Below are positions 1-64,000 of a stretch of DNA of 64,000 nt, one piece after another. The DNA is from Syntrophobotulus glycolicus DSM 8271 (GTDB taxonomy: Bacteria; Bacillota; Desulfitobacteriia; Desulfitobacteriales; Syntrophobotulaceae). Positions within the stretch are counted from its first letter, which is position 1, and each line of letters begins with the position of its first letter. A model generated the notes under the pieces. The model ran no database searches, was not told the origin of the DNA, and saw only the letters and a list, made by a program, of their open reading frames with translations. The position numbers and the translations under genes were made by a program. The DNA lies in the NCBI RefSeq assembly GCF_000190635.1, contig NC_015172.1, positions 1,178,001 through 1,242,000 on the forward strand. The letters are read 5' to 3'.

Positions 1-1
1 A

Positions 2-1225
2 GTGTTTTTGACGGGAGAAGTCCAGGAGCTGGGAAACCACGCCATCCTCACGGCCAGGGACGGAACCGAGTACAATCTGGAGGACAGCGCCGCCCCCATT
101 AAGGATGACAAAGGGGCGCTGGCCGGTGTGGTCCTCGTGTTCAGAGATGTCACGGAGAAAAAGGAACAGAGAAAGAAAATTGAATATATCAGCTTCCACG
201 ATTCCCTGACCGGCCTGTACAACCGGCGCTTTTTTGAGGAAGAGCTGCACCGGATCGATACCGGGCGCAATCTGCCGATTTCCATCATAATGGGCGATGT
301 CAACAGCCTGAAGCTGACCAACGATATTTTCGGCCACGCTTTCGGCGATATGCTGCTGGAAAGAGTGGCCGAGGTGATGACCAGCATCTGCCGGGCCGAT
401 GATATCATAGCCCGCTGGGGCGGCGACGAATTCATCATCCTGCTGCCGCGAACAGACTCCGCACAAGCCGAGTCCATCGCCGGGAGGATAAAAGAAGAGG
501 TGAGCGCCCAGCAAATCCGCGCCATCAGAAGCAGCATTTCCATAGGCCATGCCACCAAGGTGAGGATGTCTCAGGATATCATGCAGGTCCTGGGCAGCGC
601 GGAAACGAAAATGTATTCCGTCAAAACCCTGGAGCGCAGTGATGTGCAGAGCCGGGAGCTGGCCGCCATCATCAATTCCCTCTCCGCAAACAGCGAGCTG
701 GAAAGCCGGCACGCCATGCGGGTGAGCGCGCTGTGCCGGGAGTTCGGCAGGGCGCTGGAGCTGCCGGAATCGGAGATCCAGAAGCTCACGGAAGCGGCGC
801 GGCTTCACGATATCGGGAAAATTGTCCTGGAGCCGGGCTTTCTAAAAAAAGGGGACAATCTCAGTCCGTCAGAATGGAGCGAGATGTACCGGCATCCCGT
901 AATCGGCTACAGGATCCTGAATTCGTTCGACCATACGCTGGAATTGGCGGAGGTGGTGCTGGCTCATCATGAGAACTGGGACGGCTCCGGCTATCCCAAG
1001 GGGCTCAAAGGGGAGAAAATACCGCTTCTGGCCCGGATCATCTCAATCGCCGGGGTGTATGACCGCCTGAGGCATGACCCGGCCCAAGCCGGGACGAGAA
1101 GCCGGGAGGAGGCGCTCCGGGAGATCAGGCACTACGCGGGGACGCAATTAGACCCGGGGCTCGTGGACGCCTTTGTGGAAATGCTGGAAAACGGCCGGCT
1201 TGCGGAACCGGACCACTCAGTCTGA
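2..1225 (+). CDS. GGDEF/HD-GYP cyclic-di-GMP protein, 5' end cut by window
   Basis: Cyclic-di-GMP signalling protein whose start lies outside the window. The first ~50 residues look like the end of a PAS sensor domain (..FRDVTEKKEQ). A GGDEF domain follows at about 60-215, with an intact RWGGDEF active site and an RxxD inhibitory site (RADD) five residues before it, so diguanylate cyclase activity with product feedback is likely. An HD-GYP domain occupies about 225-395, with HDIGK and HHENWDGSGYP. The aspartate usual in the later aDvyDAL motif is glycine here (IAGVYDRL), so phosphodiesterase activity may be weakened; whether this is a metal ligand in this protein is inferred from the family. 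A cyclic-di-GMP-I riboswitch lies 46 kb away in the same window. Confidence 0.93.
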   Translation: MFLTGEVQELGNHAILTARDGTEYNLEDSAAPIKDDKGALAGVVLVFRDVTEKKEQRKKIEYISFHDSLTGLYNRRFFEEELHRIDTGRNLPISIIMGDVNSLKLTNDIFGHAFGDMLLERVAEVMTSICRADDIIARWGGDEFIILLPRTDSAQAESIAGRIKEEVSAQQIRAIRSSISIGHATKVRMSQDIMQVLGSAETKMYSVKTLERSDVQSRELAAIINSLSANSELESRHAMRVSALCREFGRALELPESEIQKLTEAARLHDIGKIVLEPGFLKKGDNLSPSEWSEMYRHPVIGYRILNSFDHTLELAEVVLAHHENWDGSGYPKGLKGEKIPLLARIISIAGVYDRLRHDPAQAGTRSREEALREIRHYAGTQLDPGLVDAFVEMLENGRLAEPDHSV

Positions 1226-1294
1226 TGGGCAATGCAGGAAGGTTGTAAAAGGACCGCACCAATACATAAAATAAGGCCCGACCAGGGAGGTTGA

Positions 1295-1399
1295 ATGAAA
1301 CGTTAAATTCTGGCAGATGAAAAGGCCGGGGATGCAAAAGAAAGAGCCGGAGGCATTTTATTAGGATTGCAGCGCCTAGAAGAGCTTAAAAGGCTGTAA
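1295..1399 (+). pseudogene. Small ORF interrupted by TAA at codon 4
   Basis: An ATG 4 nt after GGAGG is followed by AAA CGT and then a TAA. The same frame then stays open for 30 further codons (ILADEKAGDAKERAGG...LKRL) to a second TAA. The good ribosome binding site suggests a small gene that was once whole, or a minimal ORF used in a leader. No function recognised. Confidence 0.25.
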
Positions 1400-1429
1400 C
1401 CGAATGATTGGTTGATTGTCTCCAACCGC

Positions 1430-1450
1430 GCCCGTCAGATGCTGACGGGC
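1430..1450. terminator. Hairpin between convergent genes
   Basis: Perfect 9 bp stem (GCCCGTCAG / CTGACGGGC) with a 3-nt loop, between the + strand GGDEF gene and the - strand ferredoxin-nitroreductase gene. There is no clear T tract, so a terminator role is inferred from position only. Confidence 0.4.
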
Positions 1451-1496
1451 CATGTTCGTTTCCTGGCGCAGAAAAGCCCTGCTGCTTGCTTCCACA

Positions 1497-2327
1497 TTAT
1501 TGCCATGAAACCTGCAAGGGTTCCCTGTCCACTAATCGTTTAAAAGTATAGGCCAGATATCCAACGAGCAACGCACCTGTGACGCTTTTGTTCTCGGGAA
1601 GCTGGAGAAGTTGCAGCAGAGGTTCATATCCCGCTGCAGCGCAATATTCGAATAACCCTGACCAGCAAGTGCCGAGCCCAAGCGCCGGTGCATAGAGCTG
1701 GGCATAGGCAAGCGCAAAATGAGTGTTGTCCCGGCCGAGAGCGAAACGCTCTTTCTGTGCCGTGGCGATGATCACACAGGGCGCATCCCTTAAAATCGTA
1801 TCCTTACCATTTTCACGATATCCGCGTATGGTATTGACGGTGTTTTTCGACCATGGGGATTTCCCCAAAGCACCGTGTCTTAAATCATCCTCTGCCCAAT
1901 CCGCAACCGCAGCTGCGATTGCTTTTAAGGTCGCAGGGTCATCCACAACAAGATAGGATACTCCTTGTGAATTGCAGGCTGTTGGTGCGAAACGGGCAAT
2001 ATCAAGAAGTTCGCAGATGGTTTCGCGCGGCACACGCTTCTTTTGGAAAGAGCGGACAGACCGCCGTGACCGGAGAAAGCGGACTGCCGTATTGGCGTCC
2101 GGCATGGATGCTTTTTCAATCAAGACCTGTTTTTCAAGCGGGGCCAGTCTGTGATCCAATGCTCCGTTTGGGCAAACCGCTACGCAATGCCCGCAGGCAA
2201 TGCAGAAATCATCGACGACCTCGGGGCCATGCCCGCCCATGCCAAGCGTACCTCGACAGACCTTTACGCAAAGCCCGCATTTTATGCATTGCTCCTGATT
2301 TACCTGAATCAAATTCTCTGCGGCCAT
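1497..2327 (-). CDS. Ferredoxin-nitroreductase fusion (FMN oxidoreductase)
   Basis: Cytoplasmic FMN-dependent oxidoreductase with its own electron-transfer domain. Residues ~10-60 hold two 4Fe-4S motifs of CxxCxxCxxxC type (CIKCGLCVKVC and CIACGHCVAVC). The nitroreductase fold follows, with the RRSVRSF flavin-binding start and the WSGLFEY region. Fusions of this kind are common in anaerobic Clostridia; the substrate cannot be read from sequence. The ATG at 2327 is chosen because GGAG sits 7 nt upstream; a GTG two codons earlier overlaps the stop of the preceding gene. Last gene of an operon with the NTF2-like gene and the SDR remnant. Confidence 0.9.
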   Translation of the reverse strand: MAAENLIQVNQEQCIKCGLCVKVCRGTLGMGGHGPEVVDDFCIACGHCVAVCPNGALDHRLAPLEKQVLIEKASMPDANTAVRFLRSRRSVRSFQKKRVPRETICELLDIARFAPTACNSQGVSYLVVDDPATLKAIAAAVADWAEDDLRHGALGKSPWSKNTVNTIRGYRENGKDTILRDAPCVIIATAQKERFALGRDNTHFALAYAQLYAPALGLGTCWSGLFEYCAAAGYEPLLQLLQLPENKSVTGALLVGYLAYTFKRLVDREPLQVSWQ

Positions 2328-2329
2328 GG

Positions 2330-3272
<943 letters not shown>

Positions 3273-3307
3273 TTAGGTCGTTTGCATGTTCCAATCATAT
3301 CAGCCAT

Positions 3308-3331
3308 AACCTGACAACATCACGTCAAGTT
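3308..3331. promoter_or_regulatory. Palindrome resembling the WYL-regulator operator
   Basis: Arms AACCTGAC and GTCAAGTT (7 of 8 paired) around an 8 bp spacer, overlapping the last codons of the WYL gene and lying just upstream of the SDR/NTF2/nitroreductase operon. The geometry (8 bp arms, 8 bp spacer, TGAC/GTCA core) matches the palindromes upstream of both WYL regulators in this window. Confidence 0.5.
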
Positions 3332-4239
3332 CTATTTTTATATTTGTTCACCATGTCATTTAATTCGTCCCGGAGCGCGTCGCGTATTTTCTGAGGGGAT
3401 AACACCTCTACATCAGCGCCGAACGAGAGGAGATAGCTGATCAGCCATTTGCTGTCCGGCAAAGAGGCGGTGACGGTTAAGGAGCCATCCTTGTTTTGCG
3501 TAATATCCTTTTCATCAAATTCACCGTATACCCGATATGCGCCTTGGGCGGAAGTCTTCAGACACAAATCAATCCAGTTCTGGGCTTTTGGCGTCTGCCC
3601 GCTTTCCTGCAATTCGTCCGAATTTTTTTTCGCGAATGTCTGGGGCGTCATTCGCAAATTCGACATCCGCGAAATTTTAAAGGTAAGATTGGTGTTTTTA
3701 GTCAAACAGAACGCTTGCAGGTACCAGGCGTTTACTTTGAAAACGAGTTTTACCGGTTCCACTTTCCGGGTGCTTTTTTCACCAGATGAATTAAAATAAT
3801 GAAATTCAATGATTCGGCGACTTAAGATGGCATCTTTCAAAACAGTAAATTGCCCTATGCTGCTTTCGTCACTGCCCCAGGGACTAAAATCCACCTCAAT
3901 CCAACTTGTTTTGTTCTTATGAAACAGACTGCTCAGTTTAGCAAGCACTTGATCCGTCTGGGGAGCTTTCGTGACTGACAGGCTTTGCAGGGCATATAGA
4001 ATTTCGTTTTGTTCTCTTTCTGAAAGGATAGATTTATCGAGCACATAATCATCCAGCAACGAGATTCCGCCGCCCTTGCCTTGGCTTGCATAAATCGGTA
4101 TCCCTGCCGAAGACAGAGTTTCGATGTCTCGATAAATGGTTCTTTCAGATACTTCAAAACGCTCCGCCAGTTTTTTGGCGGTTGTGGTCTTTTTATCAAG
4201 CAAAATATAGATCGTTTCAAACAGCCTGTTAATTTGCAT
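3325..4239 (-). CDS. YafY-type HTH/WYL-domain transcriptional regulator
   Basis: 304-residue cytoplasmic regulator. Residues 1-60 are an HTH of the HTH_11 type (AKKLAERFEVSERTIYRDIETL), followed by the conserved GGGISLLDDYVL linker and a WYL domain (~130-300) with EFHYFNSSGE and the W-Y-L region NAWYLQAFC. WYL domains bind nucleic acid or small ligands and tune the HTH. The gene precedes the SDR/NTF2/ferredoxin-nitroreductase operon on the same strand, its probable target. A perfect 12 bp inverted repeat lies 26 bp upstream of its start and a weaker copy overlaps its 3' end, suggesting autoregulation and control of the operon. Confidence 0.92.
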   Translation of the reverse strand: MQINRLFETIYILLDKKTTTAKKLAERFEVSERTIYRDIETLSSAGIPIYASQGKGGGISLLDDYVLDKSILSEREQNEILYALQSLSVTKAPQTDQVLAKLSSLFHKNKTSWIEVDFSPWGSDESSIGQFTVLKDAILSRRIIEFHYFNSSGEKSTRKVEPVKLVFKVNAWYLQAFCLTKNTNLTFKISRMSNLRMTPQTFAKKNSDELQESGQTPKAQNWIDLCLKTSAQGAYRVYGEFDEKDITQNKDGSLTVTASLPDSKWLISYLLSFGADVEVLSPQKIRDALRDELNDMVNKYKNRT

Positions 4240-4265
4240 ATCATCACCCCGATTTCATTATAAAC

Positions 4266-4297
4266 GTATAACTTGACAATAGTATGTCAAGTTATAC
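4266..4297. promoter_or_regulatory. Perfect inverted repeat, probable WYL-regulator operator
   Basis: Arms GTATAACTTGAC and GTCAAGTTATAC (12 bp, perfect) separated by AATAGTAT, directly upstream of the WYL gene. The core TTGACAATAGTATGTCAA differs at two positions from the core upstream of the second WYL regulator (49119-49136). Confidence 0.7.
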
Positions 4298-4849
4298 ATC
4301 AATGAACCAAATATGTGGTTTCATTGCTCAAACTTCGGCTGTCGCTGCGCAGAAAACCCAGAAACGACTCCTTCTGACGCTGTATCTGCTCGGCTTCCTG
4401 CATCAGGCGCTATGCGGGAACGCAATTAGACTCTGCTTTATTCAACGATTTGCTCATTTTTGCAACTTTTGCGGTATGTTTTCCGGCCAGACAGAGTCTT
4501 TTAAAAGAAAAGAGACGTAAAATTGTGTATTTTACCTGCATATATATCGCAAAAGTTGAAATTTTGAGCAGTTTATTGGGATGTATTGACAAAACGGCCA
4601 TGAAAGCTTAGAAGATTAATATCCATAAGAAGGCGGACATTAAACTACCGGGAATCCTGGATGCTGCCTGAACGATTCTCAACTATAAGTTCGTTTAATG
4701 TATGCATTCATTCGGTCCAGTCAGGTGACAAGGTGCATTTTTTTATGGTTGAAATCAAAAGAATGAAAAATAATTGTATCAATTAGTACATTAAATATTG
4801 ACGATCAGCATATAATAGCTTAAGATAGTGTTCGACAGGGAGGAATCCG
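4298..4849. other. Gene-poor stretch before the toxin-antitoxin operon
   Basis: No convincing gene. On the - strand around 4310-4475 a broken frame (MSKSLNKAE.., then after a TAG RLMQEAEQIQRQKESFL..) reads like the decayed start of a small coiled-coil protein, family not recognised. The stretch from 4560 to 4840 is AT-rich and holds the probable promoter of the toxin-antitoxin operon. Confidence 0.4.
4798..4826 (+). promoter_or_regulatory. Probable promoter of the toxin-antitoxin operon
   Basis: TTGACG and TAAGAT separated by 17 bp, ending 23 bp before the toxin ATG. A stray TATAAT lies between them (4811-4816) without a matching -35. Confidence 0.4.
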
Positions 4850-5260
4850 ATGAGCGAGCACTATAATACGAGCTATTCGAAAGAGGAAATAGCGGCGATT
4901 TTACAAAAAATACAGGATTGCGTGCGAGCGGGGAAATATACAATCGCACAAAATGAGAAACGGGCACAAAACCAAGCCCTGATACGGGAGTATAACCTGC
5001 GGACGGAAAGACAGAGGCATATCCTTCTGCAGATAGAGCCGGAGGATTTTTGCCATTCTTTGCAAAACACGAACATCGGGTTTGAACATGAAGTGTTGTA
5101 TGTGTTCTGTCCCCAGGTCATTCTGTTTAACTTCCACGGGGAGGAGAAACAGGTGGACATCTATACGAAGTTCAATATCATTGATCTGGACTCGGGGAGC
5201 CTCATAGTCGTTATTTCGTTCCATGAGCGAAACAAGCCGATGGATTATCTTTTCAGGTAA
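4850..5260 (+). CDS. MqsR-like type II toxin
   Basis: 136-residue protein with the layout of MqsR-family mRNA interferases: a charged helical N-terminus (SKEEIAAILQKIQDCVRAGKYTI) and a C-terminal beta region with NIIDLDSGSLIVVISFHERNKPMDYLF. It is longer than E. coli MqsR (98 residues), so assignment rests on the pattern and on its partner, whose N-terminus resembles MqsA. Predicted to cleave mRNA in the ribosome A site or in free form when unbound (family knowledge, not visible here). Toxin first, antitoxin 32 bp downstream, as in mqsRA. AGGGAGG lies 5-8 nt before the ATG. Confidence 0.72.
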   Translation: MSEHYNTSYSKEEIAAILQKIQDCVRAGKYTIAQNEKRAQNQALIREYNLRTERQRHILLQIEPEDFCHSLQNTNIGFEHEVLYVFCPQVILFNFHGEEKQVDIYTKFNIIDLDSGSLIVVISFHERNKPMDYLFR

Positions 5261-5292
5261 GCGATCGGAACCATTGAAAAGGAGGAATTGCG

Positions 5293-6291
5293 ATGAGTAA
5301 GCAGATTGTCTTTTGCCCAGAGTGCAGACAGGACGCAAAGTATTCTGTCAAAGAAAAAACGGAATCTGCTGAACTGAAGGGCGAAGTCTATGAGTTCACA
5401 GCGCAAACGGCCTACTGTGAGCAGTGCGGGGAGGAAGTCTATGTTGCGGAGCTGGAGGACGCCAATTTAAAGGCGCTGTATGATGTGTACCGTCAGAAGA
5501 ACGAAATCATCTCTCTGGAGGATATTCAGGCCATTCCTGAGAAATACAACATCGGGAAAAGACCGTTGTCCCTTTTGCTGGGATGGGGGGAGCAGACCTT
5601 CAGCCGTTATTATGACGGTGATATGCCCACAAAGCAGTATTCCGAGATACTAAAGCAGATCTATGCGGATCCTGCTTATTATCTTTCCCTGCTTGAGAAA
5701 AGTAAGGAAAACTTAAAAAGCGAAAAGGCCTATGAGAAAAGCAAGGCCTCAACGCAAAGGCTCCTTGATATTCCGGTGGTGGAGCCGCAGGCAAAAATGG
5801 ATGTGGTTGTAGATTATCTCTTATCCCGGTGTCAGGATATTACACCGTTGTCCCTGCAAAAGGCACTGTATTATGCCCAGGGGTTTTTCTATGCCTTCTA
5901 CAGGACTTACCTGTTTACAGAGGATTGCGAAGCCTGGGTGCATGGCCCCGCGTATCCGAAAATTTACCGTCGCTACAGCAACTATTGCTTCGATCCGATC
6001 GAGGGTGTGGATGAAGTGGAGGCTTCGGCCTTGTCGGGAGAGGATCAATTGCTTTTGGACAGCATCGTCAAACACGTTTGCTGCTACAGCGGGAAGACTC
6101 TGGAGGCTTTCACTCATACTGAAACACCCTGGGTTTTGGCCCGGGCGGGGTTACCGGCGGAAGCTTTGTCGAATCGACCCGTAACGAAAGAGTCCATCGG
6201 TGAGTTCTTTACTTTGGTAAAGGAAAAGTACCGCATGCTTACGCCCGCAAATATCAAAGACTATACCAGGGATTTGTTTACCCAGATCTAA
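5293..6291 (+). CDS. Antitoxin fusing MqsA-like zinc ribbon, HTH and Panacea domain
   Basis: 332 residues in three parts. Residues 1-60 carry paired CxxC motifs (C8-C11 and C42-C45) as in the zinc-binding N-terminus of MqsA/YgiT. Residues ~70-125 form an MqsA-like HTH (LSLLLGWGEQTFSRYYDG), expected to bind the operon promoter. Residues ~165-330 are a Panacea/SocA-like domain (DITPLSLQKALYYAQGFFYA, AWVHGPAYPKIYRRY), a domain known to neutralise many unrelated toxins. AAGGAGG sits 7 nt upstream. It should bind and inhibit the toxin encoded just upstream; which part makes contact with the toxin is open. Confidence 0.88.
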   Translation: MSKQIVFCPECRQDAKYSVKEKTESAELKGEVYEFTAQTAYCEQCGEEVYVAELEDANLKALYDVYRQKNEIISLEDIQAIPEKYNIGKRPLSLLLGWGEQTFSRYYDGDMPTKQYSEILKQIYADPAYYLSLLEKSKENLKSEKAYEKSKASTQRLLDIPVVEPQAKMDVVVDYLLSRCQDITPLSLQKALYYAQGFFYAFYRTYLFTEDCEAWVHGPAYPKIYRRYSNYCFDPIEGVDEVEASALSGEDQLLLDSIVKHVCCYSGKTLEAFTHTETPWVLARAGLPAEALSNRPVTKESIGEFFTLVKEKYRMLTPANIKDYTRDLFTQI

Positions 6292-6319
6292 GCTTCGGGG
6301 GGATGCCCTGAAAACAAAA

Positions 6320-6361
6320 GGACCACCGGTTAGGAATTTCTCATGACCGGCGGTCTTTTTC
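6320..6361. terminator. Bidirectional terminator after the toxin-antitoxin operon
   Basis: Stem GACCACCGGT / ACCGGCGGTC (one mismatch) followed by TTTTT on the + strand and by a T-rich stretch on the - strand, between the convergent antitoxin gene and FtsX permease gene. Confidence 0.8.
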
Positions 6362-6487
6362 TTGAAGTGGAAAGTGGAGACGAAAGGAAAGGATCCCTGT
6401 ACTTTCACGACCTGACGAGATGTAATCAGGTTATGGAAGTAAGGTCTGGCGGATATGTTGCCCCGAATAGAAGTTGCCTTCATCCGG

Positions 6488-8983
6488 TCATTCGGCCATT
6501 CTCAGGCGTTCGACGATGCTTTGCCGGCTGGTTGCCCGGTAGGCGAGATAGGGGATGAGAAGGCCCAGCAGAAGCAGGACGGGCAAAATCAGCACCAACG
6601 GACGGAAAACAAAGGCAAAGCTCAGAAACCAGATCTGAGCAGAGAGCGGGCGCACGATGAGCAGAGAACAGCCCAGGCTCAGGATGATGGATCCGGCCGC
6701 CGTCAGGGCCGCATAAGAGGCCCCTTCACAGCAGAGCATGGTCACCAGCTGTTTCCGGGTCATGCCGATGCTGTTCAGCACGGCAAATTCGCGGCGGCGG
6801 GACAGGATGCCGGTCAAAACCGCGTTCACAAAGTTCAGGACGCCGATCAGCCCGGTGATCAGGGCCAGACTGCCGCCGATCAGAACCACCGTATCCCGCA
6901 GGCCCTCCAGGGAGGCCAGGGCGGTAAACTTGGAGTTGTAGCTCATCAGGGGCTCGGAGCTGCCGGTGTATTGCCGCAAAAAGCTCTCCATCGAGCTTTC
7001 CTGATCAGCGGCCACATTGAAGGCATAGCTCATGGGATGGACAGTGCCGGTAAATTCCCGGAACACCTCGCCAGGCAGGTAAAAGACAGAGCCTCCCCAG
7101 CGCCCGCTTGTATTGACGCCGGAGCGGGCAAGCACATGGGCCAGTACGGTCATTTCCCTGCTCTGGCCGCCGCAGGTCAGGACAATGCGGTCGCCGGTCC
7201 GGTGGTTAAAGCTGTGCGGATCCACTTTGCCGTGATCATCGGCCTGAACACCCTCCAGAATATAGCTGCCGCCGGCAAGCTTTTCCGGGTCCAGTTGGCC
7301 GTCCACCAGGCGCAGGCGTGAGAACGGAAAAGCATCAAGGCCGTAAATGTCTGTGGAGAAGGAGCCGTCCGGCCGCCGGTTCATGGTCTGCTTTGAGGTT
7401 TGGCTGGTGTAGCTTCCCCCGCTGCCATAGAGGCGCCCTCCGGTCTCAAATCCCTCCCGGGTGCTGACGGCGCTGATCAAGCTCTCGCTGAGCGCGCTTT
7501 CTCCGCCGTTGTACTGGTGGTTGAACAGATCGGCGTGGCCGATCAGAAAGTCCGAATCGCTGAAGCGGTCCAGGGCTTTGGCCGTGTCCACACTCTGAGA
7601 CAGGGTAAACACCGTGTTGGTGAGGACAATGCTCAGGCTGAGGCTCAAAATGACCAGCACGGTGCGTCTTTTATTGCGCCCGAGGTTGGCCAGGGCCATA
7701 CCCCCCGGCCTGCCGCCGTTTTGGGATTTTTTCAGCGGTTTTCCGCTCCTGTACGCGCTGCCGGTATAGCGGGCCGCTTCCACGGGAGAGACCCTTGCCG
7801 CCATTTGCCCCGGCTTGTGGGTGCTGATCAGTACGGTAAACAGGGCGAAAAGGGCCGCTCCGGCAAAAATGAGGGGATGGGGCGATACGGAAGGCGTACT
7901 GCCCGCATAGGAGGATTGTGCCATTAAATACGGCACCAGGGCCTTTCCGGTAAAGTAGCCCGCCCCCAGACCCGGAGGAATCCCGAGCAGGGAGAGCAGG
8001 AAGGCCTGGCGGCGGATAATGGCCCGAAGCTGGCGGCCGGTGGTCCCGATGGTTTTCAAGAGTCCGTAAAAACGGATATCCCGTAAAACGGAGATTTGAA
8101 AAATGTTGTAGATGATCAGATAGCCGGTGAGGACAAACAGCAGCAGGGCGCAGGCCAGGGCGGTCAGGCTTCCGGCGTCCGCTGTGAGGCCGGTGGACAG
8201 ATAGGCCCAGTTGATCCCGGTCTCCAGGTAGTTCGGCGCGCCCTCCTCCGGGGAGAAACCGCTTTCGGTCAGGACGGTCCCCAGCTTTTGCTCGATGTTC
8301 AGGCTGTCGGCGAACTTGATGTAGCCGTAGACGGTCCCGGTAAGGGAGGAGTCCTCCTGATAAGTGTTCCGCAGTTCAGCCGGGCGGGCGTCTACATAAG
8401 CGCGGGAAGAAAGGATCTGCCCGGTCGGGTATCCCGGGTCGCTTTCCCACCAGCCGGCCAGCACGAAAGCACGGGTGACCGGGCTGCCGTGGACGGTCAG
8501 CTCCAGGGTGAGCGGCGCGCCGACGGTCAGGGGGACTCCCAGAAGCTCCAGGGTTTTGGTGTCGGCGATCACCTCATTCGCGGCCTGGGGCTTGTGCCCG
8601 CCTGTGGGTTCCGCAAAGAGGTATTTCAGTCCAATGTCGTCATTGTACCAGAATTCCGTGCGCCGCTTGCGCAGAGCCTCGTTGTCAACACTGTCGCTGA
8701 GCATCCGGCAGTAGGCGATTTCCTTCACCAGCGGATGCTTGCTTATGGCTGTGTATTCCTGATCGGTGACATACTTGACAACGGCGTGTCCGTCCCCGCC
8801 GGACATGATCATGGCAGCGCGCTGGAGGCTTTCCGTCAGGCCGGACCCCATAGTGAAAAGGCTGGTGAATAAGAGCGCGGTCAGGGCAATGGCGAGGACG
8901 GCGATCACATTGCGCGTTCCGGCGGCGCGAAAGCTCCCGGCGGCCAGCCTGCGGAGCGCTTTTTTGTTGTTTACTCGGATCAT
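6488..8983 (-). CDS. FtsX-family ABC transporter permease
   Basis: 831-residue inner-membrane permease of the FtsX/MacB type. Topology from sequence: one membrane segment near 25-45, a large extracellular domain, three segments at ~275-400, then a repeat of the pattern (one near 440-460, a second extracellular part, three near 705-815). Such paired-FtsX permeases export or sense peptide antibiotics or lipids. It overlaps the stop codon of its ATPase gene by 4 bp (ATGA), and a response regulator and kinase lie upstream on the same strand, as in Bce-like detoxification modules. The substrate is not readable. Confidence 0.9.
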   Translation of the reverse strand: MIRVNNKKALRRLAAGSFRAAGTRNVIAVLAIALTALLFTSLFTMGSGLTESLQRAAMIMSGGDGHAVVKYVTDQEYTAISKHPLVKEIAYCRMLSDSVDNEALRKRRTEFWYNDDIGLKYLFAEPTGGHKPQAANEVIADTKTLELLGVPLTVGAPLTLELTVHGSPVTRAFVLAGWWESDPGYPTGQILSSRAYVDARPAELRNTYQEDSSLTGTVYGYIKFADSLNIEQKLGTVLTESGFSPEEGAPNYLETGINWAYLSTGLTADAGSLTALACALLLFVLTGYLIIYNIFQISVLRDIRFYGLLKTIGTTGRQLRAIIRRQAFLLSLLGIPPGLGAGYFTGKALVPYLMAQSSYAGSTPSVSPHPLIFAGAALFALFTVLISTHKPGQMAARVSPVEAARYTGSAYRSGKPLKKSQNGGRPGGMALANLGRNKRRTVLVILSLSLSIVLTNTVFTLSQSVDTAKALDRFSDSDFLIGHADLFNHQYNGGESALSESLISAVSTREGFETGGRLYGSGGSYTSQTSKQTMNRRPDGSFSTDIYGLDAFPFSRLRLVDGQLDPEKLAGGSYILEGVQADDHGKVDPHSFNHRTGDRIVLTCGGQSREMTVLAHVLARSGVNTSGRWGGSVFYLPGEVFREFTGTVHPMSYAFNVAADQESSMESFLRQYTGSSEPLMSYNSKFTALASLEGLRDTVVLIGGSLALITGLIGVLNFVNAVLTGILSRRREFAVLNSIGMTRKQLVTMLCCEGASYAALTAAGSIILSLGCSLLIVRPLSAQIWFLSFAFVFRPLVLILPVLLLLGLLIPYLAYRATSRQSIVERLRMAE

Positions 8984-9657
8984 GGGCGCTCACCGCCCGC
9001 GATCCGGCCGTCTTCGATCCGGACGATGCGGTCCGCAAGCTGGGCCAGTTCTTCGTTATGGGTAATCATGACAATGGTTTGCCGGAATTTTTCCCCGCTC
9101 ACCTTTAAAAGGCCCAGCACATCCTGGCTCGTTTTGCTGTCCAGATTGCCGGTCGGCTCGTCGGCGAGGACGATGGCCGGCTTCGCGGCCAGGGCCCTGG
9201 CAATGGCCACCCGCTGCTGCTGCCCGCCGGAAAGATTGCAGGGCAGATTGGGCAGCTTGCTTTCCAGACCCAGTGTTTGGATGATCCGCCCGACATAAGC
9301 CTCATCCGGCTCATTGCCGTCCAACTGGATGGGCAGGACGATATTTTCATACACGTTCAGCACCGGCACGAGGTTATAGCTTTGAAAGACAAAGCCGATC
9401 CGGCGGCGCCGGAAAATCGTCAGCTCTTCGTCCTTCAGGGAAAAAAGTTCTTGGCCGCCGACGAAAACGGTGCCGCCGCTCGGGCGGTCGAGCCCGCCGA
9501 GCAGGTGAAGCAAGGTGGATTTTCCGCTGCCGGAGGTTCCGACAACAGCGAGAAACTCCCCGTCTTCCACCGCCAGATTGACGCCGTCAAGCGCCCGTAC
9601 GGCCGTCTCGCCGCTGCCGTAATATTTTTTCAGGTCCGTTGTTTTTAAAATGGGCAT
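8980..9657 (-). CDS. ABC transporter ATPase (MacB/LolD type)
   Basis: 225-residue ATPase with Walker A GTSGSGKST (~40-48), signature [15 protein letters not shown], Walker [13 protein letters not shown] and the H-loop MITHNEE. This set is typical of the MacB/LolD/BceA class that drives FtsX-type permeases without substrate translocation through a classical pore. Start ATG at 9657 with AGGAGG 7 nt upstream; a TTG one codon earlier is too close. It is separated from the kinase gene by 138 bp holding a long inverted repeat, so the transporter probably has its own promoter controlled by the response regulator. Confidence 0.93.
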   Translation of the reverse strand: MPILKTTDLKKYYGSGETAVRALDGVNLAVEDGEFLAVVGTSGSGKSTLLHLLGGLDRPSGGTVFVGGQELFSLKDEELTIFRRRRIGFVFQSYNLVPVLNVYENIVLPIQLDGNEPDEAYVGRIIQTLGLESKLPNLPCNLSGGQQQRVAIARALAAKPAIVLADEPTGNLDSKTSQDVLGLLKVSGEKFRQTIVMITHNEELAQLADRIVRIEDGRIAGGERP

Positions 9658-9683
9658 CAAGGCTCCTCCTTCAAAGATTCTGA

Positions 9684-9733
9684 ATCACAAAAAAGCCTGA
9701 AGAATAAAAAAGTCCGGATCACTTTTTTGTGAT
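9684..9733. promoter_or_regulatory. 12 bp inverted repeat and AT hairpin upstream of the ABC genes
   Basis: ATCACAAAAAAG (9684-9695) and its exact reverse complement (9722-9733) flank 26 bp. On the - strand an AAAAAAGT-GATCCGG-ACTTTTTT hairpin lies within it. It could be the terminator of the kinase gene, the response-regulator operator for the ABC genes, or both. Confidence 0.5.
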
Positions 9734-9795
9734 ACAGACAGGATAACAAAACAATCTTTCCAGAGCGTTTCGCAAATCTGACAGTTTGGCAAGAT

Positions 9796-10731
9796 TCAGC
9801 TTTTCTGTGCCGGCAGGAAAAGGGAAAAGACACAGCCCTGTCCCGGTTTGGAGGCCACCTTGAGATACCCGCCCCCGGAGGCCAGGATTTCTCTGGCCAA
9901 AAACAGGCCGATTCCCACGCCCTCTTGCTGGGCGGCCGCGGGGGAGCGGTAAAAACGGGCGAAGATTTTGCTCTGCTCCTCCTCCGCGATACCGGGGCCC
10001 TGATCGGTGACATCAATCCGGAAAAACAGCTCATAGGGCCGGGCCGCAACCCTGATCACGCTCTGGCGGGGGGAGTATTTCACCGCATTGTCGAGGACAT
10101 TGGCCAGGGCTTCGGCCGTCCATTTGGGGTCGTAATAGGCTGTGCCCTCGGCGGCCGGCGCTTCAATGGTGATTTCCCGGGCCTCCGCTTTTGGTCCGAT
10201 CTGAGGGATGACGGCATCCAGCAGGGACTGCACCGGGTTTTGGCGGGGAGTCATCGTAATCATTCCGGTTTCCAGGCGGGACATTTTGACAAGGGATCCG
10301 ATCAGAAAGTCCAGCTTCTGCGCTTGGGCGGACAGGGCATTGACACACAGGGCACAGTCCGCCGGCAGCCGGCGTTCGCCCAGAAGCTGCGAATAAAGCA
10401 AAATGTTGGTGAGGGGGGTTTTGGTCTGATGGGAGATATCTGAAATCAGCTCTTTGATCTGTTTTTTTTCCGCGCTCAGGCTTTGGGCGGACAGGGCGCA
10501 GAGGGCTAAAAAACGGGCCATTTTGGCTTCCACGGCCGAGAGGAGGGACTCATCAAAGCTGCGCTCAGAAAAGCTCCCGTTTATGGCCCTGTCCAGCATG
10601 GTGTTCAGGGCATCCATGATGCGCCGGGTTTTTCGGCGGGAGAGGAGAACCGCCGCGCCCGCGCCGGCAATCCCGGCAGCAGCCGCGGTGATGGCGGCAA
10701 TCCCGCTTGGCCCCAGCCAGTCCGCCATCAT
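9796..10731 (-). CDS. Sensor histidine kinase of the ABC module
   Basis: ~311 residues. One clear membrane helix near the N-terminus (AAITAAAAGIAGAGAAVLL) and no sizeable extracellular sensor, as in intramembrane-sensing kinases that take their signal from a partner ABC transporter. H box SDISHQTKTPLTN with the phospho-acceptor histidine at ~101, N box LANVLDNAVKYS, G1 DQGPGIA and G2 GVGIGLFLAREI. Its start overlaps the response regulator stop (ATGA at 10731-10728); an ATG four codons earlier has no clear ribosome binding site. Expected to phosphorylate the adjacent regulator. Confidence 0.92.
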   Translation of the reverse strand: MMADWLGPSGIAAITAAAAGIAGAGAAVLLSRRKTRRIMDALNTMLDRAINGSFSERSFDESLLSAVEAKMARFLALCALSAQSLSAEKKQIKELISDISHQTKTPLTNILLYSQLLGERRLPADCALCVNALSAQAQKLDFLIGSLVKMSRLETGMITMTPRQNPVQSLLDAVIPQIGPKAEAREITIEAPAAEGTAYYDPKWTAEALANVLDNAVKYSPRQSVIRVAARPYELFFRIDVTDQGPGIAEEEQSKIFARFYRSPAAAQQEGVGIGLFLAREILASGGGYLKVASKPGQGCVFSLFLPAQKS

Positions 10732-11405
10732 TGCGCCACCCATGTGTAGCCGATCCCGTAAACGGTTTTAATGTACCGGGGGGAGGACGGGGTGTCTTCC
10801 AGCTTGTCCCGCAGCCGCTTGACCGCCACGGAAAGCGCGTTTTCCTCCACATACCCGCTGCCGTTCGTCCATATGGCATCCACCAGCCGGGCCCTTGTCA
10901 GAGTATGGCCCCTGTTTGCCAGGAAAAGGCGGAGCAGCTTTTGCTCGGTTTTGCTCAGCTCGACCGGCACACCGTTTTTGAAAAACTCCATTTGATCGAA
11001 GGAAAAGCGGAAGCCGTCGATCTCGATCCTATCCCAGGCGGGGGAAGGTCCGCTGCGCAGGCGGGCCTTAACCCTGGCCCGCAGGATCATCAGGCTGAAG
11101 GGCTTGGTGAGATAATCGTCCGCCCCCAGCTCAAGTCCTGTCACCACATCGATTTCCAGGTCATTGGCGGTCAGGATGATGACCGGGACGGCGGAGGACC
11201 GGCGCAGGGTTTTCAGAAAATCAAGTCCGTTTCCGTCCGGCAGGTTGAGGTCTAAAATGATCAGGTCGAAGGCGGCGCTTTGGATATGCTGCCCGGCCTC
11301 GGCCAAATTTTTGGCCCGGACAAAGGTAAACTCGCTGTCCTTGAGGGCAAGGGCGATCCCCGCGCTCAGGGACAGGTCATCTTCAATGATCAGGATGGTT
11401 TTCAG
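10728..11405 (-). CDS. OmpR-type response regulator, apparent CTG start
   Basis: 225 residues: receiver domain (acidic pocket EDD at 8-10, phospho-acceptor D52, T79, K101) and a C-terminal winged helix (about 125-225) ending YIKTVYGIGYTWV. The frame has no ATG, GTG or TTG at the position where the family begins. The codon that gives the standard MKTILIIEDD start is CTG at 11403-11405, preceded by GGAGG at 8 nt spacing. The first TTG lies 33 codons downstream and would delete the acidic pocket. Overlaps the kinase gene. Predicted to control the ABC genes downstream. Confidence 0.9.
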   Translation of the reverse strand: MKTILIIEDDLSLSAGIALALKDSEFTFVRAKNLAEAGQHIQSAAFDLIILDLNLPDGNGLDFLKTLRRSSAVPVIILTANDLEIDVVTGLELGADDYLTKPFSLMILRARVKARLRSGPSPAWDRIEIDGFRFSFDQMEFFKNGVPVELSKTEQKLLRLFLANRGHTLTRARLVDAIWTNGSGYVEENALSVAVKRLRDKLEDTPSSPRYIKTVYGIGYTWVAQ

Positions 11406-11614
11406 ATCAATCGCCTCCCGCCTGAAATTGTCCGGCAGCTTGAACCCATCTTTCTCGGATAGGATTCTGCTCTGTCACCAGTATTGTAGCATAAACCCTC
11501 CCGGATGAGAAAGAAGGGGCAAAGCCGGGCCGGGCGGACGAGGGGGAGGGCGGTTAGCCTTTCTGAGGATCACAGCGGCAGGGATTTCCTGAGGCATTGT
11601 CGAACTGGACATCA
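11406..11614. other. Spacer between the response regulator and the repeat array
   Basis: No gene seen. On the - strand TACAAT near 11482-11490 with a weak TTCTCA-like -35 could be the response regulator promoter. The GC-rich part from 11510 to 11580 shows no recognised element. Confidence 0.3.
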
Positions 11615-11930
11615 ATATGGGAAGCACCAAAAGACGCAGTTTGAATAGGAGAAACGATCAGGCACAGTCTGAATGGGGGAAGCGATAAGATGAAGTCTGA
11701 ATAGGAGAAACGATCAGGCATAGTCTGAATGGGGGAAACGATAAGACGCAGTGTGAATAGGGGAAGAGATAAGAGCAGTCTATATAAAGAAGTGATAAGA
11801 CACAGCCTGAATCGGAGAAGCCATAAGACACAGTTTGAATAGGAGAAACGATCAGGTACAGTCTGAATAGGGGAAGAGATAAGAGCAGTCTGAATAAAGA
11901 AGTGATAAGACACAGCCTGAATAGGGAGGA
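11615..11930 (+). repeat. Tandem array of 27-28 bp repeats upstream of the reverse transcriptase
   Basis: Ten contiguous units (11643-11918), each 27 or 28 bp, preceded by a degenerate unit (11615-11642) and followed by a partial one whose GAATAGGGAGGA supplies the ribosome binding site of the reverse transcriptase. Consensus begins GAATAGGAGAAACGAT, then MAGGCACAGTCT or AAGACACAGTCT. The sixth and tenth units are identical, and the two units after them match at 25 of 27 bases, so there has been segmental duplication. The + strand is purine-rich. There are no unique spacers, so this is not CRISPR. Position and strand suit a non-coding RNA belonging to the reverse transcriptase. Confidence 0.9.
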
Positions 11931-11937
11931 TTCGACC

Positions 11938-13395
11938 GTGAATGTCGTCAAGTTCATAAAAGATGATCATTTGAAGAGCTTATTTCCGTTACATACGAAT
12001 CTTTTCTTTACTGAATATGGGGAGAAAGAACTGAGAGATTTTATTTATCACAAGGTTTTTGACCCGAAAAATCCCGGTATTTCCTTTCTGCCGGCTCCTT
12101 CCGTTTATGCCCTGAAGGATCAGTTCCACCTCAGAAAATCCCTCCAGCTCGACCCTCTGGGAACATTTTATCTTTATGATTTTGCCCTGAGAAACTCAGC
12201 TTGCTTTCAACAGGCTTCTGACCAGAAAGCCCTGCGCTTTAATTTCGGTTATGGGTTCAGAGGCTCGTCATGTATCAGCTCGTATAAGGAATATCATGCG
12301 TTCAGAGAGCGGAAATATGAATTGAAGAAGCAGTTTAAATACTTCGCGAAGTTGGATATCGCAAATTGCTTTAACAGCTTCTATCACCATGATCTTGTGA
12401 GCTGTATTGCCACCCTTGTTTCTCAGCCGGAGTCCGCCCAAATCGGCCAGTTTCTGCGGGAAAGCAGTGGGGGAAGGTCAATTAACTGTTTCCCGCAAGG
12501 GATATACCCGGCGAAATTGATCGGAAATTTTTTCTTGAAATTTATCGAGGAATCACGAGAATTAAAGAGCTCTGCCCTGATCAGGTTTCTTGACGATATT
12601 TTTATCTTTTCCAATAGTCAAAGGACAATAGAGCAGGATGTGATCAGAATACAGATGTTCATTGGTGAGTATGCCCTCGCTCTGAATGCCGATAAAACGA
12701 AGTTCGGTTCCCGTGCCTCTGATTTCGAGGAAAGGAAGCTTGACGCGATTAAAAAATCGCTGCTGAAAAAACGGGAGAATGCCAGCGATTATGACGATGA
12801 GGAAGGGGCGCCTGTGGCCCTTGACCCCGAAGAGGTCGAATATCTTGTCTGGCTGATCGACCAGAGAAATGTGACGGAGGAGGATGTGGAGCTTGCGCTT
12901 TCCCTGCTGAAAGAGGATGAGGAGGAAGCGGGCCGGCTGACAGAGCTGGTTTTAACCAAATATCCCGGGCTGATCAGGAATTTATATAAATTGATTGATG
13001 AAATTGAGGATGAAGGAAAAATCTGGGAATCCATAACGAAAAGGCTGCAGGCGGCGTTCATTCAGGAATATGAGTTGTTCTGGATTGCCCGAATCGTCAT
13101 CGACTTATACGCATTCAATGAAGACTGTGCCGAAGTATTATTAAGGATATTTAACCATCCGTCGTCGACGACTATTGTAAAATCCGCTGTGCTTGAAGTG
13201 CCCAATAATGATTATGGACTATTTGAATTGAAAGATGCCTTTCTGAAAAATTCCCCCGGCGGGATTCAGGCGGCTTGTGCCATCGTGGGGTTAAATACGG
13301 TGGAAAAGGCCAAGCGCAATCAGATTTACAAATATGCCGGGAAAGCCAGTCCGGTCATGAATCTGTTGTGTCAGATTGCGGCAAAGCACGGATGA
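11938..13395 (+). CDS. Defence-type reverse transcriptase (unknown-group/Abi-like)
   Basis: 485 residues from a GTG with AGGGAGGA 7 nt upstream; that site lies in the last partial repeat. Reverse transcriptase motifs: A, FAKLDIANCFNSFYHHDL (D140); B, FPQGIYPAKLIGNFFL (Q187-G188); C, ALIRFLDDIFIF (D219, D220); D, ALNADKTKFGS (K253). All catalytic aspartates are present. After ~300 the protein turns into an alpha-helical, acidic region with helix pairs, as in Abi-like and other unknown-group enzymes with C-terminal helical repeats. No maturase, thumb-X, endonuclease or integrase domain is visible, arguing against a group II intron, retron or retroelement. Expected to make DNA from a partner RNA in anti-phage defence; the class is not determined. 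Confidence 0.88.
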   Translation: MNVVKFIKDDHLKSLFPLHTNLFFTEYGEKELRDFIYHKVFDPKNPGISFLPAPSVYALKDQFHLRKSLQLDPLGTFYLYDFALRNSACFQQASDQKALRFNFGYGFRGSSCISSYKEYHAFRERKYELKKQFKYFAKLDIANCFNSFYHHDLVSCIATLVSQPESAQIGQFLRESSGGRSINCFPQGIYPAKLIGNFFLKFIEESRELKSSALIRFLDDIFIFSNSQRTIEQDVIRIQMFIGEYALALNADKTKFGSRASDFEERKLDAIKKSLLKKRENASDYDDEEGAPVALDPEEVEYLVWLIDQRNVTEEDVELALSLLKEDEEEAGRLTELVLTKYPGLIRNLYKLIDEIEDEGKIWESITKRLQAAFIQEYELFWIARIVIDLYAFNEDCAEVLLRIFNHPSSTTIVKSAVLEVPNNDYGLFELKDAFLKNSPGGIQAACAIVGLNTVEKAKRNQIYKYAGKASPVMNLLCQIAAKHG

Positions 13396-13491
13396 CGGAC
13401 AAAAAAAGAAATCTTCCAGCGACAGCAAAGGCTTAAAGGAAAAGGAAAAGCCATAATCAAAGGATTTTGATCAGAAGGGGGTTGAGGGACA

Positions 13492-13860
13492 TTGAGAGAT
13501 GAAGATTTAGTGAAAAAGGTTGAACGTCTGGAATTTTATATTCAGCTGCTGCGGGATTTTGCGGTAGAGCCAGAAGCGTTTGTCCTGTGGGACTATGTGA
13601 TGACCGAAGAGCTTGACGGGGAACAGACAAACCGGCTGATGAATATTCTGGGAAAGCATAAGGGCCTGATTTGGGCGATAGATGAACAGACCGAGCCTTA
13701 TTCTGATCAGACGGAAGAGGAGCTCAATGTGCTGGAAGCGCAGCTGAAGCCCTTATTCCAATCATTTAAAAATCCTCATCCGACGGATCGCGATGCTGTG
13801 CTGAGGGTGGTTCGAAGAGCGGCGAAACTGCCGGAAATGATTCTGTATAAGCGGATGTAG
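13492..13860 (+). CDS. DUF1878/YhaI-like small protein downstream of the reverse transcriptase
   Basis: 122 residues, starting at a TTG with GGGGG about 10 nt upstream. The opening VKKVERLEFYIQLLRDFA resembles the start of B. subtilis YhaI (DUF1878); the middle (AFVLWDYVMTEELDGEQTNRLMNILGKH) fits the same helical pattern, while the C-terminus is not recognised. No membrane segment or catalytic motif. It lies 96 bp after the reverse transcriptase on the same strand and ends at a strong terminator, so it is probably co-transcribed and may be an accessory or effector; it could equally be an unrelated housekeeping gene. Confidence 0.6.
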   Translation: MRDEDLVKKVERLEFYIQLLRDFAVEPEAFVLWDYVMTEELDGEQTNRLMNILGKHKGLIWAIDEQTEPYSDQTEEELNVLEAQLKPLFQSFKNPHPTDRDAVLRVVRRAAKLPEMILYKRM

Positions 13861-13904
13861 CCGAGGGTTTTTTTCTGTACAGCTTCCATAGAACGCGGGA
13901 ATTC

Positions 13905-13930
13905 ATGGGCGGTTATTGCGCCCATTTTTT
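13905..13930 (+). terminator. Intrinsic terminator of the reverse transcriptase operon
   Basis: ATGGGCG / CGCCCAT, 7 bp stem, 7-nt loop, followed by TTTTTTATTT. Confidence 0.85.
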
Positions 13931-14123
13931 ATTTGACTTTCGGGGATGAGGATAAAGATTTCAGAGAAAAGGCCATGAAGTTTTATATCATTAATATCAG
14001 GCGGTAACGACAAATTTTAAGAGAATAAGGTAGAACTTGTAAATTGCGCATGTGCCTGGTGCAGTAGTATAATCGAGTAAAGAAAGTAAAGATGTAAAGA
14101 ATAAAGAGAAAGGTGGTTCTGTG

Positions 14124-14387
14124 ATGGAAATATCAAGAATTAGCTCAAAAGGACAGGTTACGATTCCAAAGCCGATACGAGACCTGTTGAAATTAAGTGA
14201 GGGTGATCGGGTCGCATTTTTGGAGGATAACGGCAAGGTTGTCATTACCAAGGCCAGTTTAATTGCCTTCCGCGAATTGCAGGATGCCCTGAGTATAGAG
14301 GCACAAGAGAAAGGGATTACCGAGCAAGACCTTCTTCATGAACTGGAAGTGGTTCGGGAGGAAATGTGGAATGAGCGAAAAAAATAA
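14124..14387 (+). CDS. AbrB/SpoVT-type antitoxin (VapB-like)
   Basis: 87 residues with a swapped-hairpin AbrB fold at the N-terminus (ISRISSKGQVTIPKPIRDLLKLSEGDRVAFLED), which binds DNA, and a C-terminal helical tail (residues ~50-87) that should wrap the toxin. The ATG at 14124 has AAAGGTGG 7 nt upstream; a GTG one codon earlier is possible. Its last 17 bp overlap the PIN toxin gene, the usual translational coupling in vapBC. Expected to repress its own promoter together with the toxin. Confidence 0.88.
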   Translation: MEISRISSKGQVTIPKPIRDLLKLSEGDRVAFLEDNGKVVITKASLIAFRELQDALSIEAQEKGITEQDLLHELEVVREEMWNERKK

Positions 14388-14811
14388 TGCCTTACGCGTA
14401 TTTGTTGACTCAAATATCCTCATATCTGCGGTGTTATCAGAATCATCAACAGCAAGTAAGCTTCTGACTTTGCTTATCGGGCAACATCACTTGATTATTT
14501 GCAGTTACTCAATAACGGAGATCTCCAAAGTCATTGAGCGGAAATTTCCAAAGATTATTCCCAAATGGGATAAATTTCTTACAACTCTTGAGTTTAGGAT
14601 AGCCTATACTCCTTCAGACTTATCCGCAATAAAAGTTCCCCATATAAGAGACCCAAAAGATTTACCAATTTTGGTTTCTGCTATGGTGGCCCAGCCGGAC
14701 ATCCTTGTTACCGGAGATTTTGATTTCCACACGCCAGAAATTCAGGAGCATTTTGCCGTAATGACTCCGGCTGATTTCTTAAGAGCTTTCTCTGATGACT
14801 TAAGTCATTGA
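14371..14811 (+). CDS. PIN-domain toxin (VapC-like ribonuclease)
   Basis: 146 residues of the PIN family of Mg-dependent ribonucleases. The acidic residues of the active site are visible: VDSNIL near the N-terminus, the SITEIS glutamate, RDPKDLPIL and TGDFDF. The start ATG at 14371 lies inside the antitoxin gene with GGGAGG 9 nt upstream; an in-frame upstream extension exists but has no ribosome binding site. Family members cleave tRNA or rRNA when free of antitoxin. It sits directly after the reverse transcriptase operon, extending a cluster of defence-like genes. Confidence 0.9.
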   Translation: MSEKNNALRVFVDSNILISAVLSESSTASKLLTLLIGQHHLIICSYSITEISKVIERKFPKIIPKWDKFLTTLEFRIAYTPSDLSAIKVPHIRDPKDLPILVSAMVAQPDILVTGDFDFHTPEIQEHFAVMTPADFLRAFSDDLSH

Positions 14812-14830
14812 GCAAACGCAAAGCGCGCTG

Positions 14831-14859
14831 TTGTCCGCGGGATGAAACTATGCTATGAT
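14831..14859 (+). promoter_or_regulatory. Promoter of the leader RNA before nhaA
   Basis: TTGTCC and TATGAT separated by exactly 17 bp, giving a predicted start near 14866. Confidence 0.6.
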
Positions 14860-14865
14860 AAAAAC

Positions 14866-15024
14866 AATTGCAAACGGTTTTTACGGTCAAATCTGATCTG
14901 ATGAAAGTCTGATCAGTGGAGGGTTGAATACCTAAGTCTTCGGGATAGGGTTGTCAATCTGTGAGAACTTGGCTTACTGGGGTGGGTAGTCTGTACATCA
15001 GGCTGCCTATCCCTTTTTTATTTT
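14866..15024 (+). ncRNA. Structured leader RNA ending in a strong terminator, upstream of nhaA
   Basis: Transcript predicted from the promoter at 14831 to the terminator at 14979-15024. The terminator has a 15 bp stem (with four G-T pairs), loop TACAT, and TTTTTT. Before it lie a possible UUCG-capped hairpin (about 14930-14950) and unpaired-looking conserved-type sequence. Such layout is typical of a riboswitch or other attenuator. Li+ and Na+ riboswitches are known upstream of Na+/H+ antiporter genes, but I could not match this sequence to any consensus. It may instead be a free small RNA or the tail of the vapBC transcript. Confidence 0.45.
14979..15024 (+). terminator. Intrinsic terminator in the leader before nhaA
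   Basis: GGGGTGGGTAGTCTG pairs with CAGGCTGCCTATCCC across a TACAT loop, followed by TTTTTTATTTT. Confidence 0.88.
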
Positions 15025-15039
15025 GCCGAAAGCCCAAAA

Positions 15040-15078
15040 GGGATGATCCGCGGCAGATTTTGATTTGCGGATGATCCC
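15040..15078. repeat. Second hairpin between terminator and nhaA
   Basis: GGGATGATCCGC and GCGGATGATCCC pair at 11 of 12 positions around a 15-nt loop. No T tract follows. Role unknown; part of the untranslated stretch before nhaA. Confidence 0.5.
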
Positions 15079-15218
15079 GGTAAATTTTGATGGCAAAAGG
15101 AGGAGGCGGGCACGGAAAAGACAAAGCTCACGTTCCTGGTAAAAAGGAAACTCCTGCTGACAGTTATCCTGAGCTCCTGAATGGAATCGCGGTCAGAGGA
15201 GAAGAATTGAATGAGATA

Positions 15219-15272
15219 AGGTTCGAATACAGGAAGAGGTTCAAATACAGGGAAAGGTTTAGAATACAGGCT
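15219..15272 (+). repeat. Three tandem 18 bp repeats just upstream of nhaA
   Basis: Three adjacent copies of AGGTTCRAATACAGGRAA with a few changes, ending 22 bp before the nhaA ATG. In one frame they would encode RFEYRK-RFKYRE-RFRIQA within a 111-codon ORF (15090-15425) that runs into nhaA and has no ribosome binding site, so translation is doubtful. Confidence 0.6.
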
Positions 15273-15294
15273 GTAGAAGCGGAGGACAGGGACA

Positions 15295-16512
15295 ATGGCA
15301 AAGCAGAAAAGAAAAACGATCAGTTTATTGCGGGAGTTTTCAATTCCCCTGATTTCGGGCGTGTTGATCGCCTTAATCTGGGCCAATGCGGCGCCGGCAA
15401 GCTATCATCACTTTGTGGACAATAAGATTTGGGGTGATTTTACCCTCCATTTTTTCGTCAATGACCTTTTTATGGTGTTCTTTTTCGCGATAGCGGCGGT
15501 GGAAATAACCCAAAGCTTATTGCCGGGCGGGGACTTAAACCCGCTGAAACGGGCAATCAATCCGATGATGGCCACATTGGGCGGAATCGCCGGCCCGGCC
15601 CTTTTATACCTGGCCTTGAATACCTTCATGGGCAGTCAGGAACTCGTCCGGGGCTGGGGTATTCCTACCGCCACAGACATCGCGCTGGCCTGGCTGGTGG
15701 CCAGACTGGTTTTCGGAGCGGCTCACCCCGCTGTTTCTTTCTTATTGTTATTAGCGATCGCCGACGATGGGATCGGTCTGATCATCATCGCCCTTTTTTA
15801 TCCCGACCCGGCCAATCCGGTCGTTCCGGTATGGCTGCTCTGCACACTGGCAGGGATGCTGATCGCTTTGGCCCTGAAAAAGGGGAAGGTGAAAAGCTAC
15901 TGGCCATATATCCTTCTCGGCGGGGCCTTAAGCTGGACCGGCCTTTACCGGGCGGGGATTCACCCCTCCCTGGCCCTGGTGTTCATCGTACCGTTCTTGC
16001 CTCATTCCCCGGGGGAAAAGGCGCATTTGTTTGAGGATGATCCGGAGGATTATTCCACCTTAAGGCGCTTTGAACAGGAATGGAAGTTTTTTGTGGATAT
16101 GGGGCTTTTTCTGTTCGGTCTGACCAATGCCGGGGTGGAGTTTTCAGCGGTCAGTACAGTGACCTGGCTGGTGTTCCTGGCCCTGCTTTTCGGCAAAACA
16201 GCGGGCATCTTTCTCCTGGGCTCCCTGGCTTCTTTCCTGGGCTTCCCCTTGCCTGAGGGAATGAGGCACAGGGAGCTTTTGGTCGCCGGCCTGATCGCTT
16301 CGATCGGGCTGACGGTGGCTTTATTTATCGCCGGCGTGGCTTTTTCGGACCCCGGCCTGCAGGGAGCGGCCAAAATGGGGGCATTATGGAGTGTTTCCGC
16401 CGTGATCATCGCTGTAAGCGCAGGCAGGCTGCTGGGCATTGAAAGAAAGACTGCCACGCAGGAGCCCGTCTTGCCGGTGGAATCGCAAGGAAGAAGAACA
16501 GGGGAAGGCTGA
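15295..16512 (+). CDS. nhaA: Na+/H+ antiporter NhaA
   Basis: 405-residue inner-membrane antiporter that exports Na+ (or Li+) in exchange for protons. About eleven to twelve hydrophobic segments, the TDIALA motif with D128 and the paired aspartates ADD (D157-D158) that bind the cation, and the family motifs FFFAIAAVEI and GLFLFGLTNAGVEF. Length is close to E. coli NhaA (388). Start ATG with GGAGG upstream. The final 14 or so residues (LPVESQGRRTGEG) are encoded by a short repeat also found at 21672-21739. Preceded by a long leader with a terminator, so expression is probably conditional. Confidence 0.96.
   Translation: MAKQKRKTISLLREFSIPLISGVLIALIWANAAPASYHHFVDNKIWGDFTLHFFVNDLFMVFFFAIAAVEITQSLLPGGDLNPLKRAINPMMATLGGIAGPALLYLALNTFMGSQELVRGWGIPTATDIALAWLVARLVFGAAHPAVSFLLLLAIADDGIGLIIIALFYPDPANPVVPVWLLCTLAGMLIALALKKGKVKSYWPYILLGGALSWTGLYRAGIHPSLALVFIVPFLPHSPGEKAHLFEDDPEDYSTLRRFEQEWKFFVDMGLFLFGLTNAGVEFSAVSTVTWLVFLALLFGKTAGIFLLGSLASFLGFPLPEGMRHRELLVAGLIASIGLTVALFIAGVAFSDPGLQGAAKMGALWSVSAVIIAVSAGRLLGIERKTATQEPVLPVESQGRRTGEG
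16465..16512 (+). repeat. Dispersed repeat, copy 1 (forms the nhaA 3' end)
   Basis: CTTGCCGGTGGAATCGCAAG and the following GAAGAAGAACAGG recur at 21672-21739 with two substitutions and a 17 bp insertion. Both copies can fold as a CTTGC/GCAAG hairpin and share the reading frame LPxExQGRRT. Confidence 0.6.
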
Positions 16513-16518
16513 CGGGTG

Positions 16519-16546
16519 CAGACTGAAAAAAATCAGCTGTTTTTTT
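16519..16546 (+). terminator. nhaA terminator
   Basis: CAG(A)CTGA / TCAGCTG stem with an A6 loop followed by TTTTTTT; it overlaps the 3' end of the convergent mscS-like gene. Confidence 0.65.
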
Positions 16547-17789
16547 CGTGTTTCCAGAGCTCAATTCCATGTATAAGGTCATGCCCGGTGGGCTTCTGAT
16601 AAAGGCGCAGGTCGAACAGCGGCGCGACAGACAGAATGTGGTCGAAAATATCCGCCTGGATGGATTCGTACGTATTCCAATCCGTCGTACTGGTAAACGC
16701 ATAGATTTCCACAGGCAGTCCTGATTCGCAGGGCGCCAGCTGCCGGACAAGGATGGTCATCCCCTGATGAATCTGCGGGTGATGCTTCAGATAAGCCCTC
16801 AAATACGCGCGGAAGGTTCCGACATTGGTCAGCCGCCTGCCATTGACCAGACTGGAAAGATTGATGCGGTTATGTTCATTATAGGCGCGAATTTCCGCGG
16901 TTTTTTCGTGCAGGTAGCGGTGGATGTACTGAATCTTTCTATACTGGTCCAGCATTTCCTTCGTGCAAAAGCGTATACTGGTCGTGTCGATCAGAAAAGA
17001 ACGCTTGATCCTTCTTCCCCCGGCTTCCGTCATGCTGCGCCAGTTCTTGAACGATTCCGAAATCATGGAGTAGGTCGGAATGGTCGTCACGGTTTTGTCC
17101 CAGTTTTCTACCTTCACCGTGTATAGAGTGATTTCCTTGACTTCACCGTCCGCGTTGTGGGCCGGCATTTCGATCCAGTCGCCGATGCGAAGCATCTTGT
17201 TTTCCGTAAGCTGGATGCTTGCCACAAAGCCGAGGATCGTGTTTTGGAACACGAGCAGAAGCACGGCGCTGGCCGCGCCCACTCCGCCCAGAAGCAGGGC
17301 GGGAGAGCGATTCAGAATCACGCCGACCATCACGATGATCCCGAGGACATAAACCGCGATTTTAATGACCTGCAGAAAGCCTTTGATCGGTCTGGTTCTG
17401 GATGCTTCCGTCTTTCTGTAGAGGGTATCCGCCACACCAAGACATTTGTCCGCTGTTCGCAGGATGCCGAAGATAATCATGCAGACAGCCAGCCGCGCCA
17501 GCCAATTCTGGCCGTCTTTCAGCAGGGGAGACAGCAGATAAATGATGAGGGCAGGAACAAAAATCAGCAGCTGGTCGAATACCCGGTGCTCCTGAAAGAC
17601 GTCGTCCAGCCGGGTGCTGCTTCGGGAAATAATGTTGAAGATGAGCTTCAGAAAGACACCTTTGAATAGGCGGTAAGCAGCGCCGCTCAACAGGGCGATC
17701 ACCAGGACGCATACCGCTGTGGCGAGATAATCGGATGCGGTTTGGCTCAGCCCGGTGTTATCCATCAGGCGGTATACCCAATCACTCAT
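16533..17789 (-). CDS. MscS-family mechanosensitive channel (YbdG-like)
   Basis: 418-residue membrane protein. Five hydrophobic segments in the first ~200 residues, the last being the glycine/alanine-rich pore helix (LLLGGVGAASAVLLLVFQNTILGF), then the MscS beta domain (IGDWIEMPAHNADGEVKEITLYTVKVENWD..TTIPTYSMI) and a long alpha/beta tail. The length and tail resemble E. coli YbdG (MscM) more than MscS. Opens under membrane tension to release solutes on hypo-osmotic shock. Start ATG at 17789 with GGGAGG 7 nt upstream; it overlaps the stop of the mannitol-synthesis fusion gene by 8 bp, so the two are one operon. Confidence 0.92.
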   Translation of the reverse strand: MSDWVYRLMDNTGLSQTASDYLATAVCVLVIALLSGAAYRLFKGVFLKLIFNIISRSSTRLDDVFQEHRVFDQLLIFVPALIIYLLSPLLKDGQNWLARLAVCMIIFGILRTADKCLGVADTLYRKTEASRTRPIKGFLQVIKIAVYVLGIIVMVGVILNRSPALLLGGVGAASAVLLLVFQNTILGFVASIQLTENKMLRIGDWIEMPAHNADGEVKEITLYTVKVENWDKTVTTIPTYSMISESFKNWRSMTEAGGRRIKRSFLIDTTSIRFCTKEMLDQYRKIQYIHRYLHEKTAEIRAYNEHNRINLSSLVNGRRLTNVGTFRAYLRAYLKHHPQIHQGMTILVRQLAPCESGLPVEIYAFTSTTDWNTYESIQADIFDHILSVAPLFDLRLYQKPTGHDLIHGIELWKHEKNS

Positions 17790-19980
17790 GCGGATACCTC
17801 CCCGCTGTCTGATGATCCAAAGACTCCCGCAAGGCGTCAAACCGGCTTTGGACGCGCATGATCAGGCCGTGGTCCGCCTCCCGGTCCAGACCTTTGTAGA
17901 GGCCCCTGTGATAATCCCCTGAGTAAGAGAGCACATCGGCTACCGAATGATGAGCGGCATACAGGGATTTGACCTTTTTCGCCTCGGCGTCAACCGGCTT
18001 TTCCGCGAGTACACAGTTCAGAATGGCGCAGGCGGCGCCGAATTCAAGCCCGTCCGTTGTGATCCCGTAGGACTGCGACAGGCGAATAGTGCCGATAATC
18101 CGTTCTTCCCGCTGCAGCTTTCGCAGAACGTCCCGGCCAACGCGTGAGCATCTATCTTTGAAGGATTTCCGGCATCGCTTGATAAAACTGCCGATAAAAT
18201 CCTGAATATACCGGTCGAATTGTGGGGCTTCTTTTAGTAAGGCCGGCATGATTTCTTGTTTCATCATGCGCCGCGCCAGCGACTCCACGCGCGGATCACC
18301 CATTCCTTGACCGATTGTCTGATAGCCGAGCAGCATAGAGTACCAGGCGATGACCGCGTGCGTACCGTTGGAGAGCTTGTTTTTGATTTCCTGCAGGCTC
18401 CGGATATCCTCGACCACGATCACTTGCCGCAGAGAATCCACGACCGGGCTGCCGGAAGCCGCATATAGAGGCATATCCGGCTCGGCGATAAACATTGTAT
18501 TGGTCACCTCGTTCACTGCGTCAGACAAATGACGGAGTACGGAGAGGCTCTTGGACACGTTGACCGGCTCCGTTTCCGTCCAAGCCGGTGTTTGGAGCTT
18601 TTTTCTCTTGTGTTCGGAGCTCTTGGCCATCTGCAGGAAAAACCGGGTGATCTCATTCATGTGATCAAAAATATCCTGCATGTTATGGTGCAGGAGATAC
18701 AAGTCGTTTTGAAATTTGGACAGCAGGAAATCTTCCGAAACCGGCATCACCATACGGTTGACCACCGTTTCGACAAAACGGGTTCGGGCTAATATCTGTT
18801 CCGTTTCTGCCGTGTCCGTGATGGAGGTTAGGGCGCTTTTCACATGCTGCCGAACAAACCTTGCCGCCCCCGTCTTATTCATGGCGATCAGGATTGTCAG
18901 ATCCTTTCCGAGGCTTGCATAACGGGCCCGCAGCCCGGAGGCTATGGTTCCGGCCTGCTGTCGGATCGCGTTTTCAGGGAGGGCCAGGCCGATGATGTCC
19001 GATTGCGTGTACATTGAACACATAGCCGCTTCATCGTCCATGTGGATCAGGCACACCGGGGATATCGTCTGAAAATAGGCCTGACTCTCATAGCGAATCC
19101 GATATTTTCCCAACGCGTTGACCAAATGGATCATCAGCTGGTTGCGTGTCGCGCCAATGATGCGGCGGGGCCTGGTATATCCGTCCCAGTGTGAGAAAAT
19201 CGGCGCCAAATACCCGCCGCCGATAGCGCCGAAGCCATGGATGCCGGCCGTGATGTTCTCGTCATTGAGCGGAAATTGTTCATTCAGCTTCGGCATGGGA
19301 AGCTTTGGGGTGAATGGCGCGAAATCGTCCAGAAACTCGGTCATCGCGTCATACGCCCGAAAGGCCAGGGCCTTGACGCCGGGCTCGGGCTCCTTTATGT
19401 CCTGAATAAAAATAGGAATACCGCCCGCCGCGGCGGCAGCTGCCAGACCGTTTGGTGAATCCTCGAAAATCAGGCATTCCGACGGCGGACACATCAGCTC
19501 GGACGCCGCTTTCAGGAAGATTTCCGGATCAGGCTTGCCCTTTGCCACATCATCCCCGCAGACGAGGATATTGAAATAGCGGTAGACCTTGGCCTGAATC
19601 AAATAGTCTTCGGCAACGGCGCGCCGGCTGGAGGTGGCCAGTGCGAGGAAAACATCATTTTTTTTCAGCCGCTCCAGCAAATTGTACAGCCCGTCCTTGA
19701 CCGGTACACCCTGCCTGTGGATGTATTCCCGCTCCATTTCATCCGCACGGGCGCGTATTTCCCGGTAAGGGTAGTTCTGCCCGTAACGCTCCCGCGCCAT
19801 TTGCTCCGCCGTGATGGCGCTCACACCCAGACAATCGATCAGCAGTCCGTCGTCCATCTCCTCGCCGTATAGTTCCCGCGCCGCCTTTTTCAGCATGTCC
19901 ATGCGCAAACGCTCCGTATCGAACATCGTTCCATCCATATCAAAAATCGCCGCGGTAAATGGCTTGTCAAAAAAACGCAT
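17782..19980 (-). CDS. mtlD: HAD phosphatase / mannitol-1-phosphate 5-dehydrogenase fusion
   Basis: 732 residues. Residues 1-215 are a HAD phosphatase of the beta-phosphoglucomutase type (FDMDGTMFDTE, LATSSRR, KGKPDPEIF, FEDSPNG). Residues ~235-730 resemble mannitol dehydrogenases: nucleotide-binding GFGAIGGGYL, then NKLSNGTHAVIAWYSMLLGYQ, where N and H of the catalytic region are visible. In Acinetobacter baumannii a protein of this layout reduces fructose-6-phosphate to mannitol-1-phosphate and dephosphorylates it, giving mannitol as a compatible solute under salt stress. Translationally coupled to the mechanosensitive channel and facing nhaA, which supports an osmotic role here. The leader contains a terminator-like hairpin. 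Confidence 0.9.
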   Translation of the reverse strand: MRFFDKPFTAAIFDMDGTMFDTERLRMDMLKKAARELYGEEMDDGLLIDCLGVSAITAEQMARERYGQNYPYREIRARADEMEREYIHRQGVPVKDGLYNLLERLKKNDVFLALATSSRRAVAEDYLIQAKVYRYFNILVCGDDVAKGKPDPEIFLKAASELMCPPSECLIFEDSPNGLAAAAAAGGIPIFIQDIKEPEPGVKALAFRAYDAMTEFLDDFAPFTPKLPMPKLNEQFPLNDENITAGIHGFGAIGGGYLAPIFSHWDGYTRPRRIIGATRNQLMIHLVNALGKYRIRYESQAYFQTISPVCLIHMDDEAAMCSMYTQSDIIGLALPENAIRQQAGTIASGLRARYASLGKDLTILIAMNKTGAARFVRQHVKSALTSITDTAETEQILARTRFVETVVNRMVMPVSEDFLLSKFQNDLYLLHHNMQDIFDHMNEITRFFLQMAKSSEHKRKKLQTPAWTETEPVNVSKSLSVLRHLSDAVNEVTNTMFIAEPDMPLYAASGSPVVDSLRQVIVVEDIRSLQEIKNKLSNGTHAVIAWYSMLLGYQTIGQGMGDPRVESLARRMMKQEIMPALLKEAPQFDRYIQDFIGSFIKRCRKSFKDRCSRVGRDVLRKLQREERIIGTIRLSQSYGITTDGLEFGAACAILNCVLAEKPVDAEAKKVKSLYAAHHSVADVLSYSGDYHRGLYKGLDREADHGLIMRVQSRFDALRESLDHQTAGRYPHE

Positions 19981-20028
19981 CTCTCTCTCCTCTCACCTTG
20001 GATAAGGTTACTTATGATCTTATGATAT

Positions 20029-20062
20029 AAAAAAAGAAGCCCTTTGATGACCATGGGGCTTC
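20029..20062 (-). terminator. Terminator-like hairpin in the mtlD leader
   Basis: On the - strand GAAGCCC / GGGCTTC (7 bp, 13-nt loop) is followed by TTTTTTT, 49 bp before the mtlD start. No - strand gene lies upstream, so this is either an attenuator in the mtlD leader or protection against antisense transcription. Confidence 0.6.
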
Positions 20063-20252
20063 CTTGCCACTGAACAGAAAAGAAAAGCGTCATGAATTTT
20101 CGCGCTATTGGATAACCAAACGTAAAAAGAGTGGAATTCAGTCTGACTTAAGGTGTGTAAGCAATCCGATTTTTGGCCCCTATGGGATCAGCAGGTCAAA
20201 CAGGATTCCCAAACTTAAAACACAGTGATCAAATAGCAGTTGCCCCAGATAA

Positions 20253-20285
20253 CTAACAACTTTATTGTAATTAAAAAGTTGTTAG
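20253..20285. promoter_or_regulatory. Perfect 11 bp inverted repeat, operator candidate
   Basis: CTAACAACTTT and AAAGTTGTTAG around ATTGTAATTAA, between the divergent mtlD and unknown genes. No T tract on either side, so an operator is more likely than a terminator. Confidence 0.5.
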
Positions 20286-20482
20286 ATGTCAACGACAAAG
20301 TATAAAGGGAAGAAGATTCGCGGAAAAGCGGAAACTAAACATAACGGATGAGCGTCAACAGACAGCGATACATCTAATGATTTCAGCAATTTTTTCGATA
20401 TATATCATAAATGAAAGTTTTGAAAAAACATTGTTTTCTTTTCGAATCTGTTCAGTCGTTCAATGCGGATAAATTTCTCGGT

Positions 20483-20512
20483 CAAGACAGATTGATTTCT
20501 AATCTGTGCTTG
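20483..20512 (+). other. Hairpin in the leader of the 342-residue gene
   Basis: CAAGACAGATT pairs with AATCTGTgCTTG (11 bp, one bulged G, 7-nt loop), ending 23 nt before the AAGGAGG ribosome binding site. Confidence 0.45.
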
Positions 20513-20554
20513 CCGTGATGGACTGCTGCAAGCTTGGTTAAGGAGGCTAATCAC

Positions 20555-21583
20555 ATGAACATCAACACGGATACCTACTTCATGGGGGCATATAATCAGC
20601 GGATGGCAAAGCAAAACAGCATGCGGTCTGCCCCCATGACGAAGATGCAGGAAGTTACGGCAGAACTGGAGAAAATCGGTTTTCAGGAAATACCTGCAGT
20701 GGTATCTTTGTCTGATAAAGCCAAGATGTTATTTGCTGATTCAGCGGTGGACAAGTTGCAAAATGATCGGGAAGAATTATATCAGAAGGCCATGGCAACC
20801 CGTTTGAAGAATGAAGGTACTGATGAATTTGCTGTAAACGGCAATGACCAATGGCTCGTGTTCAGTAATTTTTTGCACAATGTTGGATTTTATGACGAGA
20901 TGTCAAATGAACACCTGAAAAAAACAGAACAAATATTAATGAAAATTACTGACGGAATGGATGATGTATTTAGCTGGGAGCATCACGTCGGATTTGATTT
21001 ATCTGACCAATTTCATGGGGAACAACTCGATTCTCATGAAGCTCGGGTAGAATTGGAAAGTTCTACGGCGGCACTTCGATACTTTTCTGAAAATTTATTG
21101 GATGGAGAGATCAAAACAGGTTTCGATGAATTGATAAAAAAATGTGATATCCATAACTCTGCGATACTAAATGATGGATATTCCTCAATCGAGGAGAAGT
21201 TCCGTTCAGGGCGCAGTCAATTGTCCGCCGATACCAAGGGAAAATTAGAAGCAGAAAGACTCCGGCAGCCAGAAAGCCTTAGGAGTGAACAGGCTGCCAA
21301 GGATTTAGAAATAGGAGATATTCTTGGTTCTATGACCTCTATTACCGAGGAAATCAATGCGTATACGGCTGAAATAGCCGACTTGTTTTCAAGCTTAAAT
21401 CAGGAGAATCAAGTTGACATTTTTAATCAAGTGAAAAAAAGATTTTTCGCATTTGTGATAAAAGATAGCGATAATGAAGCGCTCAAGGAATTTGTGATGA
21501 GACATTCTGATCATGTATTTAATAATATAAACAATTATTGGAGTGATCTTATGAAAAGAGTTGAGGAAGAAAAACAAAACTGA
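20555..21583 (+). CDS. Unknown helical protein, 342 residues
   Basis: Not recognised. The ATG at 20555 has AAGGAGG 8 nt upstream. The sequence is soluble and mostly alpha-helical, with no signal peptide, no membrane segment and no cysteine-rich motif. It opens MNINTDTYFMGAYNQRM, then a helical region rich in E, K and Q; residues ~85-160 have several aromatic and acidic positions (NDQWLVFSNFLHNVGFYDEM, DVFSWEHHVGFDL); the C-terminal third looks like a coiled coil (SITEEINAYTAEIADLFSSL). The DNA is more AT-rich than its neighbours, which may indicate recent transfer. It stands alone with a long structured leader. Confidence 0.8.
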   Translation: MNINTDTYFMGAYNQRMAKQNSMRSAPMTKMQEVTAELEKIGFQEIPAVVSLSDKAKMLFADSAVDKLQNDREELYQKAMATRLKNEGTDEFAVNGNDQWLVFSNFLHNVGFYDEMSNEHLKKTEQILMKITDGMDDVFSWEHHVGFDLSDQFHGEQLDSHEARVELESSTAALRYFSENLLDGEIKTGFDELIKKCDIHNSAILNDGYSSIEEKFRSGRSQLSADTKGKLEAERLRQPESLRSEQAAKDLEIGDILGSMTSITEEINAYTAEIADLFSSLNQENQVDIFNQVKKRFFAFVIKDSDNEALKEFVMRHSDHVFNNINNYWSDLMKRVEEEKQN

Positions 21584-21671
21584 ACCGTTGCCGGCGATAA
21601 GCCGGTAGAGTGTCACATGGCCCGAAGGGCTTCTTCGAGAAAAGCATCCTGCGGGCAGAAGAGGCCAGAGG

Positions 21672-21739
21672 GCCCGCCTTGCCGCTGGAACCGCAAGGAA
21701 GAAGAACAGGAGGGAAGAGGAACAGGGCGGGAAGGCTGA
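21672..21739 (+). repeat. Dispersed repeat, copy 2
   Basis: Copy of the sequence ending nhaA (16465-16512), here intergenic, with a 17 bp insertion AGGGAAGAGGAACAGGG-like before GGAAGGCTGA. An open frame runs from 21603 through this copy (..PALPLEPQGRRT..) but lacks a start with a ribosome binding site. Confidence 0.55.
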
Positions 21740-21794
21740 GGCCGGAAAAATAAGCACCATCAGCGCTGCCCGTCCGGGATCGATGCTTCACCCC

Positions 21795-24700
21795 TCAGAC
21801 CGCGGAATCCTCTTTGACGGTTAAGCCTTGCTTCTTTTTGGGGAACAGTCTTGCTGCGGCGTCCGGCAGGGCCAGCACCGCCGGCAGGAAGACAGGCAGC
21901 AGGATGAAGCAAAGCACGATTAAGCCGGCAATGACCGCTGCCGCCAGTTGCACTAAAAGAGTTAAGCCGGAGGGCAGAAGGGTGGCGAAGGTGCCGCCCA
22001 GGATGAGGGCTGCCGATGTCACTACTCCGCCTGTATGTCTGGAGGCCAGAACAATCGCTTCCTTGGCCGACAGTTGGGGGTATTCCTTAAAGCGCATCAT
22101 CAGGAAGATGCTGTAATCGACCCCCAGGGCTACGATCACAATAAAGGAGAAGAAGGGAACATAGGAAGAGATGCCCTCCAGGCCCAGCAAATTGAGGAAA
22201 ATATAGTTTTGGGCAAACATAGCCGCATAGTAGGCCCCCAGCAGGGAGGCCGTGATGAAAACAGACGGCCACAAGGATCTGATCACCAGAAGCAGCACCA
22301 GGAATACCCCTGTCAGCACGATTACGATCATCCTGTTTAAGTCCCGATTCAGAACATCGTTCATATCGGCAGTCATAGCGCTCGGGCCCGCCACGCCGAA
22401 TTGGGCGCCGGCAAGGACTGTGCCGTCAAGTCCGCTCGTCAGGGTCTCGTTGATCTGCCGGACCGTATCTAAGGCCTGCTCGGAGTAGGGATCAGCATCC
22501 AGCACAATGATCATTTTGGTCATGGTCCGGTCGGCGGACAGGAACATTTCCAGGGATTGCTGAAAGCCTTCGTCAGTCAGGGCTTCTGCGGGCAGATGGA
22601 AGGTTTGGCTGGTATTCAGCTGGGAGAGAAAGCCGTTTGTCAGGCCCAGACCGGCGGAAAGTTGTTCCAGGCCGCTGTTGACAGACTTTAAGCGGGTACC
22701 GAAGGAGCTGAACCCGTCAAGTCCGGCCGCAAGCTGCTGCTGTCCTGATTCCAGTTGGCTGAGCCCGGCGGTGACACTGTCCATATTCTCAGCGATTGTG
22801 CCGAGGCCTGAGGCTGCTGTATCCAGGGCGCTTTGCAGCTCTTGCAGCCCGGAAGAGATTTGCTCCAAACCGCTTCTCATTGCCGCCAGGCTTTGATTGG
22901 CGGCGGCAAAGCCGGAAGAGAGGGCGGCATAGTTTTCATTCAGGGCTTCGATTCCCTGGGGGGTGATTCCGCTTAAGGATTGGGTTAAGCTGTCCACGCT
23001 CTGCTGTAATTGCAGGTAATTGGGATCGCTCTGGGCCCCGGCGTAGCTGCCGCCGAGGGCTGTGATGACTGCCTGCAGCTGGGTCAGGGCGCTTTTGGCC
23101 CCGAGCAGGGCCTGGGCCGCCTGTTGGTATGAGGCGCCCATCTGGGCATAACCGGCCTGGATGGTTTCATAATTGGCGGCCAAAGCGGCCACCCCTCCGC
23201 TCATCGCGGCCAGATTGGTTTCCAGGACCGCCATCCCGTTGCTGAGGGTCGGGGAATCAGGCGAGCCGCCGGCAAGCCCGGCCTGAACCTGCTTCAGGCC
23301 ATCGGTCAGAGCTGTCATGCCATCTTGCAGCCGGACTGTGCCGTCCGCGATCTGGCCGGCCTGGGAAAAATCAGCGGAACCCAGCTTGTCCTGAGCCAGC
23401 TTCAGTCCGTCCGCGATTTGCTCCGTACCGTCCTGCGTCCGGCTCAGGCCGCTGTTGACAGAGCCGACTTGGCTGCCGATATAAAAATCGGGAATTGGGC
23501 TTCCTTGAGGCTGGGTGACGGAGGAGACCTGATCGACCCCCTCGATTTGCTTGAGTCTTTCGGTCAGGGTGTCGATAACGGCAAGGGCCTCATTCTGATC
23601 AAGGGCCGCATGATTGTCGATAATAACACTGACCGGCATAGCCCGGCCCCGCCCGAAATGGTCGGCCACGATGGCGAAGCCTTTGGTCGAGGGATAGGCA
23701 GGACCAAGCTCGGCAATATTGTCAAAATTGAGTTTTTGTTCGTGAAAATAGACGGTTGGCGCAACCAGCAAAGCGATAAGTAAAACAGCAATCACCGGCC
23801 GCCTGGTTGAAGCGGAGGAGATTTTACCCCACAGGGTGCTTTCCCGGTGGCCGCCTGTTTTTTGGGAAGGCCAGAAGAGCCTATGACCCAGGACCTTCAT
23901 GGACAAGGGAGTCAGGGTCATGATTTCCAGCAAAAGAACGGCGACGCCGATCACGACCACAATGCCGGATTGATAAATGGGGGATTCGGAAAAAATGAGA
24001 CTGCAAAAGGCGATAAAGACGGTGAGGATACTGTAGGCGATGGTTTTGCCTGCGGATTTGTAGGTATTGAGGATGGCCTCATCAGTCGGACAGCCATGAG
24101 CCAGTTCTTCCCGGAAACGGTTGAAGAGCAGGATATTGTAGTCCGTCCCGATCCCGAAAAGGATCAGGACCAGGAGAACCTGGGTGAGGCTGGTGACCGG
24201 AAAACCGGTGTTGGCAATCAACTGGGCGGCAATCCCCATCGAGCACAGATAGGAAAAGGCCACAGCCGCCAGGGAGACCAGGGGTGTCACCACCGATCTG
24301 AACAGGATGATCAGGATGATGAAAATAAAGAGCACGGTCAGGACAGCGCTCTTCTCGACGCCGGCCAACGCCGCCTCAAGATAATCATTTTGGATAAAAT
24401 CCTCCCCGGTCAGATAATGCTCCGCCCGGACATTGCCGAGCTTGCCGGCAATGGCGTTTTCAATATCATCTATTTCTCCCGCTTTCTGGTCAAGCTTGAA
24501 GCTGACCATGACAGTTGTCCCGTCTCCTGAAATCAGGGAGTCCGCAGCCTCAGGCGTACTGAAGGGATCGATGATCTTCGAGATCCCCAGTTCGGAGCCG
24601 CTGTCCCGGATGGCCTGCACTCCGGCCCGGATGCGCTCCATTTCTTCGGCGGAAATGCTGTTTTCGTCATAAAAAACGAGCAGGCTGTCGGTGCCCTGGG

Positions 24701-24878
24701 ACATCTCCATTTTACTGAAGAGGGCCTGGGCGGCCGCTGTGGGACTGTTCGCGCTGAGAGCCTGCTGGCCCTGCTGTCTCAAGATGGCATTGATATCAGG
24801 CTGAAATGCCGTTAGGGCGATGGTGGCCGCCAGCCACAGGGTAAAAATGATCCAGCGCGCTTTGATGATTTTTGTCAT
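21795..24878 (-). CDS. MMPL/RND-family exporter with long coiled-coil domain
   Basis: 1027-residue inner-membrane protein. An N-terminal helix (~8-25) is followed by an external domain, a first MMPL membrane block (~175-345: six segments, with FGIGTDYNILL carrying the proton-relay aspartate), a very large external insert (~370-790) rich in heptad-like repeats (many LxxGLxxLxxGL units) predicted as coiled coil, and a second membrane block (~830-1010, LGVDYSIFLMMRF). This resembles actinobacterial MmpL and Bacillus YdgH/YdfJ, which export lipids or hydrophobic drugs. Divergent from a TetR gene with overlapping promoters, so probably repressed by it and induced by a toxic ligand. Confidence 0.92.
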   Translation of the reverse strand: MTKIIKARWIIFTLWLAATIALTAFQPDINAILRQQGQQALSANSPTAAAQALFSKMEMSQGTDSLLVFYDENSISAEEMERIRAGVQAIRDSGSELGISKIIDPFSTPEAADSLISGDGTTVMVSFKLDQKAGEIDDIENAIAGKLGNVRAEHYLTGEDFIQNDYLEAALAGVEKSAVLTVLFIFIILIILFRSVVTPLVSLAAVAFSYLCSMGIAAQLIANTGFPVTSLTQVLLVLILFGIGTDYNILLFNRFREELAHGCPTDEAILNTYKSAGKTIAYSILTVFIAFCSLIFSESPIYQSGIVVVIGVAVLLLEIMTLTPLSMKVLGHRLFWPSQKTGGHRESTLWGKISSASTRRPVIAVLLIALLVAPTVYFHEQKLNFDNIAELGPAYPSTKGFAIVADHFGRGRAMPVSVIIDNHAALDQNEALAVIDTLTERLKQIEGVDQVSSVTQPQGSPIPDFYIGSQVGSVNSGLSRTQDGTEQIADGLKLAQDKLGSADFSQAGQIADGTVRLQDGMTALTDGLKQVQAGLAGGSPDSPTLSNGMAVLETNLAAMSGGVAALAANYETIQAGYAQMGASYQQAAQALLGAKSALTQLQAVITALGGSYAGAQSDPNYLQLQQSVDSLTQSLSGITPQGIEALNENYAALSSGFAAANQSLAAMRSGLEQISSGLQELQSALDTAASGLGTIAENMDSVTAGLSQLESGQQQLAAGLDGFSSFGTRLKSVNSGLEQLSAGLGLTNGFLSQLNTSQTFHLPAEALTDEGFQQSLEMFLSADRTMTKMIIVLDADPYSEQALDTVRQINETLTSGLDGTVLAGAQFGVAGPSAMTADMNDVLNRDLNRMIVIVLTGVFLVLLLVIRSLWPSVFITASLLGAYYAAMFAQNYIFLNLLGLEGISSYVPFFSFIVIVALGVDYSIFLMMRFKEYPQLSAKEAIVLASRHTGGVVTSAALILGGTFATLLPSGLTLLVQLAAAVIAGLIVLCFILLPVFLPAVLALPDAAARLFPKKKQGLTVKEDSAV

Positions 24879-24920
24879 CCCGATTGCTCCTCTCCTCTAA
24901 GCGTTTGCGATTTTATCATA

Positions 24921-24977
24921 CATAATGTTGAATAACCTTCATTGTTGAATTATAATATTCATAATGTCCAGTTTCAA
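24921..24977. promoter_or_regulatory. Overlapping divergent promoters and operator of MMPL and tetR
   Basis: + strand: TTGAAT (24928-24933), 17 bp, TATAAT (24951-24956) for tetR. - strand: TTGAAA (24977-24972), 17 bp, TATAAT (24954-24949) for the exporter. The two -10 boxes overlap inside TTGAATTATAATATTCA, a near-palindrome with GTTGAAT half-sites, so one bound TetR would close both promoters. Confidence 0.65.
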
Positions 24978-25061
24978 CCGGCAGATTTGTTGAGATTGTG
25001 CATTTTGCTACAGAGTTGGGAGTTTTGTCGGTTATCCTCAAAAATGGAAAAAGGAGCAGTC

Positions 25062-25688
25062 ATGAAAACAGAAAAAACAGACCGCCGGGTTAAATATACG
25101 AGAATGCTGTTGAAAAACAGTCTCATGGAGTTGATGCGGGAGCGGCCGATCTCCAAGATATCGGTCAAGCTGTTGTGCGAAACGGCGGATATTAACCGGA
25201 GCACCTTTTATGCCCATTATACGGACCAGTATGATTTGCTGAAGCAGCTGGAGCAGGAAGTGATTGCCGAAGTGAAAAAGCACATCGCCAAAGACGCCTT
25301 CGCCAAGCCGACGGCGCAGACCATGCAGTTGATGAACCAGATCCTGGACTATATCGCCCAAAATGCCGACTTGTTCAAGATTCTGCTCAGCGAGTACGGT
25401 GATTCTACGTTTCACAAAGAAATCATGCTGCTCGCCCAGCAAAAAATCATCACGGATATTCACAACAATCTCGTCCTTGATTCCAGAACCTCAGAATACC
25501 TGCAGTATTTTGCCGTCACAGGCGCTTTGAGTATTATCCAGAAATGGCTGCAGGACGGGATGAGGGAACCGACCCCAAAAATGTCCGAGCTGATTGCCAG
25601 ACTGCTTTACAAAGGAGTTTTGGATTTTTCGCCTCAGACTGGGGCGGATTCAGGGCAGGATGCCTGTTCTGGCCGGCGGCCGTGCTGA
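25062..25688 (+). CDS. TetR-family repressor (controls the MMPL exporter)
   Basis: 208 residues. The N-terminal HTH reads TRMLLKNSLMELMRERPISKISVKLLCETADINRSTFYAHYTDQYDLLKQL, with the STFYAHY recognition helix of the TetR fold; the remainder is a helical ligand domain (TetR_C of the YcdC/Dha type). ATG at 25062 has AAAGGAG 5 nt upstream. An upstream in-frame extension to 24942 lies in the promoter region and is rejected. Divergent from the exporter; expected to repress both genes from the shared operator until it binds a drug or lipid. The C-terminal tail (SGQDACSGRRPC) is unusual. Confidence 0.9.
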   Translation: MKTEKTDRRVKYTRMLLKNSLMELMRERPISKISVKLLCETADINRSTFYAHYTDQYDLLKQLEQEVIAEVKKHIAKDAFAKPTAQTMQLMNQILDYIAQNADLFKILLSEYGDSTFHKEIMLLAQQKIITDIHNNLVLDSRTSEYLQYFAVTGALSIIQKWLQDGMREPTPKMSELIARLLYKGVLDFSPQTGADSGQDACSGRRPC

Positions 25689-25790
25689 CGGGAGGAGCAA
25701 GGGAGAGGACTGAGGAAAGACAATCCCTGGGAAACGGGGGTTAAGGAAGCAATGAGCGGGCGGGTCCTCCGAAACCGGATTAATCGACAC

Positions 25791-25827
25791 AAAACCAGCA
25801 GGAATCATTTTTCCTTGCTGGTTTTTT
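25791..25827 (+). terminator. Terminator after tetR
   Basis: AAAACCAGCAGGA / TCCTTGCTGGTTTT stem with one bulge, followed by TTTTTT. The A tract on the other side makes it usable in both directions. Confidence 0.8.
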
Positions 25828-25972
25828 CAGGTGCGCCGTCCATGGGCGCGCGATTTGGCGGTGAAAGTCGTTATGGGGCCGGCAGTGGGCACTGGCGGCG
25901 ACAGGGCAAGGGTGTGCCGTTGTGTTGTGTCTTGAAAGGGTGGGTGAGTAAAGGAAATTGAAGCCGGTGAGA

Positions 25973-26380
25973 TCAGGAAGGTGAAGCCTGCGCACAGTCC
26001 TTTTGGGCCAGCACCTTGTCCAAAATCTCACCAATACATTCCTGGGTAGCGGGCTTGCTGACCACTTGCAAAGGCTGGACCGGCATGAATTGATCATGAT
26101 CCTCCGCGGAGGTCACAAACACGATACTGCAGCCCGCCATGGCGGCGGATTGCCGTATTTGTCTGGCGGTTTCCAGACCGGTCAGCTTTTTCATGCTGTT
26201 GTCGAGAAAAAGAAGGTCAAAAACCATACCCTGCCTGTCAATTTCTTCGAGGAGCCGTTCACCGCTGTCAAATTGGTGAACATGAAAGAACAGCCCCTTT
26301 TCTTTTTCATAAAGACGAAGAAAGGATTCCCATAACCGACGACACAACGGCCTGTCATCACAGATCCCGATTGTAAGCAA
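25973..26380 (-). CDS. Stand-alone response-regulator receiver domain
   Basis: 135 residues consisting only of a receiver domain: acidic pair D8-D9 (ICDDR), phospho-acceptor D60 (LLFLDNSM), T91 (FVTSAED) and K110 (VVSKPA). The pattern is closest to receivers of the LytTR/AgrA class, but no LytTR DNA-binding domain follows, and the stop is not followed by an open frame that could encode one. No kinase is adjacent. It may act by protein contact like CheY/Spo0F, or be a truncated AgrA-like regulator. TTG start with GGAGG 7 nt upstream. Divergent from the XRE gene. Confidence 0.85.
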   Translation of the reverse strand: MLTIGICDDRPLCRRLWESFLRLYEKEKGLFFHVHQFDSGERLLEEIDRQGMVFDLLFLDNSMKKLTGLETARQIRQSAAMAGCSIVFVTSAEDHDQFMPVQPLQVVSKPATQECIGEILDKVLAQKDCAQASPS

Positions 26381-26431
26381 AGCATCTCCTCCAAAGCCAG
26401 TTTTAGATACAACTAAAAAGGTAGTAGAATC

Positions 26432-26460
26432 ATTATATAGCGATAAAAATACAATTACAA
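26432..26460 (-). promoter_or_regulatory. Promoter of the receiver gene
   Basis: On the - strand TTGTAA (26460-26455), 17 bp, TATAAT (26437-26432), 52 bp before the TTG start. Confidence 0.6.
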
Positions 26461-26530
26461 GTGTATAAATACCTCTGTACTTTGTTAAGAATGCGGTTCA
26501 TAATTGCTAAAGTAAACAAGGTGATAAGAT

Positions 26531-26860
26531 TTGAAGATTGATTACAAAGTATTAGGTGAGCGGATTGCGAAAAGGCGCAAAGTGTTGAACCTGACGCAGG
26601 ACGACGTCGCGGAAGCTACAGGACTGAGCAACAACCATATTTCCAACATAGAAAACAATCACTCTATTCCCAGCATTGAAACATTGCTTAAAATATGCGA
26701 AGTTCTGGACATCACGCCGGATTACTTCCTGCTGGGCATTGTCAGACACAAAAATGACGGCCTGCTTTCTCAAATTAATCAAAAAATCAAGCTGTGCGAA
26801 ACAAAAAAACTGGAACTGGTTGATCATTTCATCACTTGGGTAGTTGATGAGAAAATATAG
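26531..26860 (+). CDS. XRE-family HTH regulator
   Basis: 109 residues with a classic Cro/CI HTH at 8-62 (LGERIAKRRKVLNLTQDDVAEATGLSNNHISNIENNHSIPSIETLLKICEVL), then a short helical tail (residues ~75-109) likely for dimerisation. The start is a TTG with AAGGTGAT 6 nt upstream; there is no ATG alternative. Divergent from the receiver gene with 150 bp between them. Target genes cannot be inferred. Confidence 0.9.
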   Translation: MKIDYKVLGERIAKRRKVLNLTQDDVAEATGLSNNHISNIENNHSIPSIETLLKICEVLDITPDYFLLGIVRHKNDGLLSQINQKIKLCETKKLELVDHFITWVVDEKI

Positions 26861-26977
26861 CTTCCCCAAAAGTGCGGCAGTATCCCGGTGCGGCTGTCGC
26901 TGAGGTGCCTTTTTCAGGAGGGCCCGGAAATGCCCGGCTGCATCCTCAGGGCGGAGCAGCGCCCCGGCCGGCTGAAC

Positions 26978-27016
26978 AAAAAGCGGACTTACGCAGTTTT
27001 GAGTAAGTCCGTTTGT
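26978..27016. terminator. Hairpin between the XRE gene and the flavoenzyme gene
   Basis: CGGACTTAC / GTAAGTCCG, perfect 9 bp stem with a 10-nt loop, A tract before and TTTGT after; a weak terminator usable in both directions. Confidence 0.6.
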
Positions 27017-27130
27017 GATTGGCAAAAAACCGTCCTGCTCGCCCGGCAGCCGCAGGCTCTGTATTCTTTTATTAATGGAAAAGCCGGTTATACTAAGGAC
27101 ATCCAAAATTTTGACACGAGGAGGCCAAGC

Positions 27131-29053
27131 ATGTCTTACGAAAGATTTCTTTCCCCGGGGAAGATCGGTTCCCTGACCCTGAAAAACCGCTCCATCTTTC
27201 CGCCGATGGGCACCCATTTTGTGGCGGACGGCTTTGTGACCGGGCAGATGATCGCCTATCAGGCCCGCAGGGCCGCAGGGGGCTGCGCCATGAATATCGT
27301 GGAGATTGCCAGTGTGCACCGCACCTCTTCGGCCAAACTGATCCTCGGGATTGATGACGATAAATTTGTTCCGGGGCTGGCCAAGCTGGCCGCCGCCATC
27401 AAGGCCGGGGGCGCCAAAGCCTGCATCCAGCTCTGGCATGGCGGCAGGCAGCATCCGGGCGCTGAGTTCGGCGGCCAGTGCTGGGGCCCTTCCGCGGTAC
27501 CCTGTCCGATGATCCAGGAGGTTCCCCATGTCATGACCTTGGGTGAGATCCGGGAGATTATCGACGCTTACGGGGAGGCGGCGCGCCGGGCCAAAGAAGC
27601 GGGCTTTGACGCCGTGGAGATTCACGGGGCCCACGGTTATCTGATCGATTGCTTTTTAAACGCGTATTCCAATACCCGTACTGACGAATACGGCGGTGAT
27701 CTGGAGCGGCGGGCCCGGTTCGGGCGGGAGGTGATCCGGGCCGTGCGGGCCGCGGTCGGGGCCGATTTCCCGGTTTTGATGCGCATGTCGGCGCGGGAAA
27801 ATTATCCGGGCGGCATTACCCTGGAAGAGGGCATCAAGGCCGCCAGGCTCTATGAAGCGGAAGGGATCGACGCCCTGGATATTTCTCAGGGCTGCTACGG
27901 GGCCATGCCGTATACTGTTCCTCCCTACTACCTGCCGGAGCGTGTCAATGTCTACAACGCTTCCCAGATTAAAATGAATGTCCAGATTCCTGTGATTGTC
28001 GCCGGCAAGATTTACACCCCGGATATTGCCGAGGAGATCCTGCAAAACGGGGAAGCGGATTTCATCTCTCTCGGCCGCATCCTGCTCACCGATCCGGATT
28101 TTGTCCGGAAGACGCAGGAGGACCGGCCGGAAGAGATCAGGCATTGTGTGGCCTGCAACTCGGGCTGCGTGGAGCGGATGTTTGCCGGCAAGGTGACCAG
28201 CTGTGTCTTTAACCCCCTGACCGGCTACGAGACCGAGATCGAGATCAAGCCGGCGCCGGAGAAAAAGCGGGTGCTGGTGATCGGCGGCGGTCCGGGCGGA
28301 CTGGAAGCGGCCCGGGTGGCGGCCGAGCGCGGTCACGCTGTCACCCTGTTCGAGCAGACGGGCGACCTGGGCGGCCAGTATATCATTGCCGGGCGTTCCC
28401 CGCATAAGGTGATGATGGAAAACGCCGCCCGCCATCTGGGCTACCTGGCCATGCGGGCAGGTGTCAACGTGCGGCTGTATACCAAGGCCACACCGGAACG
28501 CATTCAAGCCCTGCAGCCGGACGCCGTGATTGTCGCTACGGGCTCGGAGCCGCTCATTCCTTCGGTGGAAGGGGTGCGCGGCAGCAATGTCTATGAAGCG
28601 CGCAAGGTCATCAATGGCAATGTGCGGATCAGGGAACACCAGGTGGCGGTGATCGGCGGCGGTCTGGTCGGCCTGGAGGCCGCTGAATTTCTGGTGGAAC
28701 AGGGCAAGCGGGTCTGCATCATTGAACGGCTGGACCAGGTCGGCAAGGACCTGGAAATGTATATCCGGCCTCATATGATGCAGCTTCTGGAAGTCAACAA
28801 GATCGATGTCCATGTCCGGTCCAAATGTGTGGCCATCGGCACGGACAGTGTGACCGTGGAGAAGGACGGCCGCCGGGAGAGCATCGCCGCCGAGGCCGTG
28901 GTGATCGCCGCGGGCGCCAAGAGCGACCCGGGAAACGTGGCCGCGATGGCGGCCCGGCTCGTGCCCCAGTGTCAGGTCATCGGCGACGCCAAAACGCCAG
29001 GCAACGTGATTGACGCCATCTGGCAGGGAAATGAGGCCGCCCGGTCCCTGTAA
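27131..29053 (+). CDS. NADH:flavin oxidoreductase, enoate / 2,4-dienoyl-CoA reductase type
   Basis: 640 residues with three parts. Residues 1-330 are an old-yellow-enzyme FMN barrel (LKNRSIFPPMGTHF, HGAHGYLIDCFLNAYSN, NTRTDEYGG). A 4Fe-4S site follows near 338-362 (CVACNSGC, then a fourth Cys 11 residues on). Residues ~375-640 bind FAD and NAD(P)H (VLVIGGGPGGLEAA and VAVIGGGLVGLEAAEFL). The layout is that of FadH, BaiCD/BaiH and clostridial enoate reductases, which reduce activated C=C bonds; the substrate is undetermined. ATG at 27131 with GAGGAGG 6 nt upstream; an in-frame extension to 26888 crosses a terminator hairpin and is rejected. Single-gene unit with its own terminator. Confidence 0.93.
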   Translation: MSYERFLSPGKIGSLTLKNRSIFPPMGTHFVADGFVTGQMIAYQARRAAGGCAMNIVEIASVHRTSSAKLILGIDDDKFVPGLAKLAAAIKAGGAKACIQLWHGGRQHPGAEFGGQCWGPSAVPCPMIQEVPHVMTLGEIREIIDAYGEAARRAKEAGFDAVEIHGAHGYLIDCFLNAYSNTRTDEYGGDLERRARFGREVIRAVRAAVGADFPVLMRMSARENYPGGITLEEGIKAARLYEAEGIDALDISQGCYGAMPYTVPPYYLPERVNVYNASQIKMNVQIPVIVAGKIYTPDIAEEILQNGEADFISLGRILLTDPDFVRKTQEDRPEEIRHCVACNSGCVERMFAGKVTSCVFNPLTGYETEIEIKPAPEKKRVLVIGGGPGGLEAARVAAERGHAVTLFEQTGDLGGQYIIAGRSPHKVMMENAARHLGYLAMRAGVNVRLYTKATPERIQALQPDAVIVATGSEPLIPSVEGVRGSNVYEARKVINGNVRIREHQVAVIGGGLVGLEAAEFLVEQGKRVCIIERLDQVGKDLEMYIRPHMMQLLEVNKIDVHVRSKCVAIGTDSVTVEKDGRRESIAAEAVVIAAGAKSDPGNVAAMAARLVPQCQVIGDAKTPGNVIDAIWQGNEAARSL

Positions 29054-29089
29054 ACAGGCAGCAGGACGCCGGGTGGACCGGAAAGGATA

Positions 29090-29137
29090 AAGCCGGGAAA
29101 GCAGATGAGGAAGGTCATCGGTTTCCCGGCTTTTCTT
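29090..29137 (+). terminator. Terminator after the flavoenzyme gene
   Basis: AAGCCGGGAAA / TTTCCCGGCTT, 11 bp perfect stem, ~21-nt loop, then TTCTTTATTT. Confidence 0.8.
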
Positions 29138-29200
29138 TATTTAAACGGCCCTAAAGGCTTAGAAGGTTAGGCGATGTCTTTTCCGGCGTAAGCACTGCCG

Positions 29201-30688
29201 CTATGATCGTTTGAGAGATATTCCCTCTTTTTCCCCGTATTCAAAAAAATGCCGCAGCCGGTTCAAACCGGCCTCATCCAGGGGGTATTGCTCCTTGATC
29301 GTCCCCTGCTCCAGACAGAGCACATAGTTGCAGCAGCGTACAATCAGCTCCGGGTCGTGGGTGACGATGAATACGGTCTGCTTCCCGCCCAGAGAAGCCA
29401 AAAGACCTGCGGTTTGCTCCATGTGACGGAAATCAAGACCGCTGGTGGGCTCGTCGAAGACCAAAAACTCCTTGCCTGCCAGGAGGGCGGAGGCGATGGC
29501 GACCCGCTGCTTCTGCCCGCCGGAGAGGGAAAGGGGGTGCCGTTCCCGGAAGCTTGTCAGTTCCAGAGCGCTCATGACCCGCTCCAGTTCCGCCTGATCT
29601 TCTCCGCTCATTCCCAGACGAAGCTCTTCCTCCACACTTTCGCAAAAGAGCTGGTGGTTCACATCCTGCATCACCATATAACTCTTTTTCAGCATCCGGC
29701 GGCGGGAATAGGGGACTTCGCCGCAGACGCAGACTCCCTTTTGGTGCTTGACCAGCCCGCACAGGCATTTGGAAAAGGTGGATTTTCCCGCCCCGTTGTG
29801 GCCAAGGACAGCAATGACTCCACCCTTTGGCAGACTGGACTGGGGAATGTCAAGAGCAGGGGACCGGCCGGTGGGGTAGGCATACCGGTAGCCCCGCAGG
29901 GTAAGGCTTTCTGCGGGCGGCGGCTGTATTTTCTTTTGTGGCAGGGCGGCCAGGGAAAGGGTGCGCAGGTCCAGCTCCGCCAAGGTCCCGGCGCTGTAGC
30001 CGCAAAACTCCGCCATAGGAATGTCCAGTGCGATTCTTCCTTCCCGAAGATAAATCACCCTGTCGCACAGCTCTTTCAGCCAGTACAGCCGGTGCTCGGC
30101 AATGAGAATGGTTTTTCCTTGCGCCTTCCAGAGCCGAATGGTGTCTTTTAAATCCCGGATGGCCCGGATGTCCAGATTTGAGGTGGGTTCGTCCAGGACA
30201 AAGACCTCCGGGCCCATGGCAGATACCGAAGCGCAGGCGATTTTCTGCTTTTCACCGCCGGACAGGTGAAAGATGCTGCGCCCCAGCAGGTCTGTGGCAT
30301 GCAGCTCGCGGGTGGCCAAGGCCACTCTGCGGTCGATTTCCGCGGGCGGCAGGCCGAGATTTTCGCAGCCGAAGGCGATTTCCCCGGTGGTGTCCACACA
30401 GAAGAATTGACTGCGGGGGTTTTGGAACACGCTGCCCACCAGCCGGGCGGTTTCATACAGCTCCGCGTTCTTTATGTCCAGACCGCCCACAGTGACCTTG
30501 CCGGACAGCTCTCCTTCGTAGTAGTGGGGGATAAGGCCGTTGATGAGACGGGTGAGGGTGGTCTTGCCGCAGCCGGACTGACCGCACAGCAGCACGCATT
30601 TTCCGCGCTCCACCTGCAGGGAGATGTCCCGCAGGGAGCCTGAAGCGGCGTTGGTATAGTGAAAGCTGACGTGATGAAGATCAATCAT
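29201..30688 (-). CDS. ECF transporter ATPase, two ABC domains in one chain
   Basis: 495 residues joining two ABC ATPase domains, as in energy-coupling factor transporters with a fused EcfA1-EcfA2. First half: Walker A GQSGCGKTT (36-44), signature LSGGEKQKIA, Walker B VFVLDEPTSNLD. Second half: Walker A GHNGAGKST (~310), signature LSGGQKQRVA, Walker B FLVFDEPTSGLD. ATG at 30688 with GGAGAG upstream. It is the last gene of the S-T-A operon; the T subunit gene just upstream is frameshifted, so the complex may not assemble unless the frameshift is bypassed or the T subunit comes from elsewhere. Confidence 0.92.
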   Translation of the reverse strand: MIDLHHVSFHYTNAASGSLRDISLQVERGKCVLLCGQSGCGKTTLTRLINGLIPHYYEGELSGKVTVGGLDIKNAELYETARLVGSVFQNPRSQFFCVDTTGEIAFGCENLGLPPAEIDRRVALATRELHATDLLGRSIFHLSGGEKQKIACASVSAMGPEVFVLDEPTSNLDIRAIRDLKDTIRLWKAQGKTILIAEHRLYWLKELCDRVIYLREGRIALDIPMAEFCGYSAGTLAELDLRTLSLAALPQKKIQPPPAESLTLRGYRYAYPTGRSPALDIPQSSLPKGGVIAVLGHNGAGKSTFSKCLCGLVKHQKGVCVCGEVPYSRRRMLKKSYMVMQDVNHQLFCESVEEELRLGMSGEDQAELERVMSALELTSFRERHPLSLSGGQKQRVAIASALLAGKEFLVFDEPTSGLDFRHMEQTAGLLASLGGKQTVFIVTHDPELIVRCCNYVLCLEQGTIKEQYPLDEAGLNRLRHFFEYGEKEGISLKRS

Positions 30689-30698
30689 GGCCTCTCCT

Positions 30699-31437
30699 TC
30701 ACAATACGCCCAAGTGTGCCAACGCGGCGGCGGCAAAGGCGGCGGCACACAGGGAGATGAATAGCACATCCTGGATTCGGAAGCCGATACGGCAGATGTT
30801 GGTGCGCTTGACTTCGCCTCCCAGACCGCGGGTCAGGGCGGCCGCCGACAACTCCTCACCGATCTTCGCCGAGCAGGTCAGCAAAGGCACCAGCCGGTAC
30901 TCCAGCATTTTCCCGGCGCTTCCGCCCCCCAAGCTGATTCCCCTCATCCGCATGGCGGTGTTGATGGCGCTGAATTCCTCGCCCACCGTGGGAAAGAAGC
31001 GGAACATGACGGACATCGGAATGATAATCTTCTCGCTGACGCGGAGTCTCTGCATGGCGGCGGTAAATTCACTGACGGTCGTGGTAGAGAGGACATAGAC
31101 CCCCAAGAACCACGCCGGGCATGACCCGGCTGAAAATACCGGTGCAGGCCAGCAGAAAGAATTGAGGAAAGCCCGATAGCTGGGGCACCAGCAGTAATGC
31201 CGCCAGATAAGCTCCCGTAAAGACCGCCAGGTAGATCACCGCCGTCCTGATTTTTCCGGCCGTCAGGAACAAAACCAGCGGCAGGACGCACAGGGCGGGC
31301 GTGATAAAGGGCAGCTTTTCTCCGCCCAGCCCCCCCAGCACAAAGGTGGACACGGTGATCAGCAACAGCAGCTTGGTTCGGGGGTCCAGGAGCAGCCCCC
31401 GTTTCTGACCGGTGGTTTGCAGGATGCCGCAGGCCAT
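30699..31437 (-). pseudogene. ECF transporter T subunit, frameshifted
   Basis: Two frames together encode one EcfT-type membrane protein. Frame one starts at the ATG overlapping the S-component stop (MACGILQTTGQKRGLLLDPR..) and runs to FSRVMPGVV; frame two continues GVYVLSTTTVSEFTAAMQRLRV and ends AAALAHLGVL, with the EcfT coupling motifs MRMRGI and LTRGLG. The join lies at about 31100-31110 in GTTCTTGGGGGTC, where one base too many moves the frame. Without a shift the product ends 11 residues later. It may be a true mutation in a G run, a sequencing error, or +1 frameshifting; I favour one of the first two. Confidence 0.85.
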
Positions 31438-32039
31438 CAGGCAATCCCCGCCTTGGCAAAGTGCTTTTTCAGCAGGGCCCGGCCAATCAGACCGCCAATC
31501 AGGCCGCAGACAAAACAGCAGACCAGCAGAACAGGGCACATCCAGGCGGGCAGCAGGGCGGTCAGCGCCGCCTCGTAATTGGCGCCGAATTCCGTACGGG
31601 TGGAAAAATAACCCTCCGGGTTCGTGAATAAAGGGATAAAGTTGCCCCACATCCAGATGTTGAAAAAGCCGCAGGCCAAAATGGAACCGCCTGCCTTGCT
31701 GTACTCCGCCCGCTTCCAGACCAGCTCGGCAAGGAGAGCGGACAGCACGGCCACGGGCAGGGCGTACAGGCCCATGCCGGTCAAAGCCATCATAATGCCC
31801 ATGATGATACTCATGATGAGAATCATACCGAACTTTTTGGCCTTGGTCAGAAACAGCATAAAGGGAATACCGCCGATGATGGGGCCGATAACGCACAGCA
31901 GGGGCATCATGACCGGGATGTAGCCCAGCATGGCAAGGGCCATGATGAGGACAAAATAGATGGCCGAGTAGATTCCCACATTGATCAGATCTTTCCCTGT
32001 CAGACGTTTTGAGTTTTTTTGAACGGGATTTGCGTTCAT
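31437..32039 (-). CDS. ECF transporter S component, Trep_Strep (PF09605) type
   Basis: ~200-residue membrane protein with six hydrophobic segments, the binding subunit of an ECF importer. The opening KRLTGKDLINVGIYSAIYFVLIMALAMLGYIPVM and later NPEGYFSTRTEFG match the family pattern I associate with PF09605 S components, often found with AraC or TetR regulators. The ligand is unknown; the neighbouring feo genes and shared operator hint at a metal or metallophore (inference). ATG at 32039 with GGAGG 8 nt upstream. Its stop overlaps the T-subunit start (TGATG). First gene of the operon. Confidence 0.85.
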   Translation of the reverse strand: MNANPVQKNSKRLTGKDLINVGIYSAIYFVLIMALAMLGYIPVMMPLLCVIGPIIGGIPFMLFLTKAKKFGMILIMSIIMGIMMALTGMGLYALPVAVLSALLAELVWKRAEYSKAGGSILACGFFNIWMWGNFIPLFTNPEGYFSTRTEFGANYEAALTALLPAWMCPVLLVCCFVCGLIGGLIGRALLKKHFAKAGIA

Positions 32040-32094
32040 GACGATAACCTCCATTTGTGAGAAATATGCCGGGCACCGGCCCAGGCGGAAGGAT

Positions 32095-32116
32095 TAAGTT
32101 AGTTGTCTCTAACTTA
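32095..32116. promoter_or_regulatory. AAGTTAG-N6-CTAACTT operator, ECF operon copy
   Basis: TAAGTTAG and CTAACTTA (perfect 8 bp arms, spacer TTGTCT), 56 bp before the S-component start and overlapping a TATAAG -10 on the - strand. The same box occurs at 32979-33000 and 61129-61150. Confidence 0.75.
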
Positions 32117-32122
32117 TATCTG

Positions 32123-32145
32123 AAAAAAATCAGGGGCTCAGCCCC
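32123..32145 (-). terminator. Terminator of the tetR gene
   Basis: On the - strand GGGGC-TGA-GCCCC followed by TGATTTTTTT, overlapping the stop codon region. It separates the tetR transcript from the ECF operon. Confidence 0.65.
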
Positions 32146-32744
32146 AATATTTCATTCCAGCCAGCCATACCGTAGCGCTTCACGCTGTCCATCACGGCAA
32201 CCGCCTGCGCGTAAGGCAAATCGTGCGAGACAATCTCGACCAAATATTGAAAGCCGGAGGCGGCCGTGATATGCAAAAAAATATCGTCCACCGGCTTACC
32301 GTCCTTGCTCAGGGCATCACAATAGATTCTGTAGGCCTGTTCCTCAATCTCAATTAACCTCTCCAGATAGGCGGACCAGCTGGTCCCCTCTGAGTGAGAG
32401 AAAATCAACCGGAAGGTGTCCATGTGCCGGTAGATATAGTCCAGCATCCAATCCGTACCGGAGCAGCCCTGTTCCTTCAAATATTCACTTGACACACCAG
32501 AAATATTTTCCGCCGTCTGCCGGTGTATTTCCTGAAACCGGGCCAGCATTTCTTCCGCAGGCTCCCGCACCAGCGTGTCGAACAGCAACGCTTTGTTGGC
32601 AAAATGGTTATAAAGCGCACCGGTAGTGACCTTTGCCGCGCGGGCGATGCTCCGCATATTGGCGTTTTGATAGCCGAGCTCCATAAATTCCCGGCGGGCG
32701 CAGTTCAAAATCCGCTCCCGGGTCAACTGTGAACTGTAACTCAT
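32130..32744 (-). CDS. TetR/AcrR-family regulator
   Basis: 204 residues. N-terminal HTH (RERILNCARREFMELGYQNANMRSIARAAKVTTGALYNHFANKALLFDTLV) typical of TetR, with a helical ligand-binding C-terminus. It lies between the ECF operon and the divergent araC-feoABC operon, each preceded by the same AAGTTAG palindrome, so it is the simplest candidate for the protein bound there. A metal-sensing DtxR-type protein encoded elsewhere is an alternative, since the half-site is reminiscent of iron boxes. Confidence 0.92.
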   Translation of the reverse strand: MSYSSQLTRERILNCARREFMELGYQNANMRSIARAAKVTTGALYNHFANKALLFDTLVREPAEEMLARFQEIHRQTAENISGVSSEYLKEQGCSGTDWMLDYIYRHMDTFRLIFSHSEGTSWSAYLERLIEIEEQAYRIYCDALSKDGKPVDDIFLHITAASGFQYLVEIVSHDLPYAQAVAVMDSVKRYGMAGWNEILGLSP

Positions 32745-32943
32745 ATTTTCACCGCAACGCTTCGATTGTTATTTTCAGTAACGATGTTATCATTTCTGCC
32801 AGGCAGAGTCAAGAAGCAATTGAGGGGCGCGGATAGAAAGCGGCAGGCGGAACAGAAATCTTGCCCTGCTGCACACAAGCAAAGCAGGCGGTACCGTTCA
32901 TGTTTAAATTCAATGTTGAGAGGAGCTGAATTGTTGGACAGAG

Positions 32944-32972
32944 TAGACAGCATTTCACGAAAAGACTATAAT
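32944..32972 (+). promoter_or_regulatory. Promoter of araC-feoABC
   Basis: TAGACA (32944-32949), 17 bp, TATAAT (32967-32972). The predicted start (~32979) lies at the first base of the AAGTTAG operator, so a bound protein would block transcription. Confidence 0.7.
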
Positions 32973-32978
32973 CTAACC

Positions 32979-33000
32979 TAAGTTAGACATTCCTAACTTG
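32979..33000. promoter_or_regulatory. AAGTTAG-N6-CTAACTT operator, araC-feo copy
   Basis: TAAGTTAG, spacer ACATTC, CTAACTTG (7 of 8 paired), between promoter and the araC ribosome binding site. Confidence 0.75.
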
Positions 33001-33014
33001 AGGAGAGGAATAGC

Positions 33015-34016
33015 ATGCAAAGCAATATTTTTTCAGCTGACGCACAGGAGCTCAGAGACAAAAATATCTCCGTTGCGGCTTGTACTGATTGGAGCCTTTC
33101 CATGAAATTACGACAGGAACAGGGAGCCGGTTTCATGCAACTGTTCCAGCTTTTGCCGGAACTGATCCTTTGCTTTAATGACTTCCAGACAAAGTCCTGT
33201 CCTAAATTTGGTCTTGAAGCAAATCACAGCAACAGAGTGCTGATCAATTATTGTTTTACCGGAAGATGTGAAGTGGAACTGGAAAACGGGATGTTTATTT
33301 TTCTGGGACCGCAGGATTTGGTGATCAGCACTCGCTGGACGAAAAGGGAGTTTTCCTTCCCTGTCCGTGCATACACAGGGATTGAATTCATTATTGATTT
33401 GGATCAGATCAATGAAGCGTCAAAAATATTCTGGGGGCAGATCGGGTTTGACTTGCGGGAATTGAAGGATATGTTCTGCAGGGATACCGGCTATTTTATT
33501 GGACATGATCACGGGCGGCTGGAACAACTGCTTCGTTCGATGAAAAGGGATCTGCCTCGTCCCGAAAGACCGCTGCTCTTGATAAAGACGGCGGAATTTT
33601 TATTTGAATTATCTAAGGGTCATTTTACCCCGGAGAATGGTCAGAGAAAGTATTATTCAAAATCACAGGTGCGGATTGCCCGGGAGGTCGAAGATGAGAT
33701 CACCGGCCAGCTGAACCGGCATCTGACAACGGAGAAGCTGGCGAGGAAATACGGAATCAGCCCTACCTCCCTGCAAAACTATTTTAAAGGGATTTATGGA
33801 GAACCGATTTCCGTATACCTGCGAAAAGCAAGAATGAATACAGCCGCAAAACTTCTGAAACATTCCAGAAAAAAGGTATCCGAAATTGCATCCTGCGTAG
33901 GTTATGAAAATCAGAGCAAGTTTGCGGCAGCGTTTAAAGAAGTCTTGTTATGCAACCCTTTGGAATATCGACAGAGAAATTTTGGGGGAGATGATTCTCG
34001 TGAAGAAGCTGAATGA
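33015..34016 (+). CDS. AraC-family regulator leading the feo operon
   Basis: 333 residues. The first ~200 form an AraC-type sensing domain (LENGMFIFLGPQDLVIS). Residues ~225-320 hold the two HTH motifs (LTTEKLARKYGISPTSLQNYFKGIYGEPISVYLRKARMNTAAKLLKHS and VSEIASCVGYENQSKFAAAFKE). It resembles siderophore-sensing activators such as YbtA and PchR. ATG with GGAGAGG upstream. Its end overlaps feoA by 17 bp, so it is co-translated with the iron uptake genes. It may also act on the distant YbtPQ-like ABC pair (inference). Confidence 0.92.
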   Translation: MQSNIFSADAQELRDKNISVAACTDWSLSMKLRQEQGAGFMQLFQLLPELILCFNDFQTKSCPKFGLEANHSNRVLINYCFTGRCEVELENGMFIFLGPQDLVISTRWTKREFSFPVRAYTGIEFIIDLDQINEASKIFWGQIGFDLRELKDMFCRDTGYFIGHDHGRLEQLLRSMKRDLPRPERPLLLIKTAEFLFELSKGHFTPENGQRKYYSKSQVRIAREVEDEITGQLNRHLTTEKLARKYGISPTSLQNYFKGIYGEPISVYLRKARMNTAAKLLKHSRKKVSEIASCVGYENQSKFAAAFKEVLLCNPLEYRQRNFGGDDSREEAE

Positions 34017-34224
34017 ACTGCAGGCGGGAAACGTTGGCAAGGTTCAGTCCATCGGCGGAGATGTTCATTTTCAAAGCCGTATCACATCCATTGGACTAAC
34101 CCCGGGGAGCATAGTGGAGATTGTACAGAATAAGAGAAAACGGCCGCTATTGATTTACAGCCGTGATAGCTTGATTGCGATTAACCGAAAAGATGCGGAG
34201 CTTATCGAAATGAAGGGGAATTGA
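34000..34224 (+). CDS. feoA: FeoA, ferrous iron transport SH3-like protein
   Basis: 74 residues with the FeoA fold: LNELQAGNVGKVQSIGG, ITSIGLTPGSIVEIVQNKRKRPLLI and a C-terminal beta strand. FeoA is a small cytoplasmic partner of the FeoB permease. The GTG at 34000 is chosen because GGGGGAG lies 9 nt upstream; an ATG three codons earlier is directly against that site. The gene overlaps the end of araC and is followed 1 bp later by feoB. Confidence 0.92.
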   Translation: MKKLNELQAGNVGKVQSIGGDVHFQSRITSIGLTPGSIVEIVQNKRKRPLLIYSRDSLIAINRKDAELIEMKGN

Positions 34225-34225
34225 G

Positions 34226-36259
34226 ATGGAAAAACAGCGGACAATTGCTTTTCTGGGCCAGCCGAACACAGGAAAATCCACGCTGTTTAACGGGTTGACC
34301 GGCTCAAGGCAGCATGTGGGGAATTGGCCCGGTAAAACAGTGGAACAAAAGGAAGGATATTTTTCTTGCGGCGGTGTTTCTTATACACTGGTGGACTTGC
34401 CGGGTACTTACGGCCTGTCGGCTCACTCGGAGGAAGAGATCGTTACCAGAGACTACATCGCGAGCGGAAAGGCCGACACTGTTTGTATTCTGGCAGATGC
34501 ATCCCAATTGGAGCGCAGCCTTTTCATGTTAGCGGATTATGCGGGCATCCATGTCCCGGTATTTGTGGTTTTCAATATGATGGATATTGCTGCCGGGCAA
34601 AGTAAGCAGATCGACCATCCGGCGCTGGCAGATGAGCTGGGGGTCCCCATTGTCCCGTTGGTGGCTGCCGATACCAAAAAGTACGATGCTTTTTATGCAG
34701 CCTTAGAGCAGATGGAACAGGGAAATGCCTGCGAATTGAATTTACAGGGACTCATGGCCTGCTATGAAGAAGTGATCGGGGAGAATTACAGGAAAATTCT
34801 TCATTTGCTTCCTGAAAAGGGTGTCGGCGTCTATACCCGTTCCTGGCTGGCCGCCAAACTGATTGAAAAAGATCCGTTGGCGCTTGAAACCGTTCGTTCA
34901 GCGGTGCCGGCGGAAAACTGGATTCAAATTGAGAAAGCAGTTCATTCTATTGTGGACGGAAATGTACTGACAGGGGATTGCAAGTTCCAATGGATTGAAA
35001 ATCTGCTGAAAGATCATGTAGTCTACCCGGAAAAACGAAAAGAAATGGGGAGGTTTGACAAACTGGCGACCTCTAAAACATGGGGGAACCCGCTTGCCAT
35101 TGCTCTGATTCTGGCAGGATTAGTACTATCAATCATCATTGCTATGCCGTTTATGGGGATATTCAGCTATATTCCCATGATGTCCGGACCAATCGCCAAG
35201 GCCCTTACGGGAATCGGAATCCCGGTAATCCTCGTGTCGTTGCTGTGTGATGCGGTGTTGGCTGCCGTATCGTTTGCCCTTTTGATGTCAAGTTTCGTAT
35301 TTGGAGTCAGTCTTGTATTTGGCTTCATGGAAGAAGTCGGCTATATGGCCCGCATTGCATATGTTTTTGATAACACAATGTCTAAGCTGGGTTTGCAGGG
35401 AAAGGCCGTTATGCCGTTCCTGGTCAGCTTTGGCTGCAATATCGGCGGTGTTGCCGGTACCCGTGTCATTGATTCTTGGGGGCAGCGCGTAACCACTATG
35501 GCTTTATCTTGGGTGGTGCCCTGTGCTTCCACATGGGGCGTGGTGGGCCTGATCAGCACTGTGTTTTTTAAAAGCAAAGCCATTCTGGTCATTGTTTCGA
35601 TGTTCCTCATCGCTTTTCTGCATATTCTGATTACCTCGAAAATCTTTGGAAAGCAGTTAATGGGGGATTCCGGACGGACGGGATTGATTATGGAACTGCC
35701 TCCCTACCATAGGCCTCGTTATAAAAACTTATTTAAATTTGTCTTTAATCGTATGGGGGATGTCTTCAGAAGGGCGCTGAAAATCATCATTTTTGTTTCG
35801 GTTGTATTCTGGGCACTATCCTATACCCCGGATGGCAAGATTGAACACAGCCTGATTTATCAAATCGGCGTTGCGATTGAACCTGTCACAATGATATTCG
35901 GCCTCAGATGGCAGCTGTTTATGGCGTGGCTGACATCTGCGATGGGAAAGGAATCTTCTTTGGGCGTGTTGTCAGCGCTGTTTAATGCGCAGGGCATCTG
36001 GACTGCCATTGCCGATCAGAAAATAATTGCGCCGGATACGGCAGCAGTCGGGGGAAGTCTTCTTTCTACAATTTCCAAACCGGAAGCATTGGCTTTCGTG
36101 TATGCGTTCTTCTTTAATATGCCTTGCCTGATGACGTTAAGTGCGACAGTACAGGAAAGCCATTCTGTGAAGTGGGCATTACGCATTGCCGGATATTACA
36201 TGTTCACATCGTTAATCCTGGCGGCGCTTGTCTATCGCATAGGATTGATCATTTTTTAA
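34226..36259 (+). CDS. feoB: FeoB, ferrous iron permease with GTPase domain
   Basis: 677 residues. N-terminal G domain with G1 GQPNTGKST (11-19), G3 DLPGTYGL (~57-64) and G4 NMMD (117-120); then a helical spacer and a membrane part (~290-675) with two gate regions, including the cysteine-bearing SFGCNIGGVAGTR and VVPCASTWG motifs. Imports Fe2+ across the inner membrane under anoxic conditions. ATG overlaps nothing but follows feoA by one base, with GGGGAATTGAG upstream. Part of araC-feoA-feoB-feoC. Confidence 0.97.
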   Translation: MEKQRTIAFLGQPNTGKSTLFNGLTGSRQHVGNWPGKTVEQKEGYFSCGGVSYTLVDLPGTYGLSAHSEEEIVTRDYIASGKADTVCILADASQLERSLFMLADYAGIHVPVFVVFNMMDIAAGQSKQIDHPALADELGVPIVPLVAADTKKYDAFYAALEQMEQGNACELNLQGLMACYEEVIGENYRKILHLLPEKGVGVYTRSWLAAKLIEKDPLALETVRSAVPAENWIQIEKAVHSIVDGNVLTGDCKFQWIENLLKDHVVYPEKRKEMGRFDKLATSKTWGNPLAIALILAGLVLSIIIAMPFMGIFSYIPMMSGPIAKALTGIGIPVILVSLLCDAVLAAVSFALLMSSFVFGVSLVFGFMEEVGYMARIAYVFDNTMSKLGLQGKAVMPFLVSFGCNIGGVAGTRVIDSWGQRVTTMALSWVVPCASTWGVVGLISTVFFKSKAILVIVSMFLIAFLHILITSKIFGKQLMGDSGRTGLIMELPPYHRPRYKNLFKFVFNRMGDVFRRALKIIIFVSVVFWALSYTPDGKIEHSLIYQIGVAIEPVTMIFGLRWQLFMAWLTSAMGKESSLGVLSALFNAQGIWTAIADQKIIAPDTAAVGGSLLSTISKPEALAFVYAFFFNMPCLMTLSATVQESHSVKWALRIAGYYMFTSLILAALVYRIGLIIF

Positions 36260-36271
36260 AGGAGCTTGTCT

Positions 36272-36547
36272 ATGATCAGAGAACTTTTGCACTGTCTGCG
36301 CAGCGGAAGGGTCTACTGCGTAGATGAGCTGGCGTACCTTTTGGATACGTCGCAGGAAGCCGTCCGCAATGGCTTGGACTATCTGGAAAGGAAAAGATAC
36401 ATCAGAAGAGCGGAAATGGCAGCGCCCTGTTCGGAAAAGTGTAAGAGCTGCCACTTGGGTGATGCGGGCCAAGCCTTTTTGTATCCGGCGATATGGGAAC
36501 TGAAAACAGGCGAGAGAGCAGAGTGCATGGATAAAATTGATGATTGA
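36272..36547 (+). CDS. feoC: FeoC-like winged-helix protein with Cys cluster
   Basis: 91 residues: a small winged helix (RVYCVDELAYLLDTSQEAVRNGLDYLERKRYIRR) followed by CSEKCKSCHLG, a CxxxCxxC group able to hold an Fe-S cluster or metal, then a short tail. This is the FeoC layout, thought to regulate or stabilise FeoB. ATG at 36272 with GGAG 7 nt upstream; a TTG two codons earlier is possible but worse placed. Last gene of the feo operon. Confidence 0.85.
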   Translation: MIRELLHCLRSGRVYCVDELAYLLDTSQEAVRNGLDYLERKRYIRRAEMAAPCSEKCKSCHLGDAGQAFLYPAIWELKTGERAECMDKIDD

Positions 36548-36591
36548 AGGAAGGGCTGCCTGCAAGTCGGAAATTGGTCATTTGACCGGAG

Positions 36592-36915
36592 TTACTCTAA
36601 ATCTTGAATGTTCATTTTTTCAAGCTGTGCACGCAGTTTCATTTTCTCGCGACAAGCGAAGTAAATGCCAAGCAAAACGATGGTCGGAAGGTTGCCGATG
36701 AAAAACATCGATGCGATGAGCATAAAGCTCTCTCCGCCGCTGAGCCCATCATAGACAGCCAGCCCCAAAACCATCAGCAAAGAATAGAGGAAGGTGATGG
36801 CCGGGAGGATAAGTCCAAACCATTTGCTTTTTCTTTTGGATAAAAACATTTGAAGAAAGATACCCCCTATTAATAAAGCCAGGATGAAAAGTAACACCAT
36901 CGTTGCCCTGATCAT
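36592..36915 (-). CDS. Small membrane protein paired with DUF2089 regulator
   Basis: 107 residues with three hydrophobic segments (about 5-25, 34-54 and 64-88) and a basic C-terminal tail (CREKMKLRAQLEKMNIQDLE). No enzyme motif. It starts 1 bp after the DUF2089-like gene ends, so the two are co-translated. Small membrane proteins beside DUF2089 proteins are common in Clostridia; the role is unknown, and a membrane-stress or immunity function is only a guess. Confidence 0.75.
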   Translation of the reverse strand: MIRATMVLLFILALLIGGIFLQMFLSKRKSKWFGLILPAITFLYSLLMVLGLAVYDGLSGGESFMLIASMFFIGNLPTIVLLGIYFACREKMKLRAQLEKMNIQDLE

Positions 36916-36916
36916 T

Positions 36917-37216
36917 CTATTTGCCTCCTCTGAGTTTTTTGTATTCTGAAATCAAAAGCTTAGCTGTGTCAAAATCTACTTTATCCTTAACCGCCAGCCG
37001 TTTAATCAGTGAAATATACGGTTCATTGGCGGTGTCTTCGCTTATCTGAATCTTCTGGATCAATTTATCCAATCGAAGTCTGACCGTCGGATAAGTAACT
37101 TCATACTGGCTGGCAATTTCTTTCAGTGAGCCTGACGCCAAAAGAAATTTTTTGATGAACGAAACATCTTCATCATCAAGACTAACCATCCATTCGGGGA
37201 CGATGTCTATTGTCAT
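36917..37216 (-). CDS. DUF2089-like HTH regulator
   Basis: 99 residues. PEWMVSLDDEDVSFIKKFLLASGSLKEIASQYEVTYPTVRLRLDKLIQKI is the DUF2089 pattern, an HTH resembling sigma-factor region 4; a short helical tail follows. AAGGAGG precedes the ATG. An 11 bp inverted repeat with arms 34 bp apart lies just upstream, probably its own operator. Confidence 0.85.
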   Translation of the reverse strand: MTIDIVPEWMVSLDDEDVSFIKKFLLASGSLKEIASQYEVTYPTVRLRLDKLIQKIQISEDTANEPYISLIKRLAVKDKVDFDTAKLLISEYKKLRGGK

Positions 37217-37237
37217 AGAGAACCCTCCTTTAATTAT

Positions 37238-37282
37238 ATTTAGTATATGATTTAATTTTATTAAAGTAAATACTAAATATTA
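37238..37282. promoter_or_regulatory. Spaced inverted repeat upstream of the DUF2089 gene
   Basis: ATATTTAGTAT (37238-37248) and ATACTAAATAT (37272-37282), perfect 11 bp arms with a 23 bp AT-only spacer. Centre spacing of 34 bp fits two protein units on the same DNA face. Confidence 0.6.
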
Positions 37283-37844
37283 CCCTAAGTAAAGCAAAAC
37301 AGAGCATAGCATCAGAAATTCAAAGTTCCGCCTCTCTTGGTAGCTTGACCGGATCTCGGCCTATCCTCCCCAGGCTCTTTCACAGAAAAAGGCATCGCTT
37401 CCCCTTCCCCACGGTGTGATAGGGACATTTTTGAAACCGTGGTGAAGTGGGGTGGTATGGTTCGGCAGGCAGTGAGGTTTCGCTGCCTGCCGACTACCGT
37501 GTTATGCGAATTCTGACGGGGCACTCGGCGCTTCGAGTATTTATCCCGCTCAAAGGGCTACTGCACGGAATTATTTTTTGAATTCATAAAAAACTTCTTA
37601 CGACTAATCCGGTTTCATAAATGAGTCTACAAAAACAAAATGCAGAAGTGCTGCCCATTTTTTCACGGACGGCACTTTTGCCTGATTCGGAGCATAAAAA
37701 ATGGCCGGGATTCTTTTTATCGAATCATGCCCAATTCCCGGAGCAGAGAAGCACAGTCTTTCGCTCCCTGCCCTGGATCTGCTTGTAATCTTCTGTAATC
37801 GGAAGTATAATTGACTTATGGATTCTGTAGAAGCAGGTGTGTGA
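37283..37844. other. Structured intergenic region without a clear gene
   Basis: Several strong hairpins: CCACGGT / ACCGTGG (about 37409-37442), TCGGCAGGCAG / CTGCCTGCCGA (37462-37472 and 37483-37493, perfect 11 bp), and CCGGGATT / AATTCCCGG around 37703-37742. A - strand 70-codon frame (37312-37524, ending EDRPRSGQATKRGGTLNF) covers the first two but has no clear ribosome binding site. Candidate non-coding RNA or mobile-element remnant. Confidence 0.5.
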
Positions 37845-38027
37845 ATGGAATATATCACAGTGAACGAAGCCGCAGAAAAATGGGGTGTTTCCGGACGGTC
37901 CATCACCTATCATTTGGTTGCCGGACGTATACCCGGCGCTTTGAAAAAGGGAAACATGTGGCTAATTCCCAGGAACGCTTCCAAGCCTGATGACAGAAGG
38001 AAACGGCGGAATAAGGAAGGAGAATAG
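37845..38027 (+). CDS. Small excisionase/MerR-like HTH protein
   Basis: 60 residues: EYITVNEAAEKWGVSGRSITYHLVAGRIPGALKKGNMWLIP is an HTH_17/excisionase-type domain and little else. ATG with AGGTG upstream. It lies 4 bp before the tandem PAS-AraC gene on the same strand, so it is probably co-expressed with it. Such free HTH proteins often act as local regulators or recombination directionality factors; no integrase is nearby. Confidence 0.8.
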   Translation: MEYITVNEAAEKWGVSGRSITYHLVAGRIPGALKKGNMWLIPRNASKPDDRRKRRNKEGE

Positions 38028-38031
38028 GTTC

Positions 38032-39624
38032 ATGAGCGATCATGATTGTTGCAGCGAACAAGCAACTCTTCCTTTTAGTGCGCCTTTGGAACAGTGGAAG
38101 TCCCTGTTCTCCGTTCTTGAGCTTTTCCCGATTCCGCTGGAGGTATTTTCGGCAGATGGTATCAGCCGATTCGTCAACCAGGCTTTTGTGGATACCCTAC
38201 ATATTAACGCGGAGCAGCTTGTCGGAAAGTTCAATGTTCTGGAAGACCCCTATCTCAATGGAATACTTGGTCTGGAGAAGGACCTGCGTCAGGTTTTTGC
38301 CGGTAAAGCTTTCTCCTTCCGTGACCTTAAAGCCCCTTTCGAGGAAATCGGCAGACGGTACCATTCCTTAAAAGCCAGACCGGTGGCCGACAACCTGTAT
38401 CAGGAGGTCATCTGCTTTCCGCTGCGGAGTCCGGATGAATCCGTCTCCGGCGTGATCGCCATGTTTATGACAAAACAGGTTTGTCAGGCGCGTCTGGACG
38501 CCATCCGGGTCAGGGAATATATCAAAGTCCATTGGCTTGATGATTTTGATTTGGATCAGATTTCAAAAGCGGTGGGCATGAGTCAAGACCATATGGCACG
38601 GGTTTTTAAAAAATGGATTGGCATGACGCCCTACACCTATTACCAGGAGCTTAAAATCGAAAAAATTAAAGAGGCGCTGCGCAATCAGCACTTGAGTGTT
38701 GCCAGGGCGTTTGCTTCCTGCGGTGCGGATTACAGCGGCGGCCTTGCCGAAGCCTTCAAGCACAAGGTTGGGATGACGCCGACCCAATACAGGCGGATGC
38801 TGCAAGGTTTCGACTCCGCTGGTTCGCAGAATCCGGGAACACGACCCGGCGAGCGCCATGAACAAAAGGAGCCTCTTTTCGCTCCCCGTTTCACCAGCGA
38901 AAAGATAGAGCTGCTTTATCAGGTGCTGGAATACTTCCCCCTGCCCATCAAAGTGTTTGCCCCTGACGGATATGTGGCGTTCGCCAACCATGTTATTTTG
39001 GAGATGTGGAATATTTCCGACCCCTCGCAGATCGTAGGGAGATACAACCTGCTCCGGGACTCTGTTACCAATGACCGCCTGGGGCTGCGGGACTATGTTC
39101 AGCGCACCTTCCGGGGGGAAATCGTGCTCGTTCCCGATGTGAAGGTGCCTCTGGAGGACTTTGCCGTATGGTACAAGGCCCGAGACCTTGGCTATGATAT
39201 AGAATCGATGTACACAGACATCCTCAGCTTCCCCGTCCAAAACAACAACGGCCAGATTACGCATATCATAAGCGTATTCCTGACGACCCGCGTTTATCAG
39301 GGTCAGACGGATATTGCGAGGGCGAAAGAATACATGGAGAATCACTGGAAGGAGCCCTTTGATATCGACAGGCTGACGGAGGCCATTGCTGTCAGTCCCT
39401 CACACTTATCCCGCCTGTTCAAAAAGCATACCGGCATCGCGCCATACAACTATTATCAGGAGCTCAAGGTAAACCACCTCAAAGCGGCACTCCGCGACTG
39501 CAACTTGAGCATTGCCGAAGCGTTTGTGTCCTGCGGTTTTGAATACCCCGGAAACTGCGCCAGGTTTTTTAAGGAAAAGACAGGTATGACTCCGTCCCAA
39601 TACCGAAAGAGTGTCGAAAAATAA
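38032..39624 (+). CDS. Regulator made of two PAS-AraC units in tandem
   Basis: 530 residues that repeat themselves. Unit one: PAS-like domain (~20-155, LFSVLELFPIPLEVFSADGISRFVNQAFVD) and AraC HTH (~160-262, AREYI-type helix, FDLDQISKAVGMSQDHMARVFKKWIGMTPYTYYQELKI, GMTPTQYRRML). Unit two: PAS-like (~297-430, LLYQVLEYFPLPIKVFAPDGYVAFANHVIL) and AraC HTH (~435-530, FDIDRLTEAIAVSPSHLSRLFKKHTGIAPYNYYQELKV, GMTPSQYRKS). A usual member has one of each. Four half-HTH pairs in one chain imply binding to two operator modules as a monomer. ATG at 38032 has GGAG 9 nt upstream. Lies before a PAS-like protein, lipoprotein and giant adhesin that it may control. Confidence 0.9.
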   Translation: MSDHDCCSEQATLPFSAPLEQWKSLFSVLELFPIPLEVFSADGISRFVNQAFVDTLHINAEQLVGKFNVLEDPYLNGILGLEKDLRQVFAGKAFSFRDLKAPFEEIGRRYHSLKARPVADNLYQEVICFPLRSPDESVSGVIAMFMTKQVCQARLDAIRVREYIKVHWLDDFDLDQISKAVGMSQDHMARVFKKWIGMTPYTYYQELKIEKIKEALRNQHLSVARAFASCGADYSGGLAEAFKHKVGMTPTQYRRMLQGFDSAGSQNPGTRPGERHEQKEPLFAPRFTSEKIELLYQVLEYFPLPIKVFAPDGYVAFANHVILEMWNISDPSQIVGRYNLLRDSVTNDRLGLRDYVQRTFRGEIVLVPDVKVPLEDFAVWYKARDLGYDIESMYTDILSFPVQNNNGQITHIISVFLTTRVYQGQTDIARAKEYMENHWKEPFDIDRLTEAIAVSPSHLSRLFKKHTGIAPYNYYQELKVNHLKAALRDCNLSIAEAFVSCGFEYPGNCARFFKEKTGMTPSQYRKSVEK

Positions 39625-39638
39625 GAGAAGATGCAGGT

Positions 39639-39669
39639 CCCCGCAGTCCTTTGGATTGCGGGGATTTTT
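39639..39669 (+). terminator. Terminator after the tandem PAS-AraC gene
   Basis: CCCCGCA / TTGCGGGG stem, 10-nt loop, then ATTTTTG. Confidence 0.75.
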
Positions 39670-39759
39670 GCGTGCGTTGAAATGACGAAAACAGAGCGCC
39701 TATCCGATATTTTTGCCGCTTCATTTTTTTTACCATAAGGATGGTAAAACTCTTTAAGA

Positions 39760-40263
39760 TTGGGGGCGGCACCACTGAAACAGGAGAAATCAAAGGAGCA
39801 GCTTTTTTCCGAACTCGCCGTGCTGCAAAAGGATATGGAAAAAAACCTTGCCGTACAGGAGCAGTTTATCAAACGGTTTCAGGGGCTTCTTCAGGCCGAG
39901 GCAGAGCCTTTGACCCTGCTGAATCTTTTGCCTTACCCTGCGGCCCTTTTCAAAAGAGGCGGCATTTTACACAGGGTAAACGACGCCCTCATGGAGAGCA
40001 CCGATCTCCGGGAGGGCGACATACCGGATGGAAACATCAACTTTTTAAGCCGCGTCACGAATGAAAACTTCGCTATACTGGAAGCCGCCGAAGGGGTGTT
40101 CTACGGAAAGACGGCGCTGCTCAGCCGGCTTTCCCATCCCCTGGAGCTGTTCTGCAAAAACTGGAATTACAGGGCGCGGAACAATTATGGAAGCGCACTC
40201 TTTTTCCCTATCCCGGACGGGGACGGGAATATCCGGTATGGCGCGGTTATGTTGATGAAATGA
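39760..40263 (+). CDS. PAS-like protein, start uncertain
   Basis: Up to 167 residues. After a coiled-coil start (KSKEQLFSELAVLQKDMEKNLAVQEQF) comes a PAS-like region (LLNLLPYPAALFKRGGILHRVNDALMESTDL.. to ..PDGDGNIRYGAVMLMK) that resembles the sensing part of the tandem PAS-AraC protein, without any DNA-binding or catalytic domain. The TTG at 39760 has no ribosome binding site; a CTG at 39775 has GGGGGCGG at 8-9 nt and would give MKQEKSKEQL, a more natural start. It may modulate the upstream regulator by PAS-PAS contact (inference). Confidence 0.65.
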   Translation: MGAAPLKQEKSKEQLFSELAVLQKDMEKNLAVQEQFIKRFQGLLQAEAEPLTLLNLLPYPAALFKRGGILHRVNDALMESTDLREGDIPDGNINFLSRVTNENFAILEAAEGVFYGKTALLSRLSHPLELFCKNWNYRARNNYGSALFFPIPDGDGNIRYGAVMLMK

Positions 40264-40367
40264 AAAACCTGTAGAGCAAAGGGAGCTTTTGCAATGAAAA
40301 GGGATTTGCCGCGTGTGCTCAAACGACTGCCCCCGGCTTCGACAGCGAAAAGCAGAAGGAGGAGGGG

Positions 40368-40829
40368 TTGGTTCTGTTGATTGGAGCCTACACAGCGCTG
40401 GTCGTCTTTGGCGACACCATCTGGCTTGCGGGGAATTTCAGCGTCGCGGACGATGTGCTGACCCTGACCGGCCGGACTGCCGAGGAAAGCAAGGACGGCG
40501 GCAAGACCTGGGGGACGCCGGAAGCCCTGCCCGATGCCTCGGACTATTTTGTCCTTGGAACCGAAGATACGGGGACCTATCTGCTCCTTGGCGAGGAGGG
40601 AGCGGCGCCGCCCCTTGAGGACAAGAAAAACGCGATCAAATACAGGCCGCAGAATGAACAGAAAACATGGAAAGGAGTATGCCATGAGAAAACCAATGCT
40701 TTACCTTTGCTGCTTTGTATTTATCCTGTCCATCCTGACCGGCTGCGCAGGCAAGGATGCGGGTTCGGGTGGGGACACCACACCTGTTTCCAACACCGTC
40801 ACCCTTGCCGATATGCGCAAAGCGGCTGA
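40368..40829 (+). CDS. Hypothetical protein, probably decayed at both ends
   Basis: Not recognised. The frame is open upstream to a TAG near 40275 (..CAQTTAPGFDSEKQKEEGLVLL) without a normal start, though a TTG at 40368 has GGAGG 5 nt upstream. The middle (GDTIWLAGNFSVADDVLTLTGRTAEESKDGGKTWGTPEALPDASDYFVLG) looks like real protein. The frame then runs 146 bp into the lipoprotein gene in another frame, which is unlikely for an intact gene. The CAQTT start of the open part recalls a lipobox, suggesting an old lipoprotein that lost its signal sequence. Confidence 0.4.
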   Translation: MVLLIGAYTALVVFGDTIWLAGNFSVADDVLTLTGRTAEESKDGGKTWGTPEALPDASDYFVLGTEDTGTYLLLGEEGAAPPLEDKKNAIKYRPQNEQKTWKGVCHEKTNALPLLLCIYPVHPDRLRRQGCGFGWGHHTCFQHRHPCRYAQSG

Positions 40830-41121
40830 GGATTCCGGTTATACCGTTACCGACGACTATGTAAACTTTTTTATGAAGGATGTGAAGGACGGCTTTTCCG
40901 TGCAGATCATAGCCGACGGGCAGGATGTTATTTATTCGGTGTTGGAATGCGAAACCGAAGAAGCGGCGGAAAAGAACGCGAAGGAGATTGACGACGCGGG
41001 CTACAGCATCGCTATCGTGAACGGCAGGTATCTGACCAGCTACGGCGCGGACAACAAAGACGGAGAAGTCAAAAACATTCTTGCCGCTCTCCTGAACGGA
41101 GAGTCTGCTAAGAGCAAATGA
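40684..41121 (+). CDS. Putative lipoprotein upstream of the SLH adhesin
   Basis: 145 residues. Signal peptide MRKPMLYLCCFVFILSILTGC with lipobox LTGC, so the mature protein is probably lipid-anchored at the outer face of the membrane. The mature part (~115 residues) has a ferredoxin-like alternation of strands and helices (TLADMRKAAEDSGYTVTDDYVNFF, VIYSVLECETEEAAEKNAKEI) but no known family. ATG at 40684 has AAAGGAG 6 nt upstream. It lies 32 bp before the giant adhesin gene and is probably in one operon with it. Confidence 0.8.
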   Translation: MRKPMLYLCCFVFILSILTGCAGKDAGSGGDTTPVSNTVTLADMRKAAEDSGYTVTDDYVNFFMKDVKDGFSVQIIADGQDVIYSVLECETEEAAEKNAKEIDDAGYSIAIVNGRYLTSYGADNKDGEVKNILAALLNGESAKSK

Positions 41122-41153
41122 CCGTCAACAACACCAATTAAGGAGGTTTTGTC

Positions 41154-44100
41154 ATGAGAAATAAAGCAGCCCAAAAAGCGCTTTCTCTTATTCTGGCTCT
41201 ATGCCTGACGCTTACTCTGGCGCCTCTCGGCGCAAGCGCGCAGGAAATACTCCTCGGCACCAGCGGGGGAACCGTGGATTCGGGCAGTATTCCCATATCG
41301 GATGAAACGCCGGCATCCTCCACCGATCTTGCCGAAATCCTGCCGCAAGGCGGGATGATGCCGCTGTCCATTAATCTCGACCACCACTATGTCGTCGGCG
41401 GAAACAGCTACGCCACGTTGGAGGAGGCGCTGACTGCTGTATCAAGCGGTGGAACCATTGTCCTGCAAAAAGACGCAAACCCAAGTGTGGCCAATACAAT
41501 TACAATTGAAAAAAACATCACCTTTGATTTGACAGATGGGAATTTATCCATCTGGAAAAGCGGCGGCCTTACTCTGGAGCTGAAAAACTGTATCGTCAGC
41601 GTCACGGGAGGCGGATATCTGGATGTTACGGGCGGGGTTGGTATAGAGGCCAATAACGCTGCTATAACCGTGCGTAATGTCACAGGGAATCAGGGCAACG
41701 GCGCATTGGCCCACAGCGGAGGCAGCATTACCGTGCTGGGCGATGCTCAGGGATATAGCGGCGCTGCCCGTGCCTATGGCGCAGGCAGCATCATCATGGT
41801 CAACGGCAATGCCCTAACCACCGGGCCCAGCAGCACCGTGGTGGAAGCGACATACGGCGGCTATGTCGAAGTGGGCGGCGATGTAACGACAAGCGGAGAC
41901 AACAGCACCGGCATCAGCGCCAAAAACAGCGGCACGGTCTATATCAAAGGTAGTGTCAGCGCCATGAAAAACGGCGTCTCCGTTTACGACAATTCTGCTT
42001 CTCAGGCGACCGTAGACGGTAACGTGACGGCCAGCGGAGCCAACGCCTACGGCGTTAGCGCGAGCGGCGGCAGTATCGAGGTGGGTGGCGATGTGAAGGC
42101 GGAGGCAGCCGGCAGCTCCGGCATTTATGCCAATGCAGGTCCGATAACGGTGGCAGGGAACGTGAGTGCGGGCGCCATAGGCGTTCATGCCATCAATGCG
42201 GCTGAAGTGACAATCGGAGGAACGCTGACGGTTTCTGGCTCCGTCTATATCCAGTTCGAGAGTACAGAAGCAGGCAGCGGACAATACACAACCGATCCCG
42301 CCAAATCCGGCTACCGCAAATACACAGACGGCACAAGCATAGTGTGGGTGAAGGCAACTACAGTGCCAGCGTATGTCTGCGAAATCGGTTCTACCGGCTA
42401 CCCCGCGCTGGCGGAAGCCCTTGCCGCCGTGAAAAACAACGAAACTATCACCCTTTTGCAGGATATCGACCATGTCACCGACACAGCGGCAAACGTCGTC
42501 CGCATCAACGGTAAGACGGTCATCTTCGATTTGGCGGGACACACTCTGAATGTGGGCGACGCCAGTGTCAGCAGCGCGGTTGTTGTGGAGAACGGCGGCA
42601 AGCTGGAGCTGTCCGGAAGCACCGGAGCGCTCAACGTCACCGCTTACGGCAACGCGGTGGAGGTGGAAGGAATCGGCTCGGCCGCCACCGTCACCAGTGC
42701 CACCAGTGTCAATAACATCGCTGTACTGGCGACGGGCGGCGGGCAGATTACCGTGCGGGGCGATGCTGTGGGTAACATCCATGGGGTCGGCGCAGGCGCT
42801 CCCACCGATACGGTGGGAAGCACCGTATCGGTGGGCGGCAATGTCAAAACCACCGTCAATGACCGAACGGTAATATCGGCAGGCAAAGGCTCTCATGTGA
42901 CGGTGAATGGCAGCGTGCTCACCACCGGTACGGGCGGCTACGGCGTAGGCGCTTTGCACCCCAATACCGAAGTCCACATCAAGGGAAATGTGATGGGTTC
43001 CTTTTTCTTCTGCGTGGATGCAAGCGATTCCGCTTTGGTCCGTGTGGATGGCAACGTCACCTCAACCTATGCCTCGTCCTACGTCTGCGGCGTGCGGGCC
43101 CAGACCAAGGCCGAGGTGATCGTGGGCGGAAATGTCAGTGTCAATAACCAAACCGGCAGTACCGGCGTGCGTGTAAAGAGCCTGTCCAGCCAAACGCCCA
43201 CCAAGGTCACGGTGGATGGCGTCATCAGCGGAGGAATCTATATCCAGCTGGACGGTACGGATATAACCGAAGCTCAGAAAACGGGCACAGAGGCGGGCTA
43301 TAACACCTACACGCTGACCAATACCAACGGCACCCATACCGTCTGGATAAAGGCCACAAGCGCCCCAACACAGCTCGAAACACCCACCAATCTTGCCTGG
43401 GACACCGCAACGCCGGGCGTCATCAAGGCGAAATGGGATCAGGTGACGAGCGCGCAAGAATATACGATAATGCTTTTTAAAAATGGCTCCCCGGTGGGAC
43501 CCATAGGGACCAGCGCGACCAGTGCGAATCTTACCGCATATATCCAAGCAAGCGGCACAGGAAGCTACACCTTTAGGGTAAGGGCGCTGGCCCCCATTGG
43601 GAGCGCTGACTATACAGACAGCGCGACTTCGCCCCAAGGCCCCGCTTATTCCTACACCGCGCCCGCGGCGGTCCCCGCCCAGGGCAACGCGTGGGCAACC
43701 CTTTTTACAAAAAGTATTTTTGTGAGGCTGAGTCAGGGCGGGTTCAAAGCCGTGCAGGACAAAGCTTACTGGACCCTTGGAGGAAACGGAGCATCCGGAA
43801 ACTCCATTGTCGGCGTCACTTTGATTGACAGCACGGAAGTACAGATTACGCTGACGAACGATATCAACACCCCCGATGCGCTGACCATAACGGCATCTGA
43901 GGCGGCCTTTGCCGACGGAACCTCTCCCTTCTCTTCGCCGCTTTCTGTGCGGCTTGACAATCCGCAGACCTATGTCTGCACCATCGACGGGGTGGCATAC
44001 TCAAGCCTGAAAAGCGCGCTTGATTTCGCGCTTGCGCCCACGGTGGACAACAAAACCATCGTGCTGGCGGCTGACATCCGGTACGAGGAGCCGGTTGTGG

Positions 44101-47100
44101 TCGAAGAGAAAACCCTCACCTTTTATCTAAACGGGAAGAATCTGGTCATCGACACCAGCGGAACAGTCACAGGCGATTGGCTCACCGCCTCCTCCCTCAA
44201 GGTGGATAACGGCAGCGTAAGCTATACGGGTGAGGGCAGGTTCACCGTCTGCGGCGAAAGGCGCGGCGTTGAAGCGATAAACGGCGGCAGGGCGCGGGTG
44301 AGCGATATCCTCATCAAAAATCCGGGTCAGCCCCACCCTGGTCATTATTATGTGTACGGTGCCCATGCCCGGTATCAAAACAGCGAGGGAGAAGGCAGCC
44401 AAATCACCGTCACCGGCGACATCCGAACGCTGAGCGGCAATCCCTGTGACTACGCCATCGGAGCGCTTGCGGGGCAGGATTCGACGGTTACGGTGGGCGG
44501 CGATATTCACCTTGAAGGGGAAAACGTAATCGGCCTGTCGGCCGGAAGCATGAACGACGGAAACGGAACGGCCACCGCGCAGAATGTTACGGTCACGGGA
44601 GCCTATGCCACCGGCGTCAGCGCCGCCGGGCAAAGCACCGCCACGGTTAACGGCGCTGTGACTGCGGCAGGTGCGTATGCCGTGGGTGTTTCCGCAGAGC
44701 TTGCGGAGAATGGCTCGGGCGGCACAGTGATTGTAAAAGGCGATGCCGCCGCAACCGGAGCAAACAGCACCGGCGTTGCCTGCTTTAGCAGCGCATCAGC
44801 GACGGAGAAAAGCACGGTGACCGTGGATGGGGTCGTTTCCGGCCAGGATTACCTGAATATCGACAATGCTGTGCGGGCAAAGGACGCCAAGGAAAACGTA
44901 TCCGGGGGATATTGGATTTACAACGGACAATATGAAAGCATAGTCAAGGTGAAGGACCCGGATGGCGGCACACCTGGCGGAAACGTTCCGTCTGCACCGC
45001 AAACCCTTACCGCAACCCCCGGCAATGGTCGGGTTACCTTAAGCTGGACAGCTCCCGCAAGCAGCGGCGACAGCGCGGTCACCGGCTACCAGGTATCCAG
45101 CGACGGCGGGGCAAGCTGGATCAATGTGGGACTGACCACCTCCTACATGTTTATTAACCTGACAAACGGAACGGAGTATGCCTTCAAGGTGCGGGCGGTA
45201 AGCAGCGCCGGCAGCGGAGCGGAAGCAAGCCGGATGGCAACGCCGACAGCCGCCCCCTCTGTGCCAACCGTCCCAAGAAACTTCACCGCCTCGCCCGGTT
45301 TCGCGCGGGTGATCCTCAACTGGGATGCGACCATGAGCAACGGCGGCAGCAGCATCATCCGATATGAGGTGTCCAAAGACAACGGCGCGGACTGGACGAG
45401 TGCCGGGCTGTATACCTCCTACGAATTTACTGGCCTGACAAACGGAACGGAATACACCTTCAAGGTGCGGGCGGTCAACAGCGCCGGCAATGGCGCGGAG
45501 GCAAGTGCGTCGGCCATGCCGTCGGATTCCGCCCAGACCAGTTTCACCGTAAACTTTTACAGCAACGGTGCGCTGTACACAAGCAGAAGCGTGCTCAACG
45601 GCTCCGCGCTTGGCGGCAGCTGGCCGGCAAATCCAGCGCGTAGCGGCTATACGTTCGGCGGCTGGTTCGCTGGCCAAAGCGGCTCGGGAACGAGGTACAC
45701 AAGCTCCAGCGTTATCTCTTCCAACGTGGATTTGTACGCCAACTGGAGCTACAGCGGCGGAGGCGGAAACGGTCATGGCGGCGGTGGTTCCTACACGCCA
45801 GGCACCCCGACAACAACACCCGAAAAGAAACCTGACCAACCTGTTACGGCGTCTGCTCCCGTCACGGCAACAGCGGGTACAGGCGGCGCAGCCAGCGCCG
45901 TAATTTCGGATAAAACCATTACTGACGCTATCGCCAAAGCGCAGGCCGACGCCAAAGCGCAGGGCAAAACCGCAAACGGAACCTCTGTTGCGCTGAATGT
46001 CACCATGCCGCAGGGAGCAACTTCCCTGACAACAACCCTGACACAAAGCTCTCTGAATAGTCTTGTGAACGCTGGAGTAACCAGCCTTGAGATAAACGGT
46101 GCGCCGGTTTCCCTCGGACTTGATCTCGCTGCACTCAAGGAAATCCAGAAGCAGAGCGGAGGCAATGTTACGATCAGCTTCACCCCGGCGACCGGGCTTT
46201 CCGACGAAGCCAGGGCTCTTATTGGAAACAGGCCGGTATATAACATTACGATCAGCTATGTCAAGGACGGCAAGACCGTGAACATCACCAACCTTGGCAG
46301 CGGCACAGCGACCCTTTCCATCCCCTACACGCCGGCGAGCGGAGAAGCCGTGGGTTATCTGTTCGGCACATATGTGGACGCAAACGGCAAACCGGTCCGC
46401 ATCGACGGTTCGGCTTATGACGCAAACGCAGGAGGAATCCTAATCCCCACCAATCATTTCTCGGTGTACGGCGTAGGCTATACGGCGCCGAGTGCGAAGT
46501 TCACGGATATCGGGAAGCATTGGGCCAAGGAAGCCATTGATTATGCGGTCGGCAGAGGACTTCTCTCCGGCACCTCGGAGACTACCTTTGCACCTGACAC
46601 CGCCATGACGCGCGGGATGCTGGTAACGGCTCTCGGCGGACTGGCAAATGTGGATACCAAAGCATACACCATCAACAGCTTCACCGATGTGAAAGCAGAC
46701 AGCGCCTTCCGCCCCTACATTGAGTGGGCGTATAAAAAAGGCATCATTCAGGGCATTGGCAGCCAGCAGTTTGCGCCTGACCGGGCGATTACCCGTGAGG
46801 AAATCGCTGTGATCTTCGCAAACTATGCAAAAGCCACCGGCTATAAGCTCCCTATTACCCGTGAGGCGACAACTTATGCGGACGCTTCCAGCATCGGCAG
46901 CGTGTACAAAACGGCAGTAACCGCCATACAGCAGGCGGGCATCATGATGGGCGGCACAGGCAACAGGTTTAATCCCAAGTCCAGCGCCACCCGCGCGGAG
47001 TTTTCCTCCATGCTCCACCGCTACATCAAGCTGACCATCGACCCCGCCACGGCCCAGGGCTGGGCGAAAAACGACGCCGGACAGTATCTCTATTACAGGG

Positions 47101-47426
47101 ACGGCAAAGCGGTTACTGGAACACAAACCATCGACGGCGTGAAGTATTTCTTTGAAACAAACGGAACGCTCAAGACCGGCTGGGTGCAGGATGGCGGCAA
47201 CTGGTACTTCTATTCCGGCAACATCCGGATCACCGGCTGGTGGGACATCGGCGCGAACGGCAACAACAAACGCTATTACTTCGACACTTACGGCATCATG
47301 GTTGCCGGCAAGTGGCTCCAGATCGACGGCAAATGGTATTACTTCTATGCCGACGCCTCCCTTGCCAAAAGCACCAAAGTGGACGGCTATGAGATAGGGC
47401 CGGACGGTGCGAGAAAACCAAAGTAA
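41154..47426 (+). CDS. Giant SLH-domain surface protein (2090 residues)
   Basis: Secreted adhesin-like protein. Signal peptide at 1-30 (ends LAPLGASAQ). Three long beta-helix-like modules rich in G, S, T, V and N begin near 78, 405 and 939, each with a Y-x3-G-x-x-Y-x-x-L-x-x-A-L opening. FN3-like domains near 740-832, 1279-1365 and 1370-1455. An InlB B-repeat (VNFYSNG..GYTFGGWF..LYANW) near 1463-1532. A linker follows, then three SLH domains (~1781-1960: FTDIGKHWAKEAIDYAVGRG, FTDVKADSAFRPYIEWAYKKG, and a third) that bind cell-wall polymer, and finally aromatic cell-wall/choline-binding type repeats (YFFETNGTLKTGW, WYFYSGNIRITGW). Having both SLH and such repeats is unusual. GGAGG 7 nt before the ATG. 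Confidence 0.93.
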   Translation: MRNKAAQKALSLILALCLTLTLAPLGASAQEILLGTSGGTVDSGSIPISDETPASSTDLAEILPQGGMMPLSINLDHHYVVGGNSYATLEEALTAVSSGGTIVLQKDANPSVANTITIEKNITFDLTDGNLSIWKSGGLTLELKNCIVSVTGGGYLDVTGGVGIEANNAAITVRNVTGNQGNGALAHSGGSITVLGDAQGYSGAARAYGAGSIIMVNGNALTTGPSSTVVEATYGGYVEVGGDVTTSGDNSTGISAKNSGTVYIKGSVSAMKNGVSVYDNSASQATVDGNVTASGANAYGVSASGGSIEVGGDVKAEAAGSSGIYANAGPITVAGNVSAGAIGVHAINAAEVTIGGTLTVSGSVYIQFESTEAGSGQYTTDPAKSGYRKYTDGTSIVWVKATTVPAYVCEIGSTGYPALAEALAAVKNNETITLLQDIDHVTDTAANVVRINGKTVIFDLAGHTLNVGDASVSSAVVVENGGKLELSGSTGALNVTAYGNAVEVEGIGSAATVTSATSVNNIAVLATGGGQITVRGDAVGNIHGVGAGAPTDTVGSTVSVGGNVKTTVNDRTVISAGKGSHVTVNGSVLTTGTGGYGVGALHPNTEVHIKGNVMGSFFFCVDASDSALVRVDGNVTSTYASSYVCGVRAQTKAEVIVGGNVSVNNQTGSTGVRVKSLSSQTPTKVTVDGVISGGIYIQLDGTDITEAQKTGTEAGYNTYTLTNTNGTHTVWIKATSAPTQLETPTNLAWDTATPGVIKAKWDQVTSAQEYTIMLFKNGSPVGPIGTSATSANLTAYIQASGTGSYTFRVRALAPIGSADYTDSATSPQGPAYSYTAPAAVPAQGNAWATLFTKSIFVRLSQGGFKAVQDKAYWTLGGNGASGNSIVGVTLIDSTEVQITLTNDINTPDALTITASEAAFADGTSPFSSPLSVRLDNPQTYVCTIDGVAYSSLKSALDFALAPTVDNKTIVLAADIRYEEPVVVEEKTLTFYLNGKNLVIDTSGTVTGDWLTASSLKVDNGSVSYTGEGRFTVCGERRGVEAINGGRARVSDILIKNPGQPHPGHYYVYGAHARYQNSEGEGSQITVTGDIRTLSGNPCDYAIGALAGQDSTVTVGGDIHLEGENVIGLSAGSMNDGNGTATAQNVTVTGAYATGVSAAGQSTATVNGAVTAAGAYAVGVSAELAENGSGGTVIVKGDAAATGANSTGVACFSSASATEKSTVTVDGVVSGQDYLNIDNAVRAKDAKENVSGGYWIYNGQYESIVKVKDPDGGTPGGNVPSAPQTLTATPGNGRVTLSWTAPASSGDSAVTGYQVSSDGGASWINVGLTTSYMFINLTNGTEYAFKVRAVSSAGSGAEASRMATPTAAPSVPTVPRNFTASPGFARVILNWDATMSNGGSSIIRYEVSKDNGADWTSAGLYTSYEFTGLTNGTEYTFKVRAVNSAGNGAEASASAMPSDSAQTSFTVNFYSNGALYTSRSVLNGSALGGSWPANPARSGYTFGGWFAGQSGSGTRYTSSSVISSNVDLYANWSYSGGGGNGHGGGGSYTPGTPTTTPEKKPDQPVTASAPVTATAGTGGAASAVISDKTITDAIAKAQADAKAQGKTANGTSVALNVTMPQGATSLTTTLTQSSLNSLVNAGVTSLEINGAPVSLGLDLAALKEIQKQSGGNVTISFTPATGLSDEARALIGNRPVYNITISYVKDGKTVNITNLGSGTATLSIPYTPASGEAVGYLFGTYVDANGKPVRIDGSAYDANAGGILIPTNHFSVYGVGYTAPSAKFTDIGKHWAKEAIDYAVGRGLLSGTSETTFAPDTAMTRGMLVTALGGLANVDTKAYTINSFTDVKADSAFRPYIEWAYKKGIIQGIGSQQFAPDRAITREEIAVIFANYAKATGYKLPITREATTYADASSIGSVYKTAVTAIQQAGIMMGGTGNRFNPKSSATRAEFSSMLHRYIKLTIDPATAQGWAKNDAGQYLYYRDGKAVTGTQTIDGVKYFFETNGTLKTGWVQDGGNWYFYSGNIRITGWWDIGANGNNKRYYFDTYGIMVAGKWLQIDGKWYYFYADASLAKSTKVDGYEIGPDGARKPK

Positions 47427-47440
47427 CGGTAACAAAATAT

Positions 47441-47526
47441 CGCTAAGGGCAAACCCGCTGAAAAACGGGGATGCCAAAGCTATAGGGTCTAAGGCGCATC
47501 TAACGCTATGATAGCTTGGCTGCCAA
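47441..47526 (+). ncRNA. Cyclic-di-GMP-I (GEMM-I) riboswitch
   Basis: Matches the class I aptamer along its length: AGGGCAAACC, a GAAA-bearing P2 hairpin (CGCTGAAAAACG), GGGATGCCAAAGC, TATAGGGTCTAAGG, and the closing ATGATAGCTTGGCTGCC, as in the Vibrio Vc2 aptamer. It begins 15 bp after the stop of the giant adhesin gene and faces the same way, so it controls what lies downstream, now a decayed gene. The stretch to ~47640 is GC-rich with further hairpins (GACGG / CCGTC) and may be the expression platform. Confidence 0.9.
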
Positions 47527-47687
47527 AAAAACTGCGCAGGGGAAGCGTCGCCCCGGCTGGGAAAGGCCGGGAAGAGCTTTCATGCGGGACGGTTTACCGT
47601 CGCGGCCCGATGTTGCCCCCCTGACATCCGGGATGCGTGGTCAAATAGGATGTTTTTCAAAATAGCTACCGCTGAATTGATTGATTT

Positions 47688-47814
47688 GGTCTGGCGGCAG
47701 AGCTACTGCGGCGGGGCGGCCATGCACATTCATCCGTTACGCCATAAGCTGCGGAAACGTCAAGCGTCATTGCGAGCCATGCGCCGCTCCGCCGTACCAC
47801 TGTGCCGCCAGACC
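47688..47814. repeat. 127 bp element bounded by inverted repeats
   Basis: GGTCTGGCGGCA (47688-47699) and its exact reverse complement (47803-47814) end the element; imperfect pairing continues inward for about 38 bp per arm (CGGCGGGGCGGC against GCCGCTCCGCCG). No clear target-site duplication. Could be a MITE-like insertion or a long RNA hairpin between riboswitch and dead gene. Confidence 0.55.
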
Positions 47815-47828
47815 CCTATAGGGGGAAC

Positions 47829-48133
47829 ACCTATGAATACGCCATATAAGGAGTACCCATCCTTTATGCGGACAGCACAGCGGACCGGCTGCCGGAAGCA
47901 ACAGCCAAAGCTTTGGCCGAGCTGAAGGTGACACGGACCATCCTGGTTGGCGGAGCGGCGGCTGGCTGGTCCTAGCGGGTGAAGCCGGGAAGAGTGGTCT
48001 GACGGAGGAACAGGAACAACTGCTGAAATCGGTCAAAGGGAAAGTCAAAGAAGCCGGCGTTTTCGGCGGCCCGGCGGCGGTTCCCAATGCTGCGCTGGAG
48101 GCGGTTAAAGCCTTGCTGGAATTGAAAATCTGA
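47829..48133 (+). pseudogene. Remnant of a cell-wall-binding repeat 2 protein
   Basis: Pieces in two frames read like a CW_binding_2 (PF04122) repeat: GVPILYADSTADRLPEATAK, ALAELKVTRTILVGGAAA, then after a shift LTEEQEQLLKSVKGKVKEAG and FGGPAAVPNAALEAVKALLEL. A TAA (47847), a TAG near 47975 and at least one frameshift break it. In Clostridia such cell-wall-binding repeats anchor surface proteins, several of them under cyclic-di-GMP riboswitches, so this was probably the riboswitch-controlled gene. Confidence 0.7.
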
Positions 48134-48318
48134 AGAGGAATGACCAGTGATGAAGGGAGATCGAGAAAGCGAAAAGGGGCGGCTTAGCGAAATAAACGGA
48201 CAGGAGAAGGGTACGGGCGAACGGACAGGCAGACGATAACCGTCCTAAACAAAGGTTTTCTTTTCCTAGCGAAAACGGTCAGCAGTTGTGTAGTGTGGAA
48301 TACAGTCACCATAGAGAA

Positions 48319-48358
48319 AGAGCCGATAACGGTGAGCTCAATCACGGTTATCGGCTCT
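48319..48358. terminator. Strong hairpin, role unclear
   Basis: AGAGCCGATAAC / GTTATCGGCTCT (12 bp perfect), then one G-G mismatch, then GTGA / TCAC, 6-nt loop. No T tract follows, so either a Rho-type end, a processing site or an operator. Confidence 0.45.
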
Positions 48359-48567
48359 GCGTCTTAGTGTCTGGCTCTTTGGTAACTAATGGATTGAATT
48401 GTCGGACCTTGATTAAGGCTTCCTGTTTGCACTTCGGACAGAACAATGGGAAGTTTTCAAGTATTGTGCCCGGATGTATTATCGTTCGCCGTTCAGAGCT
48501 AAGCCAAGGTCAGTCGGCCTTCTTCATCGACTGAGTTCAGTCAGGTTTCTGTGCGTCAAAGATGTGA

Positions 48568-49059
48568 TCAGGTTAACAAGTCATTTAAACGAATGATTTT
48601 ACTGCCTTTACGTTCGTAATAACGCAGCATTTCGTCAATTTTCCTTTTATCATAGCTGGTAATGCAATCTGATAAAACATTAACGCCATAATTTGCTTTG
48701 CGTAAGTTGTAACAGGTTGATTTAACACAAGCAACAGCATCTGCTCCTGTTATGTAGAAATCACAGAGTTCATTTTTACGAATAAAGTCTGTAAATTCTT
48801 CACTGCTTAAGGCGTTTCCTTTGTATTTTGTAAAAACATTTTTTGATACGATGTTCAAGTCCGAAACGAATTCAGACCCAGAGGTCTGGGGTTTAAACGT
48901 CCTCGTACCGGCTGATAAATTTTCATGCCTTAGATAAATAACATGAAGATCATGCTTGACGGCCCAATCAATCGCTTTATTGATATTGCCAATAATATCC
49001 TTATAATTTTTTGTTATGTCATTTTGAAGATCAATGATGACTAAGGCTTTTTTTTGCAT
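48568..49059 (-). CDS. Isochorismatase-family cysteine hydrolase
   Basis: 163 residues of the nicotinamidase/isochorismatase superfamily. ALVIIDLQNDITKNYKD carries the catalytic aspartate, FTKYKGNAL the lysine, and ITGADAVACVKSTCYNLRKANY the nucleophilic cysteine after the cis-peptide region. Length is typical. Members hydrolyse nicotinamide, isochorismate, biuret or related bonds; the substrate is unknown. ATG at 49059 with GGAGGAG 5 nt upstream; the longer frame lacks one. Divergent from the second WYL regulator and its operator, which probably controls it. Confidence 0.88.
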   Translation of the reverse strand: MQKKALVIIDLQNDITKNYKDIIGNINKAIDWAVKHDLHVIYLRHENLSAGTRTFKPQTSGSEFVSDLNIVSKNVFTKYKGNALSSEEFTDFIRKNELCDFYITGADAVACVKSTCYNLRKANYGVNVLSDCITSYDKRKIDEMLRYYERKGSKIIRLNDLLT

Positions 49060-49114
49060 CGTGTCTCCTCCTGATCGGTAGATTGATTTGTTTGCTTTTT
49101 TATTGTACTGTGTA

Positions 49115-49140
49115 ATTGTTGACAACAGTATGGCAACAAT
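49115..49140. promoter_or_regulatory. Inverted repeat, probable operator of the second WYL regulator
   Basis: ATTGTTGAC, spacer AACAGTAT, GGCAACAAT (8 of 9 paired). Core TTGACAACAGTATGGCAA matches the operator at 4273-4290 at 16 of 18 positions. It sits between the divergent hydrolase and regulator genes. Confidence 0.7.
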
Positions 49141-49179
49141 CAATAAGGATCAAAAGAAATTTGAAAGGGAGGCTGTCAG

Positions 49180-50112
49180 ATGAAAGTTGACAGGCTGGTC
49201 AGCATGATTATGATACTCCTTGATCGAGAGCGGGTAGGCGCACAGGAGTTAGCAGATCTGTTTGAAGTTTCACCCCGCACAATCTACCGCGACATAGACA
49301 CGATCAACATGGCGGGTATTCCTGTGCGCGGGGCATCGGGAGTAGGCGGCGGCTTTGAAATCATGCAGGAATACAAGCTTGATCGAACGGTTTTTTCGAC
49401 GGCCGACCTTTCCGCGATCTTGATGGGGCTTTCCAGTCTTTCCAAGATAATACGGGGTGATGAACTGGTAAACGCCCTTGCCAAAGTCAAGAGCTTTATC
49501 CCCGCCGGCAGAGCGAAAGACGTTGCATTAAAAGCAAATCAAATAGACATAGACTTAAATCCGTGGATGGGCAACAGAAACAGACAACCCGATTTAGAAA
49601 TGATCAAAACAGCTTTGCGGGAAAGCAAGCTGCTTTCCTTTGAATATGCAGACCGCTACGGAAATAAAACCGCACGGACAGCCGAGCCCTATCAGCTTGT
49701 ATTGAAAAGCAGTCAGTGGTATTGGCAAGGGTATTGCCATAAAAGAAATGATTTTCGCTTATTCAAACTATCCCGCACATCAAACCTGCAAATACAAGAG
49801 GAATTTTTTACGCCGCGAGATCATCAAAAACCGCAGTTGGATTTTACGGATATTTTGGCAACCATGCAAACCAAAATCAAAATTCGTATTCATACATCTG
49901 TCAGGGACAGGGTACTTGATTATTGTACGGATGAACACTTTTCGCCAGACGGTGATGAGCATTACATGGTTCGTTTTCCTTTTATCGAGAACGAATACTA
50001 CTATAATATTCTTTTCAGTTTTGGGGATAAATGCGAGTGTTTGGAGCCGTTACATATCCGCGCAGAAATGAAGCGCAGAATACATGAGATAGCTGCCTTA
50101 TACGAAAACTAG
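49180..50112 (+). CDS. Second YafY-type HTH/WYL regulator
   Basis: 310 residues of the same build as the regulator at 3325-4239: N-terminal HTH (AQELADLFEVSPRTIYRDIDTINMAGIPV), linker GGGFEIMQEYKLD, and WYL domain (~140-300) with LSFEYADRYGNKTARTAEPYQLVLK and SQWYWQGYC. ATG with GGGAGG upstream. It is divergent from the isochorismatase-family hydrolase and separated by a palindrome with the same core as the first regulator's, implying that the two paralogues could cross-regulate. Confidence 0.92.
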   Translation: MKVDRLVSMIMILLDRERVGAQELADLFEVSPRTIYRDIDTINMAGIPVRGASGVGGGFEIMQEYKLDRTVFSTADLSAILMGLSSLSKIIRGDELVNALAKVKSFIPAGRAKDVALKANQIDIDLNPWMGNRNRQPDLEMIKTALRESKLLSFEYADRYGNKTARTAEPYQLVLKSSQWYWQGYCHKRNDFRLFKLSRTSNLQIQEEFFTPRDHQKPQLDFTDILATMQTKIKIRIHTSVRDRVLDYCTDEHFSPDGDEHYMVRFPFIENEYYYNILFSFGDKCECLEPLHIRAEMKRRIHEIAALYEN

Positions 50113-50246
50113 AACAGGGAGTCTATGCTGATATTCACCTAAATCGTGGAATAAATCGCGAGCAGAACGCAAAAAGTCGTTTGAACTTTTGTTGTTCATT
50201 GCTCTAAGGTGGTTAGAATTTATGTACAGTGATGACCATGTAGCCG

Positions 50247-50390
50247 ATGGCGAGGGAAGAACGGAAGGCGTGGAAGGCCAAAAAGCAGCGTAAGGCTTTG
50301 ATCATACGCGGTGCTTGCCAGGCGGGCAAGACCTGGCTGATGAAGGAGTTTGGGGCCACCCATGATGACAAGGTGGTCGATAGATCTTGA
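50247..50390 (+). pseudogene. N-terminal remnant of an AAA ATPase (DUF4143 type)
   Basis: 47 codons: MAREERKAWKAKKQRKALII, then RGACQAGKTWLMKEFG, the Walker A region of ATPases that carry a C-terminal DUF4143 domain (usual form RGARQVGKTWLM), then a TGA. The remaining ~350 residues are missing. Probably a leftover from deletion or insertion at this spot; the DUF3102 gene follows 90 bp later. Confidence 0.7.
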
Positions 50391-50477
50391 AACGCCCCGC
50401 CCGACCGGAGCTCACGCTCCGTGGCCCGCCGGCATATCCTGTTAGCAGACCAATGAATGAAAGGGCGGGCAACCGGA

Positions 50478-51320
50478 ATGAGCGATCTACCTGCCGACCG
50501 CACGCCGCTTGTGATTGCGGCTGAAATAAACATGATTACCCATCAAACCAAAAAAATCCTCCTGACCTCTGCCATCGAGATCGGCCGCCGGCTGACAGAA
50601 GCCAAGGCCCTGGTCAAACACGGGGAATGGGGGAAATGGCTGGAAAAGTCGGTGAGCTATTCCCAGAAAACCGCCGGCAGGCTGATCAAGCTCTATGAAG
50701 AGTACGGGTCTCGATTGTCTGACGGGACAGGCGGCCCAAATTGGACACCAGTGTCCAATTTGACTTATACCCAGGCCCTCCTCCTGCTGAGATTGCCGGA
50801 AGAGGAACGGGAGGAGTTCATCGCTGAAAACGATGTTCCAGGCATGAGCAAAGAGGAGCTGCAGCAGGCCCTGCGGGAGAAAAATCAGGCCCAGCAGGAA
50901 AACAAAGTCCTGAAAAAAGGGATGGAAACGATCGACAGCGCGATCACGGAATTGAAAAAGGAGCGGGTCCAGGAAGTCTCCGCTGGCGGCGCTGCCGCTT
51001 CAAACGGGGAAATTTCTGCTGCCGCCAAGGTCTCTTTGGCAGGGAATCCCCTTTCTGAACCGCCAGCCTCGTTTACCCACAACCTGCCGTCTGAACCTGA
51101 CCCGGGCGCCGCCGCCAGGTATGCGGAACGCTGCGACGCCTGCCGCAAAACCATTGCCGATGCCTTCTACGCGCTGACCACGGCCCTCACCAACCTGACC
51201 TATCTCGACCCCGGGCTGAAAGAGGAAAAAAGGAAAGAGGCCCAGAAGCTGATCGATTCCCTGGCCGAGACCATTAAAGAATGGCCGCCCGCCAAAAAGC
51301 CCCTGAAAGTCATTCCCTGA
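50478..51320 (+). CDS. DUF3102-family protein
   Basis: About 280 residues. The first ~120 are a DUF3102 domain (INMITHQTKKILLTSAIEIGRRLTEAKALVKHGEWGKWLEKSVSYSQKTAGRLIKLYEEYG), an HTH-containing region frequent on clostridial mobile elements, then a coiled coil (~125-175), a low-complexity linker and a helical C-terminus with CDACRK. Function unknown; DNA binding is likely from the HTH. An ATG at 50457 is also possible. The neighbouring ATPase remnant supports a mobile-element history. Confidence 0.8.
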   Translation: MSDLPADRTPLVIAAEINMITHQTKKILLTSAIEIGRRLTEAKALVKHGEWGKWLEKSVSYSQKTAGRLIKLYEEYGSRLSDGTGGPNWTPVSNLTYTQALLLLRLPEEEREEFIAENDVPGMSKEELQQALREKNQAQQENKVLKKGMETIDSAITELKKERVQEVSAGGAAASNGEISAAAKVSLAGNPLSEPPASFTHNLPSEPDPGAAARYAERCDACRKTIADAFYALTTALTNLTYLDPGLKEEKRKEAQKLIDSLAETIKEWPPAKKPLKVIP

Positions 51321-51411
51321 TCGCGGAACCTTCCGCCGGTCAAAGCCATAGTATGGTAAGAGGACAGGCCCGGCCGGGGCTGTCACAATCGGACAAAGGG
51401 AGATGATGTTG

Positions 51412-51639
51412 ATGTCTGTTGTCATTACGCCGGCGGGCACGGCCCTGGTCATCGTTTATCAGACGGGACTCAGCGACTCCGGCGCGCCCATCACCAGGCA
51501 GCGGACCCTGAACAATATCGGCCGCAATATCTCGGAGCAGGCTGTCTATGAGGCGGCGCACGCCATCTTCAGCCTGTCGGAGCATACCCTTCTCGAAGTC
51601 TACTTCCGCAGAACCGACGAATTGACCGAGGAGGAGTAA
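51412..51639 (+). CDS. DUF1659-family small protein
   Basis: 75 residues: SVVITPAGTALVIVYQTGLSDSGAPITRQRTLNNI is the DUF1659 pattern, a small beta-rich protein usually encoded beside a DUF2922 gene in Bacillota, as here. GGGAG 9 nt before the ATG at 51412; two earlier in-frame ATGs are too close to it. Function unknown. Confidence 0.85.
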   Translation: MSVVITPAGTALVIVYQTGLSDSGAPITRQRTLNNIGRNISEQAVYEAAHAIFSLSEHTLLEVYFRRTDELTEEE

Positions 51640-51676
51640 ACCATGGCCGGAGGCCAGTGTAAAGGAGGTGCTTAAA

Positions 51677-51916
51677 TTGGCGGTGACTACGGACAGAGCC
51701 CTGAGACTATCCTTCACTACCGCGGGCGGGAAAACGTTCTCCCTGACCGTTCCCCAGCCGCGGCAGAATATCCAGGCGGCCGAGGTCCTGGACGTCGTGA
51801 ACGGGCTGATTGCCGGCGGGATCTTCCTCCCCCGGCAGGGGGCCCTGACAGGGGTAAAGGATATTAAGGTCATCGAGACAATCACCGATGATCTTTACGA
51901 CGAGCCCCAGGGATAA
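51677..51916 (+). CDS. DUF2922-family small protein
   Basis: 79 residues: KTFSLTVPQPRQNIQAAEVLDVVNGLIAGGIF is typical of DUF2922. TTG start with AAGGAGG 8 nt upstream; a GTG three codons earlier touches the ribosome binding site. Paired with the DUF1659 gene 37 bp upstream, probably one transcript. Function unknown. Confidence 0.85.
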   Translation: MAVTTDRALRLSFTTAGGKTFSLTVPQPRQNIQAAEVLDVVNGLIAGGIFLPRQGALTGVKDIKVIETITDDLYDEPQG

Positions 51917-52219
51917 GGGGGCGGCGGTTTCATTGATGAAGAGCGGGCTGGGCTGGAGGCAAGCTGGACTTGCTCCCAGCCTTGGCCCCGCCTTTACCTG
52001 TGCCTTGTTTACTTCAGTATATGAATACTGCCCCCGGTTTGAACCTAAAAAAATCATCCCGGTACATATTCCGCGCAGCCTGACGCGGTGTCCCGATCAA
52101 ACAGGAATCGACCGGCCAAACATCATCATAAGAGTTAAAGATAGTTTAAGAATTTACTCCTGCCGCCGAAACAACATCTTTTTTATTGCCGCGTTTCGGC
52201 TGCTTTGCTCACCCTTAGC
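51917..52219. other. Convergent intergenic region with hairpins
   Basis: No gene. A GGCTGG..GCAAG / CTTGC..CCAGCC hairpin follows the DUF2922 gene (about 51950-51985), and GCCGAAAC / GTTTCGGC (52165-52172 and 52193-52200) follows the - strand permease gene; both may end transcription. Confidence 0.5.
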
Positions 52220-54538
52220 TTACCCTGCATTGACCACATTAACGATACTCATTTTAGTCATTTTCTTCGTCGGGAAAATAACCGCAATAAAGGTTGTGAG
52301 GATTACGGCTGAAATGATGACGATGAAAACCGCCAGCGGTGGCTGCCAGAGTTGCCCCCAGTTGGATGTGATCAGAAGTCCGAAAAAGAAACGGTGCAGA
52401 AGCAGCCCCAAAATACCTCCCGCAATACTGCCGGTCACGGCATAGGCGGCGGCTTCAGCCGTAACCATCTTTCTAAGCTGATTACCGGACATACCCACTG
52501 CGCGCATAACGCCATAGTTGCTCATGCGACTGGAAACGCTGGCGTTTACCGTATTTAGAATGTTAATCAGGGCAACCAGTGCAATGACCAGCAAAAACCC
52601 ATAAACGAATACGGCCATAGCGTAGTAGCTTGTGCGGATTTCACTGTTGCTCTGCTGTTTGTCGAGCAGCTGCATTTCCGGCGTGATAAGGCTTCTCACC
52701 TGTTCGGAAATATCCTGATCGACTTGCAGATCAAGAATCGTGTAGTCCGATATCCCGGTTAGCGTGGTAAAGGTGTGTTCAGAGCAAACGATGATCCACC
52801 CGCCATCTTCCGCGTCAAAGGGCACACTGGAGACAATACCGGCGACTTGCAGAGCATGCGGTTTCCCGGCAATATCGAGCGTAATGGTATCGCCAATCTT
52901 CCCATTAAACTCTTCTGCATGGTCATAATCAATCAATACTCCGTTGCCGTTTTGGACGTTTTCGATGCTTCCGGAAACCAGCAGTTCTTTTGCCCACTTA
53001 AATTGCGGTTCATCATATGAAATCAAGGCAGCCCTACCGGGCCCCTGTTTGTCGGTTGCCGGAAGATCAGGGTAAAACATGCGTCCAGCGATATATTTGA
53101 TATGCGGAAGGGTTTTGATATCTTCGACAATAGAACGGTCAATCAAGACGCTATCTTGGGCACCCTGAACAGAGATATCGGGTGCGTAAGGTTTCAGCGG
53201 CTTTAACGCATGGCCCATAAAAGTAATCAATACCGTGAAACTCAAAAATAAGATGATGCTTAGCGCAAAGGAACCAGCGATCAACGTCATACTCTTCTTA
53301 TTTGAAAAAGCGTGGCGAAGTCCCATTGCCGTATCCACATGAAACATCTTTGTGTTTGATGCTCTGTCAAGGCGTTGGTGGTTCGTATCATTGATATTTC
53401 CCGTTACGGCAGCCTGCGGAGATATCCTCGTCGCCCGTTTGGCGGGAGATCTTGAAGCAGGCATGACCACTAAAAAGCCAATTGCGGCACCGGCGGCAAG
53501 ACCGGGCCAGCTGATTTGAAACATCGGCATTTCCGGGAGATACTGGGAGTTCAGCATGTTTAAGGAAAAAATCGCCGTCCATAAGATCACGCATCCGGCC
53601 AATAATCCAAGCGGGATTCCTTTCAGGCAATACTGTAAGCCCTCCAGCCGGATATACCGTTTGATTTGCTTTTTCGTCGCGCCAAGACAACGCAGAAGGC
53701 CGAAAAACTGCGTCCGTTCCAGTATGCTCATGTTAAAGCTGCTGGCGATCATAAACGTGCCGGCCGTCGTGACAAGAATAAACAAAATTCCTGCCATAAG
53801 GTAGACTCCCAGCATCGTGGAGTCTTTGCTTTGTCCCATCAAGCCCAGGAGCATCGTGTTTGGGGCAACTTGGTTCTCGCTCAAAGCATATTCCGCTTTG
53901 ATCTCTGAAAGCGCCCGGTTGATATTCACGCCGCTTTTGAATTGAAGATAATAATATTCCTGAGATAAGCCTGCTGGAAGCGCACGCATACCCTCTGCCG
54001 ACAGCATCAGGCCGTGGGCGTCGCTGCCCTTCAGACTGGAAAAATCGCGATATGTCCCGGTAATCGTAAATTGCCGTATTTCCCCGTTCCTGAAAGCAAC
54101 CTCTATCGCACCCCCGATGGGAATCCCAAATTGCTCAAGTCCTTGCCTGTCGAGCAGCGCCTCCCGTTCAGCAGCCGGATAACGGCCCTCGGTCACGACA
54201 AGGTTCATCTGCCCGGCAAATTCCTCAGTACTGCTTTGGATCAGTAGTCTTTTCCCCTGATAGGTGGTATCTTCGATCAGCCCTAAGAAGCTTGAGGCGT
54301 TTACATCCTTGCGGCTGTTGATTTGCCCGGCGGTGCTGTCCGAGATATCCGTAATAACGGCGTGAAAGTTCCCCCGTTGACGGATATACTCCTTGATTTG
54401 AGCTTTGATGCTCATATCGGCCAGACCAAAGATTGCCGTGACCAGCATCACCGAGATGGCGATACAGACCACAGTGAGCTGATTCTTCTTTCGGTGTGCT
54501 TTGGCATACGCGGAAACAAGACCAAGATAGCTTTTCAT
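52220..54538 (-). CDS. FtsX-family ABC permease, second module
   Basis: 772-residue permease with the same layout as the first module's: one membrane helix near 20-40, an external domain, three helices at ~235-365, another near 420-445, a second external domain, and three helices at ~640-760. GLRHAFSNKKSM and the repeated NYGVMRAVGMSGNQL motif are typical of the FtsX permease core. It overlaps its ATPase gene by 4 bp. Probably protects against or senses an envelope-active compound; the ligand is unknown. Confidence 0.9.
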   Translation of the reverse strand: MKSYLGLVSAYAKAHRKKNQLTVVCIAISVMLVTAIFGLADMSIKAQIKEYIRQRGNFHAVITDISDSTAGQINSRKDVNASSFLGLIEDTTYQGKRLLIQSSTEEFAGQMNLVVTEGRYPAAEREALLDRQGLEQFGIPIGGAIEVAFRNGEIRQFTITGTYRDFSSLKGSDAHGLMLSAEGMRALPAGLSQEYYYLQFKSGVNINRALSEIKAEYALSENQVAPNTMLLGLMGQSKDSTMLGVYLMAGILFILVTTAGTFMIASSFNMSILERTQFFGLLRCLGATKKQIKRYIRLEGLQYCLKGIPLGLLAGCVILWTAIFSLNMLNSQYLPEMPMFQISWPGLAAGAAIGFLVVMPASRSPAKRATRISPQAAVTGNINDTNHQRLDRASNTKMFHVDTAMGLRHAFSNKKSMTLIAGSFALSIILFLSFTVLITFMGHALKPLKPYAPDISVQGAQDSVLIDRSIVEDIKTLPHIKYIAGRMFYPDLPATDKQGPGRAALISYDEPQFKWAKELLVSGSIENVQNGNGVLIDYDHAEEFNGKIGDTITLDIAGKPHALQVAGIVSSVPFDAEDGGWIIVCSEHTFTTLTGISDYTILDLQVDQDISEQVRSLITPEMQLLDKQQSNSEIRTSYYAMAVFVYGFLLVIALVALINILNTVNASVSSRMSNYGVMRAVGMSGNQLRKMVTAEAAAYAVTGSIAGGILGLLLHRFFFGLLITSNWGQLWQPPLAVFIVIISAVILTTFIAVIFPTKKMTKMSIVNVVNAG

Positions 54539-55218
54539 CCGGCATATCCTCCTAAGTCGGTAAGAACACCGTCCGATACCTGCAGCACACGGTCAGCCGC
54601 AGAAGCAAGGCTTCGGTTATGCGTAATCATGATGATTGTCTGTTGATAGCGTTTGGATGCCGTTTTCAGAAGTGCGATCACCTCGCTGCTGTTTTGACTA
54701 TCCAAATTTCCGGTCGGCTCGTCTGCAAGAATCAGCATGGGGCGGGTAATCAGGGCGCGGCCAATCGCTGCGCGCTGCTGCTGCCCGCCGGATAACTGGC
54801 GCGGCAGATGATGCCGTCTGTCTTGGAGAGAAAGCACGGTAAGGATTTCTTCGACATCGGACTGATTCGGCTTCTTGTAGTCGAGTAAAACAGGGAACGT
54901 AATATTCTGCTCGACATTGAGTTCCGGGATCAGGTTGAAGGCCTGAAAGACGAATCCAATGTTCCTGCGGCGGAAGATGGTCAGCTTCTCGTCCGTCATC
55001 CTGAAGATATCGTTGCCATCAATAAGCACCTTGCCGGAGGTAGGGGTATCGAGTGCCCCAATCATATTAAGCAGCGTACTTTTTCCAGAGCCGGATTCCC
55101 CGACAACTGCGATAAATTGGCCTTTGGGAATCGAAAAGCTCACATTTTCTAAGGCGGCAACCGCCGTCTCTCCGGTACCGTAAGTCTTGCAAACGGCCCT
55201 TACCTCTAATAAATTCAT
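54535..55218 (-). CDS. ABC ATPase of the second module
   Basis: 227 residues of the MacB/LolD class: Walker [11 protein letters not shown]-loop [11 protein letters not shown], signature [15 protein letters not shown] (alanine and glycine replace the usual VAIAR), Walker [14 protein letters not shown]-loop MITHNRS. ATG with GAGGTGAT upstream. It follows the kinase gene by 45 bp, with no room for a separate promoter like that of the first module, so the whole set is probably one transcript. Confidence 0.93.
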
Positions 55219-55263
55219 CCCGTATCACCTCTGTAAAGGCAGGTTAACATCTGTTTCTTACTC

Positions 55264-56316
55264 TCACATGAATTTTGGCTTACAGTCTTGTAAGGGAAGG
55301 AAGCTCATCACAAAGGCACTTCCTTTGCCTAAAGCGCTATCTGCCGTAATGCTGCCGCCGTGCGCCTCCACAATTGCCTTGGCAAGCGGCAGGCCAAGGC
55401 CAATACCTTGTGTATCCTTGAAAAAGCGGCTGCGATAAAACCGTTTAAAGATGTGGTGGATATCTTCGGGGTGAATCCCACTTCCATTATCCCTTACGGT
55501 TATCTGGGTGATCGCCGGGAGCCCTTTCCACTCAATAACGATCTGGCCGCCCGTATCCGTATGGTCAAGGGCGTTTTTCACGATATTGCTGATGGCTTCT
55601 GTCAACCAGACTCTGTCACAAAAAAGCCCGATATGATCTGGCCCTGACAGGATGATTGTTTTTTGCTCCCCACCCGCGCGGAATGCAAAATGCCGGCGGA
55701 TGTCCTTGGCCATATCGGCGATGTTTTCAGATGATCTCTCGATGATGATCGAGCCGGCGTCCAGCCTTGTAATTTTCAAGAGGTTCTGAACAAGCGTTTC
55801 TATCCTTGCGATTTCTTTTTCCGATTTTGCGGCAAATTCCCGCATGCCGGCCATATCCTCGGTGTCGTCTTGTAAAAGCCCGTTGTAGATATTGAGCGCG
55901 GCGAGAGGGGTCTTTAGCTGGTGGGAAATATCTGAGATGGTATCCTTCAAAAACTCTTTTGTTTTCTGTTCCTTTGAGGCATGAGCGTCGAGTGCCGTAG
56001 CCAGGGTATTTACCGCGTGAAAGAGCTTATACAGGCTGCCCTCCCGGTCACACTCGATCCGGGCATCTCTGTCCCCTGAAAGATATAAACTGAGTTGAGA
56101 TACGGCATCTTCCATAATTTGATTTTGCTTTCGAAAATACAGAAAGCAGACGCCCAGTAGGCCCAAAGCGGCCAGAAAGGAAAGCAGGAGAAGAATGGGG
56201 TTCAGTACGCCGTAAAAGAACCATATTGTAAATTGGTGCAGGAAGAGAAAACCGCCCAAGATGAAGGACAGGAGAAGAAAGAATGTTTTGATATCCTGAT
56301 TGGTGAAAATTTTCAT
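55264..56316 (-). CDS. Sensor histidine kinase of the second module
   Basis: 350 residues. Two membrane helices close together (~10-30 and 37-60) with almost no loop, an intramembrane-sensing arrangement; then a HAMP-like linker, H box TISDISHQLKTPLAA (H132), N box ISNIVKNALDH, G1 DNGSGIH and G2 GIGLGLPLAKAI. ATG with GAGGTGG upstream. It lies 10 bp after the response regulator gene and likely receives its signal from the adjacent ABC transporter. Confidence 0.93.
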   Translation of the reverse strand: MKIFTNQDIKTFFLLLSFILGGFLFLHQFTIWFFYGVLNPILLLLSFLAALGLLGVCFLYFRKQNQIMEDAVSQLSLYLSGDRDARIECDREGSLYKLFHAVNTLATALDAHASKEQKTKEFLKDTISDISHQLKTPLAALNIYNGLLQDDTEDMAGMREFAAKSEKEIARIETLVQNLLKITRLDAGSIIIERSSENIADMAKDIRRHFAFRAGGEQKTIILSGPDHIGLFCDRVWLTEAISNIVKNALDHTDTGGQIVIEWKGLPAITQITVRDNGSGIHPEDIHHIFKRFYRSRFFKDTQGIGLGLPLAKAIVEAHGGSITADSALGKGSAFVMSFLPLQDCKPKFM

Positions 56317-56325
56317 TGCGCCACC

Positions 56326-57012
56326 TCAACTTACGACAGTCCATTTATAGCCCATGCCTCTGATGGTCAAGAGCATTTGCGGATGAGCGGGATTATTTTC
56401 TATCTTCAGGCGCAGCCTGTGAATATACACGGCCAGCGTATTATCGTCAACATAGTTCCCGTCTCCGTCCCAGAGCTTATCTAAGATTTTCGCTTTGGAA
56501 AGGATCCTATTGGGGTTTTGCATGAGCAGACAAAGCAATCGGTATTCTGCTGTCGTTAAGGCCAAAGGCCGCCCGGCTTTATAGACTTGTCCCTGCAATA
56601 ACAGCACCTTGATTCCATTGGAGCTGATTTCCGTATCGGTCTCTCCAAAATTTTTTGCCCGCCGGAGCAAGGCGTTCATTCTGGAGATCAGCACACCTAA
56701 CCGGAAAGGCTTTGTCAGATAATCGTCCCCGCCAAGATCAAGGCCCTTGACGATGTTGATTTCTTCATCTGAGGCGGTTAAAAAGATGATGGGGACGTTA
56801 GAAACCTGACGCACTTTTTGACAGATCTCAAAACCGGAGCCATCGGGCAAGGATAAGTCCAGAATCAGCAAATCGTATTTTCCCTCCAGCCAAATGGTGC
56901 CGGCCTCTTTTATGGTTCGGGCAATATCCAATCCGAAGCCCTGCCTTTTCAGGGAATAGGAAAGCCCGTCAAGCAGGCTTAAATCATCTTCAAGCAGTAG
57001 TATCCTGTTCAT
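56326..57012 (-). CDS. OmpR-type response regulator of the second module
   Basis: 228 residues: receiver (acidic EDD at 8-10, phospho-acceptor D52, conserved T and K) and winged helix (~130-228) ending MLLTIRGMGYKWTVVS. ATG at 57012 with GGAGG 6-7 nt upstream; an in-frame ATG eight codons earlier overlaps the binding site. First gene of the regulator-kinase-ATPase-permease operon. Confidence 0.94.
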   Translation of the reverse strand: MNRILLLEDDLSLLDGLSYSLKRQGFGLDIARTIKEAGTIWLEGKYDLLILDLSLPDGSGFEICQKVRQVSNVPIIFLTASDEEINIVKGLDLGGDDYLTKPFRLGVLISRMNALLRRAKNFGETDTEISSNGIKVLLLQGQVYKAGRPLALTTAEYRLLCLLMQNPNRILSKAKILDKLWDGDGNYVDDNTLAVYIHRLRLKIENNPAHPQMLLTIRGMGYKWTVVS

Positions 57013-57459
57013 TTTTCCCCTCCTTTTTCCGTCCATCTTTAGGTTTTTTCACACCAGCCGCAACGGGCGACAGACTGCCTTTTTCATCCCTCCCGGTATT
57101 CACCCGGCGAAACAGGAGGAGTGGACCGCTGGCAGGCACGCGATGCCGGGCCTCCGCGTTTGACCTGTTTGTATTATTCTATTTCCAGATACCGCAGAAT
57201 GCAAGAAGGCGATGGAGCGGCGGCCTGCAGTCTTTTTACAAGCTTGCTGACCGGCAAACTTTTGAGAATAAGATAAAAAACCCCTGGGGAATCAGTTCCG
57301 ACAGGGGCTTTTTGCAGAGTCTTATTTTGATAGAGCACGATTTCCTTTGCCGGGGAATCCAGTTTGGCAAGAGGGGCGGATAATTCGCCCGGCAACAAGC
57401 GTTTTGTCTATCGATACACCGGGATAGACAGCGGGGGCTTGCGGAACCCCGCCTCGATT
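57013..57459. other. Intergenic region with an unassigned open frame
   Basis: The - strand frame stays open from the stop of the YbtPQ-like ABC gene to 57174 (90 codons, including KRLLPGELSAPLAKLDSPAK and KEIVLYQNKTLQKAPVG), with a TTG at 57398 but no ribosome binding site, and a terminator sits inside it. Probably not a gene. Upstream (57040-57170) no promoter was recognised for the response regulator. Confidence 0.4.
57275..57313 (-). terminator. Terminator of the YbtPQ-like ABC operon
   Basis: On the - strand GCCCCTG / CAGGGG, loop of about 15 nt, then TTTTTTATC; a TTTTT on the other side makes it usable in both directions. Confidence 0.75.
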
Positions 57460-59292
57460 TTACACCGTGGCCGTGATCTGCCAGCTGGCGGCCCGGCTCT
57501 GTTCCGCCCACAGCCGGGCGTACAGGCCGTTTTGACGCAGGAGCTCCTCATGCCCCCCTCTTTCCTTGACCGCGCCGTTTTCCAGGACGATGATCTGATC
57601 GGCGCTGCAGATGGAGTGCAGGCGGTGGGCGATGACGATCACGGTTTTTTCCGCCACCAGGGCGCTGATGGCCTGCTGGATCAGGACCTCATTTTCCGGG
57701 TCCAGGGAGGCTGTGGCCTCGTCCAGCAGGACGATGGGGGCGTTTTTCAGGAGGGCGCGGGCGATGGAGATCCGCTGCTTTTCCCCGCCGGAAAGGGTGG
57801 AGCCTCCTTCCCCGACAACGGTCTGATAGCCGTCCGGCAGGACGGAGATAAAGTCATGGCAGGCTGCTGTGCGGGCGGCCTCCATGATTTCCGCCATGCT
57901 CGCGTCCGGCTTGCCCATGCGGATATTGGCTTCAATGGTGTCGTGGAACAAATACACATCCTGAAAGACCATGCTGATCCGGGAGAGCAGGGTATCGGAG
58001 GTCATCTCCCTGACGGAGACCCCGCCCAGGGTGATCTCTCCGCTGTCCGCGTCCCAAAAGCGGGCGGCCAGCCGGGTGATGGTGGATTTTCCGGAGCCGG
58101 AAGGACCGACCAGGGCCGTGATGCTCTTGGCGGGGAAACGCAGGGAGATCTGGTGCAGTACCTCCTGGCTGCCGTAGGAAAAGGATACCTTTTGAAAGGC
58201 AATATCCATATTTGACCCAGCGGCATCAGGGGCGGCTGCGGCCTTAGGGTCGGGAGCCGCTCCCGCTGCCGCTTCCGAGGGGGCATCCGCCGCGGTCTTG
58301 GGCTGCGGCTCCGGCAGCGGCTGTTCGTTCCGGAGCTCCCGGATGCGCGCCGCCGAGCGGTTGGTGCGGGCAAAATCGGCGATAAAGCCGAAAAGAATCA
58401 TCACCGGCTCGTAGATGTTCAGGGAAAGCAGGAGAAAGACGATAGAGGTAAACGGCGCCAGCTCTCCCCCGGTCAGAAGCCAGGCTCCCGCCAGCATCAC
58501 CGCGCCGATGCCGCAGCTGAGCACAAAGCGCCCGATCATGCCCACGGGAGCCGCTGCCAGCTCCAGCCCCACCGAATGCCGGTGCTGCCTGGCAAAGGAG
58601 CTTTTCAGGGCGGCAAAGCGTTCCCCCGCCAGGTTGAAGGCCTTGAGGGTCTGGATGCCGCCCACGTATTCCAGAATTCCGGAGGCGGCGGCTTGCTGGG
58701 CGGCCAGGAGCTGGCGGCTGATCCGGCCCATTCTGCGGTAACTGAGAAAGGCGAAGGGCAGGGCCAGCGGAATCGCCAGAACCACCGCCAGCATCATCCG
58801 CCAGTCAAAGGCGGACAGGACGGCCACCGCCAGGGCCAGGCGCACCAGGATGACCGAAACCTGGGGGATGAGCGCCGAAGCCAGGTTTTCTACCTCGGTG
58901 TAGTCCCGCAGCAAGACCGTGGAGAGATCCCCCGCGTCCCGCCGCCCGAAAAAGCCCATGGGCAAGCGCCTCAAATGCTCGCCCATGGCCAGACGGGCGT
59001 TTTTGGTGGTGCCGGCAAAGCCGACACAGATGTCGATATAGGTTTTGCGGCGGATGAAATAGTAGACCACGGTCTGGGCCAGCAGTACGCCGCACAGAAG
59101 CCAAAGCCGGTTCAGGGGCGGCGCGGCGCCCGGCTCCGCCAGGGGGATCAGGAGCAGATAGACGGCCAAGAGCATCACCGCGTAGGGCAGCGATACCACA
59201 AAGCTGTCCAGAAAGTTCCAGAGAGTCAGCTTGAGAAATTTTTTGGTTTCGCCAAACGTAATGGTGTGGAACCAGGTTGCAAAATCATTCAT
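57460..59292 (-). CDS. ABC transporter half, permease-ATPase (YbtQ-like)
   Basis: 610 residues: six membrane helices in the first ~310, then an ATPase domain with Walker A GPSGSGKST, signature LSGGEKQRISIARAL, Walker B IVLLDEATASLDPENE. Between the two is a proline/alanine-rich linker (~325-360). It overlaps the partner gene by 4 bp and forms a heterodimer with it. The pair resembles YbtP/YbtQ and IrtAB, exporter-fold transporters that import siderophores, but drug or peptide export is possible. The shared AAGTTAG operator with araC-feoABC supports an iron role. Confidence 0.9.
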   Translation of the reverse strand: MNDFATWFHTITFGETKKFLKLTLWNFLDSFVVSLPYAVMLLAVYLLLIPLAEPGAAPPLNRLWLLCGVLLAQTVVYYFIRRKTYIDICVGFAGTTKNARLAMGEHLRRLPMGFFGRRDAGDLSTVLLRDYTEVENLASALIPQVSVILVRLALAVAVLSAFDWRMMLAVVLAIPLALPFAFLSYRRMGRISRQLLAAQQAAASGILEYVGGIQTLKAFNLAGERFAALKSSFARQHRHSVGLELAAAPVGMIGRFVLSCGIGAVMLAGAWLLTGGELAPFTSIVFLLLSLNIYEPVMILFGFIADFARTNRSAARIRELRNEQPLPEPQPKTAADAPSEAAAGAAPDPKAAAAPDAAGSNMDIAFQKVSFSYGSQEVLHQISLRFPAKSITALVGPSGSGKSTITRLAARFWDADSGEITLGGVSVREMTSDTLLSRISMVFQDVYLFHDTIEANIRMGKPDASMAEIMEAARTAACHDFISVLPDGYQTVVGEGGSTLSGGEKQRISIARALLKNAPIVLLDEATASLDPENEVLIQQAISALVAEKTVIVIAHRLHSICSADQIIVLENGAVKERGGHEELLRQNGLYARLWAEQSRAASWQITATV

Positions 59293-61100
59293 CCCGGCAG
59301 TTCTCCTTTCCGGATCGTCCAGCGGTCCCGCCGGGCGTTGGCGGCAATCATGCCGCCGTAGGGCGGGCAGTCCCGCAGCAGCTCGGCATGGGTCCCCGCG
59401 CCCAGCAGCTTTCCGTCTGCCAGCACCAGGATCTGGTCGGCGTTTTCCACCGTCCGCAGCCGGTGGGCAATCATCAGGACGGTTTTGCGGCGGGCCAGCC
59501 GGGCGAAGGCCTGCTGGATTTTCGCCTCGTTTTCCGCGTCGGCGTAAGCCGTGGCCTCGTCCAGAAGGACAATGGGCGTGTCCCTGAGAAAAACCCGGGC
59601 GATGGCTAGCCGCTGTTTTTCCCCGCCGGAGAGGGAAGAGTTCTCCCCGCCGATCACCGTATCATAGCCCTGGGGAAGGGCCATAATGACCTCGTGGATT
59701 CCGGCGTTTTGGGCCGCTGCCACCACCGCTTCCCGCCCGGCCGCCCGGTTGCCCATGCGGATGTTGTTTTCTGCCGTATCCCGGAACAGGAAGGAGTCCT
59801 GAAAGACATAAGACACCAGATTCATCAGGCGGGAGGGCGGGATTTCCCGGATGTCCACCCCCCCTATGCGGATCAGGCCCTGCTGCGGCTCGTAAAAGCG
59901 CAGGAGCAGCTGGGCCAGCGTGGATTTTCCGCCGCCCGAGGGGCCGACAATGCCGGTGACCGTTCCCGGGGCCAGCCGGAAGGAGATGTCCCGCAGCGCC
60001 TGGGGGCCTTCTTCCGTATAAGCGAAAGATACCCCCTCAAAAGCGATGTCATAGACAGCCGGATTTCCGCTGCCCGTCGCGGCCGGCTCCGGCTGCCGGA
60101 GAATCCGGTCGATGCGTTTGACGCCCTCCGTAATGCGCCCGCTGTGCACCACCATCTGCATCATGTTTTCCAGCGGTTCCTTCAGGCCGCCCCCGACCAG
60201 AAAAAACAGCAGGAGCAGGGGCAGGAAATCCAGATAGGAGGCGGCGGTCGGGAGCAAAAGCAGGCCGGCCGGAAGCAGGAACAGGAGCTGGGCCCCGAAA
60301 AAAGCGTAATAGGCCCCCATGCCCGGCGCGAAGTGGCAGGCCGTCCGCTCCACAGCGCCCACATAGGCGGAAACATCCCGCTCGTAGCGCTGAAAGGCGC
60401 TTAAGGTCCGGTTGAATATTTTGATGACCGGCATCCCGTGGATATACTCCACAATGGTGCCTTCCATCTTTTCTTTGGTGTTGTGCATATCCACCTGGGT
60501 CTGGGCGCCCCGCGGGTTTTTCAGCCCGCCGGCCAGCAGGGAGACGGAAACGGCGATCGGCGCCAGTGTGACCAGGGCCAGCCGCCAGTCCAGGAGAAAA
60601 AGGTAAAGCAGGGTAAAGAGCGGGGTGGCGATGGCCGCCGCGATATCGGCGAGATGGTGGGCGAGGAAAACCTCGATCTGCTCCACATCATCCGTGAGCA
60701 CTTTCTTGATCGCGCCCTGGGTGGTGCCGGTAAAATAACCGGAAGGAATCCGCCCCAGCTTCTCCATCAGCTGCAAGCGCAGGGCATAGAGAATGTCGTA
60801 AGCGGCCCCGTGGGCCAGGGCCGAGGAAGCAAAAGCGCAGACCCCGTAAACCAGGGCGGCGGCAAAGGTATAGCCGGCCAGTGTGTAGAGGACCGCGGGG
60901 TCGATGGCCGCGGTCAGGGTATAGTGGGCGAGCAGTTCCCGGATCACTCCGTAAATGGTGAAAAAGGGAACAAGGCGGGCCGCCGAAGAGACGACCGCCA
61001 GCAGGCAGGCGACGAGGAGCTTGGCCTTTTTGGGTCCGGCCAGCTCCAGGATCCGGGCAAGGCCTGTTTTTTCTCGGGGCATTTTGCGGGTTCTTGCCAT
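59289..61100 (-). CDS. ABC transporter half, permease-ATPase (YbtP-like)
   Basis: 603 residues: six membrane helices (~30-310) and an ATPase domain with Walker A GPSGGGKST, signature LSGGEKQRLAIARVF and Walker B IVLLDEATAYADAENE. The tyrosine/phenylalanine-A-D form (TAYADAENE) is shared with YbtPQ/IrtAB-type transporters. ATG with AAGGAG 7 nt upstream, 29 bp after the AAGTTAG operator. First gene of the operon; the TetR gene upstream is separated by its own terminator. Confidence 0.9.
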   Translation of the reverse strand: MARTRKMPREKTGLARILELAGPKKAKLLVACLLAVVSSAARLVPFFTIYGVIRELLAHYTLTAAIDPAVLYTLAGYTFAAALVYGVCAFASSALAHGAAYDILYALRLQLMEKLGRIPSGYFTGTTQGAIKKVLTDDVEQIEVFLAHHLADIAAAIATPLFTLLYLFLLDWRLALVTLAPIAVSVSLLAGGLKNPRGAQTQVDMHNTKEKMEGTIVEYIHGMPVIKIFNRTLSAFQRYERDVSAYVGAVERTACHFAPGMGAYYAFFGAQLLFLLPAGLLLLPTAASYLDFLPLLLLFFLVGGGLKEPLENMMQMVVHSGRITEGVKRIDRILRQPEPAATGSGNPAVYDIAFEGVSFAYTEEGPQALRDISFRLAPGTVTGIVGPSGGGKSTLAQLLLRFYEPQQGLIRIGGVDIREIPPSRLMNLVSYVFQDSFLFRDTAENNIRMGNRAAGREAVVAAAQNAGIHEVIMALPQGYDTVIGGENSSLSGGEKQRLAIARVFLRDTPIVLLDEATAYADAENEAKIQQAFARLARRKTVLMIAHRLRTVENADQILVLADGKLLGAGTHAELLRDCPPYGGMIAANARRDRWTIRKGELPG

Positions 61101-61128
61101 GGTGGTTCTCCTTTCAGAAGAGAAAGTT

Positions 61129-61150
61129 AAAGTTAGGATATTCTAACTTT
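61129..61150. promoter_or_regulatory. AAGTTAG-N6-CTAACTT operator, ABC pair copy
   Basis: AAAGTTAG, spacer GATATT, CTAACTTT (perfect 8 bp arms), between the TetR terminator and the start of the YbtP-like gene. Confidence 0.75.
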
Positions 61151-61156
61151 GGCGGG

Positions 61157-61180
61157 CAAAAAAAACGCTTCAGGCGTTTT
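61157..61180 (-). terminator. Terminator of the TetR gene
   Basis: On the - strand AAAACGC-CTGAA-GCGTTTT followed by TTTT; the tetR stop codon lies inside the loop side of the hairpin. Confidence 0.75.
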
Positions 61181-61763
61181 CCGTAAAAATACAGCTGAAC
61201 AAAAGGTCGTAGATGCGGTCCAGAGTCCGGGCCAGGGCGCCGGGGTGCAGGGCATCCTGGTTCAGCATGGCCAGGGCCATGATTTTGATCAGGTTGGCCG
61301 CGAGGGGAAAGTCCACATCCGGGCGGACGCCCTCCATATGGGTGAACAGGCCGCGCATGACCACGGCTTCCGCCTGCGGGTCGATCCGGAATTCCGGCGG
61401 CAGGGCGGCTTTGAGCCTGGCCTCGTCCTCGGCGGTCAGGTATTGGTAAATGCTGTTCTCGCTGAAAATGATTTTTCTGAGAAAGGCCTTCGCCTCCGGC
61501 GTTGTCATCTTTTCCCGGCCGTCCAGGGTATCCATGAAAAACTGCTTGGCCCGGTCCCGCTGGTATTGGATAATCTCGTAGACGAACATCTCCTTGGACG
61601 GGAAAAAGTTATAAAAGGTACTTTTGCCCAGCCCGACGGCTCTGGTCACCTTTTCCACGGAAGCATGGGTCATCCCGTGCTCCCTGATCAGGGCAAGCCC
61701 CGCCTCCAGCATTTTGATCCGGGCTTCCTCCCGTTCCTTTAGGGCAAAAATCTTGGGCGACAT
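61170..61763 (-). CDS. TetR-family regulator upstream of the YbtPQ-like pair
   Basis: 197 residues. HTH: EEARIKMLEAGLALIREHGMTHASVEKVTRAVGLGKSTFYNFFPSKEMFVYEII, then a helical ligand domain. It precedes the ABC pair on the same strand, ends in its own terminator, and the AAGTTAG operator lies between. It could be the local repressor, but the same operator beside another TetR at 32 kb suggests either that both TetRs share specificity or that a third protein binds. Confidence 0.9.
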   Translation of the reverse strand: MSPKIFALKEREEARIKMLEAGLALIREHGMTHASVEKVTRAVGLGKSTFYNFFPSKEMFVYEIIQYQRDRAKQFFMDTLDGREKMTTPEAKAFLRKIIFSENSIYQYLTAEDEARLKAALPPEFRIDPQAEAVVMRGLFTHMEGVRPDVDFPLAANLIKIMALAMLNQDALHPGALARTLDRIYDLLFSCIFTENA

Positions 61764-62056
61764 CAGCAGATCCTCCGTTAAGAAAGTATAAGATGAAAAG
61801 ACGATGATGAGAAAAATAAGCGACGATTATTTTAATAATGGTCGCTTTAAATATATCGCGGATTTTTCACGTTGTCAATCAGGAGTGAGCGGGAAGAGAA
61901 AAGAGGCACCAATCAAACAAGCAACGATACAGATTTGTCCCGTTGAACCGCCTGCGCGCCGATTCTGTGACATTTAGGCCATGTTTACCTGAATTTCCTG
62001 CTCAATCCGTCTTTCCGATTCGATTCCGGACAGGCAGCCAACCAACTGGAGTAAAC
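61764..62056. other. AT-rich spacer between divergent TetR genes
   Basis: No gene or strong hairpin recognised before the 40 bp palindrome. AT-rich sequence at 61785-61880 may carry the promoter of the - strand TetR gene. Confidence 0.35.
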
Positions 62057-62096
62057 TTATCATTTATCATGACACGCGTGTCATGATAAATGATAA
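62057..62096. promoter_or_regulatory. Perfect 40 bp palindrome with embedded promoter
   Basis: Every base of 62057-62096 pairs with its mirror, centred on TGACACGCGTGTCA. Inside lie ATGACA (62069-62074), 17 bp, and GATAAT (62092-62097), a good promoter for the TetR gene 46 bp downstream. A further ATGACAC follows at 62099-62105. TetR binding would cover -35 and -10 completely. Confidence 0.85.
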
Positions 62097-62142
62097 TAAT
62101 GACACAAGGTTCATTTTTGTTTTTAACAAGGAGGAGGGGCAC

Positions 62143-62844
62143 ATGCCAAAGGTCGATAAAGAATATTTTGCGGAAAAAGAAAAGACCATCGTTGATGCCG
62201 CCATAAGGGTTTGCAAATCCAAACCCGCTTACGCGGTTACGTTGCGCGATATCGTAAAAGAATGCGGGATCAGTCAGGGTGGAATATATCGCTATTTCTC
62301 GGACATCGACGAGATTTTTGCTGAGATAATGAACCGCGCCTACAGTGAATATCAAATCGGCGGAAGCACCGACGCGATTTTTGACAGCGATAATCCGCCG
62401 GGAAAAATAATCGCTGATTCGTTTGCTTTGATCGGCCAGTTGACAGACAACATCATAAGTCAATACGGGAATCTGATCTACGAACTGAATGCCATCTATC
62501 TGAATGAGCCGGAACGAGGCCAAAAGGTGCAAGGCAGAATTAAGGTGAACAATGACAGCGATGCATTACTTGGTAAAACAATTGCCTTTATCGAAGCACA
62601 TATCTCGAACGGTTACTTCAATCCGGAGATGCCTAAAGAGCATATACTGCTTCTCATTGGTATAACCATCCAGGGCATTGCGCGAATGATAACCTTTTCT
62701 GAAAATGTTGAAGTTTTGCAGACACAATTTGGGATAACGATGGAATATACCACGGCAAAAGGTATGATGACAATTCTGGCACAGGCAATCATTAAGCTGC
62801 TTGGAAGCGGTGGCGAAAGAGAGCATTACAATGAAAACAAATGA
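62143..62844 (+). CDS. TetR-family regulator of a BcrAB-like transporter
   Basis: 233 residues: HTH region KTIVDAAIRVCKSKPAYAVTLRDIVKECGISQGGIYRYFSDIDEIFAEIM and a long helical ligand domain. ATG at 62143 with AAGGAGGAGG 4-7 nt upstream. Overlaps the downstream ATPase gene by 14 bp, so repressor and transporter are one operon controlled from the palindromic promoter; a compound that releases the repressor would raise both. Confidence 0.92.
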   Translation: MPKVDKEYFAEKEKTIVDAAIRVCKSKPAYAVTLRDIVKECGISQGGIYRYFSDIDEIFAEIMNRAYSEYQIGGSTDAIFDSDNPPGKIIADSFALIGQLTDNIISQYGNLIYELNAIYLNEPERGQKVQGRIKVNNDSDALLGKTIAFIEAHISNGYFNPEMPKEHILLLIGITIQGIARMITFSENVEVLQTQFGITMEYTTAKGMMTILAQAIIKLLGSGGEREHYNENK

Positions 62845-63568
62845 CTTAGCGGTAAAAACGGAAAAGTTGGTTAAAGCGTTTTCCGGACAGGAAATGATTA
62901 AAAGCTGCAAGATGAATGTCCGTTATGGCTGTATCTATGGTTTTTTGGGCGCAAACGGCGCAGGTAAAACAACTATGTTTAAGATGTTGACCGGATTACT
63001 GCTCCCCACGGCTGGAAAGGCCGAAGTGTTGGGAATGGATGTGGTCGGGCGACGCGACGACATACTCAAAAATATCGGTAGTATGATTGATGTTCCCATT
63101 TTTTACGACCATCTGACTGCTGTGAAAAACCTGGAAATCCACCTCGCCTATATGGGCGTACAAGGCATGGGTATTCCCGCCGCGCTTGAGCTTGTCGGAT
63201 TGGAACCCTCAAACAAACAGCCCGTTTCCCGGTACTCCCTCGGTATGCGGCAGCGGTTAGGTATTGCCAGGGCGGTGGTTCACAATCCTAAGCTGCTGAT
63301 TTTGGATGAACCCATCAATGGCCTTGACCCGATGGGTATCCGGGAAATGCGGGAGTTGTTTTTAAGGTTGGTACAGAAAAAGAATATGACCATTCTGCTT
63401 TCCAGCCACATGCTTAACGAAATTGAACACACGGCAGATACCGTGGGGGTAATTGTAAATGGGACTATTGTTGAGGAAACGGAATTATCAACAATTAAAC
63501 AGCAGTATGCCAATGGCCTTGAGGATTATTTGATCAAAAAAATGACAGGGGGGAAACAAAATGCTTAA
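62831..63568 (+). CDS. ABC transporter ATPase (BcrA-like)
   Basis: 245 residues: Walker A GANGAGKTT, Q-loop near MIDVPIFYDHLT, signature YSLGMRQRLGIARAV, Walker B LLILDEPINGLDP and H-loop SSHMLNEIE. The SLGMRQRLG signature is typical of BcrA/lantibiotic-resistance and other ABC-2 type exporters. ATG at 62831 inside the TetR gene end. It overlaps the permease start by 8 bp. Likely role: export of, or protection against, a peptide or other envelope-active compound. Confidence 0.93.
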   Translation: MKTNDLAVKTEKLVKAFSGQEMIKSCKMNVRYGCIYGFLGANGAGKTTMFKMLTGLLLPTAGKAEVLGMDVVGRRDDILKNIGSMIDVPIFYDHLTAVKNLEIHLAYMGVQGMGIPAALELVGLEPSNKQPVSRYSLGMRQRLGIARAVVHNPKLLILDEPINGLDPMGIREMRELFLRLVQKKNMTILLSSHMLNEIEHTADTVGVIVNGTIVEETELSTIKQQYANGLEDYLIKKMTGGKQNA

Positions 63569-64000
63569 CTTGATGAAGCTGGAACTAAAAAGAAATAAAA
63601 CCCGCTCCTATATGCTTGCCGCTATCGTTGCCTTGCCTGTGGTAACGGGGCTTACATACCTGATGGCCTATGCGCCGCAAGAGAATCCGAATGACCCCAG
63701 TTTGTCGCTATTTGCGAATTACAATAATCTCGTTTCAATGTCTATCTTTATTAGCATGGCGTATTTTGCTATCCTTGCCGCGGTAATGTATGCCCGGTTT
63801 GTGATTGAGGAATACGCAGGCAAACGCGCCACGCTGATTTTTTCCTATCCTGTCAGCCGCAAGCGCGTCCTGATTGCAAAGTTTGCAGTTGTTTCGATTT
63901 TCACGTTTATAGCTATGGTGGGATGCAGTTTTTTATCGTTAGGTATATTCAGTGCGACGGAAATGATAGCCCCGATGGTGAACGATAAATTGACAACAGG
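63561..64000 (+). CDS. ABC-2 type permease, 3' end beyond window
   Basis: First 146 codons of a membrane permease: MLNLMKLELKRNKTRSYMLA, membrane segments at about 18-38, 55-75 (NLVSMSIFISMAYFAILAAVMY) and 108-128, and the cytoplasmic FVIEEYAGKRATLIFSYPVSRKRVLIAK motif of BcrB/YhaP-type permeases. GGGGGG lies 7 nt before the ATG. Partner of the BcrA-like ATPase. Confidence 0.88.
   Translation, partial: MLNLMKLELKRNKTRSYMLAAIVALPVVTGLTYLMAYAPQENPNDPSLSLFANYNNLVSMSIFISMAYFAILAAVMYARFVIEEYAGKRATLIFSYPVSRKRVLIAKFAVVSIFTFIAMVGCSFLSLGIFSATEMIAPMVNDKLTT

Follow-up and report, generated by a model that had tools for sequence, protein, structure and literature searches.

Why should a bacterial transcription factor carry two complete sensor and DNA-binding units in one polypeptide, and what might such a protein regulate? 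The question is raised by a gene of Syntrophobotulus glycolicus DSM 8271, located in the stretch of 64,000 nt analysed here (NC_015172.1, positions 1,178,001-1,242,000, forward strand; hereafter the window). An earlier sequence-only reading assigned the order PAS-HTH-PAS-HTH, with similar yet diverged halves, to its product (P0001) at positions 38032-39624, coordinates that are kept here. The features of the gene and of the region preceding it are listed below, in window coordinates and with the evidence in brackets.

37783..37811, + strand: sigma-70-like promoter TTGTAA-17-TATAAT, 34 nt before the HTH_17 ORF (consensus scan, 10/12 matches)
37845..38027, + strand: HTH_17 (excisionase-like) protein of 60 aa, a separate ORF (Pfam HTH_17)
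38032..39624, + strand: two-unit regulator P0001, PAS-AraC-PAS-AraC, 530 aa (frame, Pfam, self-alignment, genome-wide HTH_18 count)
38107..38481, + strand: N-half PAS domain, residues 26-150 (Pfam PAS_4; dN<dS in three pairs)
38494..38805, + strand: N-half AraC DNA-binding domain, residues 155-258 (HTH_18, 69.8 bits; dN<dS)
38806..38889, + strand: linker, residues 259-286, poorly conserved (identity in three pairs)
38905..39279, + strand: C-half PAS domain, residues 292-416 (predicted fold; dN<dS)
39295..39615, + strand: C-half AraC DNA-binding domain, residues 422-528 (HTH_18, 79.9 bits; fold; dN<dS)

P0001 is a single chain of two complete PAS-AraC units whose halves have diverged, in agreement with the earlier description. 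Its open frame spans 37990-39624, and the likely start is ATG 38032, which lies 4 nt past an upstream stop codon and is preceded by AAGGAAGGAG. The N and C halves share 96 identities over 252 columns (38%, E 1e-67), with an alignment score of 501 against a peak of 51 in 200 shuffles. Both HTH_18 matches, to the AraC-type double-HTH DNA-binding domain, are well above the cut-off of 33.6 bits; the genome has 11 such matches in 10 frames, and the regulator frame is the only one to hold two. PAS_4 was matched in the N half alone (27 bits, Pfam cut-off 23.1). In a predicted model of residues 290-530 (pLDDT 85.8), the PAS part resembles PAS/LOV chains (Z about 10-12) and the DNA-binding part resembles 3oio (Z 15.8), so that a PAS fold is assigned to the N half by Pfam and to the C half by prediction. 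The model of the full-length chain (A2, 3 rows; pLDDT 54, pTM 0.34) is uninformative on the packing of the halves. At the DNA level, the longest similarity between the halves extends over 106 bp at 73%, which argues against an assembly duplicate; a sequencing or assembly artefact is ruled out because the halves differ and seven intact two-unit proteins are found. Since single-unit homologues exist, the natural reading of the sequence is that P0001 represents a dimer made covalent.

An alignment of 22 units (A1) was used to search other genomes, and matched 13 of 82 genomes of the class at E 1e-35 and 18 of the 398 genomes sampled from the phylum at E 1e-50. Intact two-unit chains are present in the window and at loci L130 (genome G006), L111 (G231), L112 (G435), L113 (G420), L114 (G087; a divergent chain) and L037 (from a Desulfitobacteriaceae MAG). 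At an eighth locus, L038, the contig begins inside a C-type half, and its chain may have one unit or two. In the sequence-only reading, a layout shared by many database proteins would have counted against the idea; this applies to a slight extent, with seven chains in all and five within the 398-genome sample (the window genome, G231, G420, G435 and G087), and the PAS-AraC-PAS-AraC layout recurs yet is rare. Single-unit relatives and unfused tandem-gene pairs occur alongside the fused form: adjacent intact single-unit genes are found at three loci (L138, L141 and L142/L115), L116 has two convergent units, and the second unit is incomplete at L117, L118 and L121. One apparent fusion, a 527-aa frame at G007:C11, was rejected and is treated as a gene pair, since an in-frame stop separates frames of 261 and 265 aa. 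Two stretches of viral contigs fitted a pattern and neither encodes a relative, and a plasmid search at E 1e-20 gave no relative of the regulator. In the literature searched, in which subscription journals are mostly not represented, no two-unit PAS-AraC regulator was found.

A maximum-likelihood tree of 49 units (midpoint-rooted for drawing only) bears on the origin of the two halves. The seven N halves group in a single clade (support 99/97) and the seven C halves in another, together with L038 (100/99), and the two clades are joined at 96/90; the window halves fall into the respective clades, and L114 branches long. This pattern points to one duplication-fusion that was kept asymmetric, and the simplest reading is that fusion took place once and that the chain has since kept two distinct halves for a long time. 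The tandem pairs at L138, L141 and L142/L115 show a similar partition: the second genes fall in a clade apart from the first genes, which group with each other (100/100 branch). All of them lie outside the fused halves, so that a second, unfused pair arose independently.

Conservation extends to both units. For each of the four domains, dN is lower than dS in L130-L111, L037-L113 and window-L113, with two window comparisons in this test saturated at synonymous sites; identity in these three pairs is 50-91% within the domains and falls to 21-41% in the linker. Judged by these values, all four domains are under purifying selection in three pairs and the linker is much freer. The N and C groups are 40.6% identical over the unit, and differ at a helix-6 position that we take to be the equivalent of MarA Arg96: Arg is present in all eight C halves, whereas five of the seven N halves have Glu and two have Lys. 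Together with the conservation of the domains, this contrast suggests that the two halves probably read different DNA.

The short HTH_17 protein encoded just upstream (29.4 bits, Pfam cut-off 27) is in a different frame from the regulator. An HTH_17 domain is fused to the regulator N terminus in the two-unit proteins L130 and L111 and in seven single-unit proteins (L120, L124, L125, L127, L132, L133 and L134). In the near-identical L119 and L128 it is encoded by a separate overlapping ORF, as is probably also the case for the second unit of L127, and none was found where it was looked for at L037, L112 and L113. The promoter-like sequence at 37783..37811 is weak on its own, being one of four sigma-70-like sites in the consensus scan against a shuffle mean of 3.0.

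The region following the regulator gene contains a potential target, with these features:

39639..39669, + strand: terminator-like hairpin, 7-bp stem CCCCGCA/TGCGGGG, 11-nt loop, then ATTTTT (read from the sequence; the loop exceeds the limit of the hairpin scan, whose listing does not include it)
39672..39740, + strand: conserved operator/promoter-like element, 69 bp (gap-free alignment, pair statistics, leave-one-out search)
39775..40263, + strand: PAS-only protein with a helical N-terminal segment (14 homologues beside regulators)
40368..40655, + strand: remnant of a lipoprotein C-terminal domain (72% and 77% identical to the L113 and L112 lipoproteins)
40684..41121, + strand: lipoprotein, 145 aa (signal and lipobox read from the translation)
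41154..47426, + strand: giant surface protein, 2090 aa, with SLH, fn3 and choline-binding repeats (Pfam)

The order regulator, PAS-only protein, lipoprotein, giant surface protein is common to the window, L112 and L113; at L037 the surface protein directly follows the PAS-only gene, and L114 is without the cassette. Pfam searches gave no match for the PAS-only protein or for the lipoprotein at 40684..41121. The PAS-only family (length about 165 aa; N terminus helical and conserved) comprises 14 sequences near units, including those of the window, L037, L112 and L113; that of L126 is a fragment, and just C-terminal remnants are present at L130 and L120. The window gene probably starts at CTG 39775, within a frame listed from TTG 39760. 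In the PAS-only genes of the window, L037, L112 and L113 the start codons align and are TTG or CTG throughout, and such a start may keep the protein at a low level. The lipoprotein remnant at 40368-40655 lies behind a good ribosome-binding site and its L113 and L112 counterparts are intact; in the window, decay seems to have affected the first of the cassette's lipoprotein genes. Three SLH repeats are present in the surface proteins of the window, L037, L113 and L115, a weak SLH match in that of L038 and CWB2 repeats in that of L138, and the L112 protein, its sequence ending at the fetched edge, has no Pfam match. The window genome has five SLH-bearing frames, including 41154..47426, and some relatives have many.

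The association with secreted proteins extends across the wider family. Where 2.5 kb or more of sequence was available, 18 of 27 unit loci have a secreted protein of at least 350 aa no more than 2.7 kb downstream, against 3 of 20 control AraC loci (Fisher p 0.0009; L162, with 2.4 kb downstream, was excluded from the controls); for proteins of at least 500 aa the counts are 15 of 27 and 1 of 20 (p 0.0004). As the loci are not independent and the controls come from partly different genomes, these p values are a guide only. The crude signal-peptide rule behind the counts missed the proteins of 1453 and 1457 aa after L120 and L124, whose N termini are signal-peptide-like, and counted L123, possibly a membrane protein. 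Within 7 kb, 7 of the 20 control loci have a secreted protein.

Between the regulator and this cassette, positions 39672-39740 align gap-free across six loci (window, L037, L112, L113, L130 and L038), with 20 of 69 columns invariant. When the window element was compared with the other five, four pairs showed an identity that none of 200 shuffles reached, and for L130 it was reached by 8 of 200; L038 was cut one base off in the block column of this test, and its block identity is therefore understated. A sequence-only model built without the window (R2) found its best match in the 3.4-Mb genome at 39681-39738 (23.7 bits, E 1.6e-4; runner-up 14.3 bits). With the window included (R1), the genome has one strong site and the next scores just 16.9 bits, so that P0001 looks dedicated to one promoter in its own genome. 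In G420, R1 found one trans site, which precedes the gene of a 301-aa protein that lacks a signal peptide; L111 has only half an element. The block CCGATATT lies at 39704-39711, and a -10-like stretch at about 39729-39736, of which the window's own copy is a poor match. At L113 CCGATATT ends 17 bp before TATACA, a spacing at which it covers the -35 position.

The sequence-only reading had proposed a search for two-module operators upstream of the lipoprotein and adhesin genes. A conserved promoter-proximal element is indeed present, but the test for repeats was mostly negative: at the two-unit loci the 21-22 bp repeat score was reached by 140 of 2000 column permutations, with a shift of 10 outscoring 22, and by 438 of 2000 for six single-unit or pair loci and 4 of 2000 for two loci. 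A composition of two half-sites is thus suggestive only.

At single-unit and pair loci a separate element occupies the corresponding place after the regulator. A model from six of these loci (R3) recovered held-out sites at L138:10197-10252 (between the regulator and the PAS-only gene), at L131 and at L128, the last being a near copy of L119. Over six genomes R3 found four further strong trans sites (in G006, G007 and G014), three of which precede secreted or PAS-only/surface genes: an orphan PAS-only gene and a 1255-aa secreted protein at G007:C11, a secreted protein at G007:C36 and a lipoprotein at G014:C71. No large gene follows the fourth (G006:C84). R2 and R3 were run on each other's elements and neither found them, which suggests that the elements either diverged with their regulators or are unrelated. 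The G007:C11 stretch (L185, positions 1-6000) carries a second pair of PAS-only and 1255-aa surface protein genes behind a predicted element, with a transposase-like ORF upstream and no regulator in the 4.3 kb downstream. At G006:C84 (L189), an aromatic-rich short frame starting MFFGWFPFWGFPFFGGFFGW sits behind a good ribosome-binding site about 400 bp past the predicted site.

Building on the architecture, the single origin, the conservation of both halves, the element and the cassette, we propose, with somewhat better than even confidence, that P0001 is a dedicated, covalently dimeric activator of the downstream operon. One duplication and fusion of a PAS-AraC unit would have given a chain that brings together two units, for which single-unit relatives would need a dimer or the products of a tandem-gene pair. 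This chain would bind 39672-39740, a site that reaches over the -35 position of the operon promoter from the upstream side, with the N unit on one half-site and the C unit on a different one. In response to a signal sensed by the PAS domains, which might pair with each other, it would activate, rather than repress, the operon for the PAS-only protein, the lipoprotein and the giant SLH surface protein. The PAS-only and HTH_17 proteins might also take part in regulation. In a more specific and less likely form of this proposal, P0001 would be a fused obligate heterodimer whose units have diverged to different half-sites, such that an asymmetric operator fixes its orientation and target. The PAS-only protein would then pair with one PAS domain as a titratable antagonist or signal carrier, and the unfused gene pair of relatives would be a parallel solution.

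Other readings have to be weighed against a covalent dimer acting at one promoter. That the chain integrates two ligands, as suggested by the sequence-only reading, and serves as a logic gate with a separate ligand for each PAS domain, is consistent with two PAS domains that differ (the N and C groups being 40.6% identical over the unit) and are each conserved. We consider it unlikely, as a structural role alone is possible for one PAS domain, and single-unit relatives with one PAS type occupy like cassettes. It is still more doubtful that two-unit chains dimerise in turn, bringing together four DNA-binding domains, for example for DNA looping or binding at more than one site: PAS domains do commonly dimerise, but R1 gives one strong site in the genome, with the next at 16.9 bits. 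A model in which the C half alone acts and the N half is an additional copy in decay could account for the Glu or Lys of N halves at the helix-6 position, where C halves invariably have Arg; purifying selection on the N half, and its standing as a conserved clade with its own signature, make this very improbable.

The element might also be a plain promoter or leader feature, and not the binding site of the regulator. Its position directly after the terminator, its weak symmetry and the share of its conservation that is due to the -10 and a T-run all fit such an origin. The conserved CCG(A/C)TAT and TGA-AG blocks, however, precede the -10 and do not resemble a -35, and related elements of different sequence follow the single-unit regulators, so that we regard this explanation as improbable.

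How does the proposed dedicated activator compare with known systems? P0001 shares the HTH_18 DNA-binding domain with the AraC/XylS family (two copies here; fold Z up to 15.8), and differs in having two sensor and DNA-binding units per chain, diverged and inherited together. The AraC/XylS sensor is a cupin-type arm, in place of which P0001 has PAS domains. Half-sites of the AraC family are direct repeats about 21 bp apart, and at the arabinose promoter AraC occupies araI1/I2, upstream of and overlapping the -35 position. The candidate site of P0001 resembles araI1/I2 in this position and in its length of about two half-sites; unlike araI1/I2, its direct-repeat symmetry is weakly supported (the 140 of 2000 permutations above), and each half-site would be recognised by a different unit within the same chain. 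Further counterparts are the single-unit PAS-AraC and HTH_17-PAS-AraC homologues of the same phylum, whose unit is 34-46% identical to those of P0001. They share the type of cassette, with PAS-only and secreted proteins, and differ in having one unit per chain or adjacent genes (L138, L141, L142) and an operator-like element of another sequence.

P0001 can be seen as a pair of transcription factors that occurs naturally as a single chain. Related bacteria have living examples of the single-unit, the tandem-gene and the fused form, with a candidate operator for each, which makes the co-divergence of duplicated regulators and half-sites, and the reason why the fusion stayed, testable. A local regulator, a PAS-only protein and a giant surface protein that travel as a cassette would also provide a way to control surface-protein display. 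Elsewhere in the window, at 33015-34224, another AraC-type regulator is followed by a FeoA-like frame of 106 aa and a FeoB-like protein of 677 aa.
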